This document shows positions 1 to 64,000 of a stretch of 64,000 nt of DNA, in pieces (the first letter of the stretch is position 1; the number at the start of each line of letters is the position of its first letter). This DNA is from Entophlyctis helioformis (Eukaryota > Chytridiomycota > Chytridiomycetes > Chytridiales > Chytriomycetaceae): assembly GCA_025526915.1 (NCBI GenBank), contig JAHLKH010000118.1, positions 1 to 64,000 on the forward strand. The letters run 5' to 3'. A model generated the notes under the pieces. That model was given only the letters and a program-made list of their open reading frames with translations. It was not told the DNA's origin and ran no database searches. The position numbers and the translations under genes were made by a program.

Positions 1-1126
1 AGGCAGTAGCCAACCACGAACGCGTCTGGGATAGAAAAGCCAACATAGTCCGGTCTGGTGAAGGAAAGACAGACGGGATCAGTATTCGCGCAGCATGCCC
101 GTGTGAAAAATGGAGAGCGGTGGAGAGGGGTGGCTTGCTCACATGTATCTGTTGCTGCGTGGCGTCTTCTTGAGGAGCAGACTGACGACCTTGATGCTCG
201 CCGGCTCGTACTTCTTGAGGAGATCAATAAGGCCGACCATGGTCGCGCCAGTGTCAACAATGTCCTCGACAATGAGGAGATCTTTGCCACGGAAACCCTG
301 AAGATCCTCCTCGCTGAGGGAGATCTTGACGCTGCCCGTCGAATGCTCGTTCTCGTAACTCTTGACTTTGATAAACTCAAAGCTCATGGGGACTAGACAT
401 GGATGGGTTGCAAATGTCAGCTCGTGCTCGCAGCGTTTGGCTTGGGTCGGACCTGCGCAGCGGCGAGCGTGCCCATGAACGTACTCGATTTGCCGTCCTT
501 GTTGGGCAGCTTCTTGAGGCTGTCGGTCAGGTTGGCAAAAAAGACATGGGCACCCTGGTGCGCGATGCAGGAGGGTCCCAGCAGGCGGACGATGCAGCAT
601 GGGATGCATAAGCAACTCTTGGGACAGGCACGCAAACAACGGACACGCCAGCAGCATGCAGCGCACCTTGAGAACACAGCAGGCAACGAGCGGCTTGGTG
701 CAATCTGCAGCAATCAATTGGGCGAGCTTCTCGACACTGGTGCGGCAGATGATGGGCAGCCAGCCGGTCAAGCAGATGGCCGAGGTGTATGCATTGGTGA
801 GCGGTGCGTTCACGGTGTCCAGTCGAGGGATACGGCACGGCAAGTGAGAGGCAGGCCAGCGAAGCACCCATCCAAGCGCATGCCTCTCTCACCGGTCACG
901 GATAAGGCCGTGAGGAATGAGGATGCTGGACAGGTCTTCCGAGTAGTGGCGAGGAATGGCAAAGTGCTGCCGGCCCAGCGGGCAACGAGCGTCGTAAGCG
1001 GTGAGCAGGCGTCAGTGCATGCAGTGCATACAGTGTCGGCGCCGGCCTGCCAGCACTGTGCGCAGCACACACCTCCAGCGAATACTGCGTCGCAACGTTC
1101 ACGTCGATCCAAGCGTTGGGATTCAT
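1..1126 (-). CDS. HPRT: Hypoxanthine-guanine phosphoribosyltransferase (3' end off the window)
   Basis: Purine-salvage enzyme that transfers phosphoribose from PRPP to hypoxanthine or guanine in the cytosol. Spliced exons (reverse strand): 1126-1073, 966-893, 736-667, 554-485, 392-143 and 54 to the window edge. All boundaries are GT-AG and the frame closes across them. The product shows the family landmarks in order: RHYSEDLSSILIPHGLIRDR, VACCVLK, GAHVFFANL, SIPMSFEFIKVKSYENEHS, the PRPP-binding loop LLIVEDIVDTGATM, LLLKKTPRSNRYIPDYVGF and SIPDAFVVGYC. The last ~30 residues of a typical ~210-residue protein lie beyond base 1. The start ATG at 1126 is 21 bp from the 357-bp repeat, which must contain the promoter. 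Confidence 0.95.
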
Positions 1127-1147
1127 GATGGCCTGACTTTAGGCCCA

Positions 1148-1504
1148 CATATCATGCCACGACCAGAGAGTCAGCAGCCAGCATGGACGACCGGTGGGCG
1201 ACGCCCATCTGCGGGCATGCCACACCACCTACAACTTTGCGTCTTGGCCGGCTATGTCGGTCGAGTTGATCTCGATTCGAAAAATCAATGCAGGAAATCG
1301 CCAGATGGAACACGAGTCACGTGAGCTGACACGTGACTGCATGCCGACAAACAGTGCTGTGACGCCTGGCTCGGTGCGTCTGCGCGGACGGATCGTCGCC
1401 GTCTGGCGAGTGCGTCAAGAAGAGCGGCCAGTGTCCGACAGAAGAGGCCACAGTGCGATTGCCTGGCCCACAAGGGCGCGCCAACCTCTCAGCATTTTCA
1501 ACAG
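1148..1504. repeat. 357-bp direct repeat, copy A (shared promoter cassette)
   Basis: Identical to 6038-6394 at 355 of 357 positions with no indel; the differences are 1205 C/A and 1324 A/G. It fills nearly all the space between the HPRT start (1126) and the gamma-glutamyltransferase start (1528). It carries two CACGTG boxes 6 nt apart. I found no terminal inverted repeats and no convincing ORF. Both copies lie 10-21 bp upstream of a reverse-strand start codon, so the unit behaves like a duplicated or moved promoter. Confidence 0.95.
1316..1344 (-). promoter_or_regulatory. Paired CACGTG (E-box) element
   Basis: Two CACGTG hexamers (1318-1323 and 1330-1335) with a 6-nt spacer, followed by a GCATGC. 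On the reverse strand the 29-nt block matches 27 of 29 positions with 19234-19262 upstream of REX4, in the same orientation relative to the gene. CACGTG is the core site of bHLH factors (Myc/Max, USF/TFE, Cbf1 types); which factor binds here is unknown. Confidence 0.6.
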
Positions 1505-1527
1505 AATTTGCTGAACATTTCGCAACA

Positions 1528-4204
1528 ATGCAATTCAATTCGAGACGTTCGCCGGTCGGTGGCACAAAGGGCATCGTCGCTGCCAGCCAGCCGCTCGCCG
1601 TTCAGGCCGGTCTGCGCATCTTGGACCAAGGCACGAGTCGTAATCTCCTTGCAGCCGCCTTGGTATTCTTTTGCTGACACCTGTTCCCAACAGGCGGCAA
1701 TGCGGCCGATGCTGCCGTGGCTGTTGCAGCAGCCTTGAACGTCACCGGTAAGGCCGTGGTTGGTCGTGCAGATACAGACACGGACGCGGGCGCCGTGCTG
1801 ATGCCATTGTACTGTTGCTTGCCTCATGGCAGAGCCGTCCTCGACAGGCGTTGGTGGCGACCTGTTCTGCCTGTTTTTCGACGCCAAAACCAAGACGATC
1901 CGTGGTGTCCGTGCACATCCAGCGAGCATGGCATGTTCGCATGCATGTTCTGCCAGTCCCGCTAACGACGTCGATGCATGCATGAACAGCTCAACGGGTC
2001 GGGAAAGAGTGCAGCAGGCGTCACTCTGGATGTTCTTCGCAAGGCTGGCCTGACAACGTCGATTCCTGCCGACTCGGTGCACAGTGTAGGTTCATGTCGG
2101 CACAAGCGGACAAACAATTGCAATGCAATGCAATGCAATGCATCAGATCTGCTGCTCGTGCTTGCGCACAATCGATGCTTGGAGACGATGCTTGGAGACG
2201 CACCAATTGACTGGCATGCTCTGACGTGTTTGGAACGGCAAGGTTACTGTACCCGGTGCTGTGGCTGGCTGGCACGATATGCTTGTGCACTTTGGCTCTG
2301 GCCGCATCTCGCTAAAGGACGCGCTCGCCCCAGCCATCCATATTGCCCAAGATGGCTTCCCGGTCGGCGACGTCTGTGCCCACATGTGGGGCGAGGAAGA
2401 GGCCAAGCTGCGCCGTGTGTCGCCCAATGACAGTGAATTCTACCCAGCACCCCGCTCTGGCGATCACGTCAGGCTTCCTGGTCTTGCCTCGTAAGTCGGC
2501 GCTGATCGGTGCCATCTGTAAGATTGGCTCACAGACAGGTTGCATGTCCAGGACTCTTCAGATCATTGCAGACCACGGCAAGGAGGGCTTCTACAATGGC
2601 CCTATTGCAAGCAAGATTGTTGGCGAGGTTCAGTCGCGAGGTGTGCCGCCACAAATGCCTTGGATGCATGCACAATGAGTCTGTCTGCCGGCGCTGACCA
2701 CCTCCCAATCCATAATGTCTCCCTGAGCCTGGCCACAGGAGGCTTTCTGTCTCTGGAAGACCTCGCTCAACACAAGAGTGTTCTGACGGAGCCCATCTCC
2801 ATGGCCTACCACGGAACGGTCCTTAGTGAGCATGCTCCCAATGGCCAAGGGTCAGTAATGGCGCCAGCCACAACAAACAGTGTGTGGCCATTTGTGTGTT
2901 TTGCCGCACATCATGCTAACGGCATGTGCATTTGCCTGACCTGGATTGGCTCCAGCTTGATTGCCCTCATCGCCCTGGGAATCGTCAAATCCCTTGAAGC
3001 ATCTGGACGCGTTCCTGGGTTGGATACGATCGGACACAACTCGCCCGAGTATCTTCACATCATCATTGAATGCCTACGTCTGGCTTTTGCTGACGGCAAG
3101 CGCTATATTGCCGATCCAGGTACTTGCTTTTGGTGCGTGTCTGTTGAATGTTTATGCTCAGATGCTGATCCAGCCACCATCCAGACACCAACCCAACGCC
3201 AGTCAAGGATCTCCTCAGCGAGGTATCTTCGCCCCCACCCACTTGATTATCCAGTGTCTTTTGGAGCAGCCGGCTGAAGTTTGCTCGGCTGGATAATTAT
3301 AGTCCTACCTTGCCGAGCGTGCTCGCATTTTTGACTCGACTCGTGCCGCAGCTGATGTAGCCCATGGCATTCCGCCTTCGTCCGACACTGTCTAGTACGT
3401 CGCACTCTGCTTGAATCTTGGGTTCTACGACATGTCTCTGGCTGCGCAGCCAGACGGGTGTCTGACAGGCTCTGTGTGCACTGCAGCTTCTCGATTGTTG
3501 ACAAGGACGGGAACGCGTGCTCGGTTGTGGTGAGCCGTGCACTGCATGCTTGCGGAGCTGAATACGCAAGCCAATCTGTCACGACTGACACTGCATGCGG
3601 CACTGCCCCAGAACTCCATCTACACGCACTTCGGGTCGGGCATTGCGGTTCCTGGCACTGGCATTCTGCTTCAGTCTCGTGGCGCCAACTTCTCTCTTGA
3701 AGAGTCCCACCCAAACGTGATTGCGCCGTCAAAGCGTCCCTACCACACCATCATGTACATGGATGCCCAGCACTGTTTGCATCCCACAGAGCAATGTTTT
3801 TCTAACGCTCCGCATGCCTGTGGCACAGCCCTGCCATGCTCACAGACCAAGCGACAGGCAATCTGATCATGTCATTTGGCGTCATGGGTGGCTTCATGCA
3901 GCCACAGGGCCACCTCCAGACCCTCCTCAACACGGTCGTCTTTGGCATGAATCCGCAAGAGGCTCTTGACGCTCCGCGTGTCTGCATTGTTCCCGAGAAG
4001 AAACTGGTCATGCTGGAGGAGGGCATCCCACTGTCCACTGCAGAGGCCCTCACGAAGCTCGGCCACAATGTCAAGATGGTCACAGGCGCTGCCCGGGCAA
4101 GCTCGTTTGGACGCGGCCAGATCATCAAGTTGTCTGGACTCAATGGCGTCCGCATTGCTGGATCTGACTCTCGTGCAGACGGACATGCTGCACCCCAATT
4201 CTGA
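1528..4204 (+). CDS. Gamma-glutamyltransferase family protein
   Basis: N-terminal-nucleophile hydrolase of the gamma-glutamyltranspeptidase family, which cleaves gamma-glutamyl bonds (glutathione type). Thirteen exons: 1528-1630, 1694-1747, 1833-1906, 1990-2085, 2243-2490, 2552-2640, 2739-2850, 2956-3119, 3185-3222, 3303-3394, 3487-3529, 3612-3754, 3829-4204; 543 aa. Family signatures: [46 protein letters not shown], then [15 protein letters not shown] with the Thr that becomes the new N-terminus after autocleavage, [13 protein letters not shown] and [14 protein letters not shown]. It starts directly at the family core without an obvious signal peptide, like cytosolic bacterial YwrD-type members. 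Intron 1 uses a GC donor (CAAG|GCACGA); intron 3 starts GTCCGT. Confidence 0.9.
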
Positions 4205-4297
4205 TCGAGTCACATCCACACACCTATCCCTGCAGCACTATGGATGCATGCGAGCCGGTCATGAGAAAAATGAAGCAAGCAGTGAGTCGTCAAGGAT

Positions 4298-6027
4298 TCA
4301 AGCAGGGTTCTTGTCATTTGATGCAGTGGCAGCACTGTTCGGTCCTGGTTTGGAGGCTGTGCTGGATGCGGCCTTGCGACGCACGGCAGCAGGTACAAAC
4401 TGAGTTTGCTCTTTGCGAAGGTCGCGAACTTGCGGCGCTGCAGAGATCACGGCCGGAGTGGCCGGTTTGTTTGGAAGAGGTGCCGGCTTTGCACTCAAGG
4501 AAGAGCCCGCCGGTGGGCGGCGACGGTTGCGTGGCTGTGGTGGGCGGCGTGCATGATCGCTTTGGCGAGCTTGGGCTAGGTGCTGGCCTTGATGCTGGCC
4601 TTGGCTGCCCCCTTGCTGATACGCGCGTCCTTGCTGGGCCATGCCAGGAACCCCCCATCCACCAATGGCGGCCGCCTGATACTGGTACTGCGCTGGATTC
4701 AAGAACATTCCAGGCATGCCAACCATACTTTGGCCTCCAGGATGTGGCATGGCAGTGCTGTGGTGCACGCCCGCATACGGATATGGCTGCATGCCTGCGA
4801 TGCCAGTTGCCGCTGCTTGGTGCATCCAAACAGACTGCCAGTATGCTGCTGCTGCTGGTGTTTGAGATTGTGCTTCAGATTGGGCCGTTTGAGCATCAGC
4901 CTGCGACTGCTTCAGCTGCTGGGCAGCACGGGCCGCCTTCGCTTCTGCAATCAGTGCTTTCCGTTGCTTTTGGGCTTTCCGCTGCTCGCGCAAGGCTGCC
5001 TCTTTGGTGTCCACGATTTCAGATATGCGCAGGGTGGTGTACACTTGCGCGTCTGTTTCGGGAGCAACACCGGTGGGGATGGGGATATCGGACAGATCTT
5101 GGATTTGGATCTTGGCCTCGGTGTCTTGTTCCTGGTCTGTGCGAGAAACAGTTAGACAAGGGCGTGTGGCGGTTGTTTTGGGAAGCCATCAGCCGGCTGA
5201 TAGTCAGATGCAACAGAGACAATGGTCACCTTGGCTTTGTTTCGCGCCATCCAAGTCTGACCCTTGGACACTTTCATCATCGTGCTCGTCTTTGGACGCT
5301 TCGCTCTCGCTGGCAAGACCCTCGAGTGCATCCAGCCCATTGCCGTCATGGTCACCGTCGTCGTCATCGTCGTCATCGTCGTCGTCGCCAGATCCGCTAC
5401 CCTCGCCTGCAGCAGGCTTGCGTTTTCCATGAGGATTGTATGTTGGATGATAGTACTTGAACACCTTCTCGGGTTTGGCAGTCTTTGGCCTGTCGCCCTC
5501 GTCCACACCGAGTGTCTTTGGAGCGAGTCCAAGCTGCGTGCGCGCTGCATTGATTTCGGCCACCTTGCTCTCTATTTGGCGGATGCGCACCTGTCCCATG
5601 GCATCCAACGTCCCGCTCGACTCTTGAGCAGATTCGCGGCATGTCAGGAATGCACGCCGACGAATGCACGGCTTGGGCAGCGAGACAACACACCTTGCTG
5701 CTTCAGCTGGCGGTAGTCAAACGCTAGCTTGGCGGTATTCCGTTGACTGACGGCAACAAGCCGGGCATGTTTGCGGTCCTCTCTGTTCTATGGGCCGTCA
5801 GGTACGACAGCATGTGTGCATATCCGTCAGTCTGTGGGCTTGGCAAAGGCGACACACAGCGAGACAGCCCAGACCTTTTTCAGCTCTCGCTGCCGATGCT
5901 GCTTGCGCAACGCCTGGTAAACAGCAGCAGTTCACCCGGTGTCAGCGTGGTCAATGAGTCAACAGTCGGCCCTGTCGTGCTTGCATACGTCTGCTGGGTT
6001 GATAGTGCGACCGTCCTTCTTGCCCAT
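4298..6027 (-). CDS. WBP11/Saf1-like splicing-associated protein
   Basis: Five exons (6027-5989, 5913-5875, 5787-5694, 5622-5230, 5136-4298) encode 467 aa. The N-terminus MGKKDGRTINPAD..RQRELKKNREDRKHAR matches the Wbp11/ELF5/Saf1 N-terminal domain, whose usual form is NPTDAYRK..RKRELKKNKKER. The family interacts with spliceosome components and polyproline/WW proteins. The rest is a Glu/Gln/Ala helical segment, the segment PEKVFKYYHPTYNPHGKRK, a run of about a dozen aspartates, a Lys/Arg/Gln coiled-coil stretch, and a Gly/Gln/Pro-rich tail resembling low-complexity RNA-binding regions. The family assignment rests on the first ~40 residues. The start codon is 10 bp from repeat copy B. The stop is 93 bp from the convergent gamma-glutamyltransferase stop. 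Confidence 0.75.
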
Positions 6028-6037
6028 ATCTGACGAG

Positions 6038-6394
6038 CATATCATGCCACGACCAGAGAGTCAGCAGCCAGCATGGACGACCGGTGGGCGACGCACATCT
6101 GCGGGCATGCCACACCACCTACAACTTTGCGTCTTGGCCGGCTATGTCGGTCGAGTTGATCTCGATTCGAAAAATCAATGCAGGAAATCGCCAGATGGAA
6201 CACGAGTCACGTGGGCTGACACGTGACTGCATGCCGACAAACAGTGCTGTGACGCCTGGCTCGGTGCGTCTGCGCGGACGGATCGTCGCCGTCTGGCGAG
6301 TGCGTCAAGAAGAGCGGCCAGTGTCCGACAGAAGAGGCCACAGTGCGATTGCCTGGCCCACAAGGGCGCGCCAACCTCTCAGCATTTTCAACAG
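6038..6394. repeat. 357-bp direct repeat, copy B (shared promoter cassette)
   Basis: Second copy of the unit at 1148-1504, offset by exactly 4890 bp, same orientation, two substitutions. It abuts the start of the WBP11-like gene. The paired CACGTG element is at 6206-6234; one of the two copy differences falls in its spacer. Confidence 0.95.
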
Positions 6395-6892
6395 GCTCAA
6401 GATATCAAAGACACTAGTCACGTGACACCAGCATAATATTGGACAGTCCATCTGCCAGCAGCCTGCTCCTCTCCGGCTGCCTCTTCAAACATCTATTCAA
6501 GCGGCCATACCGTGCGGCCATTGTTGGATTGCTGTCTGCCACCGATACAGCCAAAGTAGGTATTTTCATGTCTGTGAATGGCATGCCTTGTTCGTGGTCA
6601 AAGCAAGCCACGCTCATCACAGCAGCTGCGCCATGTCAACGTCGGGCGTTGTCTTACCTGTTGCTCCTTGCTGGATGTCTATCTGCGGCCGCCTCCAAGC
6701 TCACCCGACGCGTCTGGCCAGTCCCCCCTCCTTCCCATTCCCGTCGAAAGCAGAAATCACGACGCTTCTCCCCAAGCCATTGCTAGAGGCAGCCTGTCCA
6801 GCAGCAACCGCACACAACAGCACACAGCACACAGCACGCCAGCTGGATAGCACCTGCAGCGACACTGTGGCCGCACCACCTCTCCGCCAAAT
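6395..6892 (+). promoter_or_regulatory. Upstream region of the phosphodiesterase gene
   Basis: About 500 bp with no ORF I can support. It contains a perfect palindrome GTCACGTGAC at 6417-6426, just outside repeat copy B. It presumably holds the promoter and 5' UTR of the phosphodiesterase gene. A non-coding first exon cannot be excluded. Confidence 0.45.
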
Positions 6893-9800
6893 ATGAATCC
6901 GGGGGGCCATCCGCCGCGAACAGCGTCGCGGGAGTCCAACAACAGTCTGTCTCTTGGCCGGCCAAGCGAGTCGCGCTCCAACTTTAACCAGTCGTTTTCG
7001 GCCACTGGCCACGCCCACCCACCCCAACGGTCAATGCGCCTAAACTCTATAGCAGTCCCCCGAGGCACCGGCAACGCCGGCATCGTTGGGCGGCCCATCG
7101 TGTGGACAAAGCAAGCCACGCTCCAAAAGAACGCTGGCTTCATGTACGCTTCGCAACCCGTCACTGGCGGCGCCGCCGTGTCAGGCTCCATCAACGTGTC
7201 GCACAACTCCGGTCTGGGCTACTCCAACGCGTCCAGTTTTCCAGCCCAATCAAGCCACGGCAGTCAAGGTCTTGGCAGCAACTCACAACGCCATCCATCG
7301 ACATCCTCAAACAGCCACGTTGGTATCGCTGGAAGCAATGCACACCAAAACGGACACCACGGCTCATCGATGAGCAACAGCAAAGACGGGGTCTCGCCAC
7401 CAGGCGCGGTCCTTGGCCCGTCGCTGTCGGTCTCCAAATCAAGCCGGCAAGGGCAGCGGGACTCGGTGTCGTTTCGAGAAACGCCGGCCAACGAGAGCAA
7501 GGGTGCCGTCGTCCTCAACGATGGCCCTCAGGTCCTGTCCATGACTGCGCTTTCAGACGGTAGCCGTGCACGGACAGGCTCGCAGGCCAAGCTCTTCTCC
7601 AACTCTGAGCACGCCTCAGCCGTCTCACGCCCATACCGCGACATCCTCAAAAAGATTGGCCATCCGCTGCGCGGTCCCATCTTGGTCGAGCTGGCGGTCC
7701 ACTACTTCTTTTTTCTACTCATCTTGTTCGTGGCATGGAAAACCTCGTGGGCACCAGAGATCCGCTTCTACCTCGCAGTGGTCTTCTTTTTCGTCTCTGC
7801 GTTTGCCATGAACATCTCGCGCCTCATTTTCACGCGCTTCCCAAACTCGTGCATCCCGTTCTACATCTCGTTCTGCCCATTGGCGCTCCTGATATTCATA
7901 TCGCGCGAGGCTCACCAGATCGTCATGATGCTTTGGTTCATCTCGTTTCTCATCATCTTCCTGCAGTCCGGGCATCCAGACTTGTTTCGACATCTACTCT
8001 ACTTTTGCGTTGCGTATACGGTCGTGTACATTGCCATGCTGGGTCTCATGGTGGCGGTCTACAAAGACGGCTGTGTCGATCTCAACTGCGGCGTCGCCTT
8101 GCGCACACCGATTGCTCCACTTGCAGAAGGCGTTCTGATGATCGAGTGTTTCTTTGTCATGGTCATCTACTCAAGGCTGGAGCGGTTCATCAAGCTCAAT
8201 GCGTCGACGCTGCTTGATCGCGAGAATTACATGCAGCATCTCTACATTGCCAACATGGACCTCAAGCGGCAGCTTCGCACCGCCAAGATCGAAAACGAGG
8301 TGGACCTCGAAGCGCCACTGACACGAGCCACTCAGATCCTCAACGAGGTCAAGGACACACAGGACCTAGAAGACTCGATCATCGAAGAGATTGACTTTAT
8401 CATTGGCCTGCTCTCGTCTGACAAGCTCTTCCAGCCAGACCTCTTCCAAAACTCGAATGACACCGATGTCCACGATTGGCTCAAGGACATGCTTCTGGCG
8501 GACAAGAGCACCACAAAGCCTGTGGCAGACGGTGTCAATGCTGCACAAGGTGCATTGGCACCGTTTGCAGACGGCGCTCGCTTGATGCTCCTTGACTCGG
8601 CATCGCCTGCAGGGACAAGCGGTCTGTTGTTGACTGACGAGGCGGCCTTCAAGATGCTCGAGGCTGTTGAGGACCCAGAGTTTGACGTCTTTGATCTCGA
8701 GATTGCAACATCAGGGCACGCGCTCTACTATCTCGGCTGGCACTTGTTCCGTCAACACCGGCTTGGAGAAGTGCTGCTCGTGAACGAGATCAAGTTTCGG
8801 AAACTGATTGCCAAAATCGAGTCTGGCTACCGCAGAAGCAACCCCTACCACAACTCCACGCATGCCGCAGACGTGACACACGCGATGAATTACTTTTCAA
8901 CGCGGTCCAAGATCTGGTCGATCCTCAAGGCAGAGGAGCAGCTCGCCATCCTTATTGCGCCAATCATTCACGACTACATGCATCCAGGTGTCAACAATGC
9001 CTTCTTGATCGCCACATCGAGTCTCCTGGCGCTGCGGTACAATGATCAGTCGGTCCTCGAACACTTTCACTGCTCCTCGTTCTATGAGCTGGTCTCGCAG
9101 GACGAATACGACATCTTGTCGCCCTTGTCGATGGAGCAGCGCAAGACGGTCCGCGAGCTCGTCTCGTCCATGGTGCTTGCGACAGACATGGCGTTCCACT
9201 TTGACTGGATCGGCAAATTCAAGAGTAAGCTCAGCGGTGCTGGATTCAATTTTGAGAACAAGGCGGACAAGAAAATGGTGCTCAATGTGGCAATCAAGTG
9301 CGCCGATGTCAACAACCCAACCAAGCCGCAGACGGCCTCGCGCCGCTGGACGCAGCTGATCATGGAGGAGTTCTTTCGCCAAGGCGACGAGGAGAAGGGA
9401 CGCGGCATTCCAATCTCGACGTTTATGAACCGCGAGACGACGGATATTCCAAAGTGCCAAATTGTAAGGAGTTGCAACCGTTCGCATCCTATTGATATCA
9501 TGGCATGGCATGGCGCGACATGCCTACCTTGTGTGAAAGCAATGGACTGACAAGCGTGCGGACAATCCCATGAACATGCACTGCTTTGCATCTCACCAGG
9601 GATTCATCGAGTTTATTGTTCATCCTCTGTATGAGGCGTGGGCCAACTTTATGAAAGAGGATGTTGATGTGCACATGCATAACATCCAGGCCAACAAGGG
9701 CTTTTGGAAACTCTGCACGGACACGCCAAGCCTCGCTGTGCCGATCCCCATCCCGACCTTTAACGTGACGCCACTGCATACTCTTGGCAGCATCTTTGCG

Positions 9801-10664
9801 GCATTGCCATCATCTGCAACTGCGCCTGGGCCAGCAATATCTCGGACAGAAACCTCATCGACGTTGCCCGCACCTGCCTCGACGATCGCCCCTGTGCAAT
9901 CTGGCGCAACTAGTGCAGCACCGCCGACGCCAGGATCAAACCCTGCTGCTGCAACTGCTCCTCAAACGGCACTTGCATCTGGGCCCGTTAATCCTCCAAT
10001 GCCATCAACAGCAAGCGGACAGGCGCTCGTGTCGCCAGCCGTTGTCAAGCCAGCCGATGCAGCTCTCGTACATCAGACGCAAAACAGCATCACAGCTGCC
10101 GCACCGACTGCGGTTGCTGGCAGCATCAGCAGCAACCTCAACAGCAGCAGCAGCAGCAGCAGCAGCGCCGGTTTGCTCAGCAATCTCGCTGTGCCGACGC
10201 GGCTGGCTCTGCCCAATCCGGGATTCATCACATCGCAGATCGAGGAGAATCCTCAGTCACCTGGCGTTGATGGCACTGGCCACTCAGGGTTCCCCAAGCA
10301 CCACCCTCATCAGCAGTTTGCCGAGTCGCGAAATCCAAGCACAACATCGATTGTGACGGGTATGTCTCTCAGCTCGCATGGCAAACCTATCCTTCCGCCT
10401 GTCCATGCTGGACCGCGACCGTTCAAAGACGACACGGTAGCAACGTTTGAAAGGCCGACTCTTCCGTCAAGGCAAAGCGAGACAAGTCTGCTAGCGTCGT
10501 CTAAACAAGTGTCGAATGGCGCGCAGCTTGCCAACACAACCACGGTCACAACAGGAAGTGCCGGAAACAGCAGCAGTAACAACAAGCCAAACAGCGTCGC
10601 GCCAGCATGGCAAAAGGCCACCATCGAAGACATTGAGCCAGATGCAGACAGCGAAACGTCATAA
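6893..10664 (+). CDS. Multi-pass membrane cyclic-nucleotide phosphodiesterase (class I)
   Basis: Two exons (6893-9463 and 9600-10664), 1211 aa. A Ser/Asn/Gly-rich N-terminus (1-245) precedes a hydrophobic block (about 260-430) with five or six predicted membrane spans, a charged probable coiled coil (about 430-500), and a class I PDE catalytic domain. Catalytic marks are YHNSTHAADVTHAMNYF (near 650), HDYMHPGVNNAFL (the HDxxHxxxxN metal site, near 690) and CADVNNPTKP (near 805, metal-binding Asp). A Ser/Ala/Pro-rich tail with a short poly-Ser run follows. It hydrolyses cAMP and/or cGMP; the sequence does not show which. The membrane block sits where animal PDEs carry GAF, PAS or UCR domains. 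No heme- or retinal-binding motif was recognised, so a sensory role is only a guess. Confidence 0.9.
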
Positions 10665-10705
10665 AGTACCATTACTTATTATTCTTGAGGGATTCTGGTG
10701 GAGAG

Positions 10706-11894
10706 TCATGCGAGATGGGGTTTGGAGTCGGGTAGGGCAAAGTCGCGACTTGTGATGGGCTGATCAAACACCATCCATCGGTGGTAGTCTTCAAAGTTGA
10801 GGTCAAAAGAGCCGATCAGTGGGCCATCGCTTGCATACACAGTTGTAAATGGATTGTCCTGAAGCTCCGGATATGGCAGTGAGATGGTGTCGACCTCGAG
10901 ATGAAGCGGCAGACTGAATGTGTGCATGCATATGGTTGCGCCTTGTGTGTAAGTGCACGCGGTTTAGCATCGACACATGAGCTGCAACAGTGGTGGCCGA
11001 AGCCGCCAAACTTACAACTCGGACGCGTCCGGCTTATCCTCGAGAGATGTCAGCCAAGCTTCACTCACGACTTTCTTTGCACGAGGCATGGTGCGATGAT
11101 GGGACACTGTTTCACTGGTGTTTGGCACAACGGCACTGCAATGCGAGGCGGACGAGTCTGCGCGACGATACGCGGAATCCAACTGGACGAGGTTGGCATA
11201 CTGCGACCATTGCCGGCCGGCGTTCAAGGACTGATCGACGCAGTGGTGGTTGAGCACATAGGATTAGGTACATCAGCAGGGTGAGCACATGGAAAGTGCA
11301 CGCACAAATGCGCATGCAAGAGATCACCTTGGAGGTGACTTTGCTCATGATGGCAAGCACTTCGTCCGGATCGGCCACCATGACGGACGCCATGGCACTG
11401 ACAGGGTCGAACGAGGAGCGTGCGACGGTCTGCATCTGTTTGTGGAGGACTTGTGAAGAGAGCGAGCCTGGATGGTCAAGGATTGAGCTTGATGTTGAAT
11501 CCGACGCTGGCAGACGGCCATTGGAGACAAGCGGTGATTGATGGTCCATGTTAAGCTTGGCGCGGGTGCGTGGGTCGACAACCTTGCGTGGATTGATCTC
11601 ATACATGGGACGCAGAGCAGGTGCAGGTCGTATGGACAGTCTTTCAGGCGCAATTGCTGCAAGAGCCGCTGCTGCTGCTCCTGCTCGTGCAAGTGAGCTT
11701 GCAGCGACGTCACCACTGGCTGCCAAGCTCTGTGATGTCTGATACTGAGGAATGGGATGGGGCTGTGGCCGCGGCTGCCGCTGTGGCTGTGGGGCAGGCG
11801 ACTGTGTGGTTGTCGAGTACGCAGCGAGTCCCGCTTCGACCGACCTGCGGCCTGTGCCAGCTGTGCTGCTGCTGTTCGTATGGGTTGCCAACAT
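10706..11894 (-). CDS. Unrecognised protein
   Basis: Three exons (11894-11328, 11230-11016, 10913-10706) with consistent GT-AG junctions give 329 aa. The N-terminal third is Ser/Gln/Pro/Ala-rich. Then come MYEINPRKVVDPRTRAKLN, LHKQMQTVARSSFDPVSAM, the basic segment MPRAKKVVSEAWLTSLED and a C-terminus with NFEDYHRWMVFDQPITSRDF. I recognise no domain. The exon structure and absence of stops support a real gene, but the start at 11894 is the first plausible Met and could be wrong. It is tail-to-tail with the phosphodiesterase (41 bp between stops). Confidence 0.55.
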
Positions 11895-12130
11895 GGTCGG
11901 TTGCTGAGTTGGCCGGGATCTCGTCGCGTCCAAACAAGGCACAAGGCCCCTGGTGGAATCGCTGTGATTGGTCGATCGAGAGAGCCTTCGTGCGATGCGT
12001 GATGCGAGCACAGCAACGTCGCGCCATGCCAGATCCAGACGCTGCTGCACTTGCCGCTCAACTGCACATGCAGGCCGCTGGCTCGAGCTTGTAGTAATAC
12101 GGCACGCAAACCGGATTTTGGATGAGCAGT

Positions 12131-15100
12131 TTATTTGGGTTTGTCCTTTCGGCCAATAGAGGGAAACCATGCCCATCCGCCATCTTTGCCGCTGTTGCCG
12201 TTGCCATTGCCATTGCTGCTGTTGCTGTTGCCACTATTACTTGATACGTCTTTGCCTTGGTTCTGGCTGTGATGATCGGCCACAACAGCCGTCATTGGCC
12301 CTCGTTGCAGATCTCCTCGTGCACTGCCTCCAAAACTCTCTGTCTGCAACACGGGAAGGGATGGCCGCTTGGCGTATCCTGATCCAATACGGCCACCGAC
12401 GTTCAGCTTGGGCAGTCCAAACCGTGATCCCGTTTGAGATCCATCATCTGTGCTCATGCTACTGCTCGACTTATGACTGCCGGGTAAAGATGCGCTTGAA
12501 TGCTGCGGCTGGAGCTGCGACTGTGACTGGGGCTGTGGTATCCTGCCTTGTCCTCCATCAACGTAGACATTTCCTGCTGCTGGTGGCATCATGTCGCCAA
12601 CTTGATCCTCCTCATCCTCGTCTCCATCAAGCTCATATGTCGCCAGGATAACTGGCGTGGCTGGCGGCACGCTGGGATCCTTCTCGTCAACTTGACCTCC
12701 GATGATTGTGACGGGCGGCTTTGCAGATGGGGCTTGCGAAGGAGGCGACCACGTGTCAGGCATGATTGAGCGCATCACTTTGGTTGCCTCAAAGTCTGCG
12801 GCTGTATAGAAAAAGCAATAGCCGGTCCCTTGTGAATTGGAATCGCCAAAGAACTGTCCCAGATCCGACTCTTCGACATGCTTTGCAACAGAACGCGTGA
12901 GTAGATCGTATGGAGGCATGCGCCAATCACAGTGTCAGTTGGCAAGAGCAGCACAAGTCGCAATACAGACACGCGGCGGTAAGCTTACCGAAACGTCTTC
13001 GTCGTCAAACAGCAGCCATTGATTATCGCTCTTGATCAGTGCAACGTAATGCCCAGATTGAGGCCCGCTGCGATGTGGTCCATCGATTTTGTAAACGTTT
13101 GGGATGGTCAAATGCATGGCCAAGAAAAGGACATGGACATCATTTGATGAAGAAGAAAAAAGTGGGTGAGCAGACTCACCTGCCAATGTGCACAATGACG
13201 CCGTGCAAATGGTATAGACGGTCGGCATTGTCCGCGCCGTCAGCCTGGATCATTAGAATGAAAGTCGGATGAGTATCCATACGAATCGTGCACGCAACCA
13301 GCACCCGTGCCAAATGGGCAGCCTTGTTTGGCATACCGTGTTGAAGAGTCGCAGCTCGAGAGGAAATGCGACGCGATATGACAGCTTGCTATAGCGGCCC
13401 AGGTGCTCTTGAAACTTGAACCGCTTGAGATGGACAGCAAGCACGTTTGGGAGACGCTTGATTTTCATCCTGAAAGTGCCCGACCAACGGTTGGCTCAGT
13501 GGTCAGATGGCCTCAAGTGGCTGCTTTGCAGGAGGACGCCACGAGTAGCATATTGCCAGATACCTTTTTTCGGCCTCTTGCAGACTATTGCATGTGTCGC
13601 AGAAAAACTTGTTGCGCTCGCACAGAACTTCAGATGAAGAAAAGTTGCGCAGGCATGAGGATATGGACGAATGCTGTTCGATATCTACAGAGAGGTCCAG
13701 GAACGATTCATCTCGGTTTGTCACCTACCAAGCCGCATGTTAGCATTCGGCGCTGAACAGTACTGAATGGCAACTCAGAGAACGTTTGTCAATCGGCACG
13801 CCAGCCGGCACGCCAGACGTACACATTCGCAGTTTAGACACTTTGTCTCGTTTGTCAATAGCCCTTCAAAGAGGGCATGGATCCAAGTGGACGGGATGTC
13901 CGATGTGCGCGAATCTGGGCATCCAGTAAGCAGCGTGTTAAGAATAAACGGCAAACAAAGAATGCATGGCAGCAAGTAGTACAATCCGTCTTGTTTACCT
14001 GCATTCCGCGCGTCCAGTATGTCTTTGGGAAATCTTTGAGCAGCAATGAGCTTCTCGGTCATTTCCTTCCTTTGCTTGGTTAGCAGCTCGGCGACGGCGT
14101 TCAAAAGATAGTTGAACATCTCGTGTGCATCCTGCTGCATGGTGCTCCGAAAGGCCTCTGTAAGTTGAGCCGACAGTGCGACGGTCGAGAAGGTATGTAT
14201 GTGTGAGTCAGTCGAGATGGCGACGAGATTGAATGCAATGATTGCGAGCTGACCCTGGTGAAACAAAGGCACGACAACTGTTGCTCAGCGTGAGCACATG
14301 CATCACACACCATTTTCAAGCTTGAGTTTTTGGATAAACTGCCGAGGGGGGATGACGCCGGTGCGCTTTTTCTGAGTCGATATTGTCAGAAACAGGTCTT
14401 GCAATGCACTCAGCAATGTGTCGTTGTTGGATTGGTCGATAGATATGCCTTCGATTAAGGCAGCAATACGAGAGCCAGCCCATATGCCACGGCCGCCAGG
14501 ATTTGTTGAACTTGAAGACTGTGATAACAAGCTGCCTGATGCATACGCTGCTTGGCTCGATGGTGCGCCATTTATAGGCATTGTGCTGCTCAGACCGAGG
14601 CCATTGCCCACTGCCGGTGTCGTGGCTGTGGTTGGTATTGCTGTGGCTGTTGCTGTGGCTGCTGTTGCTGTTGCTGTTGCTGGTGCTGCTGTTGCTGCTG
14701 TTGCTGCTGTTGCTGGTGCTGTTGCTGTTGCTGTTACTGTGGCTGTTGCTGTGGCTGTTGCTGTGGCTGTTGCTGTGGCTGTTGCTGTGGCTGCTCCTGG
14801 TGCTGCTCCTGGTGCCAAAGATACTGATCCAGATGTGCCTCCATGGCCCGACCGTGATAAACTGTCGCCAGGTATTCGGGAATCGACTTGGTCGTGGGCA
14901 GCAGAGACAGAGGCACCAGCTGCAGATGCATACGCTTGGCGGACTGCGATGGACTCGCGATTTTGAGGTGCGGCGGCAAGTCCCTGTGTTGTGAGCAATA
15001 AGCTTGGCGGTAGGCCGGCGCTGTCTTCGATCATCAGAGCGGCGAGCTGGGCGGCAGATTCCGGGTAGCTGTAGTTGAGGACACAGTCGCGAAACGGCTT

Positions 15101-15622
15101 GCAGAAGAAGAGGACCTGCATGACCGAGTTGCTGTAGCAGGTGTTGCCAAACTGCCAGCGCCAGAAAACATCACGTCAGTCGCTTGTATGAATCGCGGTG
15201 CTGCAGCATCTGGTCGTCACCACGAGATGGCACGCAGCACCACCGACGTTTTCCAGGCCAAAGAATCGCTCTTCGCCTTGCTGCGACTCGGTAGTGTCGC
15301 CAATGGCACCACTCTTGCCCTGCAGTACACGGCAACATCATACAGTAAGCATACTGTTGCCTCTGCTTGCGTCCTGGCAAGCCAGCCAGCCAGCCAGCGA
15401 ACCAGCCAGCCAGCGAACCAGCCACCAAAAGCAAGGTGGCAGCTCAGCATATGTATGTACAGCAACACTGAGCCAGAGGAAATCGACAGAGTCGCACAGC
15501 GCCATGCAGGAACGGCTGCCACTCCAATGGTGCTGTCCGCCCGCCCGCCAACCATCCATCCAACCAGTCAACCAGCCAGCCAGGCTTGAACGCACCATCC
15601 CGATCCACCGAAACAATGACAT
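12131..15622 (-). CDS. USP12/USP46-type ubiquitin carboxyl-terminal hydrolase
   Basis: Ten exons (15622-15596, 15319-15248, 15151-14311, 14157-13999, 13914-13823, 13724-13564, 13469-13337, 13244-13180, 13067-12989, 12880-12131), 792 aa. It is a cysteine deubiquitinase; relatives (USP12/46, fungal CreB/Ubp9) act with WD40 cofactors. The Cys box [20 protein letters not shown] spans two exons. It continues with [32 protein letters not shown], zinc-ribbon pairs CLNC and [34 protein letters not shown] and His box [19 protein letters not shown]. Between Cys box and fold lies an extra ~200-residue insertion rich in Ala-Thr dipeptides, and a ~230-residue Ser/Gly-rich tail is added. The first 9-codon exon is the least certain part. 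Confidence 0.92.
14632..14802. repeat. GCTGTT/GCTGTG hexamer repeat in the USP insertion
   Basis: Imperfect tandem hexamers that translate on the reverse strand as alternating Ala-Thr. They lie inside the largest USP exon in a region absent from USP12/46 relatives, so expansion has lengthened the protein rather than broken it. Confidence 0.85.
15372..15425. repeat. CCAG tandem repeat in USP intron 1
   Basis: Interrupted CCAG/CAGC units. Similar tetramers recur at 15553-15582 in the same intron. Confidence 0.8.
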
Positions 15623-15725
15623 TTTTGGGTTTGCCGCAAAGAAAGCAAGTTGCGTTCGGAACTGACAACCTCGCCGGATGGCTCGCTGACCTTACACGAT
15701 GGTCCTGCGTTGAACGTACAGAGTC

Positions 15726-15878
15726 ATGAAGGTCGACAAGTTTGCATTCATCTACGCTGCCCTCGTCTTCCTGGGTGGCCTGATTGGCTTCATCAAGGCC
15801 GGTGCGTCGTTGTGTGCTCACTTGCGTGGCTGACTTGCTGTCTGGTGCTGGATCTGACTGCCGACAATGATGTGCCTT

Positions 15879-15921
<43 letters not shown>

Positions 15922-16232
15922 CAGCGCTGCATCGCTGATGATGGGCACTCTGTTTGGAGGTCTCGCCTTTATCGGCGCTCGCCAGGTGTCGACCAACCCG
16001 TCCAACTACTTTCTCATCCTTGGTAAGCTGTGGCCAGCTGTGACCATTCTGTGCCCGAGGTCATGTGGACTTTGGCGGACTTGATTCCCGCATCGTGGCG
16101 CTGACTCTTGCCCTTGGCAATCCCCTGGCAGCTGTTGGAGGCATCCTGATGCTCATCATGGGATCCAGATTCGCCAACAGCGGCAAGTTTATGCCCGCTG
16201 GCTTTGTGAGCCTGCTGAGGTCGGTCCAGTGA
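15726..16232 (+). CDS. TMEM14 family small membrane protein
   Basis: Three exons (15726-15801, 15921-16022, 16132-16232), 92 aa, the usual TMEM14 length. The sequence follows the family: FAFIYAALVFLGGLIGFIKAGS, SLMMGTLFGGLAFIGA, GGILMLIMGSRFANSGKFMPAG. The GSRF.NSGKFMPAG block is characteristic. Hydrophobic segments fit three or four short membrane helices. Members include mitochondrial TMEM14C (porphyrin export) and plastid FAX fatty-acid exporters; the substrate here cannot be read from sequence. Its start is 103 bp from the USP start, so the two share an upstream region. Intron 1 ends in a CA-repeat running straight into the 3' splice site. Confidence 0.9.
15880..15919. repeat. (CA)n microsatellite at a 3' splice site
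   Basis: About 20 uninterrupted CA units end at the AG of TMEM14 intron 1, occupying the place of a normal polypyrimidine tract. Confidence 0.95.
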
Positions 16233-16374
16233 TGCATCGCGATGTGCTGCGTGTCCACTGTGCTGACCGGCCATCTCCACGGCCCTTCCATTGTTGCCAA
16301 CTCAGCGCCGCCATTTTTGTCCGATACGGAATCCGCCTATTGCAATAAACCATTGTTGTCACCTCTCCGAGGCG

Positions 16375-16382
16375 TATATAAA
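16375..16382 (+). promoter_or_regulatory. TATA box of the ArfGAP gene
   Basis: TATATAAA located 46 bp before the start codon at 16428, with a single CACGTG at 16394-16399 between them. It is the clearest TATA-type element I saw in the window. Confidence 0.5.
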
Positions 16383-16427
16383 GGGGTTCCCTCCACGTGT
16401 CGCCTCCGTGTCTGCAACAAACACACG

Positions 16428-17482
16428 ATGGCCGAAGCACGAGCAAAGCGCAAGCAAGAGGAGCAGCAGAGCAAGGCTATCCAGGAGATGCTTGCATTGC
16501 CGGAAAACCAACTCTGCGCCGATTGTGGCACCAGAGGTACTTGCCTGCCGACGACTCGCGCTCAGAACCACGCCGCGCACTGTGTGTTCTCGCCCGAGCT
16601 CATAGTCTGTGTATTGACAAACGGGCCTGTTCGCACGAATGCAACCAATGCCTCTGGCCTCTCGCCGTCCGCAGGCCCACGCTGGGCATCCGTCAACATT
16701 GGATGCTTTCTGTGCATCCGTTGCGGCGGCCTCCACCGCAAAATCGGGACGCATATCTCAAAGGTCAAATCCACGACGCTCGACTCGTGGACGCCGGAAC
16801 AAATCGAGGTAAACAACGGATGCCTACTCTGGATGCCCGTGCCCGTGCCCGTGTGACGCTGACTGCATTGGTGTGCGTGCCGCTTTTCAACCTGTTGATG
16901 CTGTGCAACCGCAGTTTGTTCGAAGCATGGGCAATCGTCGCGTCAACGAGATGCTTCTGTCGCGAGGAAACGCCCCCAGGGTGAACATTAACAGCGACAG
17001 CGATATGGAAACCTATATTCGCAACAAGTACGACAAGAAGTCCTATTCTCTCCAAGGTCCTGTAAGTCTGTTCCTGCCGTGCTGCGCGCAAACGTTTTCA
17101 ATAGACTGACATTTATGTGTGCACTGTGCGTGTTGATCACGTCCCATAGGACCCGCAGGTCCAGGAGCAGCAAAGACGTGCTGCCAGTGCCGCAAATGGA
17201 GGGAGCAGTAGCAGCCGCCCTGCGACTGCATCCTCCTCATCACGATCTGCCTCGCAGCAGCAGCAGCCAAAGACCTCGCAGTTCACGCCGTCATCCAACC
17301 AGATGGAGCAGCTTCGCCAGATGGGCTTTGAGAATCAAGAGCATGTCCAAAACGCGCTGTTGATCTCTGAAGGCAACCTCGACCAAGCCATTACGCTGCT
17401 GCTTGAATGGAGCCAGGATCCCCGTAGCGCCCCTGCCTCCGCATCGTCGTCCAAAGGAGCCAATCAGCAGCAGCAGCCAAGC

Positions 17483-17529
<47 letters not shown>

Positions 17530-17759
17530 ACAAGCTCCGCAACCAGCTGCTGCTGATTTGCTTGGCGATCTCATGTTTGATGCCCCACCGCTCCAAACGC
17601 AGCCTCAACAGCAGCCTCAAAGGCAGCTTTTGCAGCAAACCGTGGCATTCCAGTTTCAGCAGCCCCAACAGCAGCAGCAGCAGCAGCAACTGGCGCAACA
17701 GCAGCTATTGTCGCAAGCCAACCCCTTTATGCAGGCTCAGTCCTCTCAATCGCAATTCT

Positions 17760-17798
<39 letters not shown>

Positions 17799-18066
17799 TG
17801 CTCAATCCCTTCGCGATCCAGCAGTCCATGCAACAATCTCAAATGCAACCAGACGCGCGCCAGCAGCAGCAAGATCAGCAATCGTTTTTCAACCAGATGG
17901 CTCCAACGCAGGTGCACGCTCAGCCCGCAAATCCGTTTGGTATGTCAATATGCACTTTGGCCACAAGCCCCTAGCAGACCTTGTCATTTTCCTGATACCG
18001 TGTTGTATGTCTACAGCTCAAGTGATGCAGACGATTCAGCCCACTCAACAATTTCAGCAGCAGATT

Positions 18067-18103
<37 letters not shown>

Positions 18104-18606
18104 TGCAATTCCAGCAACAGCAGATCCAACAGCAACAGACAGCAAAGGCCGTTCCCAAAGAATCCATCCTGTCGCTCTTTTCAGCGCCAAACCCGGCGTC
18201 GCAGGGGTCGATGCAGATGCAGATGCAGATGCCAGCGCAACAGCAACAGCAGTATGGTATCTTTGCTGGCCAGCCACAGATGCAGATGCAGCATCCGGCT
18301 ATCCAGCCCCAATCGTATGCAGCTGTCAATGTAAGTTTTTGTTGTTGTTACATGGCATGCTTCATTGACCAAGTGGCGAAACCCTCTCCTAACCACTCGC
18401 TTTATTCGTGTTGCGTTTCATAGCCCTTTCAAGTCGGGACGGCTGTTCCACGAACCATGCCACCAATGCCCGCACAGTACAGTGCGCCATCGCAGGACAT
18501 GACCGGCGACCTCTTCAAGCCCCCGTCTCAGCAGCAGCAACAGCAGCAACGCCAGCAGCAGTCCAAGTCCGAGCTGTTTGCCGATCTTTCCTTTGCATTC
18601 AAGTGA
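16428..18606 (+). CDS. ArfGAP-UBA-polyglutamine protein (Gts1/SMAP-like)
   Basis: Six exons (16428-16536, 16675-16808, 16915-17061, 17150-17939, 18017-18330, 18424-18606), 558 aa. The N-terminal ArfGAP zinc finger reads [27 protein letters not shown]-x2-C-x16-C-x2-C with the catalytic Arg in IRCGGLHR. It is followed by [12 protein letters not shown] and [12 protein letters not shown] domain follows ([31 protein letters not shown]). The rest is Gln-rich with three long CAG tracts, and it ends in repeated FADL/LFKPP-like short motifs. The order ArfGAP, UBA, poly-Q matches yeast Gts1. Expected role: stimulating GTP hydrolysis by Arf in vesicle traffic and endocytosis; the UBA may bind ubiquitylated cargo. 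Confidence 0.93.
17488..18105 (+). repeat. CAG/CAA tracts encoding polyglutamine
   Basis: Near-pure CAG runs at about 17488-17527, 17762-17797 and 18057-18103, in frame as Gln; the third lies in exon 5 across intron 4. Pure CAG runs are prone to length change. Confidence 0.9.
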
Positions 18607-19232
18607 TGCGGCTCAACAAGTGATGGCCTTGCCGCTTTGGAGGCAACCACCAAAGTGATATGTGTGGCCCGTGTGGTCGATCAAAAGAATCCGACACAAG
18701 AAGCGACGCGAAATGAAGCCAATTGGAAGAACGGTGATCACGACTTGCACGCAGCTGGATGGCATGAAGCGATGCTGTGATGCTGTTGAAGTGCTCTGGC
18801 GTGGCTGGATTGCTGTCGGCTTTGGTGTGGGTCAAGTAGAGCGGCCGTTGTCCATAGAGCAGATGCTCCAGTGCAACCATTCCGATGTTGGTGGCTCCAA
18901 GCACGTCTCGGTGGTAGACGGTCTCGCAGTCTGTGCACTCGTAGCGTCGCAGGTTGGTGCGGTTCTTGTATGGGATCCGCTGCTTGCACTGCGGGCACAT
19001 CTGGCTGGTCAGGTTCTCATTGCAGCGGTAGATCTGTGTGTGTGTGTGTGTGTGTCAGTTGGTGCACAGATGGATGGATGGATGGATGGATGGATGGCAT
19101 ATCCAGACGCACATAGGCATATCCAGACGACCGCAGATGCCTGATGAGAAACTTCTCAAACACAGCATGCCGGCCACCTTGGCCTGTAAAGTCGATGCCA
19201 AATGCCCACACAACGGGAATGTCCTTTGTTGA
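18599..19232 (-). pseudogene. Fanzor/TnpB-like RNA-guided nuclease remnant (C-terminal part only)
   Basis: Two exons, about 19232-19113 and 19033-18599, read DIPVVWAFGIDFTGQGGRH, then FEKFLIRHLRSSGYAY joined to IYRCNENLTSQMCPQCKQR, CTDC and VYHRDVLGATNIG. This is the C-terminal layout of Fanzor/IS607-type TnpB: the VVxxG segment, a TSxxCxxC zinc-ribbon knuckle, a second CxxC, and the HRDxxGAxNI block with the third RuvC aspartate. Everything upstream, including the first two RuvC catalytic residues, is missing: an in-frame stop at 19244-19242 and the REX4 promoter sit there. The intron between the exons is mostly TG and GGAT repeats. The frame runs into the convergent ArfGAP 3' end, so the real stop is unclear. 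I treat it as a truncated relic; a domesticated zinc-ribbon fragment is less likely. Confidence 0.6.
19035..19098. repeat. (TG)n and (GGAT)n microsatellites in the Fanzor-like intron
   Basis: TG repeat 19035-19054 and GGAT repeat about 19070-19098. On the reverse strand the first is a CA-repeat running into the AG acceptor. Confidence 0.9.
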
Positions 19233-19233
19233 A

Positions 19234-19262
19234 GCATGCAGTCACGTGTCATATCACGTGAC
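19234..19262 (+). promoter_or_regulatory. Paired CACGTG element upstream of REX4
   Basis: GCATGC, then CACGTG at 19243-19248 and 19255-19260 with a 6-nt spacer, about 155 bp before the REX4 start. It matches 27 of 29 positions with the element in repeat copy A and lies exactly at the edge of the Fanzor-like remnant. Confidence 0.6.
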
Positions 19263-19415
19263 AAGAGTTGTATCTGACCATGTCCGCCATTCACTTCCCC
19301 TCAACCAACCAAACGAAAATCTTTGCAGACGAGGTCTGTTGCTCGCTTGAGGAGAATGTGTGGTGTCCACGAGTGATCCATCCAGGCTGCTGACTCGAAC
19401 ACGCAATGGTATGCT

Positions 19416-20549
19416 ATGTCGGCCCCCAACATCTTGGAAAACAGTTCACCAGTAATGCCGCCCAAAGCCGCTGTGTCGTCAAACTGGCTCGCCTTCTCAA
19501 AGACGCTCAAGAAACCGTCCCAAGGTGTCTCCAAGAAGACCAAGACGGCTGCGCAGCCTCAGTCAAAGACCAAGAGCAGCAACTCTCTTGGACAAGAGGC
19601 AGCAGCACAAGCCGTTGCTGGCGAAGGCAGTGCTGTTGAGACAAAGGAAGACAGCATGCGCATCCTCAATTCCATCATGGGCTCCAACGACTACCTGCAA
19701 GGCGCACCATCGGACGACGAAGAGACAACGTCAACGGCCAAGAAGGCAATCCAAAAGAATGACAAACCGGCAAGCGATAGCCAGGATCTCAGAGGCGATG
19801 CAAAGGTGCATGGCGAGGAAGCCGTGCATGGCGAAACCAAGTGAGTCTGGAAGTGCGGCCAGCTGCTTCAGCTGGAACCTCGCTCGCCGGCTGACACCTC
19901 GATGCAATCAGAATCGGCAAGTACGTAGCCATGGATTGCGAGATGGTTGGTGTTGGGCCTGGCGGAGAACGGTCGGTGCTCGCTCGAGTCAGTATCGTCA
20001 ACTATCACGGCCATGTTGTGCTGGACGCATTCGTCAAGGCCGAAGAGCGTGTCACAGACTACAGAACGCACGTCAGTGGCATCACACCTGCCTTACTAAA
20101 GAATCATGGTGTGTATGCACAACCGACTGGCTACCGGCATTGGCCGTGTTTCTGTCTCTCCTGTCTTGCTGACCGATCGACCCGATCTCCTTGCAGGCAG
20201 ATCATTTAAGGATGTCCAGAAAGAAGTAGCCGACGTTCTCAAGGACAGGATCATTGTGGGGCACGCCCTCAAGAACGACTTCACTGCTCTGCTTCTCTCG
20301 CACCCGTTCAGGCTTGTTCGTGACACATCGGCATACAAGCCGCTGCGGAATCCCCGGACTGGAAAGCCACAAGCGCTGCGCAAGTTGGCCAAGAGCATTC
20401 TTGGCATTGAAATCCAGAGTGGAGAGCATTCGTCCGTCGAAGATGCTCGGGTAGCCATGCTTATTTACCGAAAGTACCGGACGGACTGGGAAATCATGAT
20501 GAAACGATTGGAGTTGCAGCACGCCAAAGACAAAGAGACCTCAAACTAA
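19416..20549 (+). CDS. REX4: REX4-type RNA exonuclease
   Basis: Three exons (19416-19840, 19912-20108, 20197-20549), 324 aa. DEDDh 3'-5' exonuclease; yeast Rex4 acts in pre-rRNA processing in the nucleolus. Landmarks: N-terminal [11 protein letters not shown] in a Lys/Ser/Gln-rich tail, then the catalytic domain with [16 protein letters not shown] (Asp and Glu), [36 protein letters not shown] (Asp) and [12 protein letters not shown] (His and Asp). All acidic and His catalytic positions are present. An AATAAA overlaps its stop codon. Confidence 0.93.
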
Positions 20550-20553
20550 TAAA
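20548..20553 (+). terminator. Poly(A) signal of REX4
   Basis: AATAAA overlapping the TAA stop at 20547-20549, implying a very short 3' UTR in this compact region. Confidence 0.5.
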
Positions 20554-20680
20554 TATCGTATGCTTAGACTGTTCATTGCCTGCGCTGAGCCAGCCGTGAA
20601 CACCAAGTATCGATGGTTGGCTCAACCAGAGTTGCACTCTTCCGCAAAGCATTGTGAACAATCGCCGAGCCACCGTCTGC

Positions 20681-23600
20681 TTATGCATTTGCAGCGGATT
20701 TGGCATCAGCAAAGAGAATTGGATACTTGCTCCAGTCAAACTCGCCAGCGTTGGCTTCCTGGATAAGGTTGAAGACAGTCCCCTCCAGAACAGACTCGAC
20801 TGCACTTTGAAACTCAAATGACCTGTTGTGCGGTGCATTTCAATATCAGAAATGCTGAATGCAGATCGGTGAGAAGGCAGTGTTTGGCACTTACCCAATA
20901 ATGCTTGCTTCACTTGGTGCAATGGTCATGGCGCAAGAGCCATTGTTGTGCTCAACATCAGCAGCATCTCGAGCATCGTCGATGTGCTCCAGCAAGATGC
21001 CATGACGATTCGTGTCCTTTGCAATCTGCGCGAAATACGGTAGGGGTTGTTTCAGAGTGTTTTGGGGAACGGCATGAAGGTCTGGATCTTGGAAGATCTC
21101 GTTGAGCAACGACAACATCATTGTTTGGATTGCCTTGAAGCCGTTGAGCGTTGGAACCTACAGTTAGGCAGTCAACCAGCCAAAATGTCAAAGCGTGCAA
21201 AACCTCAAGCATCTCGAATGCCTGACTAACACTGCCAGAATCGTTAAGGTGCGACGCGTGATTGACATTATGGTCTTGGAAGAAGGTATCGTAGCCACCA
21301 AACAGCTTTCTGAATTCTTCGACTGTGTACGTTGTGGCCTTGACAGACAAGAACATCTGGAAGGCGACTGGTGGAGACGGAAGCTCAACAAATGTCGAGT
21401 CACTTGCACCTGCGATGAGGGGATCAGTCACAATAACTACAGAAACTGTTTACCCAACGCTCATCTCCATGTCCACAGAGCATGGGCGAGTGGGAAGCAA
21501 ACTCACCAGAGCGCGTTGAAACGGGACGAGATGGGCGAGTTTTGTCCACATGGAGCACTTCTTCGGCGGCGGCGGCAGCAGTAGCACCGCTAGTCGCCGT
21601 TGGAACCCCCACTGCTGCTCCCTTTGTGGGCTCAGGTGTCTTGTTGCCTGGCGGTGGCGGCGTTATCCCAGGGAGTGGCCTGTACTTCAGCTTACTAATG
21701 TCCACACCTTGATTGGCGGAGGGTGGCTGCAAACGGCTGCTTCTATGTAAGGACTGACGCGGCTGCTGCTGTTGAGCCTCCTTGGGGCCTGTTCGTTCAC
21801 GAGGAGATGCAGATGATGGTTCGGGAATGCTCATTTGACGACCCTCACGTCGTGCACGCTCAATCATTTCGTGTTGAGCCGTGTAGTTATCCTGCATTAG
21901 ATTGTTGGCCAGCCATAGAATGTCGTTAATGGAACGAGTCTAAGCAGAAAGACATTGGCAACATCGGTGACAAACCATTTCTGTCTCGTTGAGAACTTCG
22001 CAAACTAAATCAAAATCAAAGATGCGAGGTGTGTCCTTTGGAGTGAATATCACTTTGCAGATTCGGCTTTGCCCAGGTGAGAGGCGGCCTTGCGATGGAA
22101 GCACTTTGATAGTTCCAGCCGGCCAGAAGGAAGGAACAGTCCACTTGAACGAAGCATCGACCGACTTGGACGTGTTGGTGATCACAACAACCTGCCTCAC
22201 AACAGCACCAAGAGGTACATTGCCAAAGCTGATGGTTTCCTGTTGTTGTGTATCGGCAAGAAACAATCAGCATCACATAATATGAAAATGCGTAGTGATC
22301 GCAATTGCAAATACTGCTTACAAGTGACAGAGCAGAAATCTGATCCGACGCATCGATATTGTCCGACGCCGGAATGGTGAGAGGCATTGTCCGTGGCAAC
22401 TCATGGCGAACACCAGGATGAGAGTCGAGCGACTGAAGACCCTGCCCTTTGATGGTCACAATTCGTGTGCGGCCAGAAACTACCGAGATTGGAATATCGA
22501 CTTCGTACTGCTTTTCCTCGAGTGGATGGAAGATCCATTCGATGTAGTCCATGCCACCAGGAGGAATGGTTCCAGACGATCTCAGACACGAGAGAATGTC
22601 AAAGTTGTGGTTTTCCTGCTTAAGCTATGGCGTGCTATTCGTCAGTGCACTGGTTCGGGGGCAGGAGATGGAGAATGCATGGTCCAAACTTACGCGTTCG
22701 AGGGAGCTTGTGTCAATATAGTACTCGAGCGAAACAGAACCGCGGTTCATCAGGCGATAGGTCTGCACAGGCGGATTGTGAACGCCAATTGAAATCGGAT
22801 GCAGAGAATGGCTGGCTGATTGTAGATGGAGATACTTTTTGCCGGGTGGAACTGAATAGCCTGTGAAGCTTATCATGATCTCCTTGCCTATCAACAGCAA
22901 GCCATTCGAGAGTTATAAACAGAGAGATCACGAGAACTTATGCGTTCTGCCTACAAAAAGTGAAGATAGAAATCAAGCACCTACCTGATCTCGAAGCACC
23001 GTTGCGTAGCTTGAATACGACAGGAAGCATGTGCAAGCCCGCAAATTCATGGCTGTACGACATGAGCACCTGGACTGATTCGCCCTGACGAAGACTGCCA
23101 CTCTTCGGTGTCACGCAAAAGATGTTGTTGTCGAGAATCAGGTTGTGATGCAGCTGTTCCTCAGTGTAGTCGCCCGGATCAGCCCAATGCTCAATCTCCA
23201 CTTCAAGGTCGTTTGGGAAATGGAACACCCAGTCGACAGGAACAACACCAGCGTTGAACAACTTTAGATTAAACACAGTTGGCTTGCATCTGTAAGTCAG
23301 AATGAGCACATGTTAGGCTGTCGGCTTTCAGACCACTAGCCACAAAACATGAGCCCTTACCCAACCGATGTTGCGCCAAAGTCAAACAAGAGCTCGGCCT
23401 CACTGGTGCTCATGTGAACCTGCGGACTTTCAATAGGGAATGTATCGTCATCAAGGGCTTGATCAGCGTACGCGAATGGGTCAGCCTTGGCCTCTGCGAG
23501 GATCTCGTTGAACTTGTCGAGAGAAAACAGCTGCCACAAAACTGTCTTGCTGAAGCCTACATGTTGAAGTATGTTGGATAAGCCTTAAAGCCAAGGATAA

Positions 23601-26600
23601 TTCGACGGATGGGATAGCGTTTCCTACCTTGGCACTGAATGTCTGTGGCTTTCACCATGGGATGTACCCCTGTCGCAGTCACGTCAAATAAATGATACCG
23701 AGGGACATCAGCAAAGGTACGCAGACTGCTTGGAACAACAACGCCTTCCGCCGCAGCGATAGCATGCGCGTCGATGCGGTAAAAAACCGAAAACTCGTAT
23801 CGAGACTGGTTTCGCACACAGGCCTTGATCTTCAGGGTTTGATTGGAGCGTGCTGGAAGGGCCTTGACGAGCTGGGTTATTTCCAGCTCTGATTCTATAA
23901 CAGGCAAACATGCAGGTCAATTGAGTGTGTACCTATGTACATTGGCCTGCTTCACTTGGTTACCTTTGATATTGTTTGGAAGTGGGAATAGCTGGTTGTC
24001 CTCGGGGTTCTTGCGGTAGATTTCAAGCGTGTAAAAGACGTCGCACTCGCTTGGGTTGAACAAGACAATCTCGCGCTCCATGGCAGTGTTGACCAGAATG
24101 GTCTCGAACTCCACAATGGATGGCTTTGCAATGACGTTGCCAAGCATTCCACGGCCCATCACAACAAAGCTTGCCCTTCGTCGAGCAACCGTTTCGTTTT
24201 CGTCTAAATGAATCAGGTTAGTACCGTTGACAATGTGACATTAGCGATCACTTACAAAGGAGCTCATGGGAGTAGTAGCACGGAATCTTGAGGATAAAGT
24301 TGCTTGTGTTGTTGGGGGCAAAGGTGCACGTCAAGACTGACACGCTATTTGGGGCAAGGATATCGCAGAGCGGCTCGATAGACACCACAGAGGCATACTG
24401 CCGCGGAATGCGCCATTCGAAATTGACAGATATGCGCGAAGTGTTGCGAATGGTAAAGTGTCGAACTGCAACTGCACCGATGCATGTGGGCTTGAAGCAC
24501 AGCGTGTTGTTGTCTTCAAATGAGATCTGGGGGTAGTAACCGATCCCGCGCATTTGGAGGTCCTGTTTGAAGAACGAGTCGGTGTTGGTTGGCGTGTAAG
24601 TATGGCGTTCAGCTTACAAGCATCGCTCTGCGTCACACTTACATAGCTATTGTTCAGAGAGCTGTTGAAATAGCACTTGAGAGCTTGCTCGTATTCTCGT
24701 TGCTCGCTTGGGGAAAATCGAAACACAATCAGGCGCGACTCTCCCTTGTGCAGAATGCCAATGCGTGGCTTAACGGAGAACGTTGCACCACCGCGACTTG
24801 CAAGCTCTGTGCCTCCTCCAATGCCCATTGTCGAGCGCACGCCGCTGTCGAGGAACGAGAACTTGACCGATGTGTCGCCTGAATTGGAAACCCGCACGGT
24901 TCGATAGACAGACTTGTCCACATGGCAGGCAGGAAAGTCGAGACGTGTAGCACCAAAGCTGATCTTGGGGATAAACGTATCTTCGCCAGGCGGGAATGTG
25001 TTGCTAGATTTCCAGCGGCAATTATGTTTAGCAGGGTCGTCTGAACCTACGATTGCTGATTAAAACTGACCCAGCAATGGTTGGTGTAAGACACCACGGT
25101 GGAGTAAACGTATCCTCGTTGACTAGACGGAAATTGCGCATGCTCTTGAAGTACACAAAGCATTCCAGCTGAGCACCGTAAAAGGAGTTGTCAACCTTTG
25201 GACGGAAGTTGACCCGAAACTCCATCGTGCCTTTTGCCAAGATGTCTGCAACTTTTGGCGTGACGGTGAACACAGGCTCGTCCCTATGATGTGATTTGAA
25301 ACTGCCTGTGAGTTTCAATTGCCATCAAGTGCGTATTGCGCTGGCACATGCAGAATCACTAGGGACACCTACCCACTCGATTCTCCTGGCAATATCCACA
25401 CGCACGACATTTTCCCCTTTGTGTTGTTTGTAATGCGAATGGTCTGCGACTCAATCACTCGGTACCTGGAGCAAGCTCCGAAGTCGACATAGGTGTCGTT
25501 CAAGGTGCATGCAAGCATTTCTCCTGCGTTTTCGTAAAAGTATTCGCTTCCCACAAGACCGTCATCGTACGGCGAGTCAAGGATTCGACGCATTGCTGTG
25601 CGAGGCGTGAAAGAGTAAGTACAGCACACTGAACCGTTGTTTTCAGCCAAGGCACTTTACATTGGTGCGCAGCCAATTCTTGATCCGAATACATCAGCAC
25701 TCCTTTGTTGCATACAACCGTACTGGTTTTGAGCATCTGATCCGCAGAGCTATACTGATCAGAGGGACTCTTCTGAATGATAGTGTGATTATCAAAACAG
25801 TATTCGAATTGTTACCTCTTCAAGCTGCTCGGGTCCATACTGCCACAAGCCATTCTTGACACGCTCTTGGTAGTTGAAAATGTGCTGCGGCTTGAACGTC
25901 GCTGGTCGTCGCTTGTCATTGTAACACGTGCCCATAAAATCAACAAACTTGCATATCGCAAAGGTAAGTGTTGGGCCAGGCAGAGAAGCTTTGACACTGC
26001 TTGATTCTTTTCCTATCCTTACAATTGCGTCTTGATGCTCAACGAGACAATAAACACGACGATGGTAGTTTATCGGCTCAACCGGCGAAAACTTGACGGT
26101 CAACGCAACAGATGAGTTTGGGTTGATTGTTCCCCATGGCTTGTCAATGCGGAACGTGCTATTGACTTCTGTCAAAAACTGTGTAACACATTTGTTCGTT
26201 TCAGCATGCGCAGTCCATTATTTCAACATGTCTCTGTCGCCCCAACTTGCCTGATAGAATGCTGGCGTACTCGTGTGGTTTTGCAAGTACAAGGCGCGGG
26301 TGATCGTGCTTCCTGCCTGGGTGTCATGAAAGTTGACAATGTCGGGGTTGAGAGTCACCTTTGGGCCAACTCCACAGCCACGACAGCTGATTCTGAGAGT
26401 GTTCCCGGAAAGAGTTGTAATGTCAAAGTAGTCGTTGGAATACATCCCTGCCGCCACGGGTGTGTATGTGATCTGTTTCCCCGGCATTGTAAAGGTGCAT
26501 GCAACATCGTTAGCCAGATTTGCTGCCACGATTGCCATAAGCTAAAGTGGCTAGCCTCAATCTGCCGAGATTCATGCATGTTCGACGTACGCCAATTTCG

Positions 26601-28134
26601 ATGCTCTTCTTGCTTGGTACTGTGCCCGAAAGCATCGAAAACTCAAAGTAAGGGTCCGTGTCACGCTCCGATCTCTTGATTTTAAAGTTGGCGTGAACCT
26701 AGTGTGCGTATGGAGGAGATCATCCATTAGCCAGCGCAGGTATTCGAATCTCTTTGGATACACACAGTAGCGCATGAATAAAACGTACGACAGAGTGGTT
26801 TTCTAGCACAAACTTTTTCTCGACGCTTTTGCCGATGAACACCTCTCCAAAGTCAAACACTTTTGGGTTCCCCTCGATTCTCAAATGAGAGTACTTGCCA
26901 ATGCCATACACTGTCATGGCTTGGGTGACTTTTGCCTTGTCCCACTGCGCTCGATCTCCAAACAAGCATACAGCGACAGATGTAAAGACGGATGCGTCCT
27001 TTACCACTGTGTTAGAACCAAGTTGCTTTGATGGATGCCGTTGCTGCACTTACCATTGGCTTGAACTCGACTGTAACAACACAGCAACCGCCTGGCGGCA
27101 AGGATCCTGATTTTGGCGATATGGAGAAGGGCTTGCTGATCTCCCATTCAAAGCAGCTGACGAGTTCTCCAGTGTTGCGCAGCACAAATGTCTTCTTTGC
27201 CGTTTCACGAACCGGACACAGGGAAAAGTCGACTGTTTCGGGAAACTCAAGCACATGTTCCGGTAGAGTCGCCTTTACAGGGAGATAGAACTTGCCAAAC
27301 GACGTTGTGAATTCTATAACGTCGCTGTAGCACTCCTGCAAGATAAGATGGGTTAGTTTGCGCGTTGAAATGCGCATCAAGGGTCCAGATCCGTCAGGAC
27401 ATTGACAGATGCCAAGAAGAAGACGCGCCTTGGCAACTGGCCGGAATGTAATTGGCACCGTCCAGCTCATGCCCGCGCTCAGTGTCTGCGTTTCTGGAAA
27501 GTCCATCGAGAAATATCTGGTTTGCGGCAGTTTGTACTTGATCTTTTGTGTTTTCATGACAACGTTTTTGACGACTAGCTGCTTGATGTGCTCGCCGCCA
27601 GGTTCCCTGCATACCGCAAGGAGGATGTTTGGTTGGAATGGTCAGGATGAATAGACCAGGCCAGCAGGTGTGAACTGCTTGCAGAGAACGACCGTCACTT
27701 GGGGGATGAATGCCAAATCACAAGGGTGCTTACCAGCGCGTGAAATGAACCATCTCAGCGCAGTCGATGCCAAACTGAGCTCGGCGTTCTGCACGGTTTG
27801 GGGTCAAGATAATAGCACGCCCACCGTGCCCTTGGCTCGTCGAGCTTGTCGAGCCAGACACGCCAGACGGTTCAGACTGGCCAAACGTTGCTTGCTGTTG
27901 AGGAGCAGGCGGAGGCGGCGAGTCGCAGCATGAGGACGAGGACGAAGAGGTTGAGACTGAGCCAGCACCAGTAAACGCTCTGTTGTGAAACTTTGTTGCG
28001 CCAGCACCAGTGGCGCCTCCTGTTCCATGGGAACGATAGCCTCCGCCGTGGCCGACACTCGAGACGCCACCAGCGCCAACGTCGACACCAACAACGCCAG
28101 ACGCTGTTGTGGCTGGCTGCCTTTCAAGATCCAT
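20681..28134 (-). CDS. CFAP65: CFAP65 (CCDC108) axonemal protein
   Basis: Large gene of about 20 exons. Exon 1 is 28134-27734, exon 2 27606-27429, exon 3 starts at 27335, and the last exon is 20822-20681; internal exons were followed only through their protein blocks. After a Gly/Ser-rich N-terminus the product matches CFAP65: WEPGGEHIKQLVVKNV, KYKLPQTRYFSMDFPET, WTVPITFRPVAK, SDVIEFTTSFGKFYLPVKA, ISPKSGSLPPGGCCVV. It continues as repeated immunoglobulin-like MSP/ASH modules, seen as recurring phrases such as NTSRISVNFEWRIP and SPGQSRICKVIFTP. In other organisms CFAP65 belongs to the axonemal central apparatus and is needed for flagellar beating. Intron 2 is GC-AG. The start codon is 56 bp from that of TRAPPC1. 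I am sure of the family, not of every exon edge. Confidence 0.85.
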
Positions 28135-28190
28135 ACGGGTTGTTTTTGGCTTGCTGACAAAACGCGTTGTCTAGCGTTCATCAATATATC
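28135..28190. promoter_or_regulatory. 56-bp divergent promoter between CFAP65 and TRAPPC1
   Basis: Only 56 bp separate the two start codons, so both 5' UTRs and the core promoters must fit here or overlap. No TATA box is visible. Confidence 0.6.
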
Positions 28191-28331
28191 ATGGCGGTGA
28201 GCGCCGTGCGACGCACTTTGGAACGCCCCACTCTGGCATGTTGCTGATGCTGCTGGCTGCTTCGACAGATATACGACCTGTACATCTTTGACAGACACTG
28301 CGTCTGTGTCTTCTACGCTAGCTGGAACCGC

Positions 28332-28366
<35 letters not shown>

Positions 28367-28978
28367 CCTAGGCACTGCAGGCAGCCAACCAACAGACAAG
28401 CTGGACAATGGCGGCTCGTCAGGACAGGCAGCAGGGGCAGCTGGAGCGGCAGGAACAGGAATGGGGGCCGGAGCCAATGCAGCGTCTGGCGGCCTTGGCG
28501 CAGGGGGGATGGCAGGCGTGGCTGTGGACAAGCAGGCCGAGGAGAACGCCAAGCTTGTGTATGGCGTCGTCTTCTCGCTGCGCAACATCGTCTCAAAGAT
28601 CAGCCCCAAGCAAGGGTGGGTTGGTGGCTACGGGCACTCGGCTGCTGTTACGGGCACTCTGATCTGACCCTCACGACCCTTGGCCACTGCGGCCTGAAAT
28701 GGATTCCTTGGTCGGACAGGGACAACTTTCTGTCGTATCGCACAAGCAACTACAAGCTACACTACTTTGACACTGCCACTGGCCTCAAGCTCGTGCTCCT
28801 GACGGATCCTGGGATGGAGAACATGACCGAGGTGCTCCGCGCCATCTACTCGCAGATCTACGTGGAATACGTGTCCAAGAATCCCCTGGTTGCACTGGAC
28901 AGCGGCCAGATCCAGAACGAGCTGTTCCGCACAAACCTGATGCGCTTTGTTCGCACTCTCCCAGGCTTCAATGCATAG
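28191..28978 (+). CDS. TRAPPC1: TRAPP complex subunit 1 (Bet5)
   Basis: Three exons (28191-28196, 28269-28615, 28720-28978), 203 aa. Sedlin/longin-fold subunit of the TRAPP tether and Rab exchange factor at the ER-Golgi. The product MAIYDLYIFDRHCVCVFYASWNRQ, then VYGVVFSLRNIVSKISP, FLSYRTSNYKLHYFDTATG, IYVEYVSKNPL and ELFRTNLMRFVRTLP follows TRAPPC1 closely. The first coding exon is just ATG GCG. Between the first strand and the next helix is an insertion of about 70 residues: alternating Ala-Gln from a GGCACA hexamer repeat, then Gly/Ala-rich. This makes the protein ~60 aa longer than the usual 145. Confidence 0.93.
28337..28366 (+). repeat. CAGGCA hexamer repeat encoding Ala-Gln
   Basis: About five units inside TRAPPC1 exon 2, translated as (Gln-Ala)n, at the start of the lineage-specific loop. 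Confidence 0.85.
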
Positions 28979-29045
28979 AAGTGTGTGATGGTGTGCCCGA
29001 ATGTTTTTTGCGTTTTTTCCCCGCACATTCCACATCGAATCCATT

Positions 29046-30851
29046 ATGCTCCGAGCGCTTCCTCAGTTGTCGTCTCACTTGCGCTGCACACCCTCGGCAT
29101 CTGCCTTTGGCGCTGCCCGCCTTGCGGCGCCTCGTGTCCAGCTCATGTCTTCCGCATCTGCTGCCCGCGATGCACCGGCGCCGCTCTCTGCCAAGGCGCT
29201 GTCGGTCCAGCTTACGCAAACGCCAAAGCCAAAGCAGCCTCTCAACCAGCTCGTTTTCGGCCAGACATTCACCGACCACATGCTTACCATTGAGTGGCAG
29301 GCCAGTAAGGGTGCGTGCAGATGCTCATGCTTTCGTCTGGCTTCTTGCTTCCATGCCGCTTGTACGCCGGCAGCAAGCGTCACCCATCCATCCGTCCGTC
29401 CGCCTCCATCCGTCCGCCGTGGCTTTGCTGGCGACTCTCTTGGTGCGCTGGTGGCGGATTGGTCACTGTGCCAATCATGTGGCCTGATCGGGTGACTGGA
29501 CACATCCACCTTGACAAGCATCCGCATCGCTGCTGTATCTGGGCGTCCTCTATGCGCTCTTGCCCATTGCTGCTGACGCTGACACTACGTTCCTCCAACC
29601 AGGATGGGCTGCTCCCAAGATCCAGCCCTACGGCAAGATCTCTCTCGAGCCGTCTGCCACCGTGTTCCACTATGCCCTCGAGTGCTTTGAGGGTCTGAAG
29701 GCGTACGTCTCTCTGTTGGTGTCGCTGGAAGCCAGACTGTGCATGAATGCACTTTGAAATGCCGGCATCTGACAGTGGCCTTCTTATCAGATACAAGGAC
29801 AAGCAGGGTCGCATTCGTCTGTTCCGTCCTGACATGAACATCACCCGGTTCCTCAAGTCCTGCAAGCGTCTGACTCTGCCTTCGTTTGACAAGGAAGAGC
29901 TCCTGACGCTCATCAAGCAGTACGTCAAGACTGAGCAAAGCTGGATCCCCAGCGAGCGCGGATACTCGCTGTACCTTCGCCCAACTGCCATCGCCACGCA
30001 AGAGTCTCTTGGTGAATATACTGCGTGTCTTTACATGTGGCGAATCCTCGAGACGGCCCTTGTGCGAGCCGTACTGAACAACATGCCACGCCTTGATCTA
30101 TTGCCTCTCAGGTGTCGGCCCCTCGAACCGCTCGCTCGTCTTTGTGATTGCGTCGCCTGTTGGCCCGTACTACAAGACCGGCTTCTCTGCCGTCTCGCTG
30201 TATGCATCCAAGGAGTATGTCCGTGCCTGGCCCGGCGGCACCGGTGATGCCAAGCTCGGTTCCAATTACGCCTCTGGTATTCGCCCCCAGATCGAGGTTG
30301 CCAAGGATGGCTACCAGCAGATCCTCTGGCTTTTTGGCCCCAACTCGGAGATTACCGAAGGTTGGTCGATTGTTGCTTGCCGCACTGTTCAGACGAATGC
30401 CTTGCTCATGCGGCGTGTCTTCTCTTGGTCCTTCTGGCGATCTCCAGTCGGCACGATGAACTTCTTCATGTACTGGATCAACGAAAAGGGCGAGAAGGAG
30501 CTTCGGACGCCTCCGCTTGATGGCACCATCCTGCCTGGTGTTACTCGCGACTCGATCCTCACCCTGTCACGCGAATGGGGAGAGTTCAAGGTGGCCGAAG
30601 GCTCCATCACAATGGACATGGTCACTCGCGCACTCAAGGATGGCCGCATCCTTGAAATGTTTGGCGCTGGCACTGCCGCCATTGTCAGCCCCATCAAGCG
30701 TATCCACTACGACAACCAGGACCTCAACATCCCCGTTGACCCCAAGGACCCGACGTCGCAGGCCGGTCCTCTGACCAAGCGCTTCGCCGACACTATCATG
30801 GGCATCCAGTATGGTGAAATCCCCCACAAGTGGTCTGTCGTTGTTGACTAA
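29046..30851 (+). CDS. Branched-chain amino acid aminotransferase
   Basis: Five exons (29046-29310, 29603-29702, 29791-30011, 30112-30360, 30448-30851), 412 aa. PLP enzyme transferring the amino group between Leu/Ile/Val and 2-oxoglutarate. Family blocks: [83 protein letters not shown] (Lys of GDAKLG binds PLP), TMNFFMYW and [13 protein letters not shown]. The first ~45 residues are Arg/Ser/Ala-rich without acidic residues, as in a mitochondrial presequence. A poly(A) signal AATAAA is at 30866-30871. The gene is tail-to-tail with the Artemis-like gene (46 bp between stops). Confidence 0.95.
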
Positions 30852-30865
30852 ACCGCATGCACGCG

Positions 30866-30871
30866 AATAAA
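30866..30871 (+). terminator. Poly(A) signal of the aminotransferase gene
   Basis: AATAAA 14 bp after the stop codon. Transcription ending downstream of it must run into the 3' end of the opposite gene. Confidence 0.5.
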
Positions 30872-30897
30872 CAGTCGCAGCGGCAGCGTTATCTTTA

Positions 30898-32597
30898 CTA
30901 AACCGGCTTCGTGCATTGAAGTCGTACCAATGGATGCAATCGACCGGCTTTGCTCTCCATGAACCTGGCTCTTGCCTGGCTTACTGATTCAGAGTTGATC
31001 GCGCGAGACGGTCGCAGCTGATCCGTCTGTGTGCATACATTTGCCGATGCCGTTTCTGGCGCGTCTTGCGTCATGTTGCTGGACACAAAGCCGAAATGGC
31101 CCATGATTTGTTCGCGCCCCAAACGGCCTCCGTCGTCGCTTGCCACGGTTGGGTAGAAGCGTGCCGGTCTTATCAGTTTTGTAAACGCTACGAGCTCGTC
31201 AAGAGATCCATGCATCGAAAAGAGCACTCGTATGTGCATCTGGTCATGGACGTTTTGCGCAACAAAATCAAAGGTGCTTCCATGAAGGAGCCGCCAAGAC
31301 GTGTGCCGGATGACCGACGTTTCATGGCTCCAGAACATGGCGGACGGCTGGATTTTGAGCAATCGGCCAAAGCGCAGGGCTTGCTTGATGGTTTCGCAGT
31401 CATCCACAAAAAACCTCGCCTCGGCTTCGTTCGATGTCAGGTGTTGTGCAATCGTATCGCTCCCAAAAATGTCTTCGCCTGCCAACGTGCACTTGCTCAG
31501 ACTTTGATACTTGGCCAGCCGCGCAGGCGAGACGTAGATCTGTCAAGTGCATTAGTATCGGCCGATTCCTGGCAAATGTCGCACCAATGCATCATGCAGA
31601 AGCCGGCCAATGAGTGGCTGGATGCATGCCAGCCTACCTTTGTGCCAAACTCTTGTGCCAATGCAACCCAAATGAGCTCGTATCCAGTTGTTGAGGCGCG
31701 AAGCCACACACACGTAGCATCAGGAAACAAGCCCACAGCCTCCACAATGGCCTTTATCGACTCCTCCTTCGATATGGGTCGATGAATGGTGCAGATGCCA
31801 ACACCAAGGAATCTTTAGACGCAGTGTCTTGCATTTCGCCACAATGTACTCTCAAGCCACGCTCACCCGCGACGGCAACTGAGACCAGTCTGGGCTAGCA
31901 AACGTGGAGTCGGCATAGAGCGTGGTGATGCGACGCTCGGCACTGTCCAAGTGGCCCAGCATGCATTCGTAGCTGATAAACTGAGTTGCCAAGTGAGCCT
32001 CGAGTCGAAAGTCGCCTGTGCACAGCACGCGTCCGTTGGAGCCCTCGATAAGAACCCTGTCACACATGCCGCCCGATCAGTTCGTCTCCGGTCTCATGTG
32101 GGCAGGCTCTCGCACTGCTTCATCGCGGGACTTGCATTGCAGACCCGGGCGAGTGGTTTGCAGGCAGCAATGTCGCCTGAACGACATCGCCATTGTCCAG
32201 GTCGATCGAAACAGACCGGTGGAAGGCGACGGGAACGAGCCGGGTGATGGACTGCATCAGTTGCCTCAATCGGCCATCTTCAGATATGCGCAGCAGCCTT
32301 GCTGTTACTTCCGAGCAAAACACTGGCGCTCCAAGCCTTGCTCCAGGCAGCCCTCGCAGGTGATCTGTAGTGTTTTGTCAGCCGGCTTCTCTCGACTCTG
32401 TTGCCGACGGCAAGATCAAGCCCAGCCAGACGCACCTGCATGGCTGTGGGTCAGGAAGAATGCTCTGATGTGCGGCTCGCAAAAGAAACAGTCGACGGCA
32501 ATGGCTGGGTACTGCCCGTCGTATCAGCCGTCGGCCCGGCTGTCAGACCAGCCTCGTGCCAACTGCTCACCTCCCGGACACGGCCGTCAAACGACAT
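30898..32597 (-). CDS. Artemis/SNM1-like metallo-beta-lactamase nuclease
   Basis: Six exons (32597-32571, 32511-32436, 32364-32136, 32056-31867, 31766-31638, 31539-30898), 430 aa. Metallo-beta-lactamase/beta-CASP nuclease of the DCLRE1 family (DNA end processing and cross-link repair). It starts MSFDGRVREYPAIAVD like Artemis (MSSFEGQMAEYPTISID). Metal motifs: THSHADHLRGL (HxHxDH, split by intron 2), PANHSPGSAM (His), CTGDFRLE (Asp). The beta-CASP part contains LPSREESIKAIVEAV and TTGYELIWVAL. It lacks the long regulatory tail of vertebrate Artemis, so assignment within DCLRE1A/B/C is uncertain although its N-terminus is most like DCLRE1C. Intron 3 is GC-AG (AAT|GCAAGT). Confidence 0.87.
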
Positions 32598-32639
32598 TAC
32601 AAAATTCGCCAAAAATAAGTCGCCTGATCATCAACAAAA
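32598..32639. promoter_or_regulatory. 42-bp divergent promoter, Artemis-like / WD40 gene
   Basis: The two start codons are only 42 bp apart, the closest head-to-head pair in the window. The sequence is A/T-rich without a TATA consensus. Core promoter elements must overlap the 5' coding ends. Confidence 0.6.
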
Positions 32640-35600
32640 ATGAGCTTGACAGGGGCAGGCGCTCGCGCAGAGCGCAAGTACAATGCCCCTGGAGCAGTGT
32701 CTGGAGCAGGCGCATCACGGACAAACGCCGTGGCAGCTGCGTCAAAAGACACGGAGCAAACGCCGGGCATGTACAAGAGCCGCCGCACAGCGATCAAGTT
32801 TCACGCCAACACCGATAAGGTGAATGTCGTCAAGGATCCTGCCATCTACCGCGCGGACAGGGAAATGAATCTGGCGCATTTCAAAGAGCTCATGCAGATC
32901 TTCCGGGTGAGAGTGTGCGCGCATGCCTATGCATCCATCGGGCTGGTCTGCGCAGTATGCACGAGCATTTGTGTGCATCTGCCTGCGTGCCGTCTGGGCT
33001 CAGCGTACCATATCTGACCATTGCTTGCACAAACGATCGCAAGAAATGTTCCAATAACGAAACAGGCACCATTTCGCTGGATGACTTCAAGACAGCGTTC
33101 GCGACTGTTCTCGGCCAGGGGCTCACAGACGAGCAAATGAGCATTCTGTTCATGAAGATTGACGCAAACACGGACAATGCCATCGACTGGGACGATTTCA
33201 GCACATACATGCTCCTGCGCGCTGAAGGACAAAAGCTGATGCGCGAGGAAGCCGAGACCAAGCTGTTTGACGCCGAATCGACGAGGCACCCCATCGCCAC
33301 GGCTCACAAGGACGTGATCGTGCGCATCCAGTTCATTGACTCGCTCAAGCGCTACATGAGCTGCAGCCGCGAAGGAACTCTGTGCTACTGGAATGATCGT
33401 CTCAAACTTCAACGTGCGTATCGAAACGCAGGGTAAGCACTTGGAACTGTCTCAATCCCGAGCATGCCAAGCAAGGCTGCTCATCTTGGTCATCATGTGC
33501 TTGACGCATTAATGGATGCTGCTTTCGTTTTACAAATGCTAAACTCGCCTTGCTGGCCACTGACCCCCCCAGACAGCCACGTAACGAGCAGATCGACGGA
33601 AACAGCAAAAAGACTGTCAAGACTGGACCGGGGTCTCAGCATCATCGATGGATACATGATGCGGTGTTCATGGACAATGTCAACAAAGTTGCGCTTGCGT
33701 CAGATGATCACCAGATCACCATTTACGGTAGGGAAGGAGTGCGGGCTTGGCACTGCGCAAAAGACGGATCCATGGTTCCAGGTGCATGCTTTTCAAACCA
33801 ACTTACTCTTCCCACTTACTCACCGTCTTTGCGGTCCATGACAAGATGGAACGACCTTGCAAAAGGCTCTTTGCCTCGATCTGCAAAGCGTCAATGTTCT
33901 CACGCTCGACTATTGGACGGACCGCGATAACCCCAATGCAACCGAAAGCATGCTCTTGTATGGCACCGACTCGGGCTGCGTCAATGTCTTTACGTTTAAC
34001 AATGACAAGATGTTCAAGGTCGGAGTGAGACAGAAGGATCAGGCCGAGCACATTTTTCTGGAAAAGGAAGGCACAAGTAACCGGGCACTCAAGAGTTGGG
34101 GCTCGCTTTGGAAACGCCGTGCACACGGGGACTGGACCGTCAAGGTCAAGTACGTCCCAGATCTGCACGCAATCATATCCTGCTCTCCCGACCCACGCGA
34201 GTCGCTTGTTGTCGCAGCCATGGACTTGAATCGCAAGTGGCAAATCCACGTGTCGCCGGTCCACAAGGGCGTCAACGCATTTGCCTTTTGCAGGTTTCCT
34301 GTCACGCTCATCACTGGAGGAACAGGTACGGTTTACCATGCTTTGAGCGTATCTGTGCAATCACCCGACCACCATCCTCCCAGTTTGCGTCGCCTGCACG
34401 TCAAGCACGCCGCTAACCATGATGCCGTGCGATCCACCCCCCACTTGGCGCTTGCATGCTCGTCTACTCTCTCCAGACCGACAGTTGCGTCTGTGGAATC
34501 CCCATCGCCTCCACCATCCAATGGCCGCAATGAAGGGCCACAGCTCTCCGATCACCGATATCACGGTGAACGAGCTGAATGGCCAGGTGATTTCCCTCTC
34601 GGTCGACAAGGACATCAAAATATGGGATATTCGGAAGCAGCAATGCCTGCAAACCATCACAGACTTTAGCGTTCATCGCCCGGATGACATTATTTCTGCC
34701 ATCATGTTCAACCCGCAAGGCGGCAAGATCGTCACCGGGACATATGCGATCACGACATACAGCCTCAAGGAGCAGACAACAGTCACTGACTTCCCAAAGA
34801 GCCACGACTTTCCTGTGCGCGCTGTGCTTTACAACTCTGCTTTCAAACAGATTGTCACCGGGTGCGACGGAAGCGTCGTCAATGTCTGGGTAGGCTCGTC
34901 CATGTATTGCCTTTGACAGATGGTCAATTCCTTTCCATATGCCGCCTTTGTTTAAGCCTGCCGGCTCACCGTTGATGCAATGATGGGCTGCTTTTGGTCG
35001 CACATAGGATGCTTTTTCAGGGCAAAAGACGTTTAGGTTTTCAGAAGCACATGGCAAGTCGGAGATCACAGCAATGGCCTTTGACGCTGGCGGACGCCGT
35101 CTTATCACTGGAGGACGAGGTAGGGTCGTGGAGGCTTGATACGTTTTCGATGACTGCTCTGCATTCCACTGCTTGATCAGCTTGGGTCTTGTCGATGCCA
35201 ACTGAAGCAACACTTACGCGCAACTCGTGCACCATGCACAACCATTATGCACCAGACGGCACGATCAAGATCTGGAACTTCAACAACGGCCAGCATCTGC
35301 AGGAGCTTGTCAAAAAAGACAAGACTGAGGTCACTGGCTTGGCTGTAAGTGAACATGGATTGCTTATGTCGATACAGCATTTACTGTAGTGCGCACTGTT
35401 GGACGCTGCATTCACGCAATTATGGCCGTGGTCCTGATCGTCTTATTGTTATTGTACATGTAATCGACACACACACACACACACACACACACACTTTTGC
35501 TCGAGTTCAGTACATCGACATGAAGGACTCGGCCTATTTTGTCGCAACCGGGTGGAACCGCAAGATTACCATCTTCGCAGATGATCCGGACTCTTTGACT

Positions 35601-37588
35601 CTTTATCCCATTTTCACATGGCCCGACCCGCAGATGTCTGGATCGGCGCTTGGCTGGCATGAAGACGATATCTTGTCGATGGCATTTTGCCCTCCAAACG
35701 TGCTCGCCACGTCCAGCTTCGACGGCGAGATTGTCATCTGCAACCTGTACTCGGGACACGTCCTGCACCGTTTGAGGCCGTTTGGCAAGGGAGGGGCGCA
35801 TACGCACAAAAGCCAGCCCAAGAGTCGATCCATAGACAAAGGTGTGCCTTGGTTGCCAATTGTCAATGTGCGCGATTTGTCTCGCATGTGGCCGTTTGTA
35901 AATGGCTCGCTGCTGATCGTCGGCAATGTTGTTCACAAATGCGGGTTTGACGGATCGCCCATCAAGTATTGTTTCTCCAAGAGCGGAGCGGCATGAGGGA
36001 AGCCGCTTCGCTTGTTTCGACGGGATCGGACGGGATAGTGCGATTTTGGAACATTCTTTACGGCAGTCTTGTCTTTGAAGTCGACTGCACCCAGGGTCGG
36101 AAGGAAGGCATCTTTACGCTCGTCACAAATGCTGCCAACACGCTGCTGTTGACCGGCGATGCGCTTGGATGGGTGTGCATGTTTGACATCCGCGACATGG
36201 CTTTGGACGAGAATTCGACAATGTCCATGCCGCTCATTGTTTCGTTCCGTGCTCACGTTCGATCCATCACGGGCATGGATATCATCGAAGGGCCAGATGT
36301 TATGGTTACATGCTCGTCGGATTGCACTGTCAGGATGTTCACTGTAAGCCTGACGGACCCGCGTGTGGCTTGGACTGCCTAACGGTCAACACACAATGTC
36401 ATGAACGCGCAGTTAACCGCATCATGGGCATTGATGCATGCACAGATGAAGGGCGAATTTATCGGAATCTTTGGCCAGCCGCTATTGTGGGAACTTGGAC
36501 AGCTGACGTCGTACATGCATCCCATCAAGCCGCTCGATGTTGTTCAAGCCATCATGGCGCAGGCGGAGGAGGACGAGGCGAAGGCTGCGATCAAGGAGGC
36601 AGCTGAGAAGATGGCCCTCAAGAAAAAGTTGGCACCAAATCTAGAGGATGACACAAGCAGCAGCAGCAGCAACAGCAGTGGTGGCGGCGATGGTGGTACA
36701 GGCGCATACAATGACGCGGCTGTCGACGATGCGGCTGCTGCTGCCGCAACGTCCGCTGTCGTCGCCGCGTCAACCACACGAGCCACTGGCGCATCGGCTA
36801 CAATGTCGCGGCCGCTTTCCTTTGCCGTCACATCAGGACCCGGCGCATCAATGACAACAACGTCGTCGGGTACGACAGCTGGGGGACAAGGCATTGCGCT
36901 GCCCACAGCTGGAATCGCATCCAATACAGGCCCACGAGTTCCGTCAACAAAGGGTCGTGTTGACGGGGGCAGCAATTTGGCACAGCCATCTGCAGCACTT
37001 GCCGCTCCTGGACAAGCCGTTGCGTCCCAATCAAATGCACCGGGCGTTGGCATGTCATTGTCATCCTTGCCGCTTACAATCGCACCAATCGGAGGCACTG
37101 GACCAGCAAACCTGTCATTGATGGCCATATCAACAGCTTTGGGACAAGCGGCTGTACCACCGAATGCCAATGCGCCAGGACAGCAAAGCGCTACATCCAA
37201 GGGGCTCGATCGGCAAGATGCAGCTGCACGTGTCCACGACAGCGAAGTTCAGCTCAACCAGGCACAGCGCAACTCGTGGTCTCCTCGATCTGTCTTGAAT
37301 GCGGCCGACATTGGAGGCAACAGCTACAGCTACGTGGCCAAAGCGACGCGAACCAAGACACCGGAGCTGCTCAAGAAGGAGTACGCATCGTGGTACGCCA
37401 AGTCGATTTTCGCCAAGGAGACTTTCCAGAACCGCACCAAGAGAAAAAGCAATCTGCTCAAACCTCTCAACATCGGGCCTGGTGCCGGGCTGCGTGTGTA
37501 CCATCGACTGCAGCCCTACGATCTGGCCGACGTATCGTTGGATCGTGCGCCGGCTGAAACAAGACTTCCACAGATTGGGCGGCGTTGA
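32640..37588 (+). CDS. EF-hand plus WD40 flagellar protein (WDR49/CFAP337-like)
   Basis: Ten exons (32640-32906, 33044-33432, 33573-33727, 33846-34325, 34477-34889, 35008-35119, 35256-35344, 35511-35841, 35982-36343, 36446-37588), 1246 aa. The N-terminal region holds an EF-hand pair; the second loop DANTDNAIDWDD is a perfect calcium loop, the first is degenerate. It is followed by at least ten WD40 repeats (phrases ending CYWNDRL, LRLWNP, IKIWDI, IKIWNF, VRFWNI, VCMFDI). A segment FIGIFGQPLLWELG resembles the GxxGQPxLW phrase of WDR49/WDR64-type proteins. A long Ala/Ser/Thr-rich stretch follows, then a Lys-rich C-terminus. WDR49 relatives (CFAP337) are axonemal, which suits the neighbouring flagellar genes. 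The symbol is left empty because WDR49 and WDR64 cannot be separated by eye. Confidence 0.8.
35468..35494. repeat. (CA)n microsatellite near a 3' splice site
   Basis: About 13 CA units in the intron before exon 8 of the WD40 gene, 16 nt upstream of the AG. Confidence 0.9.
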
Positions 37589-37655
37589 GGCTTATGCCAC
37601 ACGCCGTGCATTGGGTCTGCATGCCATACCAGGCAAATCTGAATGAATGTCGGAT

Positions 37656-37673
37656 CACGTGCGAGAGCACGTG
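37656..37673 (+). promoter_or_regulatory. Paired CACGTG element upstream of PEX19
   Basis: CACGTG at 37656-37661 and 37668-37673, again with a 6-nt spacer, 58 bp before the PEX19 start. Flanks and spacer differ from the REX4 and repeat elements, so only the boxes and spacing are conserved. Confidence 0.55.
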
Positions 37674-37731
37674 ACAGGAAGGCGGCATGTTTTTCCGCGT
37701 TGCCTCTGTGCACTCACCTGATTCGTTCAAA

Positions 37732-39227
37732 ATGGCGGCGCACGTGGACGTCGACGACGACTTTTTGGACGGTGAGTCTCAGCGAGAGCGTCAGAGGCCG
37801 TTGCAAGCGGCAGACGGCCAGGGCAGACACTGTCGCTTGCCCATGCTGGCTGTCCGATGGCCGTTGCTGTGGCTGCTGACTGACTGACTGACTTGGTGGT
37901 TGAACTCGCTGCTGCTCCGTTCTTGCGTCAAACGGCATGCACCGACGGCCCATGGCTGCATCGGCCACGCTGCCTGCAATGGCGACGGTTCGGGTTGTGC
38001 CATGGTGGACGCTCTCTGCTGCGGCTTGATTACCGCCGCACGGCATCTAGACGTCCTCGACGACTTTGCCGCACCAGTCGTTCCGGCGGTGACGTCCAAG
38101 ACCGTCGAGTCGTCAGCCACAGTTGTTGATGCTCATGCCGAGGCCGACTCTGAAACCAGCATCAAGGCACTGGCGGCAGCCATGCTCGGTGCCACTGCTG
38201 GTGGCGCCAACGCCAGCGATCCCGATGCGCTGGGCGAGGACTTTGTTAGGCAGCTTGCCGAAGACATGGAGCGTCTGCTTCTTGCACAGGCTGCTGAGGA
38301 TGGAAACGCTTCCAGCACTCCTGCTGTCCATGCCCAAGCATCGCATCAAGAGACCATTATGGCTGCCACGCCGATCAAGCAGCCGCAGGACTTCCAGAGC
38401 CACATTGCTCAGACGATGGACAAGCTGAAGCGCAGCTCCGAAAAGGCCGATGTATGCCATTGCGTGCACCGTTCGGTTTGCTGGGCAGATTGCCCTGGCT
38501 GGTGGAACCACTTGAACTCGTTGCGCTGACGCCGATCTGCCGATGCACAACAACAAACATGGCGGTGGCTTGTGAACAGGCCCAAGTCGCAGAGGACATG
38601 AAGAACTTGGGCGGCCTTGAAGGCATGGACGAGGCGCTTCTCTCTGATCTGCTCAAGGATCTCGAGAAGATGATGGACTCGGATGAGTACGGCGGCATGT
38701 TCAACGGACTCATGGACGAGCTCATGAAGAAAGACTTTTTGTATGAGCCGATGAAGGAGCTTGCGTCCAAGGTATTGGAGTCGCCACCTGCTCATTGCTA
38801 AACGATTGTCTTCTCGTACTGACAGCTTTATGGCGACCGAATCATCATGACCCAATGTGATGGCCCGCCAGTATCCCGAATGGCTCAACACGAACCGCGG
38901 ACAGCTGGCACCGGCAGAGCTGAAGCGCTACGAGGATCAACTGGACGCCATCAAGACCATGATTGCATTCTTTGACAGCCTGCCCGGCGAAGATCTGTCC
39001 GAGGAGGACTCGAAGAGGGTCATGGACATGATGAACCACGTGGGTGCATATTGTGTCGCGCAGCTTGAACCCCTCTCCCTGCTAACCTGACGCCTTTGCC
39101 CATGTGTGTGCAGATCCAAACCTTTGGCAACCCGCCCGACGATCTGCTCAAGGACATGACACCTGGCATGGAGTCTGGGACAGACGGCATGCCCAAGCTT
39201 CCGGACGAAGGCTGCAAGCAGATGTAA
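37732..39227 (+). CDS. PEX19: PEX19 peroxisomal membrane protein import receptor
   Basis: Five exons (37732-37771, 38051-38451, 38580-38771, 38872-39039, 39114-39227), 304 aa. Cytosolic chaperone and import receptor for peroxisomal membrane proteins. An acidic N-terminus (VDVDDDFLDDVLDDF, the PEX3-binding type) is followed by FQSHIAQTMDKLKRSSE, LEGMDEALLSDLLKDLEKMM, KDFLYEPMKELASKYPEWL and FGNPPDDLLKDMTPGM. It ends EGCKQM, a CaaX box expected to be farnesylated, as in other PEX19 proteins. Intron 1 contains a CTGA repeat (37878-37892). Confidence 0.93.
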
Positions 39228-39278
39228 TGTGATTGTTGACCTGACGTTGGAGTTAGCATAAAGCATCTTTGCCCGATA

Positions 39279-41262
39279 ATGCGAATTACATCAGCGACAT
39301 TGCTGCCGGCCACACGGCGGCTCTCTACATTGCCGAGTCTTCGCACTCTTCCAGAGAGGGTCGGGTTTGAGTTTGTGACAGCCAGCAGGCGTGCACCCGA
39401 GCCTCCACAGCCGTCGGCCGCAGCCCCGCCTGCATCACTGAACGCTGCTGCCAGCTCAGGGTGAGCGTGCGAATCGGGGCTGTCTGGATCTCGCCTGGAC
39501 CCTCGGATCGCTGAATTGTCACTGACGGCCATCCATTGGGACCACATGGCAGCGCATGGGGTGAGCGGCGGCTGGTGTGGACGTCAGCGCCGCCACGCAA
39601 TATCCTTGTCATCAAGAAGCCGGATGATGTCAAGACGGATGGTGCACTGCGCACACTGCTTCGGTTCGTTCGTTGGTTCGTTGGTTCGTTTGTTCCTCAT
39701 TCGCTCGGCACATGCAGATGCCTTGATACACCATCATGCCACCGCCGGGTTGCTTGCACATTGTGTGATTGACATGGATTGCACGCCTGTGCATCTGCTG
39801 TGCTGCAGATGGTTCAAGGCCAACCGTGCCTCTGCCAATGTGCTCGTCGAGCCGTCTGTTGCAGCCGAGCTTGCCAGAGAGGGAGATCTGAGCCGTGATT
39901 TGCATGTCGTCACTGCAACCAACCTGGACAATGGCCGGCACAGTGACGACCCTGGCGATGCCGCTGCAACGACCGCCAATGCTGCTCATCCTCCCAGCGC
40001 GCTGGATGCTGTAGATTTTGTCGTTACCCTCGGCGGGGATGGCACGATTCTGCATGCATCGTCGCTGTTTTCGCAACAGGTGCCCCCTATTGTTTCCTTC
40101 TCTCTGGGGTCTCTCGGCTTTCTGCTTCCCTTTGGTAAGCGCACACACTTGCATTTGATAAGCAGCTCTTCCAACGGCACCATCACACATTGCCGTGCAT
40201 TGCACAATGCTCGCCGCATAAGCTAATGATGCATGGGCTATCAAAGGATGTGTCTAACGTCGCGCCCGACACATTCTGCTGAACAGATTTCCACGACCAT
40301 GACGCTGTCTTGTCGCGAGTGTTCGAAGGCAATGTGCCCATCATGGACCGCATGCGTTTTGGATGCACAGTTCGTCCCAATGCATCACAGACCGTCCGCT
40401 TTGAAGGCAAGGAGTCTCGCCTGGCTGCAAATGCCATTTCCACGACATCTGCAGCCGCGATTGCTTATTATCCTCGCAATCTACGGATGCACAACAACAA
40501 CTAGACATCCAGATCATGAACGAACTTACGGTGCATCGTGGCAAACACGCGCAGCTCACTGCCATTGATGTGTTTGTTGGGAACACATTCTTAACTGACG
40601 TCGTTGTAAGTTTGGTGTATTGCTGCGAGTCGCGCACATTTGGCTATTGGCGTGTCTGTGCAGTATCAGTAACCATCCATCGCCTCTGCCGTCTCCTAAA
40701 CAGGCCGACGGGTATGCTGTTCATCTGGACACATCTTTCAAGGACAGCATGCAACTTACACTGGATGCTTGTGCAGGTTGATCGTGTCAACACCAACAGG
40801 CTCCACAGCATACTCTCTTTCGGCTGGCGGCCCAATTGTGCACCCGTCAGTTAAAGCGCTTATTCTGACGCCCATTTGTCCAAGATCGCTCTCGTTCCGC
40901 CCAATCGTTCTCCCTGCAGACGCAGATATCAATATCCAAGTATGCCACCCCATCGCCAATCGCTTGTAGGCGTGGCTTGCGATGGAGTGCGCTGGCGGTG
41001 CCGCCAGATATGCTGACGAACAAATGATCGTGTGTTCTATTGCCAGCTGTCTACATCTGCACGTGGCTTTGCAGAGGTGACGGCCGACGGCCGGGATATC
41101 TATCTCCTTGAGCACGGCCACCAAGTCCAAGTCCGGCCGTCAATGTTTAGCATTCCATGTGTCAGTCGCGTCAGTGGTGGGATCGACTGGGGCGACGACA
41201 TCAAGCACACGCTCCGCTGGAACCAGAGATTCTTGGACGCTGCAAACCGACTGACGCACTAA
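39279..41262 (+). CDS. NAD(H) kinase, probably mitochondrial
   Basis: Eight exons (39279-39460, 39553-39663, 39809-40134, 40287-40426, 40513-40605, 40704-40711, 40777-40939, 41047-41262), 412 aa. Phosphorylates NAD(H) to NADP(H). Motifs: [14 protein letters not shown] (GGDG nucleotide site), [23 protein letters not shown] (NE motif), then [20 protein letters not shown] and SFRPIVLP. The N-terminus [21 protein letters not shown] is basic and Ser/Thr-rich, as in a mitochondrial presequence (compare yeast Pos5). Two oddities: intron 4 uses a GC donor (GCT|GCAAAT), and exon 6 is only 8 nt (GCCGACGG), supplying the ADG of the key motif. With both accepted the frame closes perfectly. Confidence 0.92.
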
Positions 41263-41379
41263 AGAATCGACTACAGCCTTATAGCAGGTGTTTTATTGCT
41301 TCATTAATGCCACTGCGCTTCCGCGTGGGCAAGAGTGCGTAAAAGCACAGACTCTTTGACGGTGATGGCAGCACGCTCG

Positions 41380-42904
41380 TCATGCGCAAGCATGCCAATG
41401 CAGATCAGGTGAATGTGACGCTCGGTGGGGTTGTGACGTCTTTGGGGCGGACGATTGGGATGCCTGTGAGCCCACCGCGAAGGCCTCGTGCGTGCTGGCA
41501 GGCTCAGCAGCAGTCGCAAACGAGCTTGCTCCAGATGGCTGTGTCTTTGCAGATGCGGCTGGTGTCGCCGGCGAACCGTTGGAGCGCACCCACGGCATCG
41601 CAGGGTCTCCATCCGGGCGATGCGACACAACCTTGGGCGGTACCTTGAGAAACTTTGACATCTTGAAGAGAGTCTTGGGGTCCTTGTCCAGTGCCGACTT
41701 GGGCTTTGGCGGCGAGTGTTGAAGCGGCGCGATCCTCGATGGCAGCTTCTTGGCCGTCTTGTCCTTATTGTTGCCCAGCGACGGATGTGCCGGCGTGTGG
41801 CCCAGGGCAAGCGGCGGCGCAAGGTGCATTGCAGTCAGCACCGTGTTCAAACAACATCTCAATCGGCCGTCGATCTCAGTGCTGAGGCAACGGAAGCCAC
41901 AATCGTCAAGACGTACATCTTCATGGCGCGTCTTTTCATGCGCTCTGTGCTCGTGCTGATCGATCCATTCTCTCTGGAACTTGTCTGTCATGAGTCGCGC
42001 CACAGGGGTTGACGGGCTTGTAGCAACAGGATCGCAGTTGTTTGGCCATGCGTTGAACACATTGTCAGATGCCATGCAGACAGCCGTATCTGGCGGCCCA
42101 GAAAGCAGCGCTCACCGAGTCGGCTTGCCGTACGCAAAGTTGGTGTTGGTGTCGCTTGGCAACGGACCACGCGTGCGTTGCAGTCCGCCCTCCATTCCAG
42201 TCGGCTTGCTTCCAAACAGTGCATGATCACCAATCTTGACTCGGACGGGGTGCGTCTCTCGGTAGTTGCGGATTTGGGTTGGAGAGATGATGCCGTGTTT
42301 CGCCGAGTTACGGTTCATGGTGATGTAGTCGAGGGCAGGCACGGCATGCTTGCTGGTTGCCCTAACATTCCAATGCTGGACCACTGGACAGCCCAATGGC
42401 ATACGGGACAGATTCGTCAGTTTTTCACAAGACAGCCCAGAAAGTCTATCAAAACGCATCACAGAGCGGGCATCCAAATGCTAAAAGCGTCTGGACATGT
42501 GCCCAGAACCAGACCAACAAGGCTGCGCTCATTCTAGGGGATGCCTGGGAGATGAGTGGGATGACGCGGGAGGCCGTGGTGGCCCAGTTGGCCATTTTGA
42601 TAGTTCGGGCATCATGCCCCCCGAGCGGTGGCGGTCTCCATCTCGCCATCCGACGCAGCCAGCCATCTCATTGCAGCCAAAACCCGGCAGCGAATGTAGG
42701 ACGAATTATAAGAGGATGCTTGCCTGTTGCAGCGTTTTCGAGAGGATTGCGTTCGACCCGCTTGCCATAGACGTGGTCTTTGCCCGGCAGATCGTAGACG
42801 GTTGGCCGTGTCTTTCCCACCGCATGCTTGACCAGCAGCGGGTTGTGCGTGAATCTTGACTGGAACGACTGCAGCGAGGCAGGGTCGGGCGAGAGATTCG
42901 ACAT
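41380..42904 (-). CDS. CFAP77: CFAP77 doublet-microtubule protein
   Basis: Four exons (42904-42724, 42383-42116, 42016-41917, about 41763-41380), about 310 aa. It aligns block by block with CFAP77 (C9orf171): RFTHNPLLVKHAVGKTRP, YDLPGKDHVYGKRV, VQHWNVRATS, LDYITMNRNSAKHG, FAYGKPTRPSTPVA, KFQREWIDQHE and FKMSKFLKVP. CFAP77 is a microtubule inner protein of axonemal doublets. Intron 1 appears to be GC-AG (CAG|GCAAGC). The exon 4 acceptor is the least certain, and the last ~60 residues are a Ser/Ala-rich tail. Its start is 286 bp from that of NOP58 on the other strand. Confidence 0.83.
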
Positions 42905-42989
42905 GGCCGCACACGCTTTTGTTTTGGTTTCGTCGCGTTGGGGCAGCCAGCGTGCGGCCAGCTTTCCAAAATCCCATTTTCGAGTGCGA

Positions 42990-42999
42990 GTCACGTGAC
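42990..42999 (+). promoter_or_regulatory. GTCACGTGAC palindrome upstream of NOP58
   Basis: Perfect 10-bp palindrome about 190 bp before the NOP58 start and 86 bp before that of CFAP77; identical to the one at 6417-6426. Confidence 0.5.
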
Positions 43000-43190
43000 C
43001 AGAGGTTTTCTTTTTCTTTTTTTTTTGTCATCGCGATCTCTCCACGCTCGCCTGTCCCGTCGCATCCGCACGCAGAGGCATTTGCAGACGCAGCAGCAGC
43101 CGTTTCAGCAACCGCACCGTCCGCAGAAGCGCAACGCACACAGCAGCCTGCTAGGACCGCCCAGACACACAGCCAGCGACAGTAGCAAGA

Positions 43191-45287
43191 ATGCTGGTTC
43201 TTTTCGAAACGCCTGCGGGCTATGCCCTCTTCAAGCTGCTGGATGATGCCAAGCTGGCATCGCCTGACGAGCTCCAGAAGGACTTTGAAACGCCTGCGCT
43301 GGCCAACAAGACGTGAGTCTGCACCTCTTTTCTGCCACCGCTGCCTGCTGTTCCCGGCCGGCCGGCTGGCCAGCCGCTCAGCCAGCCGCTCAGCCAGCCA
43401 TCTGCCTGTCGGCCACCTTCCGAGCACTGCAGCCAGGCCATCCAGTCCAGCATGGCATCTTTCCCCCGACGGCCCCGCTGGGCGAGCATTCTTTTTTCGT
43501 CAGCCAAATGGCTCGCCGCCGCTCTCTGCACAGCTTGCGTCTGCCTGACGGCTCGTGCCCAGGACCCTTGCGCTCCCCTCCCCTCCCCTCCCCTTGCGCT
43601 CCTTGGCTGGCAGACGATGCCGACAGACTAACCAGCATGACTGTGCGCAAACGATCTCCCCTGACGCCTCTCCAGTGTCAAGCTGAAGGCCTTTTCCAAG
43701 TTTGAGAACACCACCGATGCCCTCTCGGCCGTGACGGCCCTCGTCGAAGGCAAGGTGTCCAAGAACCTCAAAAAGTTCTTGTCTGACGAGATCACCGACA
43801 AGTCGCTCTCGGACACTCTTGCTGTTGGAGACTCGAAGCTCGCCACATCCATTGCCAAGAAGCTCGGCATCAAGGTCGTCTCGGACAGCGCCGTCAACGA
43901 GCTCTTTCGTGGAATCCGCTCGCAGCTGTCGTCGCTCATCACCGGCCTTGCCGAGTCTGACATGAGCGCCATGATCCTTGGTCTGTCGCACTCGCTGTCG
44001 CGCTACAAGCTCAAGTTCTCGCCCGACAAGGTCGATACCATGATCATCCAGGCTATCGCCCTGCTCGACGATCTCGACAAGGAGCTCAACACATACTCGA
44101 TGCGCGTCAAGGAGTGGTACGGCTGGCACTTCCCCGAGCTTGCCAAGATCATCGTGGACAACGTGGCGTTTGCCAAGACGATCAAAATCATGGGCGTCCG
44201 CACCAACGCCTCGTCGACAGATCTGTCTGAAACGCTGTCGGCAGATCTTGAGCAGCTCGTCAAAGACGCTGCCGAGATCTCGATGGGCACGGAGATTTCC
44301 GAGGAGGACATTGAGAACATCACATACCTGTGCGACCAGATCATTTCCATCTACGAATACCGCACACAGCTCTACAGCTACCTCCAGAACCGCATGGCCG
44401 CCATTGCTCCCAACCTGACGTCCCTTGTTGGCGAGCTTGTTGGTGCACGTCTGATCTCGCACGCTGGCTCGCTTCTCAACCTGGCCAAGCAGCCTGCTTC
44501 CACCGTACAGATTCTTGGCGCCGAGAAGGCATTGTTCCGTGCCCTCAAGTCCAAGCACTCGACCCCCAAGTATGGTCTCATCTACCACGCGTCGCTCGTC
44601 GGCCAGGCTGGCCCCAAGCACAAGGGAAAGATTGCCCGTGCCGTTGCAACAAAGGCGGCCCTTTCAGTCCGCTGCGATGCGCTCGGCGAGGGTGAAACCC
44701 CCGAGATTGGCATTGTGCAGCGCGCCAAGGTCGAGGCTCGTCTCCGCCAGCTTGAGAACAAGGTTTTCCGCTCGTCCAACTCTGCAGCAGCCAAGGGCAA
44801 GCCGTCGCAGAAGCCTGCTCCCGCTGCATCGTCGGCCAAGTAAGTCTCTCTGTGTCGCTTTGCATGTCTGAATTCACGCCTGCCATTGCTCGGCATGCGT
44901 GTGTGTCGGTGCTCGTTGACTGACTTTTCGACACGCTCGTGTCAAGGTCTGCTGGATACAATGCCGCAACAGACGTTGTCGTTGGTGCATCTGGCATGGA
45001 CGTTGACGAGTCTGACGACAAGAAGAAGGTCAAGAAGGAGAAGAAGGAGAAGAAAAGCAAGAAGGACAAGGATGGCGACGAAGGTGAGCTGAGCTTGCAA
45101 CGCTCTGCGTGTCTTGTGTGTGTGTGATGGCAGAGTCTCACCCGTGTACCGAACTCGTGCTTCAGACACCAAGAAGTCGTCCAAGAAGCGCCGCGCCGAC
45201 GAGGACGAGGAGGAGAACGGCGGAGCAGACAGTGACGACGCCGAGGCACGGAAGATCAAGAAGAAGAAGTCGAAGAAGTCTCAGTGA
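43191..45287 (+). CDS. NOP58: NOP58 box C/D snoRNP core protein
   Basis: Four exons (43191-43312, 43676-44839, 44947-45083, 45166-45287), 514 aa. Nucleolar core protein of box C/D snoRNPs that guide rRNA 2'-O-methylation. It starts [18 protein letters not shown], the NOP58 signature, and contains the Nop domain ([16 protein letters not shown] helix, [53 protein letters not shown]). It ends in alternating acidic and KKxKKxKK segments typical of the Nop56/Nop58 tail. Intron 1 contains CCAGC-type and CCCCTCC repeats. Confidence 0.97.
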
Positions 45288-45381
45288 TGTGCCGACCGAC
45301 TTTTGATGGCCTGTGTGTTTGTGCTGAGGTGAAATGAACGGTTGATGCCGAGATCTCGAACTCTCTCTCTCTCTCCGTGAC

Positions 45382-46724
45382 ATGATCGTTTTCCGTGCAG
45401 CAGCAGCAGCCGCTCGTGCTGGCGCTGGCACTGGCGCTGTGGCCTCGCCTTGCACCGGCACTCTCGGTGTATTCTCGTACGCACGCCCACTCCCTACGTA
45501 TCTCCCTCTTGCTCAGGCCGCCCTGAGCACAGCGTCTCAGCAACGTGCCTACTCTTCCAAGGGTTCCATGCGAGGCCGCCTCGTCGACTCGATTATCCTT
45601 GGTGCGTTGGTCACCAAACTGCATTCCATCGACGGCTCATGGCTGCATGACAGAGACGAGGCTGCTTTCGGCAGCGAGCGCCAGTCCTTCCAGGCACTGA
45701 CATGCAAACCTTTGTGGCTCAGATCGGTGGGTGCCGCCCGAGAAGCTGCCTTTCCCGTACAACAAGGCCAATGCGGCAGTCGTCTGGGAGCGCATCAAAA
45801 AGTTCATCTTTGCAACTTGGAGGTTTGTCAGAATGGCCATGCGTATGCTTGTGGTTGTCGTCGTCGTCGTCGTTGTTGTCGTTGTCGTGCTTGCTTGTTT
45901 GCTTACTTGTGTACAGTGTGTATCAGGTGCGCACAACGGTCAAGGGCTGGAAGCCTGGACCGTTTGGTCTGGAGACCCAGCGCATGTACATTGAGATGAA
46001 CAAGGCGTTTGCCAAGTAAGGAAACCATCACTGCACGTTCAAGTCGTGCTCAAGCTGCGCCATGAGCAGCACTCGCCATCCATCATCGCCACATGCTAAT
46101 AATCGTATCTTTTTGCTGCAGAGGCGACAAGAACGAACTGTCCAAATATGTCTCGGACGGCATGCTGGCCGTAAGTCTCTTGGGGCATATCGGATCTGCC
46201 CAGATGGCAGTCAGTTGGAGCTGTCGCTTCTAACGTTGATATTCAATCGGCATGGTGTCTGCAGAAACTCAACCCCGAGATCAAGTCCATGCAGAGACTC
46301 GGAGAGTACGTGTGGGAGGCACACGGTGCAGCGACTCGCCCACACGTTGTGCACCTTGCGACAGCCAAGGTTGCACTCGAAAATGGTGAGCAGCGTCTGT
46401 CGCAAGTCACGGTTCGATTGGACGTTAAGCAGGTAAAGGTCACGTCTGCGTGTGCTCCTGTGATCCACATGCCAAGCCGTTCCAGTCTCTGACGATTGCC
46501 GTTTGGGCTAACGCGGCATGCGATGCGAACAAACATCGCCGTTCCACTTGCAGTCCATGGCCATTTACAAGAACGGAAAGCTCATTGGTGGTAACCCCAA
46601 CGAGCACAAGACCATTGTTGAATATGTGGTGATGGAAAAGTGGCTTGATGGCAGATGGGCAGAGACAAACTGGAAGATTGCCGGAAAGATCCCTGCCCCA
46701 TCTCAGCAGGCGTCTTCTGCATAA
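45382..46724 (+). CDS. Mitochondrial mL45/Mba1-like (Tim44-domain) protein
   Basis: Six exons (45382-45601, 45723-45822, 45917-46015, 46122-46170, 46265-46432, 46554-46724), 268 aa. An Ala/Arg-rich presequence containing RAYSSKG is followed by DRWVPPEKLPFPYNK, GPFGLETQRMYIEMNKAFAKGD and a Tim44-like domain ending in TNWKIAGKIPAPSQQ. This is the pattern of mitochondrial ribosomal protein L45 and yeast Mba1, which anchor the mitoribosome at the inner membrane exit site. A CT repeat (45359-45375) lies just before the start. Its tail-to-tail neighbour is another mitoribosomal gene. Confidence 0.8.
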
Positions 46725-46794
46725 ACAAGCGCATCCATCCTTTTACACCATTCCTCTACGCAGCCGAGCGACTGTATCTTGAATGCAGATTCAT

Positions 46795-46995
46795 TCAAAG
46801 CGCCTTCTTGAGCTGCTTGAGGCAGTTGGGGCAGATGTGGTGAATGCGCTTGTCTGTACCGCAGATGGGGCACTTGGTGATGTTGCGAAGTGGCTCGATC
46901 CACTTTGGTGCATTGCGTATTCTCTGTCCAGGCAAGAAACCGCCAAGTTTGTCAGTCAGTCGGTCAGTCGGTCAGTCAGTCAGTCGGTCAGTTGG

Positions 46996-47046
<51 letters not shown>

Positions 47047-47382
47047 TCAAGGAACACTGGTTCGTAGACGGTGTGCTGCCACACCACGGAGAGCACCGGC
47101 ACGGGCGGAATGCATGACCGGCCAGCATGTCCTGAGACACTGGTTCGCTTGCAAGCAAGCTGGCTGCTGATCAGGACACCGTGCCGGCGTTGCTGTTTCT
47201 CACTGGTGCCCCTGCGCAGCCTCGACGCTGCTCGTCCCTCTGCAAAGGCGTACCTTGGTGCGGTGCGTTGTGCGCTTCTTTGGCACGGCCATGAGAATGC
47301 CCTCCAGCCATCCCCACGCTACTGCAGGCAGTGCCGCAACAGTGTTCAGAACACTGTAGCGTGCAAGTGTTGCAACGATCAT
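46795..47382 (-). CDS. Mitochondrial ribosomal protein bL32m
   Basis: Two exons (47382-47254, 46923-46795), 85 aa. A presequence MIVATLARYSVLNTV... leads into MAVPKKRTTHRTK, the conserved start of mature L32, then a zinc ribbon KCPICGTDKRIHHICPNCLKQ with all four cysteines, ending KKAL. It is a component of the large mitochondrial ribosomal subunit. The 330-nt intron is largely simple sequence. Upstream of the start only ~145 bp separate it from the DNAH2 stop. Confidence 0.9.
46951..47044. repeat. CAGT and CCAG tetramer tract in the bL32m intron
   Basis: GTCA/GTCG tetramers (46951-46998) pass into about twelve CCAG units (46998-47044). No coding or structural role is evident. Confidence 0.9.
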
Positions 47383-47527
47383 GCCCAATTCGCAATGTGG
47401 GGCAACGATTTCAATAACGAATCCATTGAAAATGATAGGTCGTTGTCGCAACGCTGCATTCACGATCGGCAGAAAGGGCCGCTTGGGTGGTTGCCCCAAA
47501 GGCAAGACCATCCCATCACAAGAGCAT

Positions 47528-50500
47528 TTATGCCAGAGATGCCAACGCAGCCGTGCCGCGCTTGACCCAAAACTCGTGGTCGTGCACGCCGGCTTTGAGC
47601 TCCATGGCAATGATAAACGACGGACGCTCTCTGGAGTCGGCGCAGAAAAGTTAGATACCACGCATTCCACGTCCGGCTTCCTGCGCACCCTGCTCACCTT
47701 GTTCCTGATCGCACGGGGAAATAGTAGAGAGGACAGATGTACACGCCCTTGTTCGGCTTCTTGCGTGCTTCGATGGGCCTGAACTGGATCGGGGGAAGCG
47801 GCGTGATCAGCTCCATCGACCGTGGCTCCTTGAGGCAGTTGTTCTTCTTGTCCCAACTGTCAATGCAATCCATGCACGGTAATCAGCATACGCGGCAGAT
47901 GATTTGGTCGATGCTCTCAGCAGTACCTTGCACCCTCCAGATACAAGCCGCGAATGTAGACCCCATCTTTGGCGCCTTGGTTGACAGGCTCATCTTCCTG
48001 CATTGGGGTGTATTCCCATGCCAGAATGTCCACTGGGACACTGTTCTTGCGCGCGGCCTTTTGGAGCACTGCGGTGAGGAACCCTGTTGGGAATGTGAAC
48101 GCGCCGAGCCAGAACTGGCGTGGCTCATTGCTGCTCAAGCATCACCAGCGAATCCAAACAATGCGTCAGTCACAATGGCTCTCGACAGTCTGCGCAACCA
48201 GTCGTTCATGCAATGTAACGCGTCTAGCTGCGCTTGTCTCACAATGCACACAGTTGACTTACCCTTTGGCCCACTCAGCAAAGTGCTCAATGCGCAGCAC
48301 AAGATCGCGAGTCCATGCAGCCAGCGGCTTGAGAGATGCATACGTTCTGCTCCACAGTGGCGGCACTTTTCCTTCAAAGATCGATCCAAACGTCTCTTCG
48401 AGCTCAGGCGACATCACAACGATTCCCTTGAGACCCTTCTGCAGATCCTCAAGCGAACGCCTGATTTTCTGGAGGAGATCGTTGTACCGCTTGAGCTCTT
48501 GCAGCAACACGACGTTGAAGGGGTTCATGTCGTGTCTGACCATTTGGTAGGTGGCCTCGTAGTCAATGTCGTCAGGCACGCGCTTCAAAATATCTGCGGC
48601 AACTGCAAGAACCTTGTCTTCGCGACTAGCACCGCCAACAACAGAAATCTGCGGCTGAAGGGACAGCAGTGTCTCGAGTATGTTGCCAGATTCACGGATC
48701 TGGCTAGCAATATCCGCATTGGCGTGCTGGCCAAAGACTTCGGGCTTGTCGACCGATGGAAGCGTGGTCACGTACTCGCGGAAGCTCACAAGGTCCTTGT
48801 TTTCCGGGATAAAGTACTGCGCCATCGACGAGAGGTGGTACTGTGGCGTTGTCAGGGCTTCTTCGTTTAGGAACTGATTGATGTAGCTCCGAAGAATGCG
48901 GCGATCCCAGTCGTCTGTCACGCGTCCGCCGTAGTTGGCCTCGGCAATCAGGTACTTGAGAGCGTCCCATGGTATCGCGTCGTATTCGTCCAACAGCACC
49001 ACCATCAGGTTCTCGCAAATGTCAAAGTCCGAGTCGTTGAAGTCGCACACGACATTCCAGCCGAGCGATTGAAACTTTTTGCGCTCAAGCAGGATGCTAT
49101 GGAAGAAGCAGAGCGAAAAGATGAGGGGCCGGTACACGTCCGTTTTGGTGCAGCGATGGAATGCTTCGTCGGTGATCACCGTGCTCAACAGACGCGTCAA
49201 GTTTGCTCTGAGCCCCTTTGGCGGCTCCGTTGTCATCTTGAGACCGACTTGCAAGATCGAGATCGGGAAGTTGGGGTGCGGGCTGCTCGACAGCCACAGC
49301 CTAAAGTCAGGGTGTGGATTCTCGCCTGGGATCGTTTCAATGATCTTGTCCAGCGTGGGCATCCATGAAATCGACAGGTGACAGTTGGCGAGGAACACCC
49401 AGTTGCCCTCGCGCAGACCATCTTGAATCATCCGTGTCGCCTTTGGAGCTTGTCCTTGGCCAAGCGAGAGATGGTTGAAGCGGTCACCCATGTTCTTCTT
49501 TTGCGCCAGCTGGAAGAGCGACGACGTGGGATCAACTCCAGGAGAAAGCACAAAGATGAGCGGCGTTTTGGGCGACGAGTCTGCCAGAATGTCAGAAATG
49601 TCCAGGATCGGCGGCTCGATAAACTTTTGCCCAAGGTTGTTGGCGACAAACGTCGATGCGCAAAAGATGACGCGGTCGGGCCGAAGAGACCGCACAACCA
49701 GCATTTTCTGTAGATCGTTGAGCTTGTTTTCCCAGTCTCCGGGCAGCGCAAGCTCGTCGGGCTCGCTGCTCATGAACCACGCCTTCCATTCGCGCTCCGA
49801 CTGCTCAATCGAACTGACAACGCCTGCAAGAGTCGCCAGGCCATCCAGCTCGGTCAGGTTGTCCCAAGCATCGTCCGTGATCCTATGTTTTGATCGAATA
49901 CGCGCAAAGCAGACAATCAAAGCATTGCGGTAAGCCAACCAGCCCTCCGCTATCTACAAACTGCTGCGGGAGGATCTAATACACACATAGGGGCCGTGCC
50001 ATATGAGCAGAAACATACCATTCAGAGCAGGGGTTGGGTGGCTGTGCGTCCTTGTCCAGAACTTGCCCGCCACGGAGCAAAAAGTCGTACTCTTCCTTGT
50101 TGAGCTTTCCGTTCGCCTCCATAATCTTGACCGTCATCTGGAACGCAAACAGCATCTTGTGCTTCTCAAACAACCCGCGACAAGTGTTCTTGTACACCGA
50201 GTACGTGTGGTAGTCATTGAGGGAGAGGATGCGCTCGTTGATGTCCTCGTACCTTTTGCTCTTGGCAATCGACTTTTCAAACAGCTCGACGTACGCATCA
50301 AGCGAAAACTGGTACATGGGATCCACCGACGCCAAGTCGTTCAGCACAAAGTACAGGATCGACGCCCTCTGTGCAGCCGGACGGTACGCCTCGCGTGCCG
50401 CGTCGATCCGCTTTTCGGTTTGCTCACTGACTACGAGCTGCTGAGTCACCTCCTCGGCAATCGACTTGGAGGACTGAAGCGTGTTGACAAGCTTTTCGTC

Positions 50501-53500
50501 GTCGAGCAGAGAGCCTTGTGCTGTGCTAAGCAGATGCAAAATCTCGTCCTCGAGCTCAATAAGCTTCTTCTTTGCTGCAGCGACACTCGACACAAGCGTG
50601 TTTTTCTGCTCCTCCAGCTCGGGCTTCTCGCGTCGCACAATAATGCCCAGCAGCTGATCTTCGAGACCCTTTTCCTTGACAGCAAAGTTGACAATGGTCG
50701 CCTTGGCAAACACTTCCGGCGAGTACTTGGGGTTTGCCAGCTTGGTGGTAATGTAGAAGCGGAACTCGGGATTGTACTCTACCTCTTTCTCGCCAAGCAT
50801 GATGATGAGCATCCCGCCTTTCTTGATAATTGACTTGTTGAGGATAGGGTCCAGTGCAGGATCGATGGTCTCAAGGATGCCTTGAAGGAGCACCGGCACG
50901 CCAAACTGCACTGCGCTTTCCAGCGTCCGCAAAAAGTCTGGCTGTTTCAAGTCGATGATCTTGAGGTCGCGCTTCTGCTCCATGTTCTTGATCCAGTTGT
51001 TGGCTTGTCCCTGCGGATCAATCATCAGTGGCCAACGCCGACCGCGCGTCACAATAATGCCGTTTTCGGCCGAGAAGGCGTCGCTCGGCAGACCCTGAAG
51101 ATTCCAGTCGCGGATCTCGACTGCCTTGCCAATAAACGCGTCAAACGAAAACTCGGGATTGAACGGGATCTCAAGGGCCTTGATTTGTGCGAGCCAGATG
51201 CCGTTGACGAGAGACTGGCGGTACACGGAGTTGAAGGGTCCGGCATACGACAGGAATGCCGCAGCGAGAAGGCAGTCTCCAGGAAGGTAGCGCATCGCTT
51301 CTTCGTACTTGCGGATGCTATTCTCCCATCGATCGCGCTCGCCAGAAAGTCCCGACACGAGTTTTTCGGCTCTTGACAGTTTGAGCTCTGTCTGCTCCGA
51401 GTCTTGCCTGAGCTTTTCCTTCAGCGACACCTTGTCGTCGTACTGATTCTTGAGCTCGACCAGCTTGTCTTGGATCTCTTGAAGCTTGGACTTGGCTTCT
51501 TTGAGCGTTTTCTGCTTCTTCTCGAGCGTTTCTTGAGCCGCACGCAGCTTTTCCTTCTTTGGCGCAACCTGGCGGAAAATGATGCCTGGTGCAGATATGA
51601 GCATCGCGTTGTGAGTCTGAGCATCAAGCTCCGATGGCAGTGCCGTTCAGGCTTGCGAATTCAAGGCCAACTTACCGTACGTCTCCATGGCACGCACCCA
51701 CATGCACAGAGACTTGGAGGCGCCAGAGACTCGCCCCACAATGTCGGGCTGGAAGTTTTCGTCGGAGCAATACTGCGAGATACGCTTCAGGATCTTGTCT
51801 GAAATGTTGTCCTTGTCAAAGTTGACGAGCTGCTTGATAAAGTACGGGTTTCCGAGCTGGCGCTTGGCTTCGTCCCACGTCGGCTCGCACTTTTTAAGCA
51901 CCATGACAGCTTCCATGACTTTTTCGACGAGCGGTGGAGGCTTGCCGTATGACCGGATTTCGTTGAGATCCTTCTTGTTGATGGCCTCTAGAGCCTTGAC
52001 GGCCGAATTGAGCGCAGGCATCGCAAGATCCAAATCTGCCTGGGCCGCTTCGGCGACAGCACGAACTTCCTCCTCTTCCACGCCAAGCTTTTCTGCTTTT
52101 GCCGTGACGCTTTTGGCCTGCTCGTCAGCCTCGCGCTTTTGCTGCACAATCACAACCAGGTAGTCCTCGCACTGCTTTTGGTACTGGGCCACCTGCTTCT
52201 TGGCGACTTCCAGCTCGACGGAAATCTGCTCGACGTTCTGGCGTGTGTCGTCCAACTTGCTGAGACCGTTCTTGAGCTTGAATGCGGCATCGCCAATCTC
52301 TTTTCGCTTTTCACGCAGCAGCTCGCGATACCCAGTCACAAGCTCGAGATAGTTGATGGGTGTTACGTAGTTGTAGCGCTTCAGCTCTGCAATCATCTTG
52401 ATAGAGGTGTCGACGACGGATGTGTGAACAGACACAAAGACCTGTGAAACGCCGCGCTTGATCTGGTCCGAGCCAAGGTCAACATCGCCCAGATACTTGA
52501 GTGCAACTTCCAGCAGCGCGTCCTCTGGCCATTCCGAGAACCAGTCGATGGTGGTACAGTTGATCAACGACGGAAACATGCGCAGTCGGTTACGGAATGC
52601 CTCGCCAACTGGACTCATGCCGAGAACCACATGGAGATTGCTGCGGACACGCTCAATGAACAGGTTCCAGAGAGCATCGCCGATCTCGTTTGTCTTGGTC
52701 GCCGCCTGAAGACTCTGCTTGATATCGCTCAGCTCGTCGGCAGCAAACAGGTTTGGCACCTGCCGTTCAACACGTAAACAGCCAATCGAGCCAATGTTGG
52801 AGCAGTATCAGCCAATGCCATCCCAATGATCTGAAGCAGAAAGGGATGCATAGAGTGCCAAAACTTGCCTCGCCGCTACTCAGGATATTGCTCAAGTCTT
52901 CAAGGAAGCTGTTGTTGATGATCTGCTGGTCAGTAAACAGGAACGTTGTCGGCTTGCTGTCAATGCCCGTTTGTCTGTATAGCTTCTTGAGGTCTTCGCG
53001 GAAGTCCGTGTGGCGGTAGTGCTTCGAGATCTTGATCTGAAACACGTTGCAGCCAACGACATAGGATGCCAGCCGGGTCAAGGATTGTCTGCCCGAGCCG
53101 CCGACGCCGATCAGAAGAACGTTGCCGCAGGGCTGGCGCAGGATTCTTGTGATACGGCAAATGTGTTCGATGGCGTCAAAGAAGAGCACAAGGTCGATCT
53201 GCACAAAGCCGGGCTCCATGTTATAGTCCATAAGCTTTTCCTCCATGAAACGTTTCAGCTTGTCCGTATCGGCAATCTCCTCGTACAAGAGATTATCTGT
53301 GTTGGGACTCATAAAATCTCCAAAGAGCGGCAGCCGTTTTTCGCCGCACAGTTGCTGAAGCGACGAGCTAAAGTGCGAGCCAAGCTTATCGTCGATCAGC
53401 TTCTTGAAAAACTCGCGGTCGGGCTTGTCCACGAGGCGGTCGTGGAAGACGCGAAGGAGCTCGTGCACCCAGAGCTTGGTGACCGTCTCGCGCGAGTCGT

Positions 53501-56500
53501 AGTATTCGCGATTGGCACGAAGCAGGCCCTGGAAGACTTTGGAAATGTCGCGCAGGTTGAACAGATAGTGCATCTTGGCCGGCGTTGGCAGGAGCTGCGC
53601 AACCACAGTGTGGTAAATTTCGATGGTGGCGTGTGTGATTATATCACCCAGTGGCTTGACGTCTTCTTCAAAGTCCTGCAACTTTTGGTTGATGATGGTG
53701 CCAAACACGCGCGTGATGGATTGCTCGTTGGGGAACGTCATGTTGAGCACATTGAAGCGTGCTTGGATGCGCGGACTGATTGGGTTGCGGCCACCGCCCG
53801 GCGGGCCCATAGCCGCAACCATCAGGATGTCGTTGAGGTACTTGAGCGTCTGCTTCTGGCGATCATAGCAGAATCCATAGTCCATCCAGTGCCGGATGAA
53901 CTCGAGAGGCGGCTGCGAACCAAAAGTGTCCTTCATCGGCATGTTGAAGTCGTCAATAAATGCCAATAGGTGCTTGCCGCCCACTGGAACAAACACGTTC
54001 TTGGTGCGCTTCTCCAGCTTGCCCTCGATGATGTTTTGCACTCCGCCCGACGACGTTTGCGCAGATGTGTTGATGACAAGAATGTTGAAGCCAATGTCTT
54101 GAGAAAAGATGACGTTCTGGACGAGTGATGTCTTGCCCGTGCCAACGTCACCAACGAGCAGAACGGGATTGCGCTTCGAAATGAGCGACCGCAAAATGAA
54201 CTCGTTGCGGACCGTGTCAATGGTCGGCACAAAGATCTTGTAAAACGGCACGTTTGGAGCATATCGCCATCCGCTTGGCAGCTTATCTTCCCACGGAGTC
54301 CAGCCTTTTGTTTGCTTGTCGACATAGTACTCAAAGATGGTGTCTTTGCTTGGGAACTGGCCTTCGATCTCGCGAAGGAATGAGTCAAACTTGTGCCGAC
54401 TCTCTTCAGTAAGCGACCCGCCGAGAGCCCAGATAACCGAAAATAGAAACCAAAGCTCGACCATGCGTCCGTGCGTGTCGGGCTCGTCTGGATTGACGCC
54501 GTTTTCTGCAATAATCACATGGCATTCAAGCCCCATCAAGGCAGTGTGGTTAGAAGTCACATCCTTTGCATGTAAACCAAAGACACCGTTGCAAACCGAG
54601 GTCGATGGGCGTGCGTGCTTACCAAGGGTAGCAACCGAGTCAAACAGCCGACAGAACGACCTGATAGCGCTTGCTTCTGGTACAGGGACGAGTTCTGCGC
54701 ACGTGCGTCTGAATTCGAGGGTTTGGGCAATGTACTTGTCGATCAACCGACGAATAATGTCAATGGACTGCTTGTCGTCGCGCGTTACAATCCAAGACTC
54801 GACAAATGGTTTCCATCCAAGATCCTTGTAGTCCATGTAGATCATTCCGCAGCGGCTGACAGTCGCAGGAGAAGCGGTCGACAGATTCTCGACTTCAAAC
54901 AGGAGCGAGACTTGCTCAGGCAGAGCTATGCGCTCGCCGTTAATCAGCGTCAGAACCTTGTTGTCGTCCAGCACAGTGTTGCCAACGACGACTGGCCGCG
55001 ATGCTGCAAGGACCGTGCCGTCTGGCGCAGTTTCCTGCACGCGACGGAACACGATGAGGTTCTGCTTCGTGGGCACCGTCACGCACCACACGGTGCCGCT
55101 CCATGTCCTGGTTGTGCACTCGTCGCGGACGTGAAGCTGCGGCTGCGCGTCTTGCGGCTTGTCGCTGAACCACACCTTCCAGTGGAGTGCTGATGCAGCA
55201 ATGGGCACTGCGCACTGCTTGATGCCGTCCTGGTTATCGCCAGATTGTGACTGCAGCTCAAAGTGTGTCGAGAAGCCAGCGAGCAGCAGCACGCGAGTAA
55301 GCTCGTCACGGAATCTCGCAGACGACGTGCCGATGCAGTCGTCGCTCTCTTGACGGCGGTTGTCATTGGCATTGCAGCCTGCAGCGTGTGATCCGTCGGC
55401 GCACTTGAGACCGCGAACAATGGCCCGGAGCGCATCGCCGCTCAGATGGCGATGCACCCAGTACCAGAACCAATCGACAGACTTGACGTCCTCTGCAGCC
55501 GGAGGCGACGGCTCAGACATGGACGTGTCATGCAGACGCGCAATCGTCGCCAACACATCAACGCGTCTGGCTTTGCACGGAGCATCTGCACTAGGCTCAG
55601 ATGCAACACGCTTGGCTGGAGGACGCTGCTGAGAAGACTCTGGCGGCTTGTTCTCTGCGTCCTTGGCAAGGTGCGGTGGACCGCGAAGCAGCAGATCAGA
55701 CAGTTGCTGCTCGACACTCTCTGCCGGCACCACTGGTCTGTACCGTCCGAGCGGAACACCACTGCCACGCATCAGTGCTCCCTCCAGTGCAGCGACTTCG
55801 CACCAATAGCCCTTGTACTTGTGGCCGTACTGGCGAGCAAAGTAGCTCCACCAGCAACGCGCAGTGATGGTGAACGAGCACTGGCCGCTGGAACGTGCCG
55901 CGGACTTGAAGTAGCCATCGCATTCGGTCATATCCCGGTCTGCCAGTGGAGCATCTTTGAGCTTCTGCAGTCCAACGGCAGCGAGAAGTCCTTCGAGGTA
56001 TGCACAGTCGCGAGGCTTGGCCACAGCAAAGCATACACCACGTTGGGAAGAGCCGAGATGGCCATTGCCGAGCCAGTAGCCGTACAGCTCGAGGAACGCG
56101 TACGCCTGCTCTGCCGTCTTGAGACCAAGCGCATCCATGAATGGCAACGACAGCAGATCGTCCTGCGCCGGCATGAATCCGAGCTCGGCATTGGTGCGCA
56201 GCTGTGCCACCGTGCTCTCGTCCTGCTCTCCGGCTGCGACAACCTCGTCTGCGCGGAGGATGCGGTATGCAGGCGGGCTGTCGACATCGGTGCGCCACTT
56301 CCGCTGGCCGCTGGTGCTTTGGCGGGTTGGTGCAACCATGGCGTACATGCGGTGGTTGGCGGTTGGACTGAGATCCACGTTGTTGCACACAGTTCGGCTT
56401 CCTAGACGCGAATCCTTGTGCACAGCCGCTCTGCCCTTGAAGTCAACAAGCGTGTGACGGCCCGTCTTGATCGTCAACTTGTCCTTTGTGATGGCGTGGT

Positions 56501-59500
56501 ACTCCAGACGACCGTCCACGTAGCAGGCAATCTCGAGTGTGTCGTGCTGCTTAAAGTGGCGCTGCACTTCGGCGAGCGTCATGAAGCCCTCTGCAGTCAA
56601 GACTTCATGGTCGGTTGCCGGGAAGCAGTTCATCGACTCGATCCAAAGTGTATCCACAGGGCCATCAAGCACAATCCACTTTTGGTCCTTGCGCTCATCT
56701 GCACACGCTGTCCTCATCACGCTCGACAGGACGCCATCGGCCCACTCGTTTGTGTTGATGTTGAACTCGCCATACAACTCTGCCAGCGACAACGCTTTCG
56801 GGTTGACAGCGTATGTCTTGGCGGGAACAAACCGGTCGGCAGCTGTCTTGGAAAGCCGCGCAAACGTCCCCTGCAAAACCTTCCATACAGTCGTTTTGCC
56901 TGACCCCGTCTCGCCAACAATCATGACTCCGTGGCGACTCGTCTTGGTCTCGTGCAGTTGGATTATCTTGGTGACCATGCCATCCACGGCCTGGATGTTG
57001 TTGGCCTTCATCTCGTCGAGCATTGCACCTTTGAGCTCGGCATAGTCTAGACTCGTGACTTCGACACCCGGGAACAGATCCGACAGAATGGCCATGAACA
57101 GTGGCACGTCCTCGGCCGTCAGCTTGGGGATGTTGTTGTCGCGCATCGACAGATAGAGAACAACGTCGTCAGGCACTGTGGAATCCATCCGCTTGCGTCC
57201 ACCAGCGCTGCGCAGAGCAGACGTCAACGCGCGGAGTCCAAAGTCGTAGTGGTCCTGCTTTGACAGCTGCTGGATGGCCAGTTTGTAAAGCGTGTCGACC
57301 TTTTTGGAGAGAATGCGAGTGTTGGAGAAGCCTTCGGCGAAAAGCATGATTTCGGCAATGAGCGCAGAGTCGGGCACCATCATCGACACGGGCCGGAACA
57401 AGGACTTGAGGTTGTCTGGAAGCTCGACGCGGCCAGCATATCCCTAATCATTGACGCAAGCGGTCACAGCAATGTCAGCATAGGATCCTCGACGCCATCA
57501 TATTGCAACAGTTCAACAGCAGGCTAGCTAGAACACGCAAACTGCGTTGCTGTAGGTCGTGCGCCAGTTACTTACTGGATTCATCGTGATGAAGATGCCG
57601 CAGGCTGTATTGAGCTTGATCTCGCGACCCTCGAACACAAAGACGCGCGCGTTGCGGGAAATGGCAGTCAGGATGCACGAGATTTGAAGTGCAACGACAC
57701 TCAGCACCTCGATGTCAATACGGTTGAACTCGTCAAAGCAGCCCCATGCGCCTGTCTGTGCAAGACCACTGAACATGCGGCCGATCGACTTATAGTCGAG
57801 AGCCTCGGAGCAGTTTTGCACAATGACGTATTTCCCCAGTGCTTTTCCGAGATCCTTGACCGTTTCCGTCTTCCCCGTTCCGGCAGGGCCCTGCGGGCTT
57901 CCTCCACGGAACAGGTGGAGTGCCGTCGTCAGCGTCATGTAGCAGCGATCTGTGAGCGGTGTGATGACGAGACGATTGTTGCTCAGAAACTCGAAGCCGT
58001 AGCGGAAATGGGTGTTGATCTGACGGATATAGCAGTCCTCGTCGTCCTTGGCTTCCTTTTCCCAGTAGAACCGCAGCTGACTGAGCCAATCAAAGGCATT
58101 GACACCCGAGCAGTTGGATTTGACCATGCGGTCGATCACATCGCGAGAATGGACCTCAATGGTGATCAGAGCAATGAGCTTCTTGCGGTCAACCTTGCCA
58201 AGCGGGCTGCGCACAAGATCTGCCAATTTCTTGAGGCTGGATATCTGCTTCTTCTTGAGACCTTTGAGGGCACTTTTCTCGCCCTTTTCGACCTCCTGGA
58301 GAGACTTTGTGCAGTCTGCCGTCCATGTGATGAGACCAGACGTAATCAGAAGCATGCCTGGCCAGTCCTTGAGCCACTTGTCACGCTTTGCCTTTTTCAG
58401 ATTGGCGAGACAGCCAGAGAGCTGTTTTCGGAGCGTGACGCGCATCATTGCCTCAATGTCCAACAGCCAGAGCTCCACGGGGCCTTTCCCAACACAACGT
58501 TTGTGCGTGGAAGATTGTCAGCCAGTGTAAAGAGCAGAACGGAAAAGAAAGATTCACGAAGCATCGTCAGAGGCAGGTTAGATGAATGATGAATCATGGA
58601 CAGAGAATACCCATACAATCCACCCATACACCAGCACGCTGATGCAACATGACTTCCAGACGGCCGGTCTTACCTTCAACGGCGACAGGTGTCGAGAAGG
58701 GAACGTATTCTCCCTCTCCAGAGTGCATTCCCAGTGCTTCGTTGTGGCGGCGGCCATCTGTGCCGGCCATGGCAAGCTCAAGCTTGTTGATATTGTCAAA
58801 GCATTTCTTGAGATGCGGTTGCACTGAGTTGGGGTCCTTGGCCTGGCCGAGGATCTCGAGAAGGTCGTCATTGGACAGAAAGTAGAAGCGCGGGAATGCC
58901 TGACGCTTTGTTTCTAGGTACATGTCGAGCGATTTCTGGATCTTTTCGAGTTGCAAATTCATGTCCGTGAGCGTCTCCATCATGCCTGGAATGTGGGTCG
59001 CTCGGAGCGCGTTTCGGTCAGAGAGGATTTGCGCGAGAATCTTGGCCCACGAGGCATTCACGCTGTCAAACACCGCCGACTCTTTGGGGAGCTGCTTGCG
59101 AATGTCCTCTGTGCCGACAAAGATGTTCTCCAGATACATCCACTGCCGCTGCACAAGCAGAAGGAGCTCGACCACCTCGACAATGTGCGAGAGTGTCCGC
59201 TCCCAATGGTCGACTTGGGCCTCAAACGCCAAGAAGAATTTGGATGCCTTCATGGACGACAGCGTGACCTGGTTGTCTTCGAGTTGCTCAAACAGCGAAT
59301 CCGTGCTGCGGATCTTGTAGTAGCCCTTCTCTTCCTTGTACGCGACAATGTCCAACTCGAGGGTTAGCCATGCCTCCTTGATCGTTTCAAGGCCTTGCTC
59401 GATCGACAGCTCCTTTGATGCGGCAGTCGAGAGCGTCGAGATTGTTTCCGTATGCTGGTCGAGCCCGAGGTCAAGGATCTTGTCTAGTGTAAAGTCTGCG

Positions 59501-62500
59501 CCTTGGGGGCTGAAAGTTTTGCCAACCTCGTCCATGATCTGGTTCCAGTGGCGGTCACGCATTGCAGGGTTGCGCAGATCGAGCAGCAATGGAATCGTCC
59601 GCTTGGTCTGGTTGACGCGCTCCTTGAGGCTTGTGAACACATCCCAATCCTTCATCTCCTTGCCCATCTTGGCCAGGCGACGCACAAACTTCTGCACAGA
59701 CTCCTCAATCTCTGTTGCGTCGAGCGAAAGGAATGGCCGCAGCCGCCAGCCGTCATACGCAGCATTCCACTCTTGAGTCGCCTGCCAGACTTGTGTGAGC
59801 AGATCGAGATCAACCGCCATCATCTCCATGTCTTTTGACGAAGCCTGCTCGATCTTGAATACGCCAAGGCCCTTTTTAAGCACACGCTCTTGGTTTGCCG
59901 CAGCTGAAAGCATGGCACGGCCGTCGCTGATTGCTTTGAGTGCCTTTTCGACGCCGAAACTGGCCAAAAATGGCCCTCGGACGGCCAGATCCTCGCGCAT
60001 GTTGGCGGTCTGCTTGACAAAATCGTCAACAGAGGAGAGGAGATCGGCCTTGAACTTGGCCTTGGCTTCGTGCAAGTAGCGCTCCGAGTCGGTCATGGTT
60101 TGCTGGAATGCGGCCCAGATTGCTGGGAGCGTCTCGAGTTTGGCCTTTTCGTCCTCCTTGATCTGCACCTCGTACTTTTCAAGGATCTCGTACATCTCGT
60201 GGATCGGGCCAAACTGCGATTCAATGGAAGAGAGATCGCCCTGCAGCTGCGTCAGAAGCGAAAGGCTCTCGCTCAGCTGCTCAAGATCCTTTGGTGGTGC
60301 GCGCAGCTTTTCGGCTTTCTTGGAGAACATGTCGTGGAGGTTGTTGAGCTCGGTGGCGGCATTGGCATTGAGCAATGTCGTGAGCTTGTTTTGCCAGGCA
60401 CTGCAGTGGGCCACAAGCGCGTGCTTCAGTGGCGAGCAGTCGAGACGCACAAAGTTGACGTTGGTGAGCGTCTCTTCCTTTTGCGTGTTGTTGGCCACCT
60501 CGTTGTAGCGGTTGATGTCGGCATCAAATGTCGACAGCGCCGGCTTGAGCTTGGCATAGCGACGAATAAAGGCGTCCTTGTTGATTTCCCAGATCTCGCG
60601 GTAAGAGTCCCAGTTGCGAAGGTACGCCTGGCACTTTGTTGCGTTGTTGGACATGCCAGTCTGGATGTTGGCAAAGATTTTGAGAATGTCTTCCTCGTTG
60701 GCGATGATGTCGTACATCTTGCCGGCCGTGGCAGCCGTCGTCGACTCGGGAGAAAGCGTCTGGGCGAGTCGCGGGATCACCATGATGGTCGAGATCATGT
60801 CTCGCGCGACCTTGTTAACCGTTTCCTCCAATCGATGGAGCGTTGGATTGAAGTCAACCTTTTGCATCTCGAGCACGACATTGACTTTGAACAGCGGATG
60901 AACCTCGCCGCCACCGTCGCGGTTCTTGCCCTCGCCATTGATGGCCTTTGAGATCTCAAGCAGCGAGCGACGCACAGCCGAGCGGAGAGCATCTTCCAGC
61001 TTGGCGTCAATGCTCTGGATGTAGCGTACCCAGTGGCCATACACCTCCTTGCCGTCGTTTCTGAAGACTTCGTATGTCTGCTCAAGAGTGCGTTTGATGT
61101 CGTCGTACGCGCCAGAGAGCTTGTCGCGCACCAAAGCCTGGTGGCGCTGCTGCGTTGTCTCAAAGGTCTCGAGGTCGTAGATGCGCTTGTTCTCGATCTG
61201 CCACAGAAGCGTCTGTGCGATGGCTGCACAGTTTTGCTGAATGCGGCGATCTGACTCGAGAAACTCGGTCACCATCTTTTGGACGTCGTGCGAGTGGCGG
61301 CGGCATTCCTTGACGAAAAAGTCTGTGATGCCCTTGGATGCCCTGCAAAACAATTGTTTTGTTGTCGCAGGTGGTTGCAACACATCCAGCAGAGCAGTAT
61401 CAGCATCGAGAGTGCAAATGAAACGCTAAGGGCACAGTCTGCCTCGAAAAAAACCAGTCAAGAGCGCACAACTCACCATGTCAGACTGGTGACACCAGGG
61501 TTGATCTTGCGGTCCAGGAATCGAATGCGCTCTTTAAACAGCCAATGCTCTTCAGACGTCAGAGTCTCCATGATGCTGTTGTAGTCGCGAACAACGAGAA
61601 GCACGTTTTCGCGAAGGATTCGGAGCTCTTCCTTCTTGCTATAGATCTCTTGCACATGAAACGGTATGTCGGCCTTGAGCTTCTGAAAGTAAGAAATCTC
61701 TGCAAACAGCCGTAGAAGCTCCTTGTCAAACTTCATCTCGAGCATTTCACCGGGCCGATGAGCCATAAGCATGCCGTCAAGCCGCTCGATGAGGTTGGAT
61801 CCAATGTTGGTGGCCCACTCAATGTGCGTCTTGGAGTTGTACTCTTCAAGCGACGCAACCAGCGGATCGTACTGAGCCTTGGCCTCCTCTGCCAAGATCG
61901 TGTGGGGAAGGTAGTACGCGTTGGCGAGGCAGCTCATTGAGCTCTGGATTCGGCGGAGCAATGCCCGTGCCCAGTATGCCGACCCAGCAAAGTCGGGCTG
62001 GGAGCGCATAATATCTGGCGTCTTGCGATGGGTCTCAAACTCGATCTTGACCGTGTTGAGCTCTTGCAGCAGGATCTGATAAACGTCGGCTGTCTTCTTC
62101 TCCACGGTTCGCTTGATCGCCTCGCGCTTGGCCAAATGATGGAAAACATCCAGAAGCTCGACGCCAGCCTCGACTGTGGATGCGCCTTCAAATGCAGAGA
62201 TGATCACATTCTGCATCATAACCTCGAGATCTTTGACGCCCTGCTTGAAGTTGTTGTAGTCGTCGTGCCACCGCGTCGCCTTGACGTCCAGGATGTGTTT
62301 GCGTATATTCCAAAGACTGGAAATAAGCTTTTCAAAAGCAAGCTCGATGTCCTCAAGGCTGTGCGCGTTTCCACGGGATGGACAATCAAGCAATGTCGAC
62401 GGTGAGTAAGCCCGTCAAGGCCAAGCCGGTCATGAGAGCCAATCACCATGAAAACTTTGCAGAGTCCGCCGTCTCTTTACCTTTTAGCGATTTCAGGTCC

Positions 62501-64000
62501 GCGAGATCCGCCAAAGAATGGAATGGGTGCCTTTTCACCGCCCGACAGTTTACGAGAGAACTGGATCTGCCCTTCGCACACCTCGAGCAGATCGCGACAG
62601 CGCTGCACAAAGGCATCAATCTGCGCAAAGATGCTGCTCTGGTCAAAATCCCACACGCCCTTTGCGTATCTGACAATATGGGCACACGTCCGCTTATAGA
62701 TCTGCTTCCACGACTCGCCGCAGTTGATGCTGTCTTGCAGGCTTGCCATGCTGGCTTGCACGTCGCCGTGGAAGATGTCGTCGAGCGAGATTTTGGCGCA
62801 GCAGCGGCGGATGATCTCGTTGCTCACCTTGCGCAGCAGGCTTGTCAGACGCTCCTTGGTGTTGTAGTACTTGGAGTTGGCCCAGATGAGGCGGATGCAA
62901 TTGAGCAGCTTTGGGAGAATGGCCGGGATATGCTTTGGCTCTGCCTCGGCAAGAACGCGGCAAGGATCGCTCAGGGTTGACAGGAACTTGAGGTTGTCCT
63001 GGGCCTGGACGGTTCCTTCCTGGATCAGATTCGACAGCCGCAGAAACTGCTCGAGGTACGACGACTTGGCCATGTCAAGGACGCGGATGATACGCTGGAC
63101 GTCGGAGCGGTTGAGCTGGTCCGAAATGCCAGACAGATCGTCGCATCGGCTGCTCCAAAACTGAATCTCCTCCAGGGGTCCCGAGTTTTCGGTGGTTTCC
63201 GAGGTGTGCTGGTTGTTGACGACCTCTTTGATCTGGCGCGTCCAGTGGATGAGCAGGGATTCGAGACGCTGCACCACATCCTTGACCTTGACGACCGCTT
63301 CTGGGTTGGACAGATCCTCGTTGGGCACGTACAGGACGGTGTGGCCCTTGATCTGGAACGTGGTGTCCGTCAGAAAGGCCATGAACTTGTGAAGCTGGTT
63401 GTTGAATTCTTTGCGGACACTATCTGGCCAGCGCTTGTTGTCAAGAAACATGGGGACAAAGACGCCCTGCATGAGACGCAAGAGGCTCTCCATGGTGTTC
63501 TTGGAGACGCTGCCGTACTGAACCTTGGCCTCAAAGTTGGCCTCGGTCAGCTGGCTGTCGTCCCCCGAGGTGTCACGGATAAAGTACATGAGCTCCTTGA
63601 TCTTTTGAGATGTTGTCGGCAGCGAGGTTTGGACATGGAACTGGGCAGGGCGGACGGCCTCATCAACAAAGAGCACAATCTTGTTGACGGCAGCGTCGGT
63701 GAGAAACTCGCGAAGCAGGCTGTCGTGTTCCTCAGACCACATGGTCGCGTCGTACGAGGCGAGCACAACAACGCTCTTGAGCCGACGAGCAAGGCTGTCG
63801 ACGTCGACAGGGGGTGGCGGCGGGTTGGCGGCCATGGACGCGAGCGACGTGGCGCGTGAATCAGCTGACTTGGACGCGTCAGTGCCGTCAACATTGTTGT
63901 TGCTGGCGCGCTCGCTGGCCATACCCGGCTGGCCCTTGCCGTCGCTACCTTCGGGGCCGTCCTGTCCGTGTGAGCTTCCGTTGCTCTCAAGGCCGCCTTC
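47528..64000 (-). CDS. DNAH2: Axonemal dynein heavy chain, DNAH2 type (5' end probably beyond the window), intein-bearing
   Basis: Twelve exons: 64000-62481 (open to the edge), 62358-61477, 61342-58674, 58483-57576, 57443-54623, 54505-52869, 52759-51676, 51585-50019, 49882-48263, 48130-47927, 47856-47698, 47630-47528. They give 5057 codons, or 4507 without the intein; human DNAH2 has about 4430. DNAH2-specific text includes LESLLIHWTRQIKEVVNNQ, QRQWMYLENIFVGTEDIRK and DMYLETKRQAFPRFYFLSND. ATPase sites: AAA1 GPAGTGKTETVKDLG with CFDEFNRI, AAA2 GETGSGKTT, AAA3 GDVGTGKTS, AAA4 GVGGSGRQSLTRLA; then the stalk coiled coil and the C-terminal cap. In Chlamydomonas the DNAH2 class forms one chain of inner arm I1/f. 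The reading frame is open to base 64000, and the Met at 63922 could be internal. The intron 52868-52760 is GC-AG. Confidence 0.96.
54978..56627 (-). mobile_element. Intein with LAGLIDADG-type endonuclease domain in the DNAH2 AAA2 module
   Basis: A 550-codon in-frame insertion splits the conserved phrase DTLWIESMN/TVLDDNKVL of dynein AAA2; removing it restores the family sequence exactly. Block A: CFPATDHEVLTAEGFMTLAE (Cys1). Block B: VDLSPTANHRMYA (84-96, with the TxxH pair). Endonuclease motifs: LYGYWLGNGHLG (181-192) and LRAIVRGLKCADGS (400-413), then GTSSARFRDELTRVLLLAGF (433-452). Block F: GTVWCVTVPTKQNLIVFRR (511-529). Block G: RPVVVGN (544-550), followed by Thr as +1 nucleophile. Odd points: Asn replaces the catalytic Asp in the first endonuclease motif, block F lacks its usual His, and the penultimate residue is Gly instead of His. 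It should self-excise after translation. No intron lies inside it and its ends are not GT-AG. Confidence 0.93.

Follow-up and report, generated by a model that had tools for sequence, protein, structure and literature searches.

The window analysed here is the whole stretch of 64,000 nucleotides at positions 1 to 64,000 of contig JAHLKH010000118.1 of the chytrid Entophlyctis helioformis. Its minus strand carries a dynein heavy chain gene (Pfam AAA_6, AAA_7, AAA_8, DHC_N2, MT and Dynein_heavy) with introns, the frame being split over several ORFs. The best solved relatives of the host protein (P0005; 5166 aa, from an 85245-base contig) are DNAH2 chains. An in-frame insert of 550 codons lies past Walker B within the ATPase core of AAA2 (Table 1). 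The 272-aa piece directly before it matches residues 1908-2179 (272 residues) of DNAH2 chain 8j07_k9. On the solved DNAH17 (9fqr_I4), the pre-insert piece from the window ends at residue 2217, at which the post-insert piece of a relative (P0006) starts. An earlier sequence-only reading had named DNAH2, AAA2 and a site following Walker B, and the Pfam and PDB matches, including 8j07_k9, bear this out.

Table 1. Features of the DNAH2 locus. Residue counts refer to a 25-row family alignment numbered on the window intein, in which the extent of each row follows its BLAST match to that intein, a procedure that biases the first and last residues towards agreement.
Feature	Position	Strand	Basis
DNAH2-type dynein heavy chain gene	47724..64000	-	P0005, Pfam, tblastn extent; N-terminal end beyond the window
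C-extein part of insert-bearing exon: +1 Thr, TVLDDNK..., rest of AAA2, AAA3, start of AAA4	52805..54977	-	Pfam AAA_7, AAA_8, Dynein_AAA_lid; exon edge approximate
Intein, 550 aa, in DNAH2 AAA2	54978..56627	-	Open frame, block residues, AF2/Foldseek/VIA intein match, same-site copies
Block G, residues 543-550, SRPVVVGN, terminal Asn, penultimate Gly	54978..55001	-	N550 in 25/25 rows (end residue), G549 in 22/25
Block F, residues 511-530, GTVWCVTVPT..., invariant Trp-Cys	55038..55097	-	W514 and C515 in 25/25 rows
LAGLIDADG endonuclease domain, about residues 171-496	55140..56117	-	I-DmoI entries matched by VIA-align, over about 171..496 of the model
Second LAGLIDADG-like motif AIVRGLKCADGS, Asp411 kept	55389..55424	-	AF2 helix 397-411; position 411: D in 17/25 rows
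First LAGLIDADG-like motif LYGYWLGNGHL, Asp position 188 is Asn	56058..56090	-	AF2 helix 172-188; position 188: D in 11/25 rows, N in 3/25
Block B, residues 84-96, T89-x-x-H92	56340..56378	-	T89 and H92 in 25/25 rows
Block A, residues 1-13, nucleophile Cys1	56589..56627	-	C1 in 25/25 rows (end residue)
N-extein part of insert-bearing exon: end of AAA1 to AAA2 Walker A/B, ...WIESMN	56628..57443	-	Pfam AAA_6; best PDB match before the insert is DNAH2; exon edge approximate

Translation of the minus strand yields a stop-free product running from CFPATDHEVLT to ASRPVVVGN, followed by the host sequence TVLDDNK. The 550 codons, the initial Cys, the final Asn and the Thr behind it are those of the sequence-only reading, whose coordinates also hold and to which the strand can now be added. 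The plus strand is interrupted by stops across the same positions, the other two minus-strand frames contain 8 and 13, and the open frame was kept in 0/20,000 first-order Markov resamples of the insert. An overlooked spliceosomal intron or an assembly artefact is an extremely improbable explanation, and we rejected both. The host gene does contain introns, but the DNA of the insert ends in TGCTTC...GGCAAC instead of GT...AG and its reading frame is under selection (see below); an artefact is opposed by the presence of the insert on three contigs with different flanks, and either proposal by the occurrence of protein-level relatives from other sources at this site.

Blocks A, B, F and G and two LAGLIDADG-like motifs, already pointed out from the letters of the DNA, are real by alignment and predicted structure. 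The alignment behind the counts in Table 1 comprises 20 of the 33 family regions, to which P0032 adds two stretches, P0033 and P0034 one apiece, and a Cwc24-like sequence another; P0021 was left out, its BLAST match stopping short of the intein end. The insert displays the hallmarks of a class 1 intein: Cys1, T-x-x-H, a terminal Asn with Thr at +1, a Hint fold and an in-frame position at which homologues lack it. Over 19 listed family insertions the +1 residue is always C, S or T (T in 11, C in 5, S in 3). Class 3 inteins have no nucleophile at position 1 and carry W, C and T at B:12, F:4 and G:5. We rejected this class: Cys1 is invariant, and the block F Cys is invariant too, but a Met stands two after His92 in 24/25 rows and block G positions 546-548 are mostly Val, Ile or Leu. 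A penultimate His is usual in class 1 inteins, if not universal; the window intein has Gly549 in its place, as do most family rows. The reference list of PMC6805012 includes a structural study of an intein that lacks the His.

An AF2 model of the insert matched inteins in Foldseek and VIA searches and contains the Hint fold; Hedgehog and BIL Hint domains match the model as well. The sequence-only reading had proposed a Hint/LAGLIDADG search as a check. In structure such a match was obtained, whereas among curated profiles the insert hit 0 families (Pfam at E <= 0.1, NCBIfam at E <= 1). Two LAGLIDADG helices are present in the right fold. The Asp at the end of a LAGLIDADG helix is a catalytic residue; here the first helix ends in Asn188 and the second in Asp411. 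Present activity of the E. helioformis endonuclease is doubtful, because the first of these Asp residues is replaced by Asn. The relatives P0006, P0007 and P0008 have Asp at both motifs.

The intein is not unique to DNAH2. Two further copies sit at the matching site in other dynein genes of E. helioformis, DNAH10 and DNAH9/17, and the three are about 97-98% identical in DNA. Between the DNAH2 and DNAH10 copies the splicing segments differ by a dN of 0.0039 and a dS of 0.0519, so that this pair has been under purifying selection. The DNAH9/17 copy has frame breaks; the contig concerned (C269) may hold a pseudogene or be poorly polished. The insert is missing from 11 of the 14 AAA2 sites that were read across the dynein genes of this genome, representing at least 8 distinct paralogues when near-identical copies are counted once. 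An intein-free second DNAH2 that could serve as a back-up was looked for; among the loci compared, the nearest paralogue (C36/C122/C408/C60) has DNAH6 as its best match.

Separate arrivals from outside, or ectopic gene conversion without an endonuclease, would account for the fact that all three copies share the Asn at the first catalytic Asp position, and we consider this unlikely, though deserving serious attention. Against separate arrivals, no other sequence found is as close to the copies as they are to one another (DNAH2 and DNAH10 97% identical, next best relative 53%). Against conversion, identity ends at the insert borders and the flanks are only 35-55% identical over 300 bases; little homology would therefore have been available.

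Beyond this genome, relatives occupy the same dynein site in other sources, and family members reside in many unrelated hosts, including Prp8 of Coemansia and others. Related PolB inteins fall within the family tree, and P0033 as a member of the dynein clade was not rejected (AU p 0.48). The protein searches scored the candidates sharing most words (7980 in one, 8000 in another). The best viral match was a predicted Pandoravirus inopinatum DNA polymerase from BFVD (34% identity, 582 columns, E 7.9e-43). Scans by a few short patterns revealed no relative in viral contigs and none in prokaryote genome contigs, where one may still exist. The sequence-only proposal of an intein, read here as one that includes a LAGLIDADG endonuclease domain, is supported alike by the structure search, the residues of the blocks, the C/S/T at +1, selection and allelic copies elsewhere. 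PF05203, PF05204 and PF14890, seen on Prp8 hits, were rejected as the family's own domains; when 11 family members, two of them from Prp8, were run through hmmscan by themselves, LAGLIDADG_3 was the sole domain hit, in 3/11, so that the three Prp8 domains are probably those of further inteins within these proteins. PF05204 was not found in the E. helioformis genome. PHROGs gave no matches, Rfam none at gathering score, and no tRNA was detected.

We regard the insert as highly likely to be a full-length class-1-like intein with a LAGLIDADG domain, which splices the DNAH2 precursor and has spread among dynein genes by means of its endonuclease. DNAH2 would be translated as one precursor in which the Hint domain folds; Cys1 would attack the Asn-Cys junction and the N-extein would be transferred to Thr+1. 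Cyclisation of Asn550 would then join the exteins as ...WIESMN-TVLDDNK..., leaving the AAA2 module intact; the corresponding junction in DNAH10 would read ENMN-TVMDDNR. The motors of DNAH2, DNAH10 and DNAH9/17 are predicted to be functional only once the insert has been excised. The endonuclease would formerly have cut DNA encoding the conserved AAA2 motif E-x-x-N|T-x-x-D-D-N. The outer-arm beta heavy chain (DNAH9/17) was probably its original home, and from there it may recently have copied itself into DNAH2 and DNAH10, at the corresponding position, within the E. helioformis lineage.

Alternatively, the Hint domain might cleave without ligating, so that the DNAH2 precursor would be cut in two or the gene be heading for loss. 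The penultimate Gly, the Hedgehog and BIL matches, the broken DNAH9/17 copy and the Asn at the first LAGLIDADG motif could all be read in this way. We nevertheless think it very unlikely: Gly is the family norm, the +1 residue is suitable at every listed site, the splicing segments of DNAH2 and DNAH10 are conserved, and the host frame is open on either side of the insert in both genes. A further proposal is that no splicing takes place and the motor tolerates the insert as an additional domain. The open frame running through the insert would permit this, but it is highly improbable in view of the position in the ATPase core, the splicing role of the conserved residues and the many unrelated hosts of its relatives.

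As far as its host table goes, PMC5784728 (2018) lists Prp8, VMA1, RNA polymerase, ThrRS, glutamate synthase, chitin synthase and eIF5B as nuclear hosts and no motor protein, in agreement with the hosts named in the sequence-only reading, dynein not among them. No earlier dynein intein was found among the papers listed by the literature searches, as judged from their titles and the opening lines of their abstracts, and no literature on an intein in Entophlyctis was found. A more speculative idea, to which we give little credence, is that a dynein-adapted intein lineage moves between motor genes via the conserved AAA2 codons, splicing being a shared gate of motility. If so, DNAH2 and DNAH10, which form a two-headed inner-arm dynein, and the outer-arm DNAH9/17 would assemble only after splicing, and a signal that slows splicing would delay zoospore motility as a unit; metals, for example, have been proposed to act in this manner on a Prp8 intein (PMC6805012). 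A motor family as intein host, with three paralogues occupied at one site and at least eight empty, offers a natural experiment on homing specificity, the recency of jumps between non-allelic genes and life with splicing-dependent motors. It also draws attention to an intein family, present in fungal genes, many others and a Pandoravirus polymerase, whose members go unrecognised as inteins by the profile libraries tried.

Among known inteins, the Saccharomyces VMA1 intein (PI-SceI) and the archaeal TliVMA and PhoVMA, whose host is a V-ATPase subunit, share the Hint fold with an inserted two-motif LAGLIDADG domain and match over the whole length, yet sequence identity in the structural alignments is 10-15% and there is no profile sequence match. 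Fungal Prp8 inteins resemble the dynein insert in having a nuclear host and a conserved site (Green et al. 2018 and 2019; PMC5784728, PMC6805012). According to PMC6805012, the Cryptococcus Prp8 intein has C1, TxxH and a penultimate His, whereas the family described here mostly ends in Gly-Asn. For the glutamate synthase/chitin synthase intein pair, movement between genes of one nuclear genome has been proposed (PMC5784728); that pair is 48.3-56.9% similar and has unrelated hosts, in contrast to the E. helioformis copies, which are 97% identical and occupy one homologous site in paralogues. RNA polymerase inteins likewise inhabit a eukaryotic paralogue family but are described in PMC1635734 as occupying six sites and generally not closely related, unlike the near-identical inteins at a single dynein site. 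The Pandoravirus DNA polymerase B inteins (PMC6950457), finally, have a viral polymerase as host instead of a dynein; the predicted BFVD polymerase and the PolB inteins in the family tree, both mentioned above, connect them with the insert.

The sequence-only reading had described 550 in-frame codons that begin with Cys, end with Asn and are followed by Thr, and this is how the minus strand of the window reads: the insert splits a dynein exon between ...LWIESMN and TVLDDNK..., with Cys at its start and Gly-Asn at its end, directly before Thr. Of 20,000 resamples of the insert under a first-order Markov model, not one kept the open frame, and chance is ruled out. The insert ends carry no intron-like signature, and the GC content is 60.5%, versus 55.8% and 52.7% in the exon sequence on either side. 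The rest of the exon encodes AAA1 to AAA4 of a dynein heavy chain. Among solved structures, DNAH2, the host named earlier, was the best match for both the 943-aa upstream ORF and the 272-aa piece abutting the site. The latter aligns with residues 1908-2179 of 8j07_k9 (a DNAH2 chain), and the insertion point therefore corresponds to DNAH2 residue 2179. The insertion follows the stretch WIVLDGPVD, which we take to be the Walker B region of AAA2, as the earlier placement of the site had it.

Protein and DNA searches of the same genome revealed copies in the window and on contigs C137 and C269, together with a divergent relative on C142. The C137 host gene is DNAH10. C269 carries a gene of the DNAH9/17 type (outer-arm beta), and this gene is the best match (69%) of the exteins of P0006, an insert-bearing dynein from outside E. 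helioformis. P0004 (BC831DRAFT_55734) is a protein recorded under the chytrid Entophlyctis helioformis. All three inserts occupy one AAA2 codon boundary, N/C...GN/T (slashes mark junctions). The DNAH2 and DNAH10 copies differ at 40 of 1650 bases; the C269 copy differs from them by 37 and 48 bases, respectively, plus two gaps each. The flanks, on the other hand, are only 35-55% identical over 300 bases (ungapped), and 57-80% over the 30 bases adjoining the site, so that the inserts appear to be much more recent than the divergence of the dynein paralogues.

An AAA1-AAA2 dynein query matched 16 contigs (a lower bound). The site was readable in 14 of them, three occupied and 11 empty; two weak places, on C17 and C252, lie outside these 14. 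Three of the empty contigs (C36, C122 and C408) do not differ over their shared stretch, and C60 matches them at 99.8% identity, which leaves at least eight distinct empty dynein genes. This near-identity may stem from recent duplication, chromosome-end copies or assembly redundancy. The 100%-identical stretch belongs to a DNAH6-type dynein, and each of its three copies lies about 3 kb from a contig end. The +1 residue is Thr at all three occupied sites and Ser at three empty ones.

Splicing residues were compared in 25 aligned intein stretches (20 of 33 listed regions, two of P0032, one each of P0033 and P0034, and the Cwc24-like one). C1, T89, H92, W514, C515 and N550 are present in every stretch, and G549 in 22. 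Since BLAST matches to the window intein defined where each row begins and ends, agreement at both end residues is biased upwards; the counts for T89, H92, W514 and C515 are unaffected. Over 19 chosen insertions (dynein counted twice), the +1 residue is Thr in 11, Cys in five and Ser in three; a nucleophile at this position is a requirement of splicing chemistry. Junction residues across the insertion sites of P0009-P0048 are non-random: Asn precedes the intein at 10 of 13 distinct Thr/Ser sites, and Tyr at four of five Cys sites as well as in the Cwc24-like insertion. All four tree rows with Tyr/Cys junctions form a separate group (support 100/99). The bias may reflect a need of splicing or a DNA target (AAC/ACN).

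Between the DNAH2 and DNAH10 copies, 22 codons differ synonymously and 18 non-synonymously (dN 0.0145, dS 0.0581). With structural boundaries, two non-synonymous changes fall into 223 splicing codons versus 16 into 327 endonuclease codons (Fisher p 0.012; p 0.024 with other boundaries, p 0.08 for the synonymous/non-synonymous table alone). The splicing part therefore looks better kept than the endonuclease part, the numbers being modest. The DNAH10 ORF is unbroken across 3139 codons. The C269 copy does not fit this picture as well: its last 103 codons differ from DNAH2 by five non-synonymous and four synonymous changes, and the frame is broken within the intein as well as twice elsewhere in the DNAH9/17 gene. 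Either this copy is in decay or its sequence is of poor quality.

A homing scenario is weakest at the first LAGLIDADG motif, whose Asp is replaced by Asn in all three E. helioformis dynein copies and is present in P0006, P0007 and P0008. From what is reported for PI-SceI, a substitution of this kind would be expected to impair cutting severely. As the replacement is common to the three copies, it most simply arose before the source from which they last diverged. Three explanations present themselves: the enzyme is still active, a different enzyme supplied the activity in trans, or the copies spread by some other means; the assignment as an intein is unaffected.

Two protein searches yielded six dynein proteins with the insert, always at the identical site: two from E. 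helioformis, P0006, P0007, P0008 and P0033. The first search gave five among 28 matches, the second (16 matches) added P0033, and no dynein was among the 11 matches of a search limited to about 300-960 aa. P0006 and P0008 are DNAH17/9 by PDB comparison; for the P0007 and P0033 exteins, C269 is nearest among the Entophlyctis loci compared. In a 38-row tree (12 of 35 inner branches weak), P0006, P0007 and P0008 cluster with the two E. helioformis inteins (100/100), P0006 being the sister within this dynein group (99/90). P0033 forms a long branch, and its membership in the group was not rejected (AU p 0.48). As the hosts outside Entophlyctis look DNAH9/17-like, the simplest history would be that the insert resided in DNAH9/17 and recently spread to DNAH2 and DNAH10 within the Entophlyctis lineage.

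Related inserts (about 30-45% identity in aligned columns) reside in Prp8 (at least two sites), PolB, a 5-oxoprolinase-like HyuB, a kinase, an EF-hand PP2A-B-like protein, RFC, an Rpn11-like JAMM protein, Mo25, a WASH-complex protein and others; where a host name goes further than Pfam labels or database names, it is our interpretation of motifs. A Pandoravirus inopinatum polymerase (BFVD) shows 34% identity over 582 columns. Two stretches of the C142 relative are 46% (E 1.5e-22) and 33% (E 7.2e-12) identical; its host is presumably Cwc24/RNF113, judged by motif.

Inserts, relatives and further observations in E. helioformis and other hosts
Feature	Location	Strand	Remarks
Window intein	window 54978-56627	-	in DNAH2
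Divergent relative	L010 (C142):4140-5744	-	splits CCCH plus RING protein; ...CKDYKETGY/CLSEDSQLL...RPVVVGN/CGYGDSCKFMHDRG
Classic-kind intein-like segment	L061 (C79)		PF14890 match below cut-off
Classic-kind intein-like segment	L062 (C17:77.7-78.8 kb)		PF14890 match below cut-off
Two boundaries within the above segments	Prp8-like gene, E. helioformis		...VVHN/CREILRLT and SEAWR/CFSPETLV (by eye)
One within the above segments	RPB1-like gene, E. helioformis		Ser start, Asp end before TAETGYIQRR (name and boundaries by eye)
ORFs with long simple-sequence coding-like stretches	window 14303-15175 and 17150-18423		alternating Ala/Thr, poly-Gln
Same intein family	P0040, P0041, P0047, P0043, P0044, P0039, P0016, P0042, P0020, P0012		RFC, Rpn11-like, Mo25, WASH-complex, HyuB, kinase, PP2A-B-like

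The family of the window intein goes unrecognised as inteins by the profile libraries tried. Our literature searches, with subscription papers outside their coverage, found no report of a dynein intein among the papers listed. A 2018 survey of eukaryotes has none in its nuclear host table, and the words dynein and kinesin are absent from its main text (PMC5784728); within this scope, the earlier remark that no dynein intein is known is borne out. The design, an intein, is already known; what is new is the kind of host and the occupation of one site in several paralogues.
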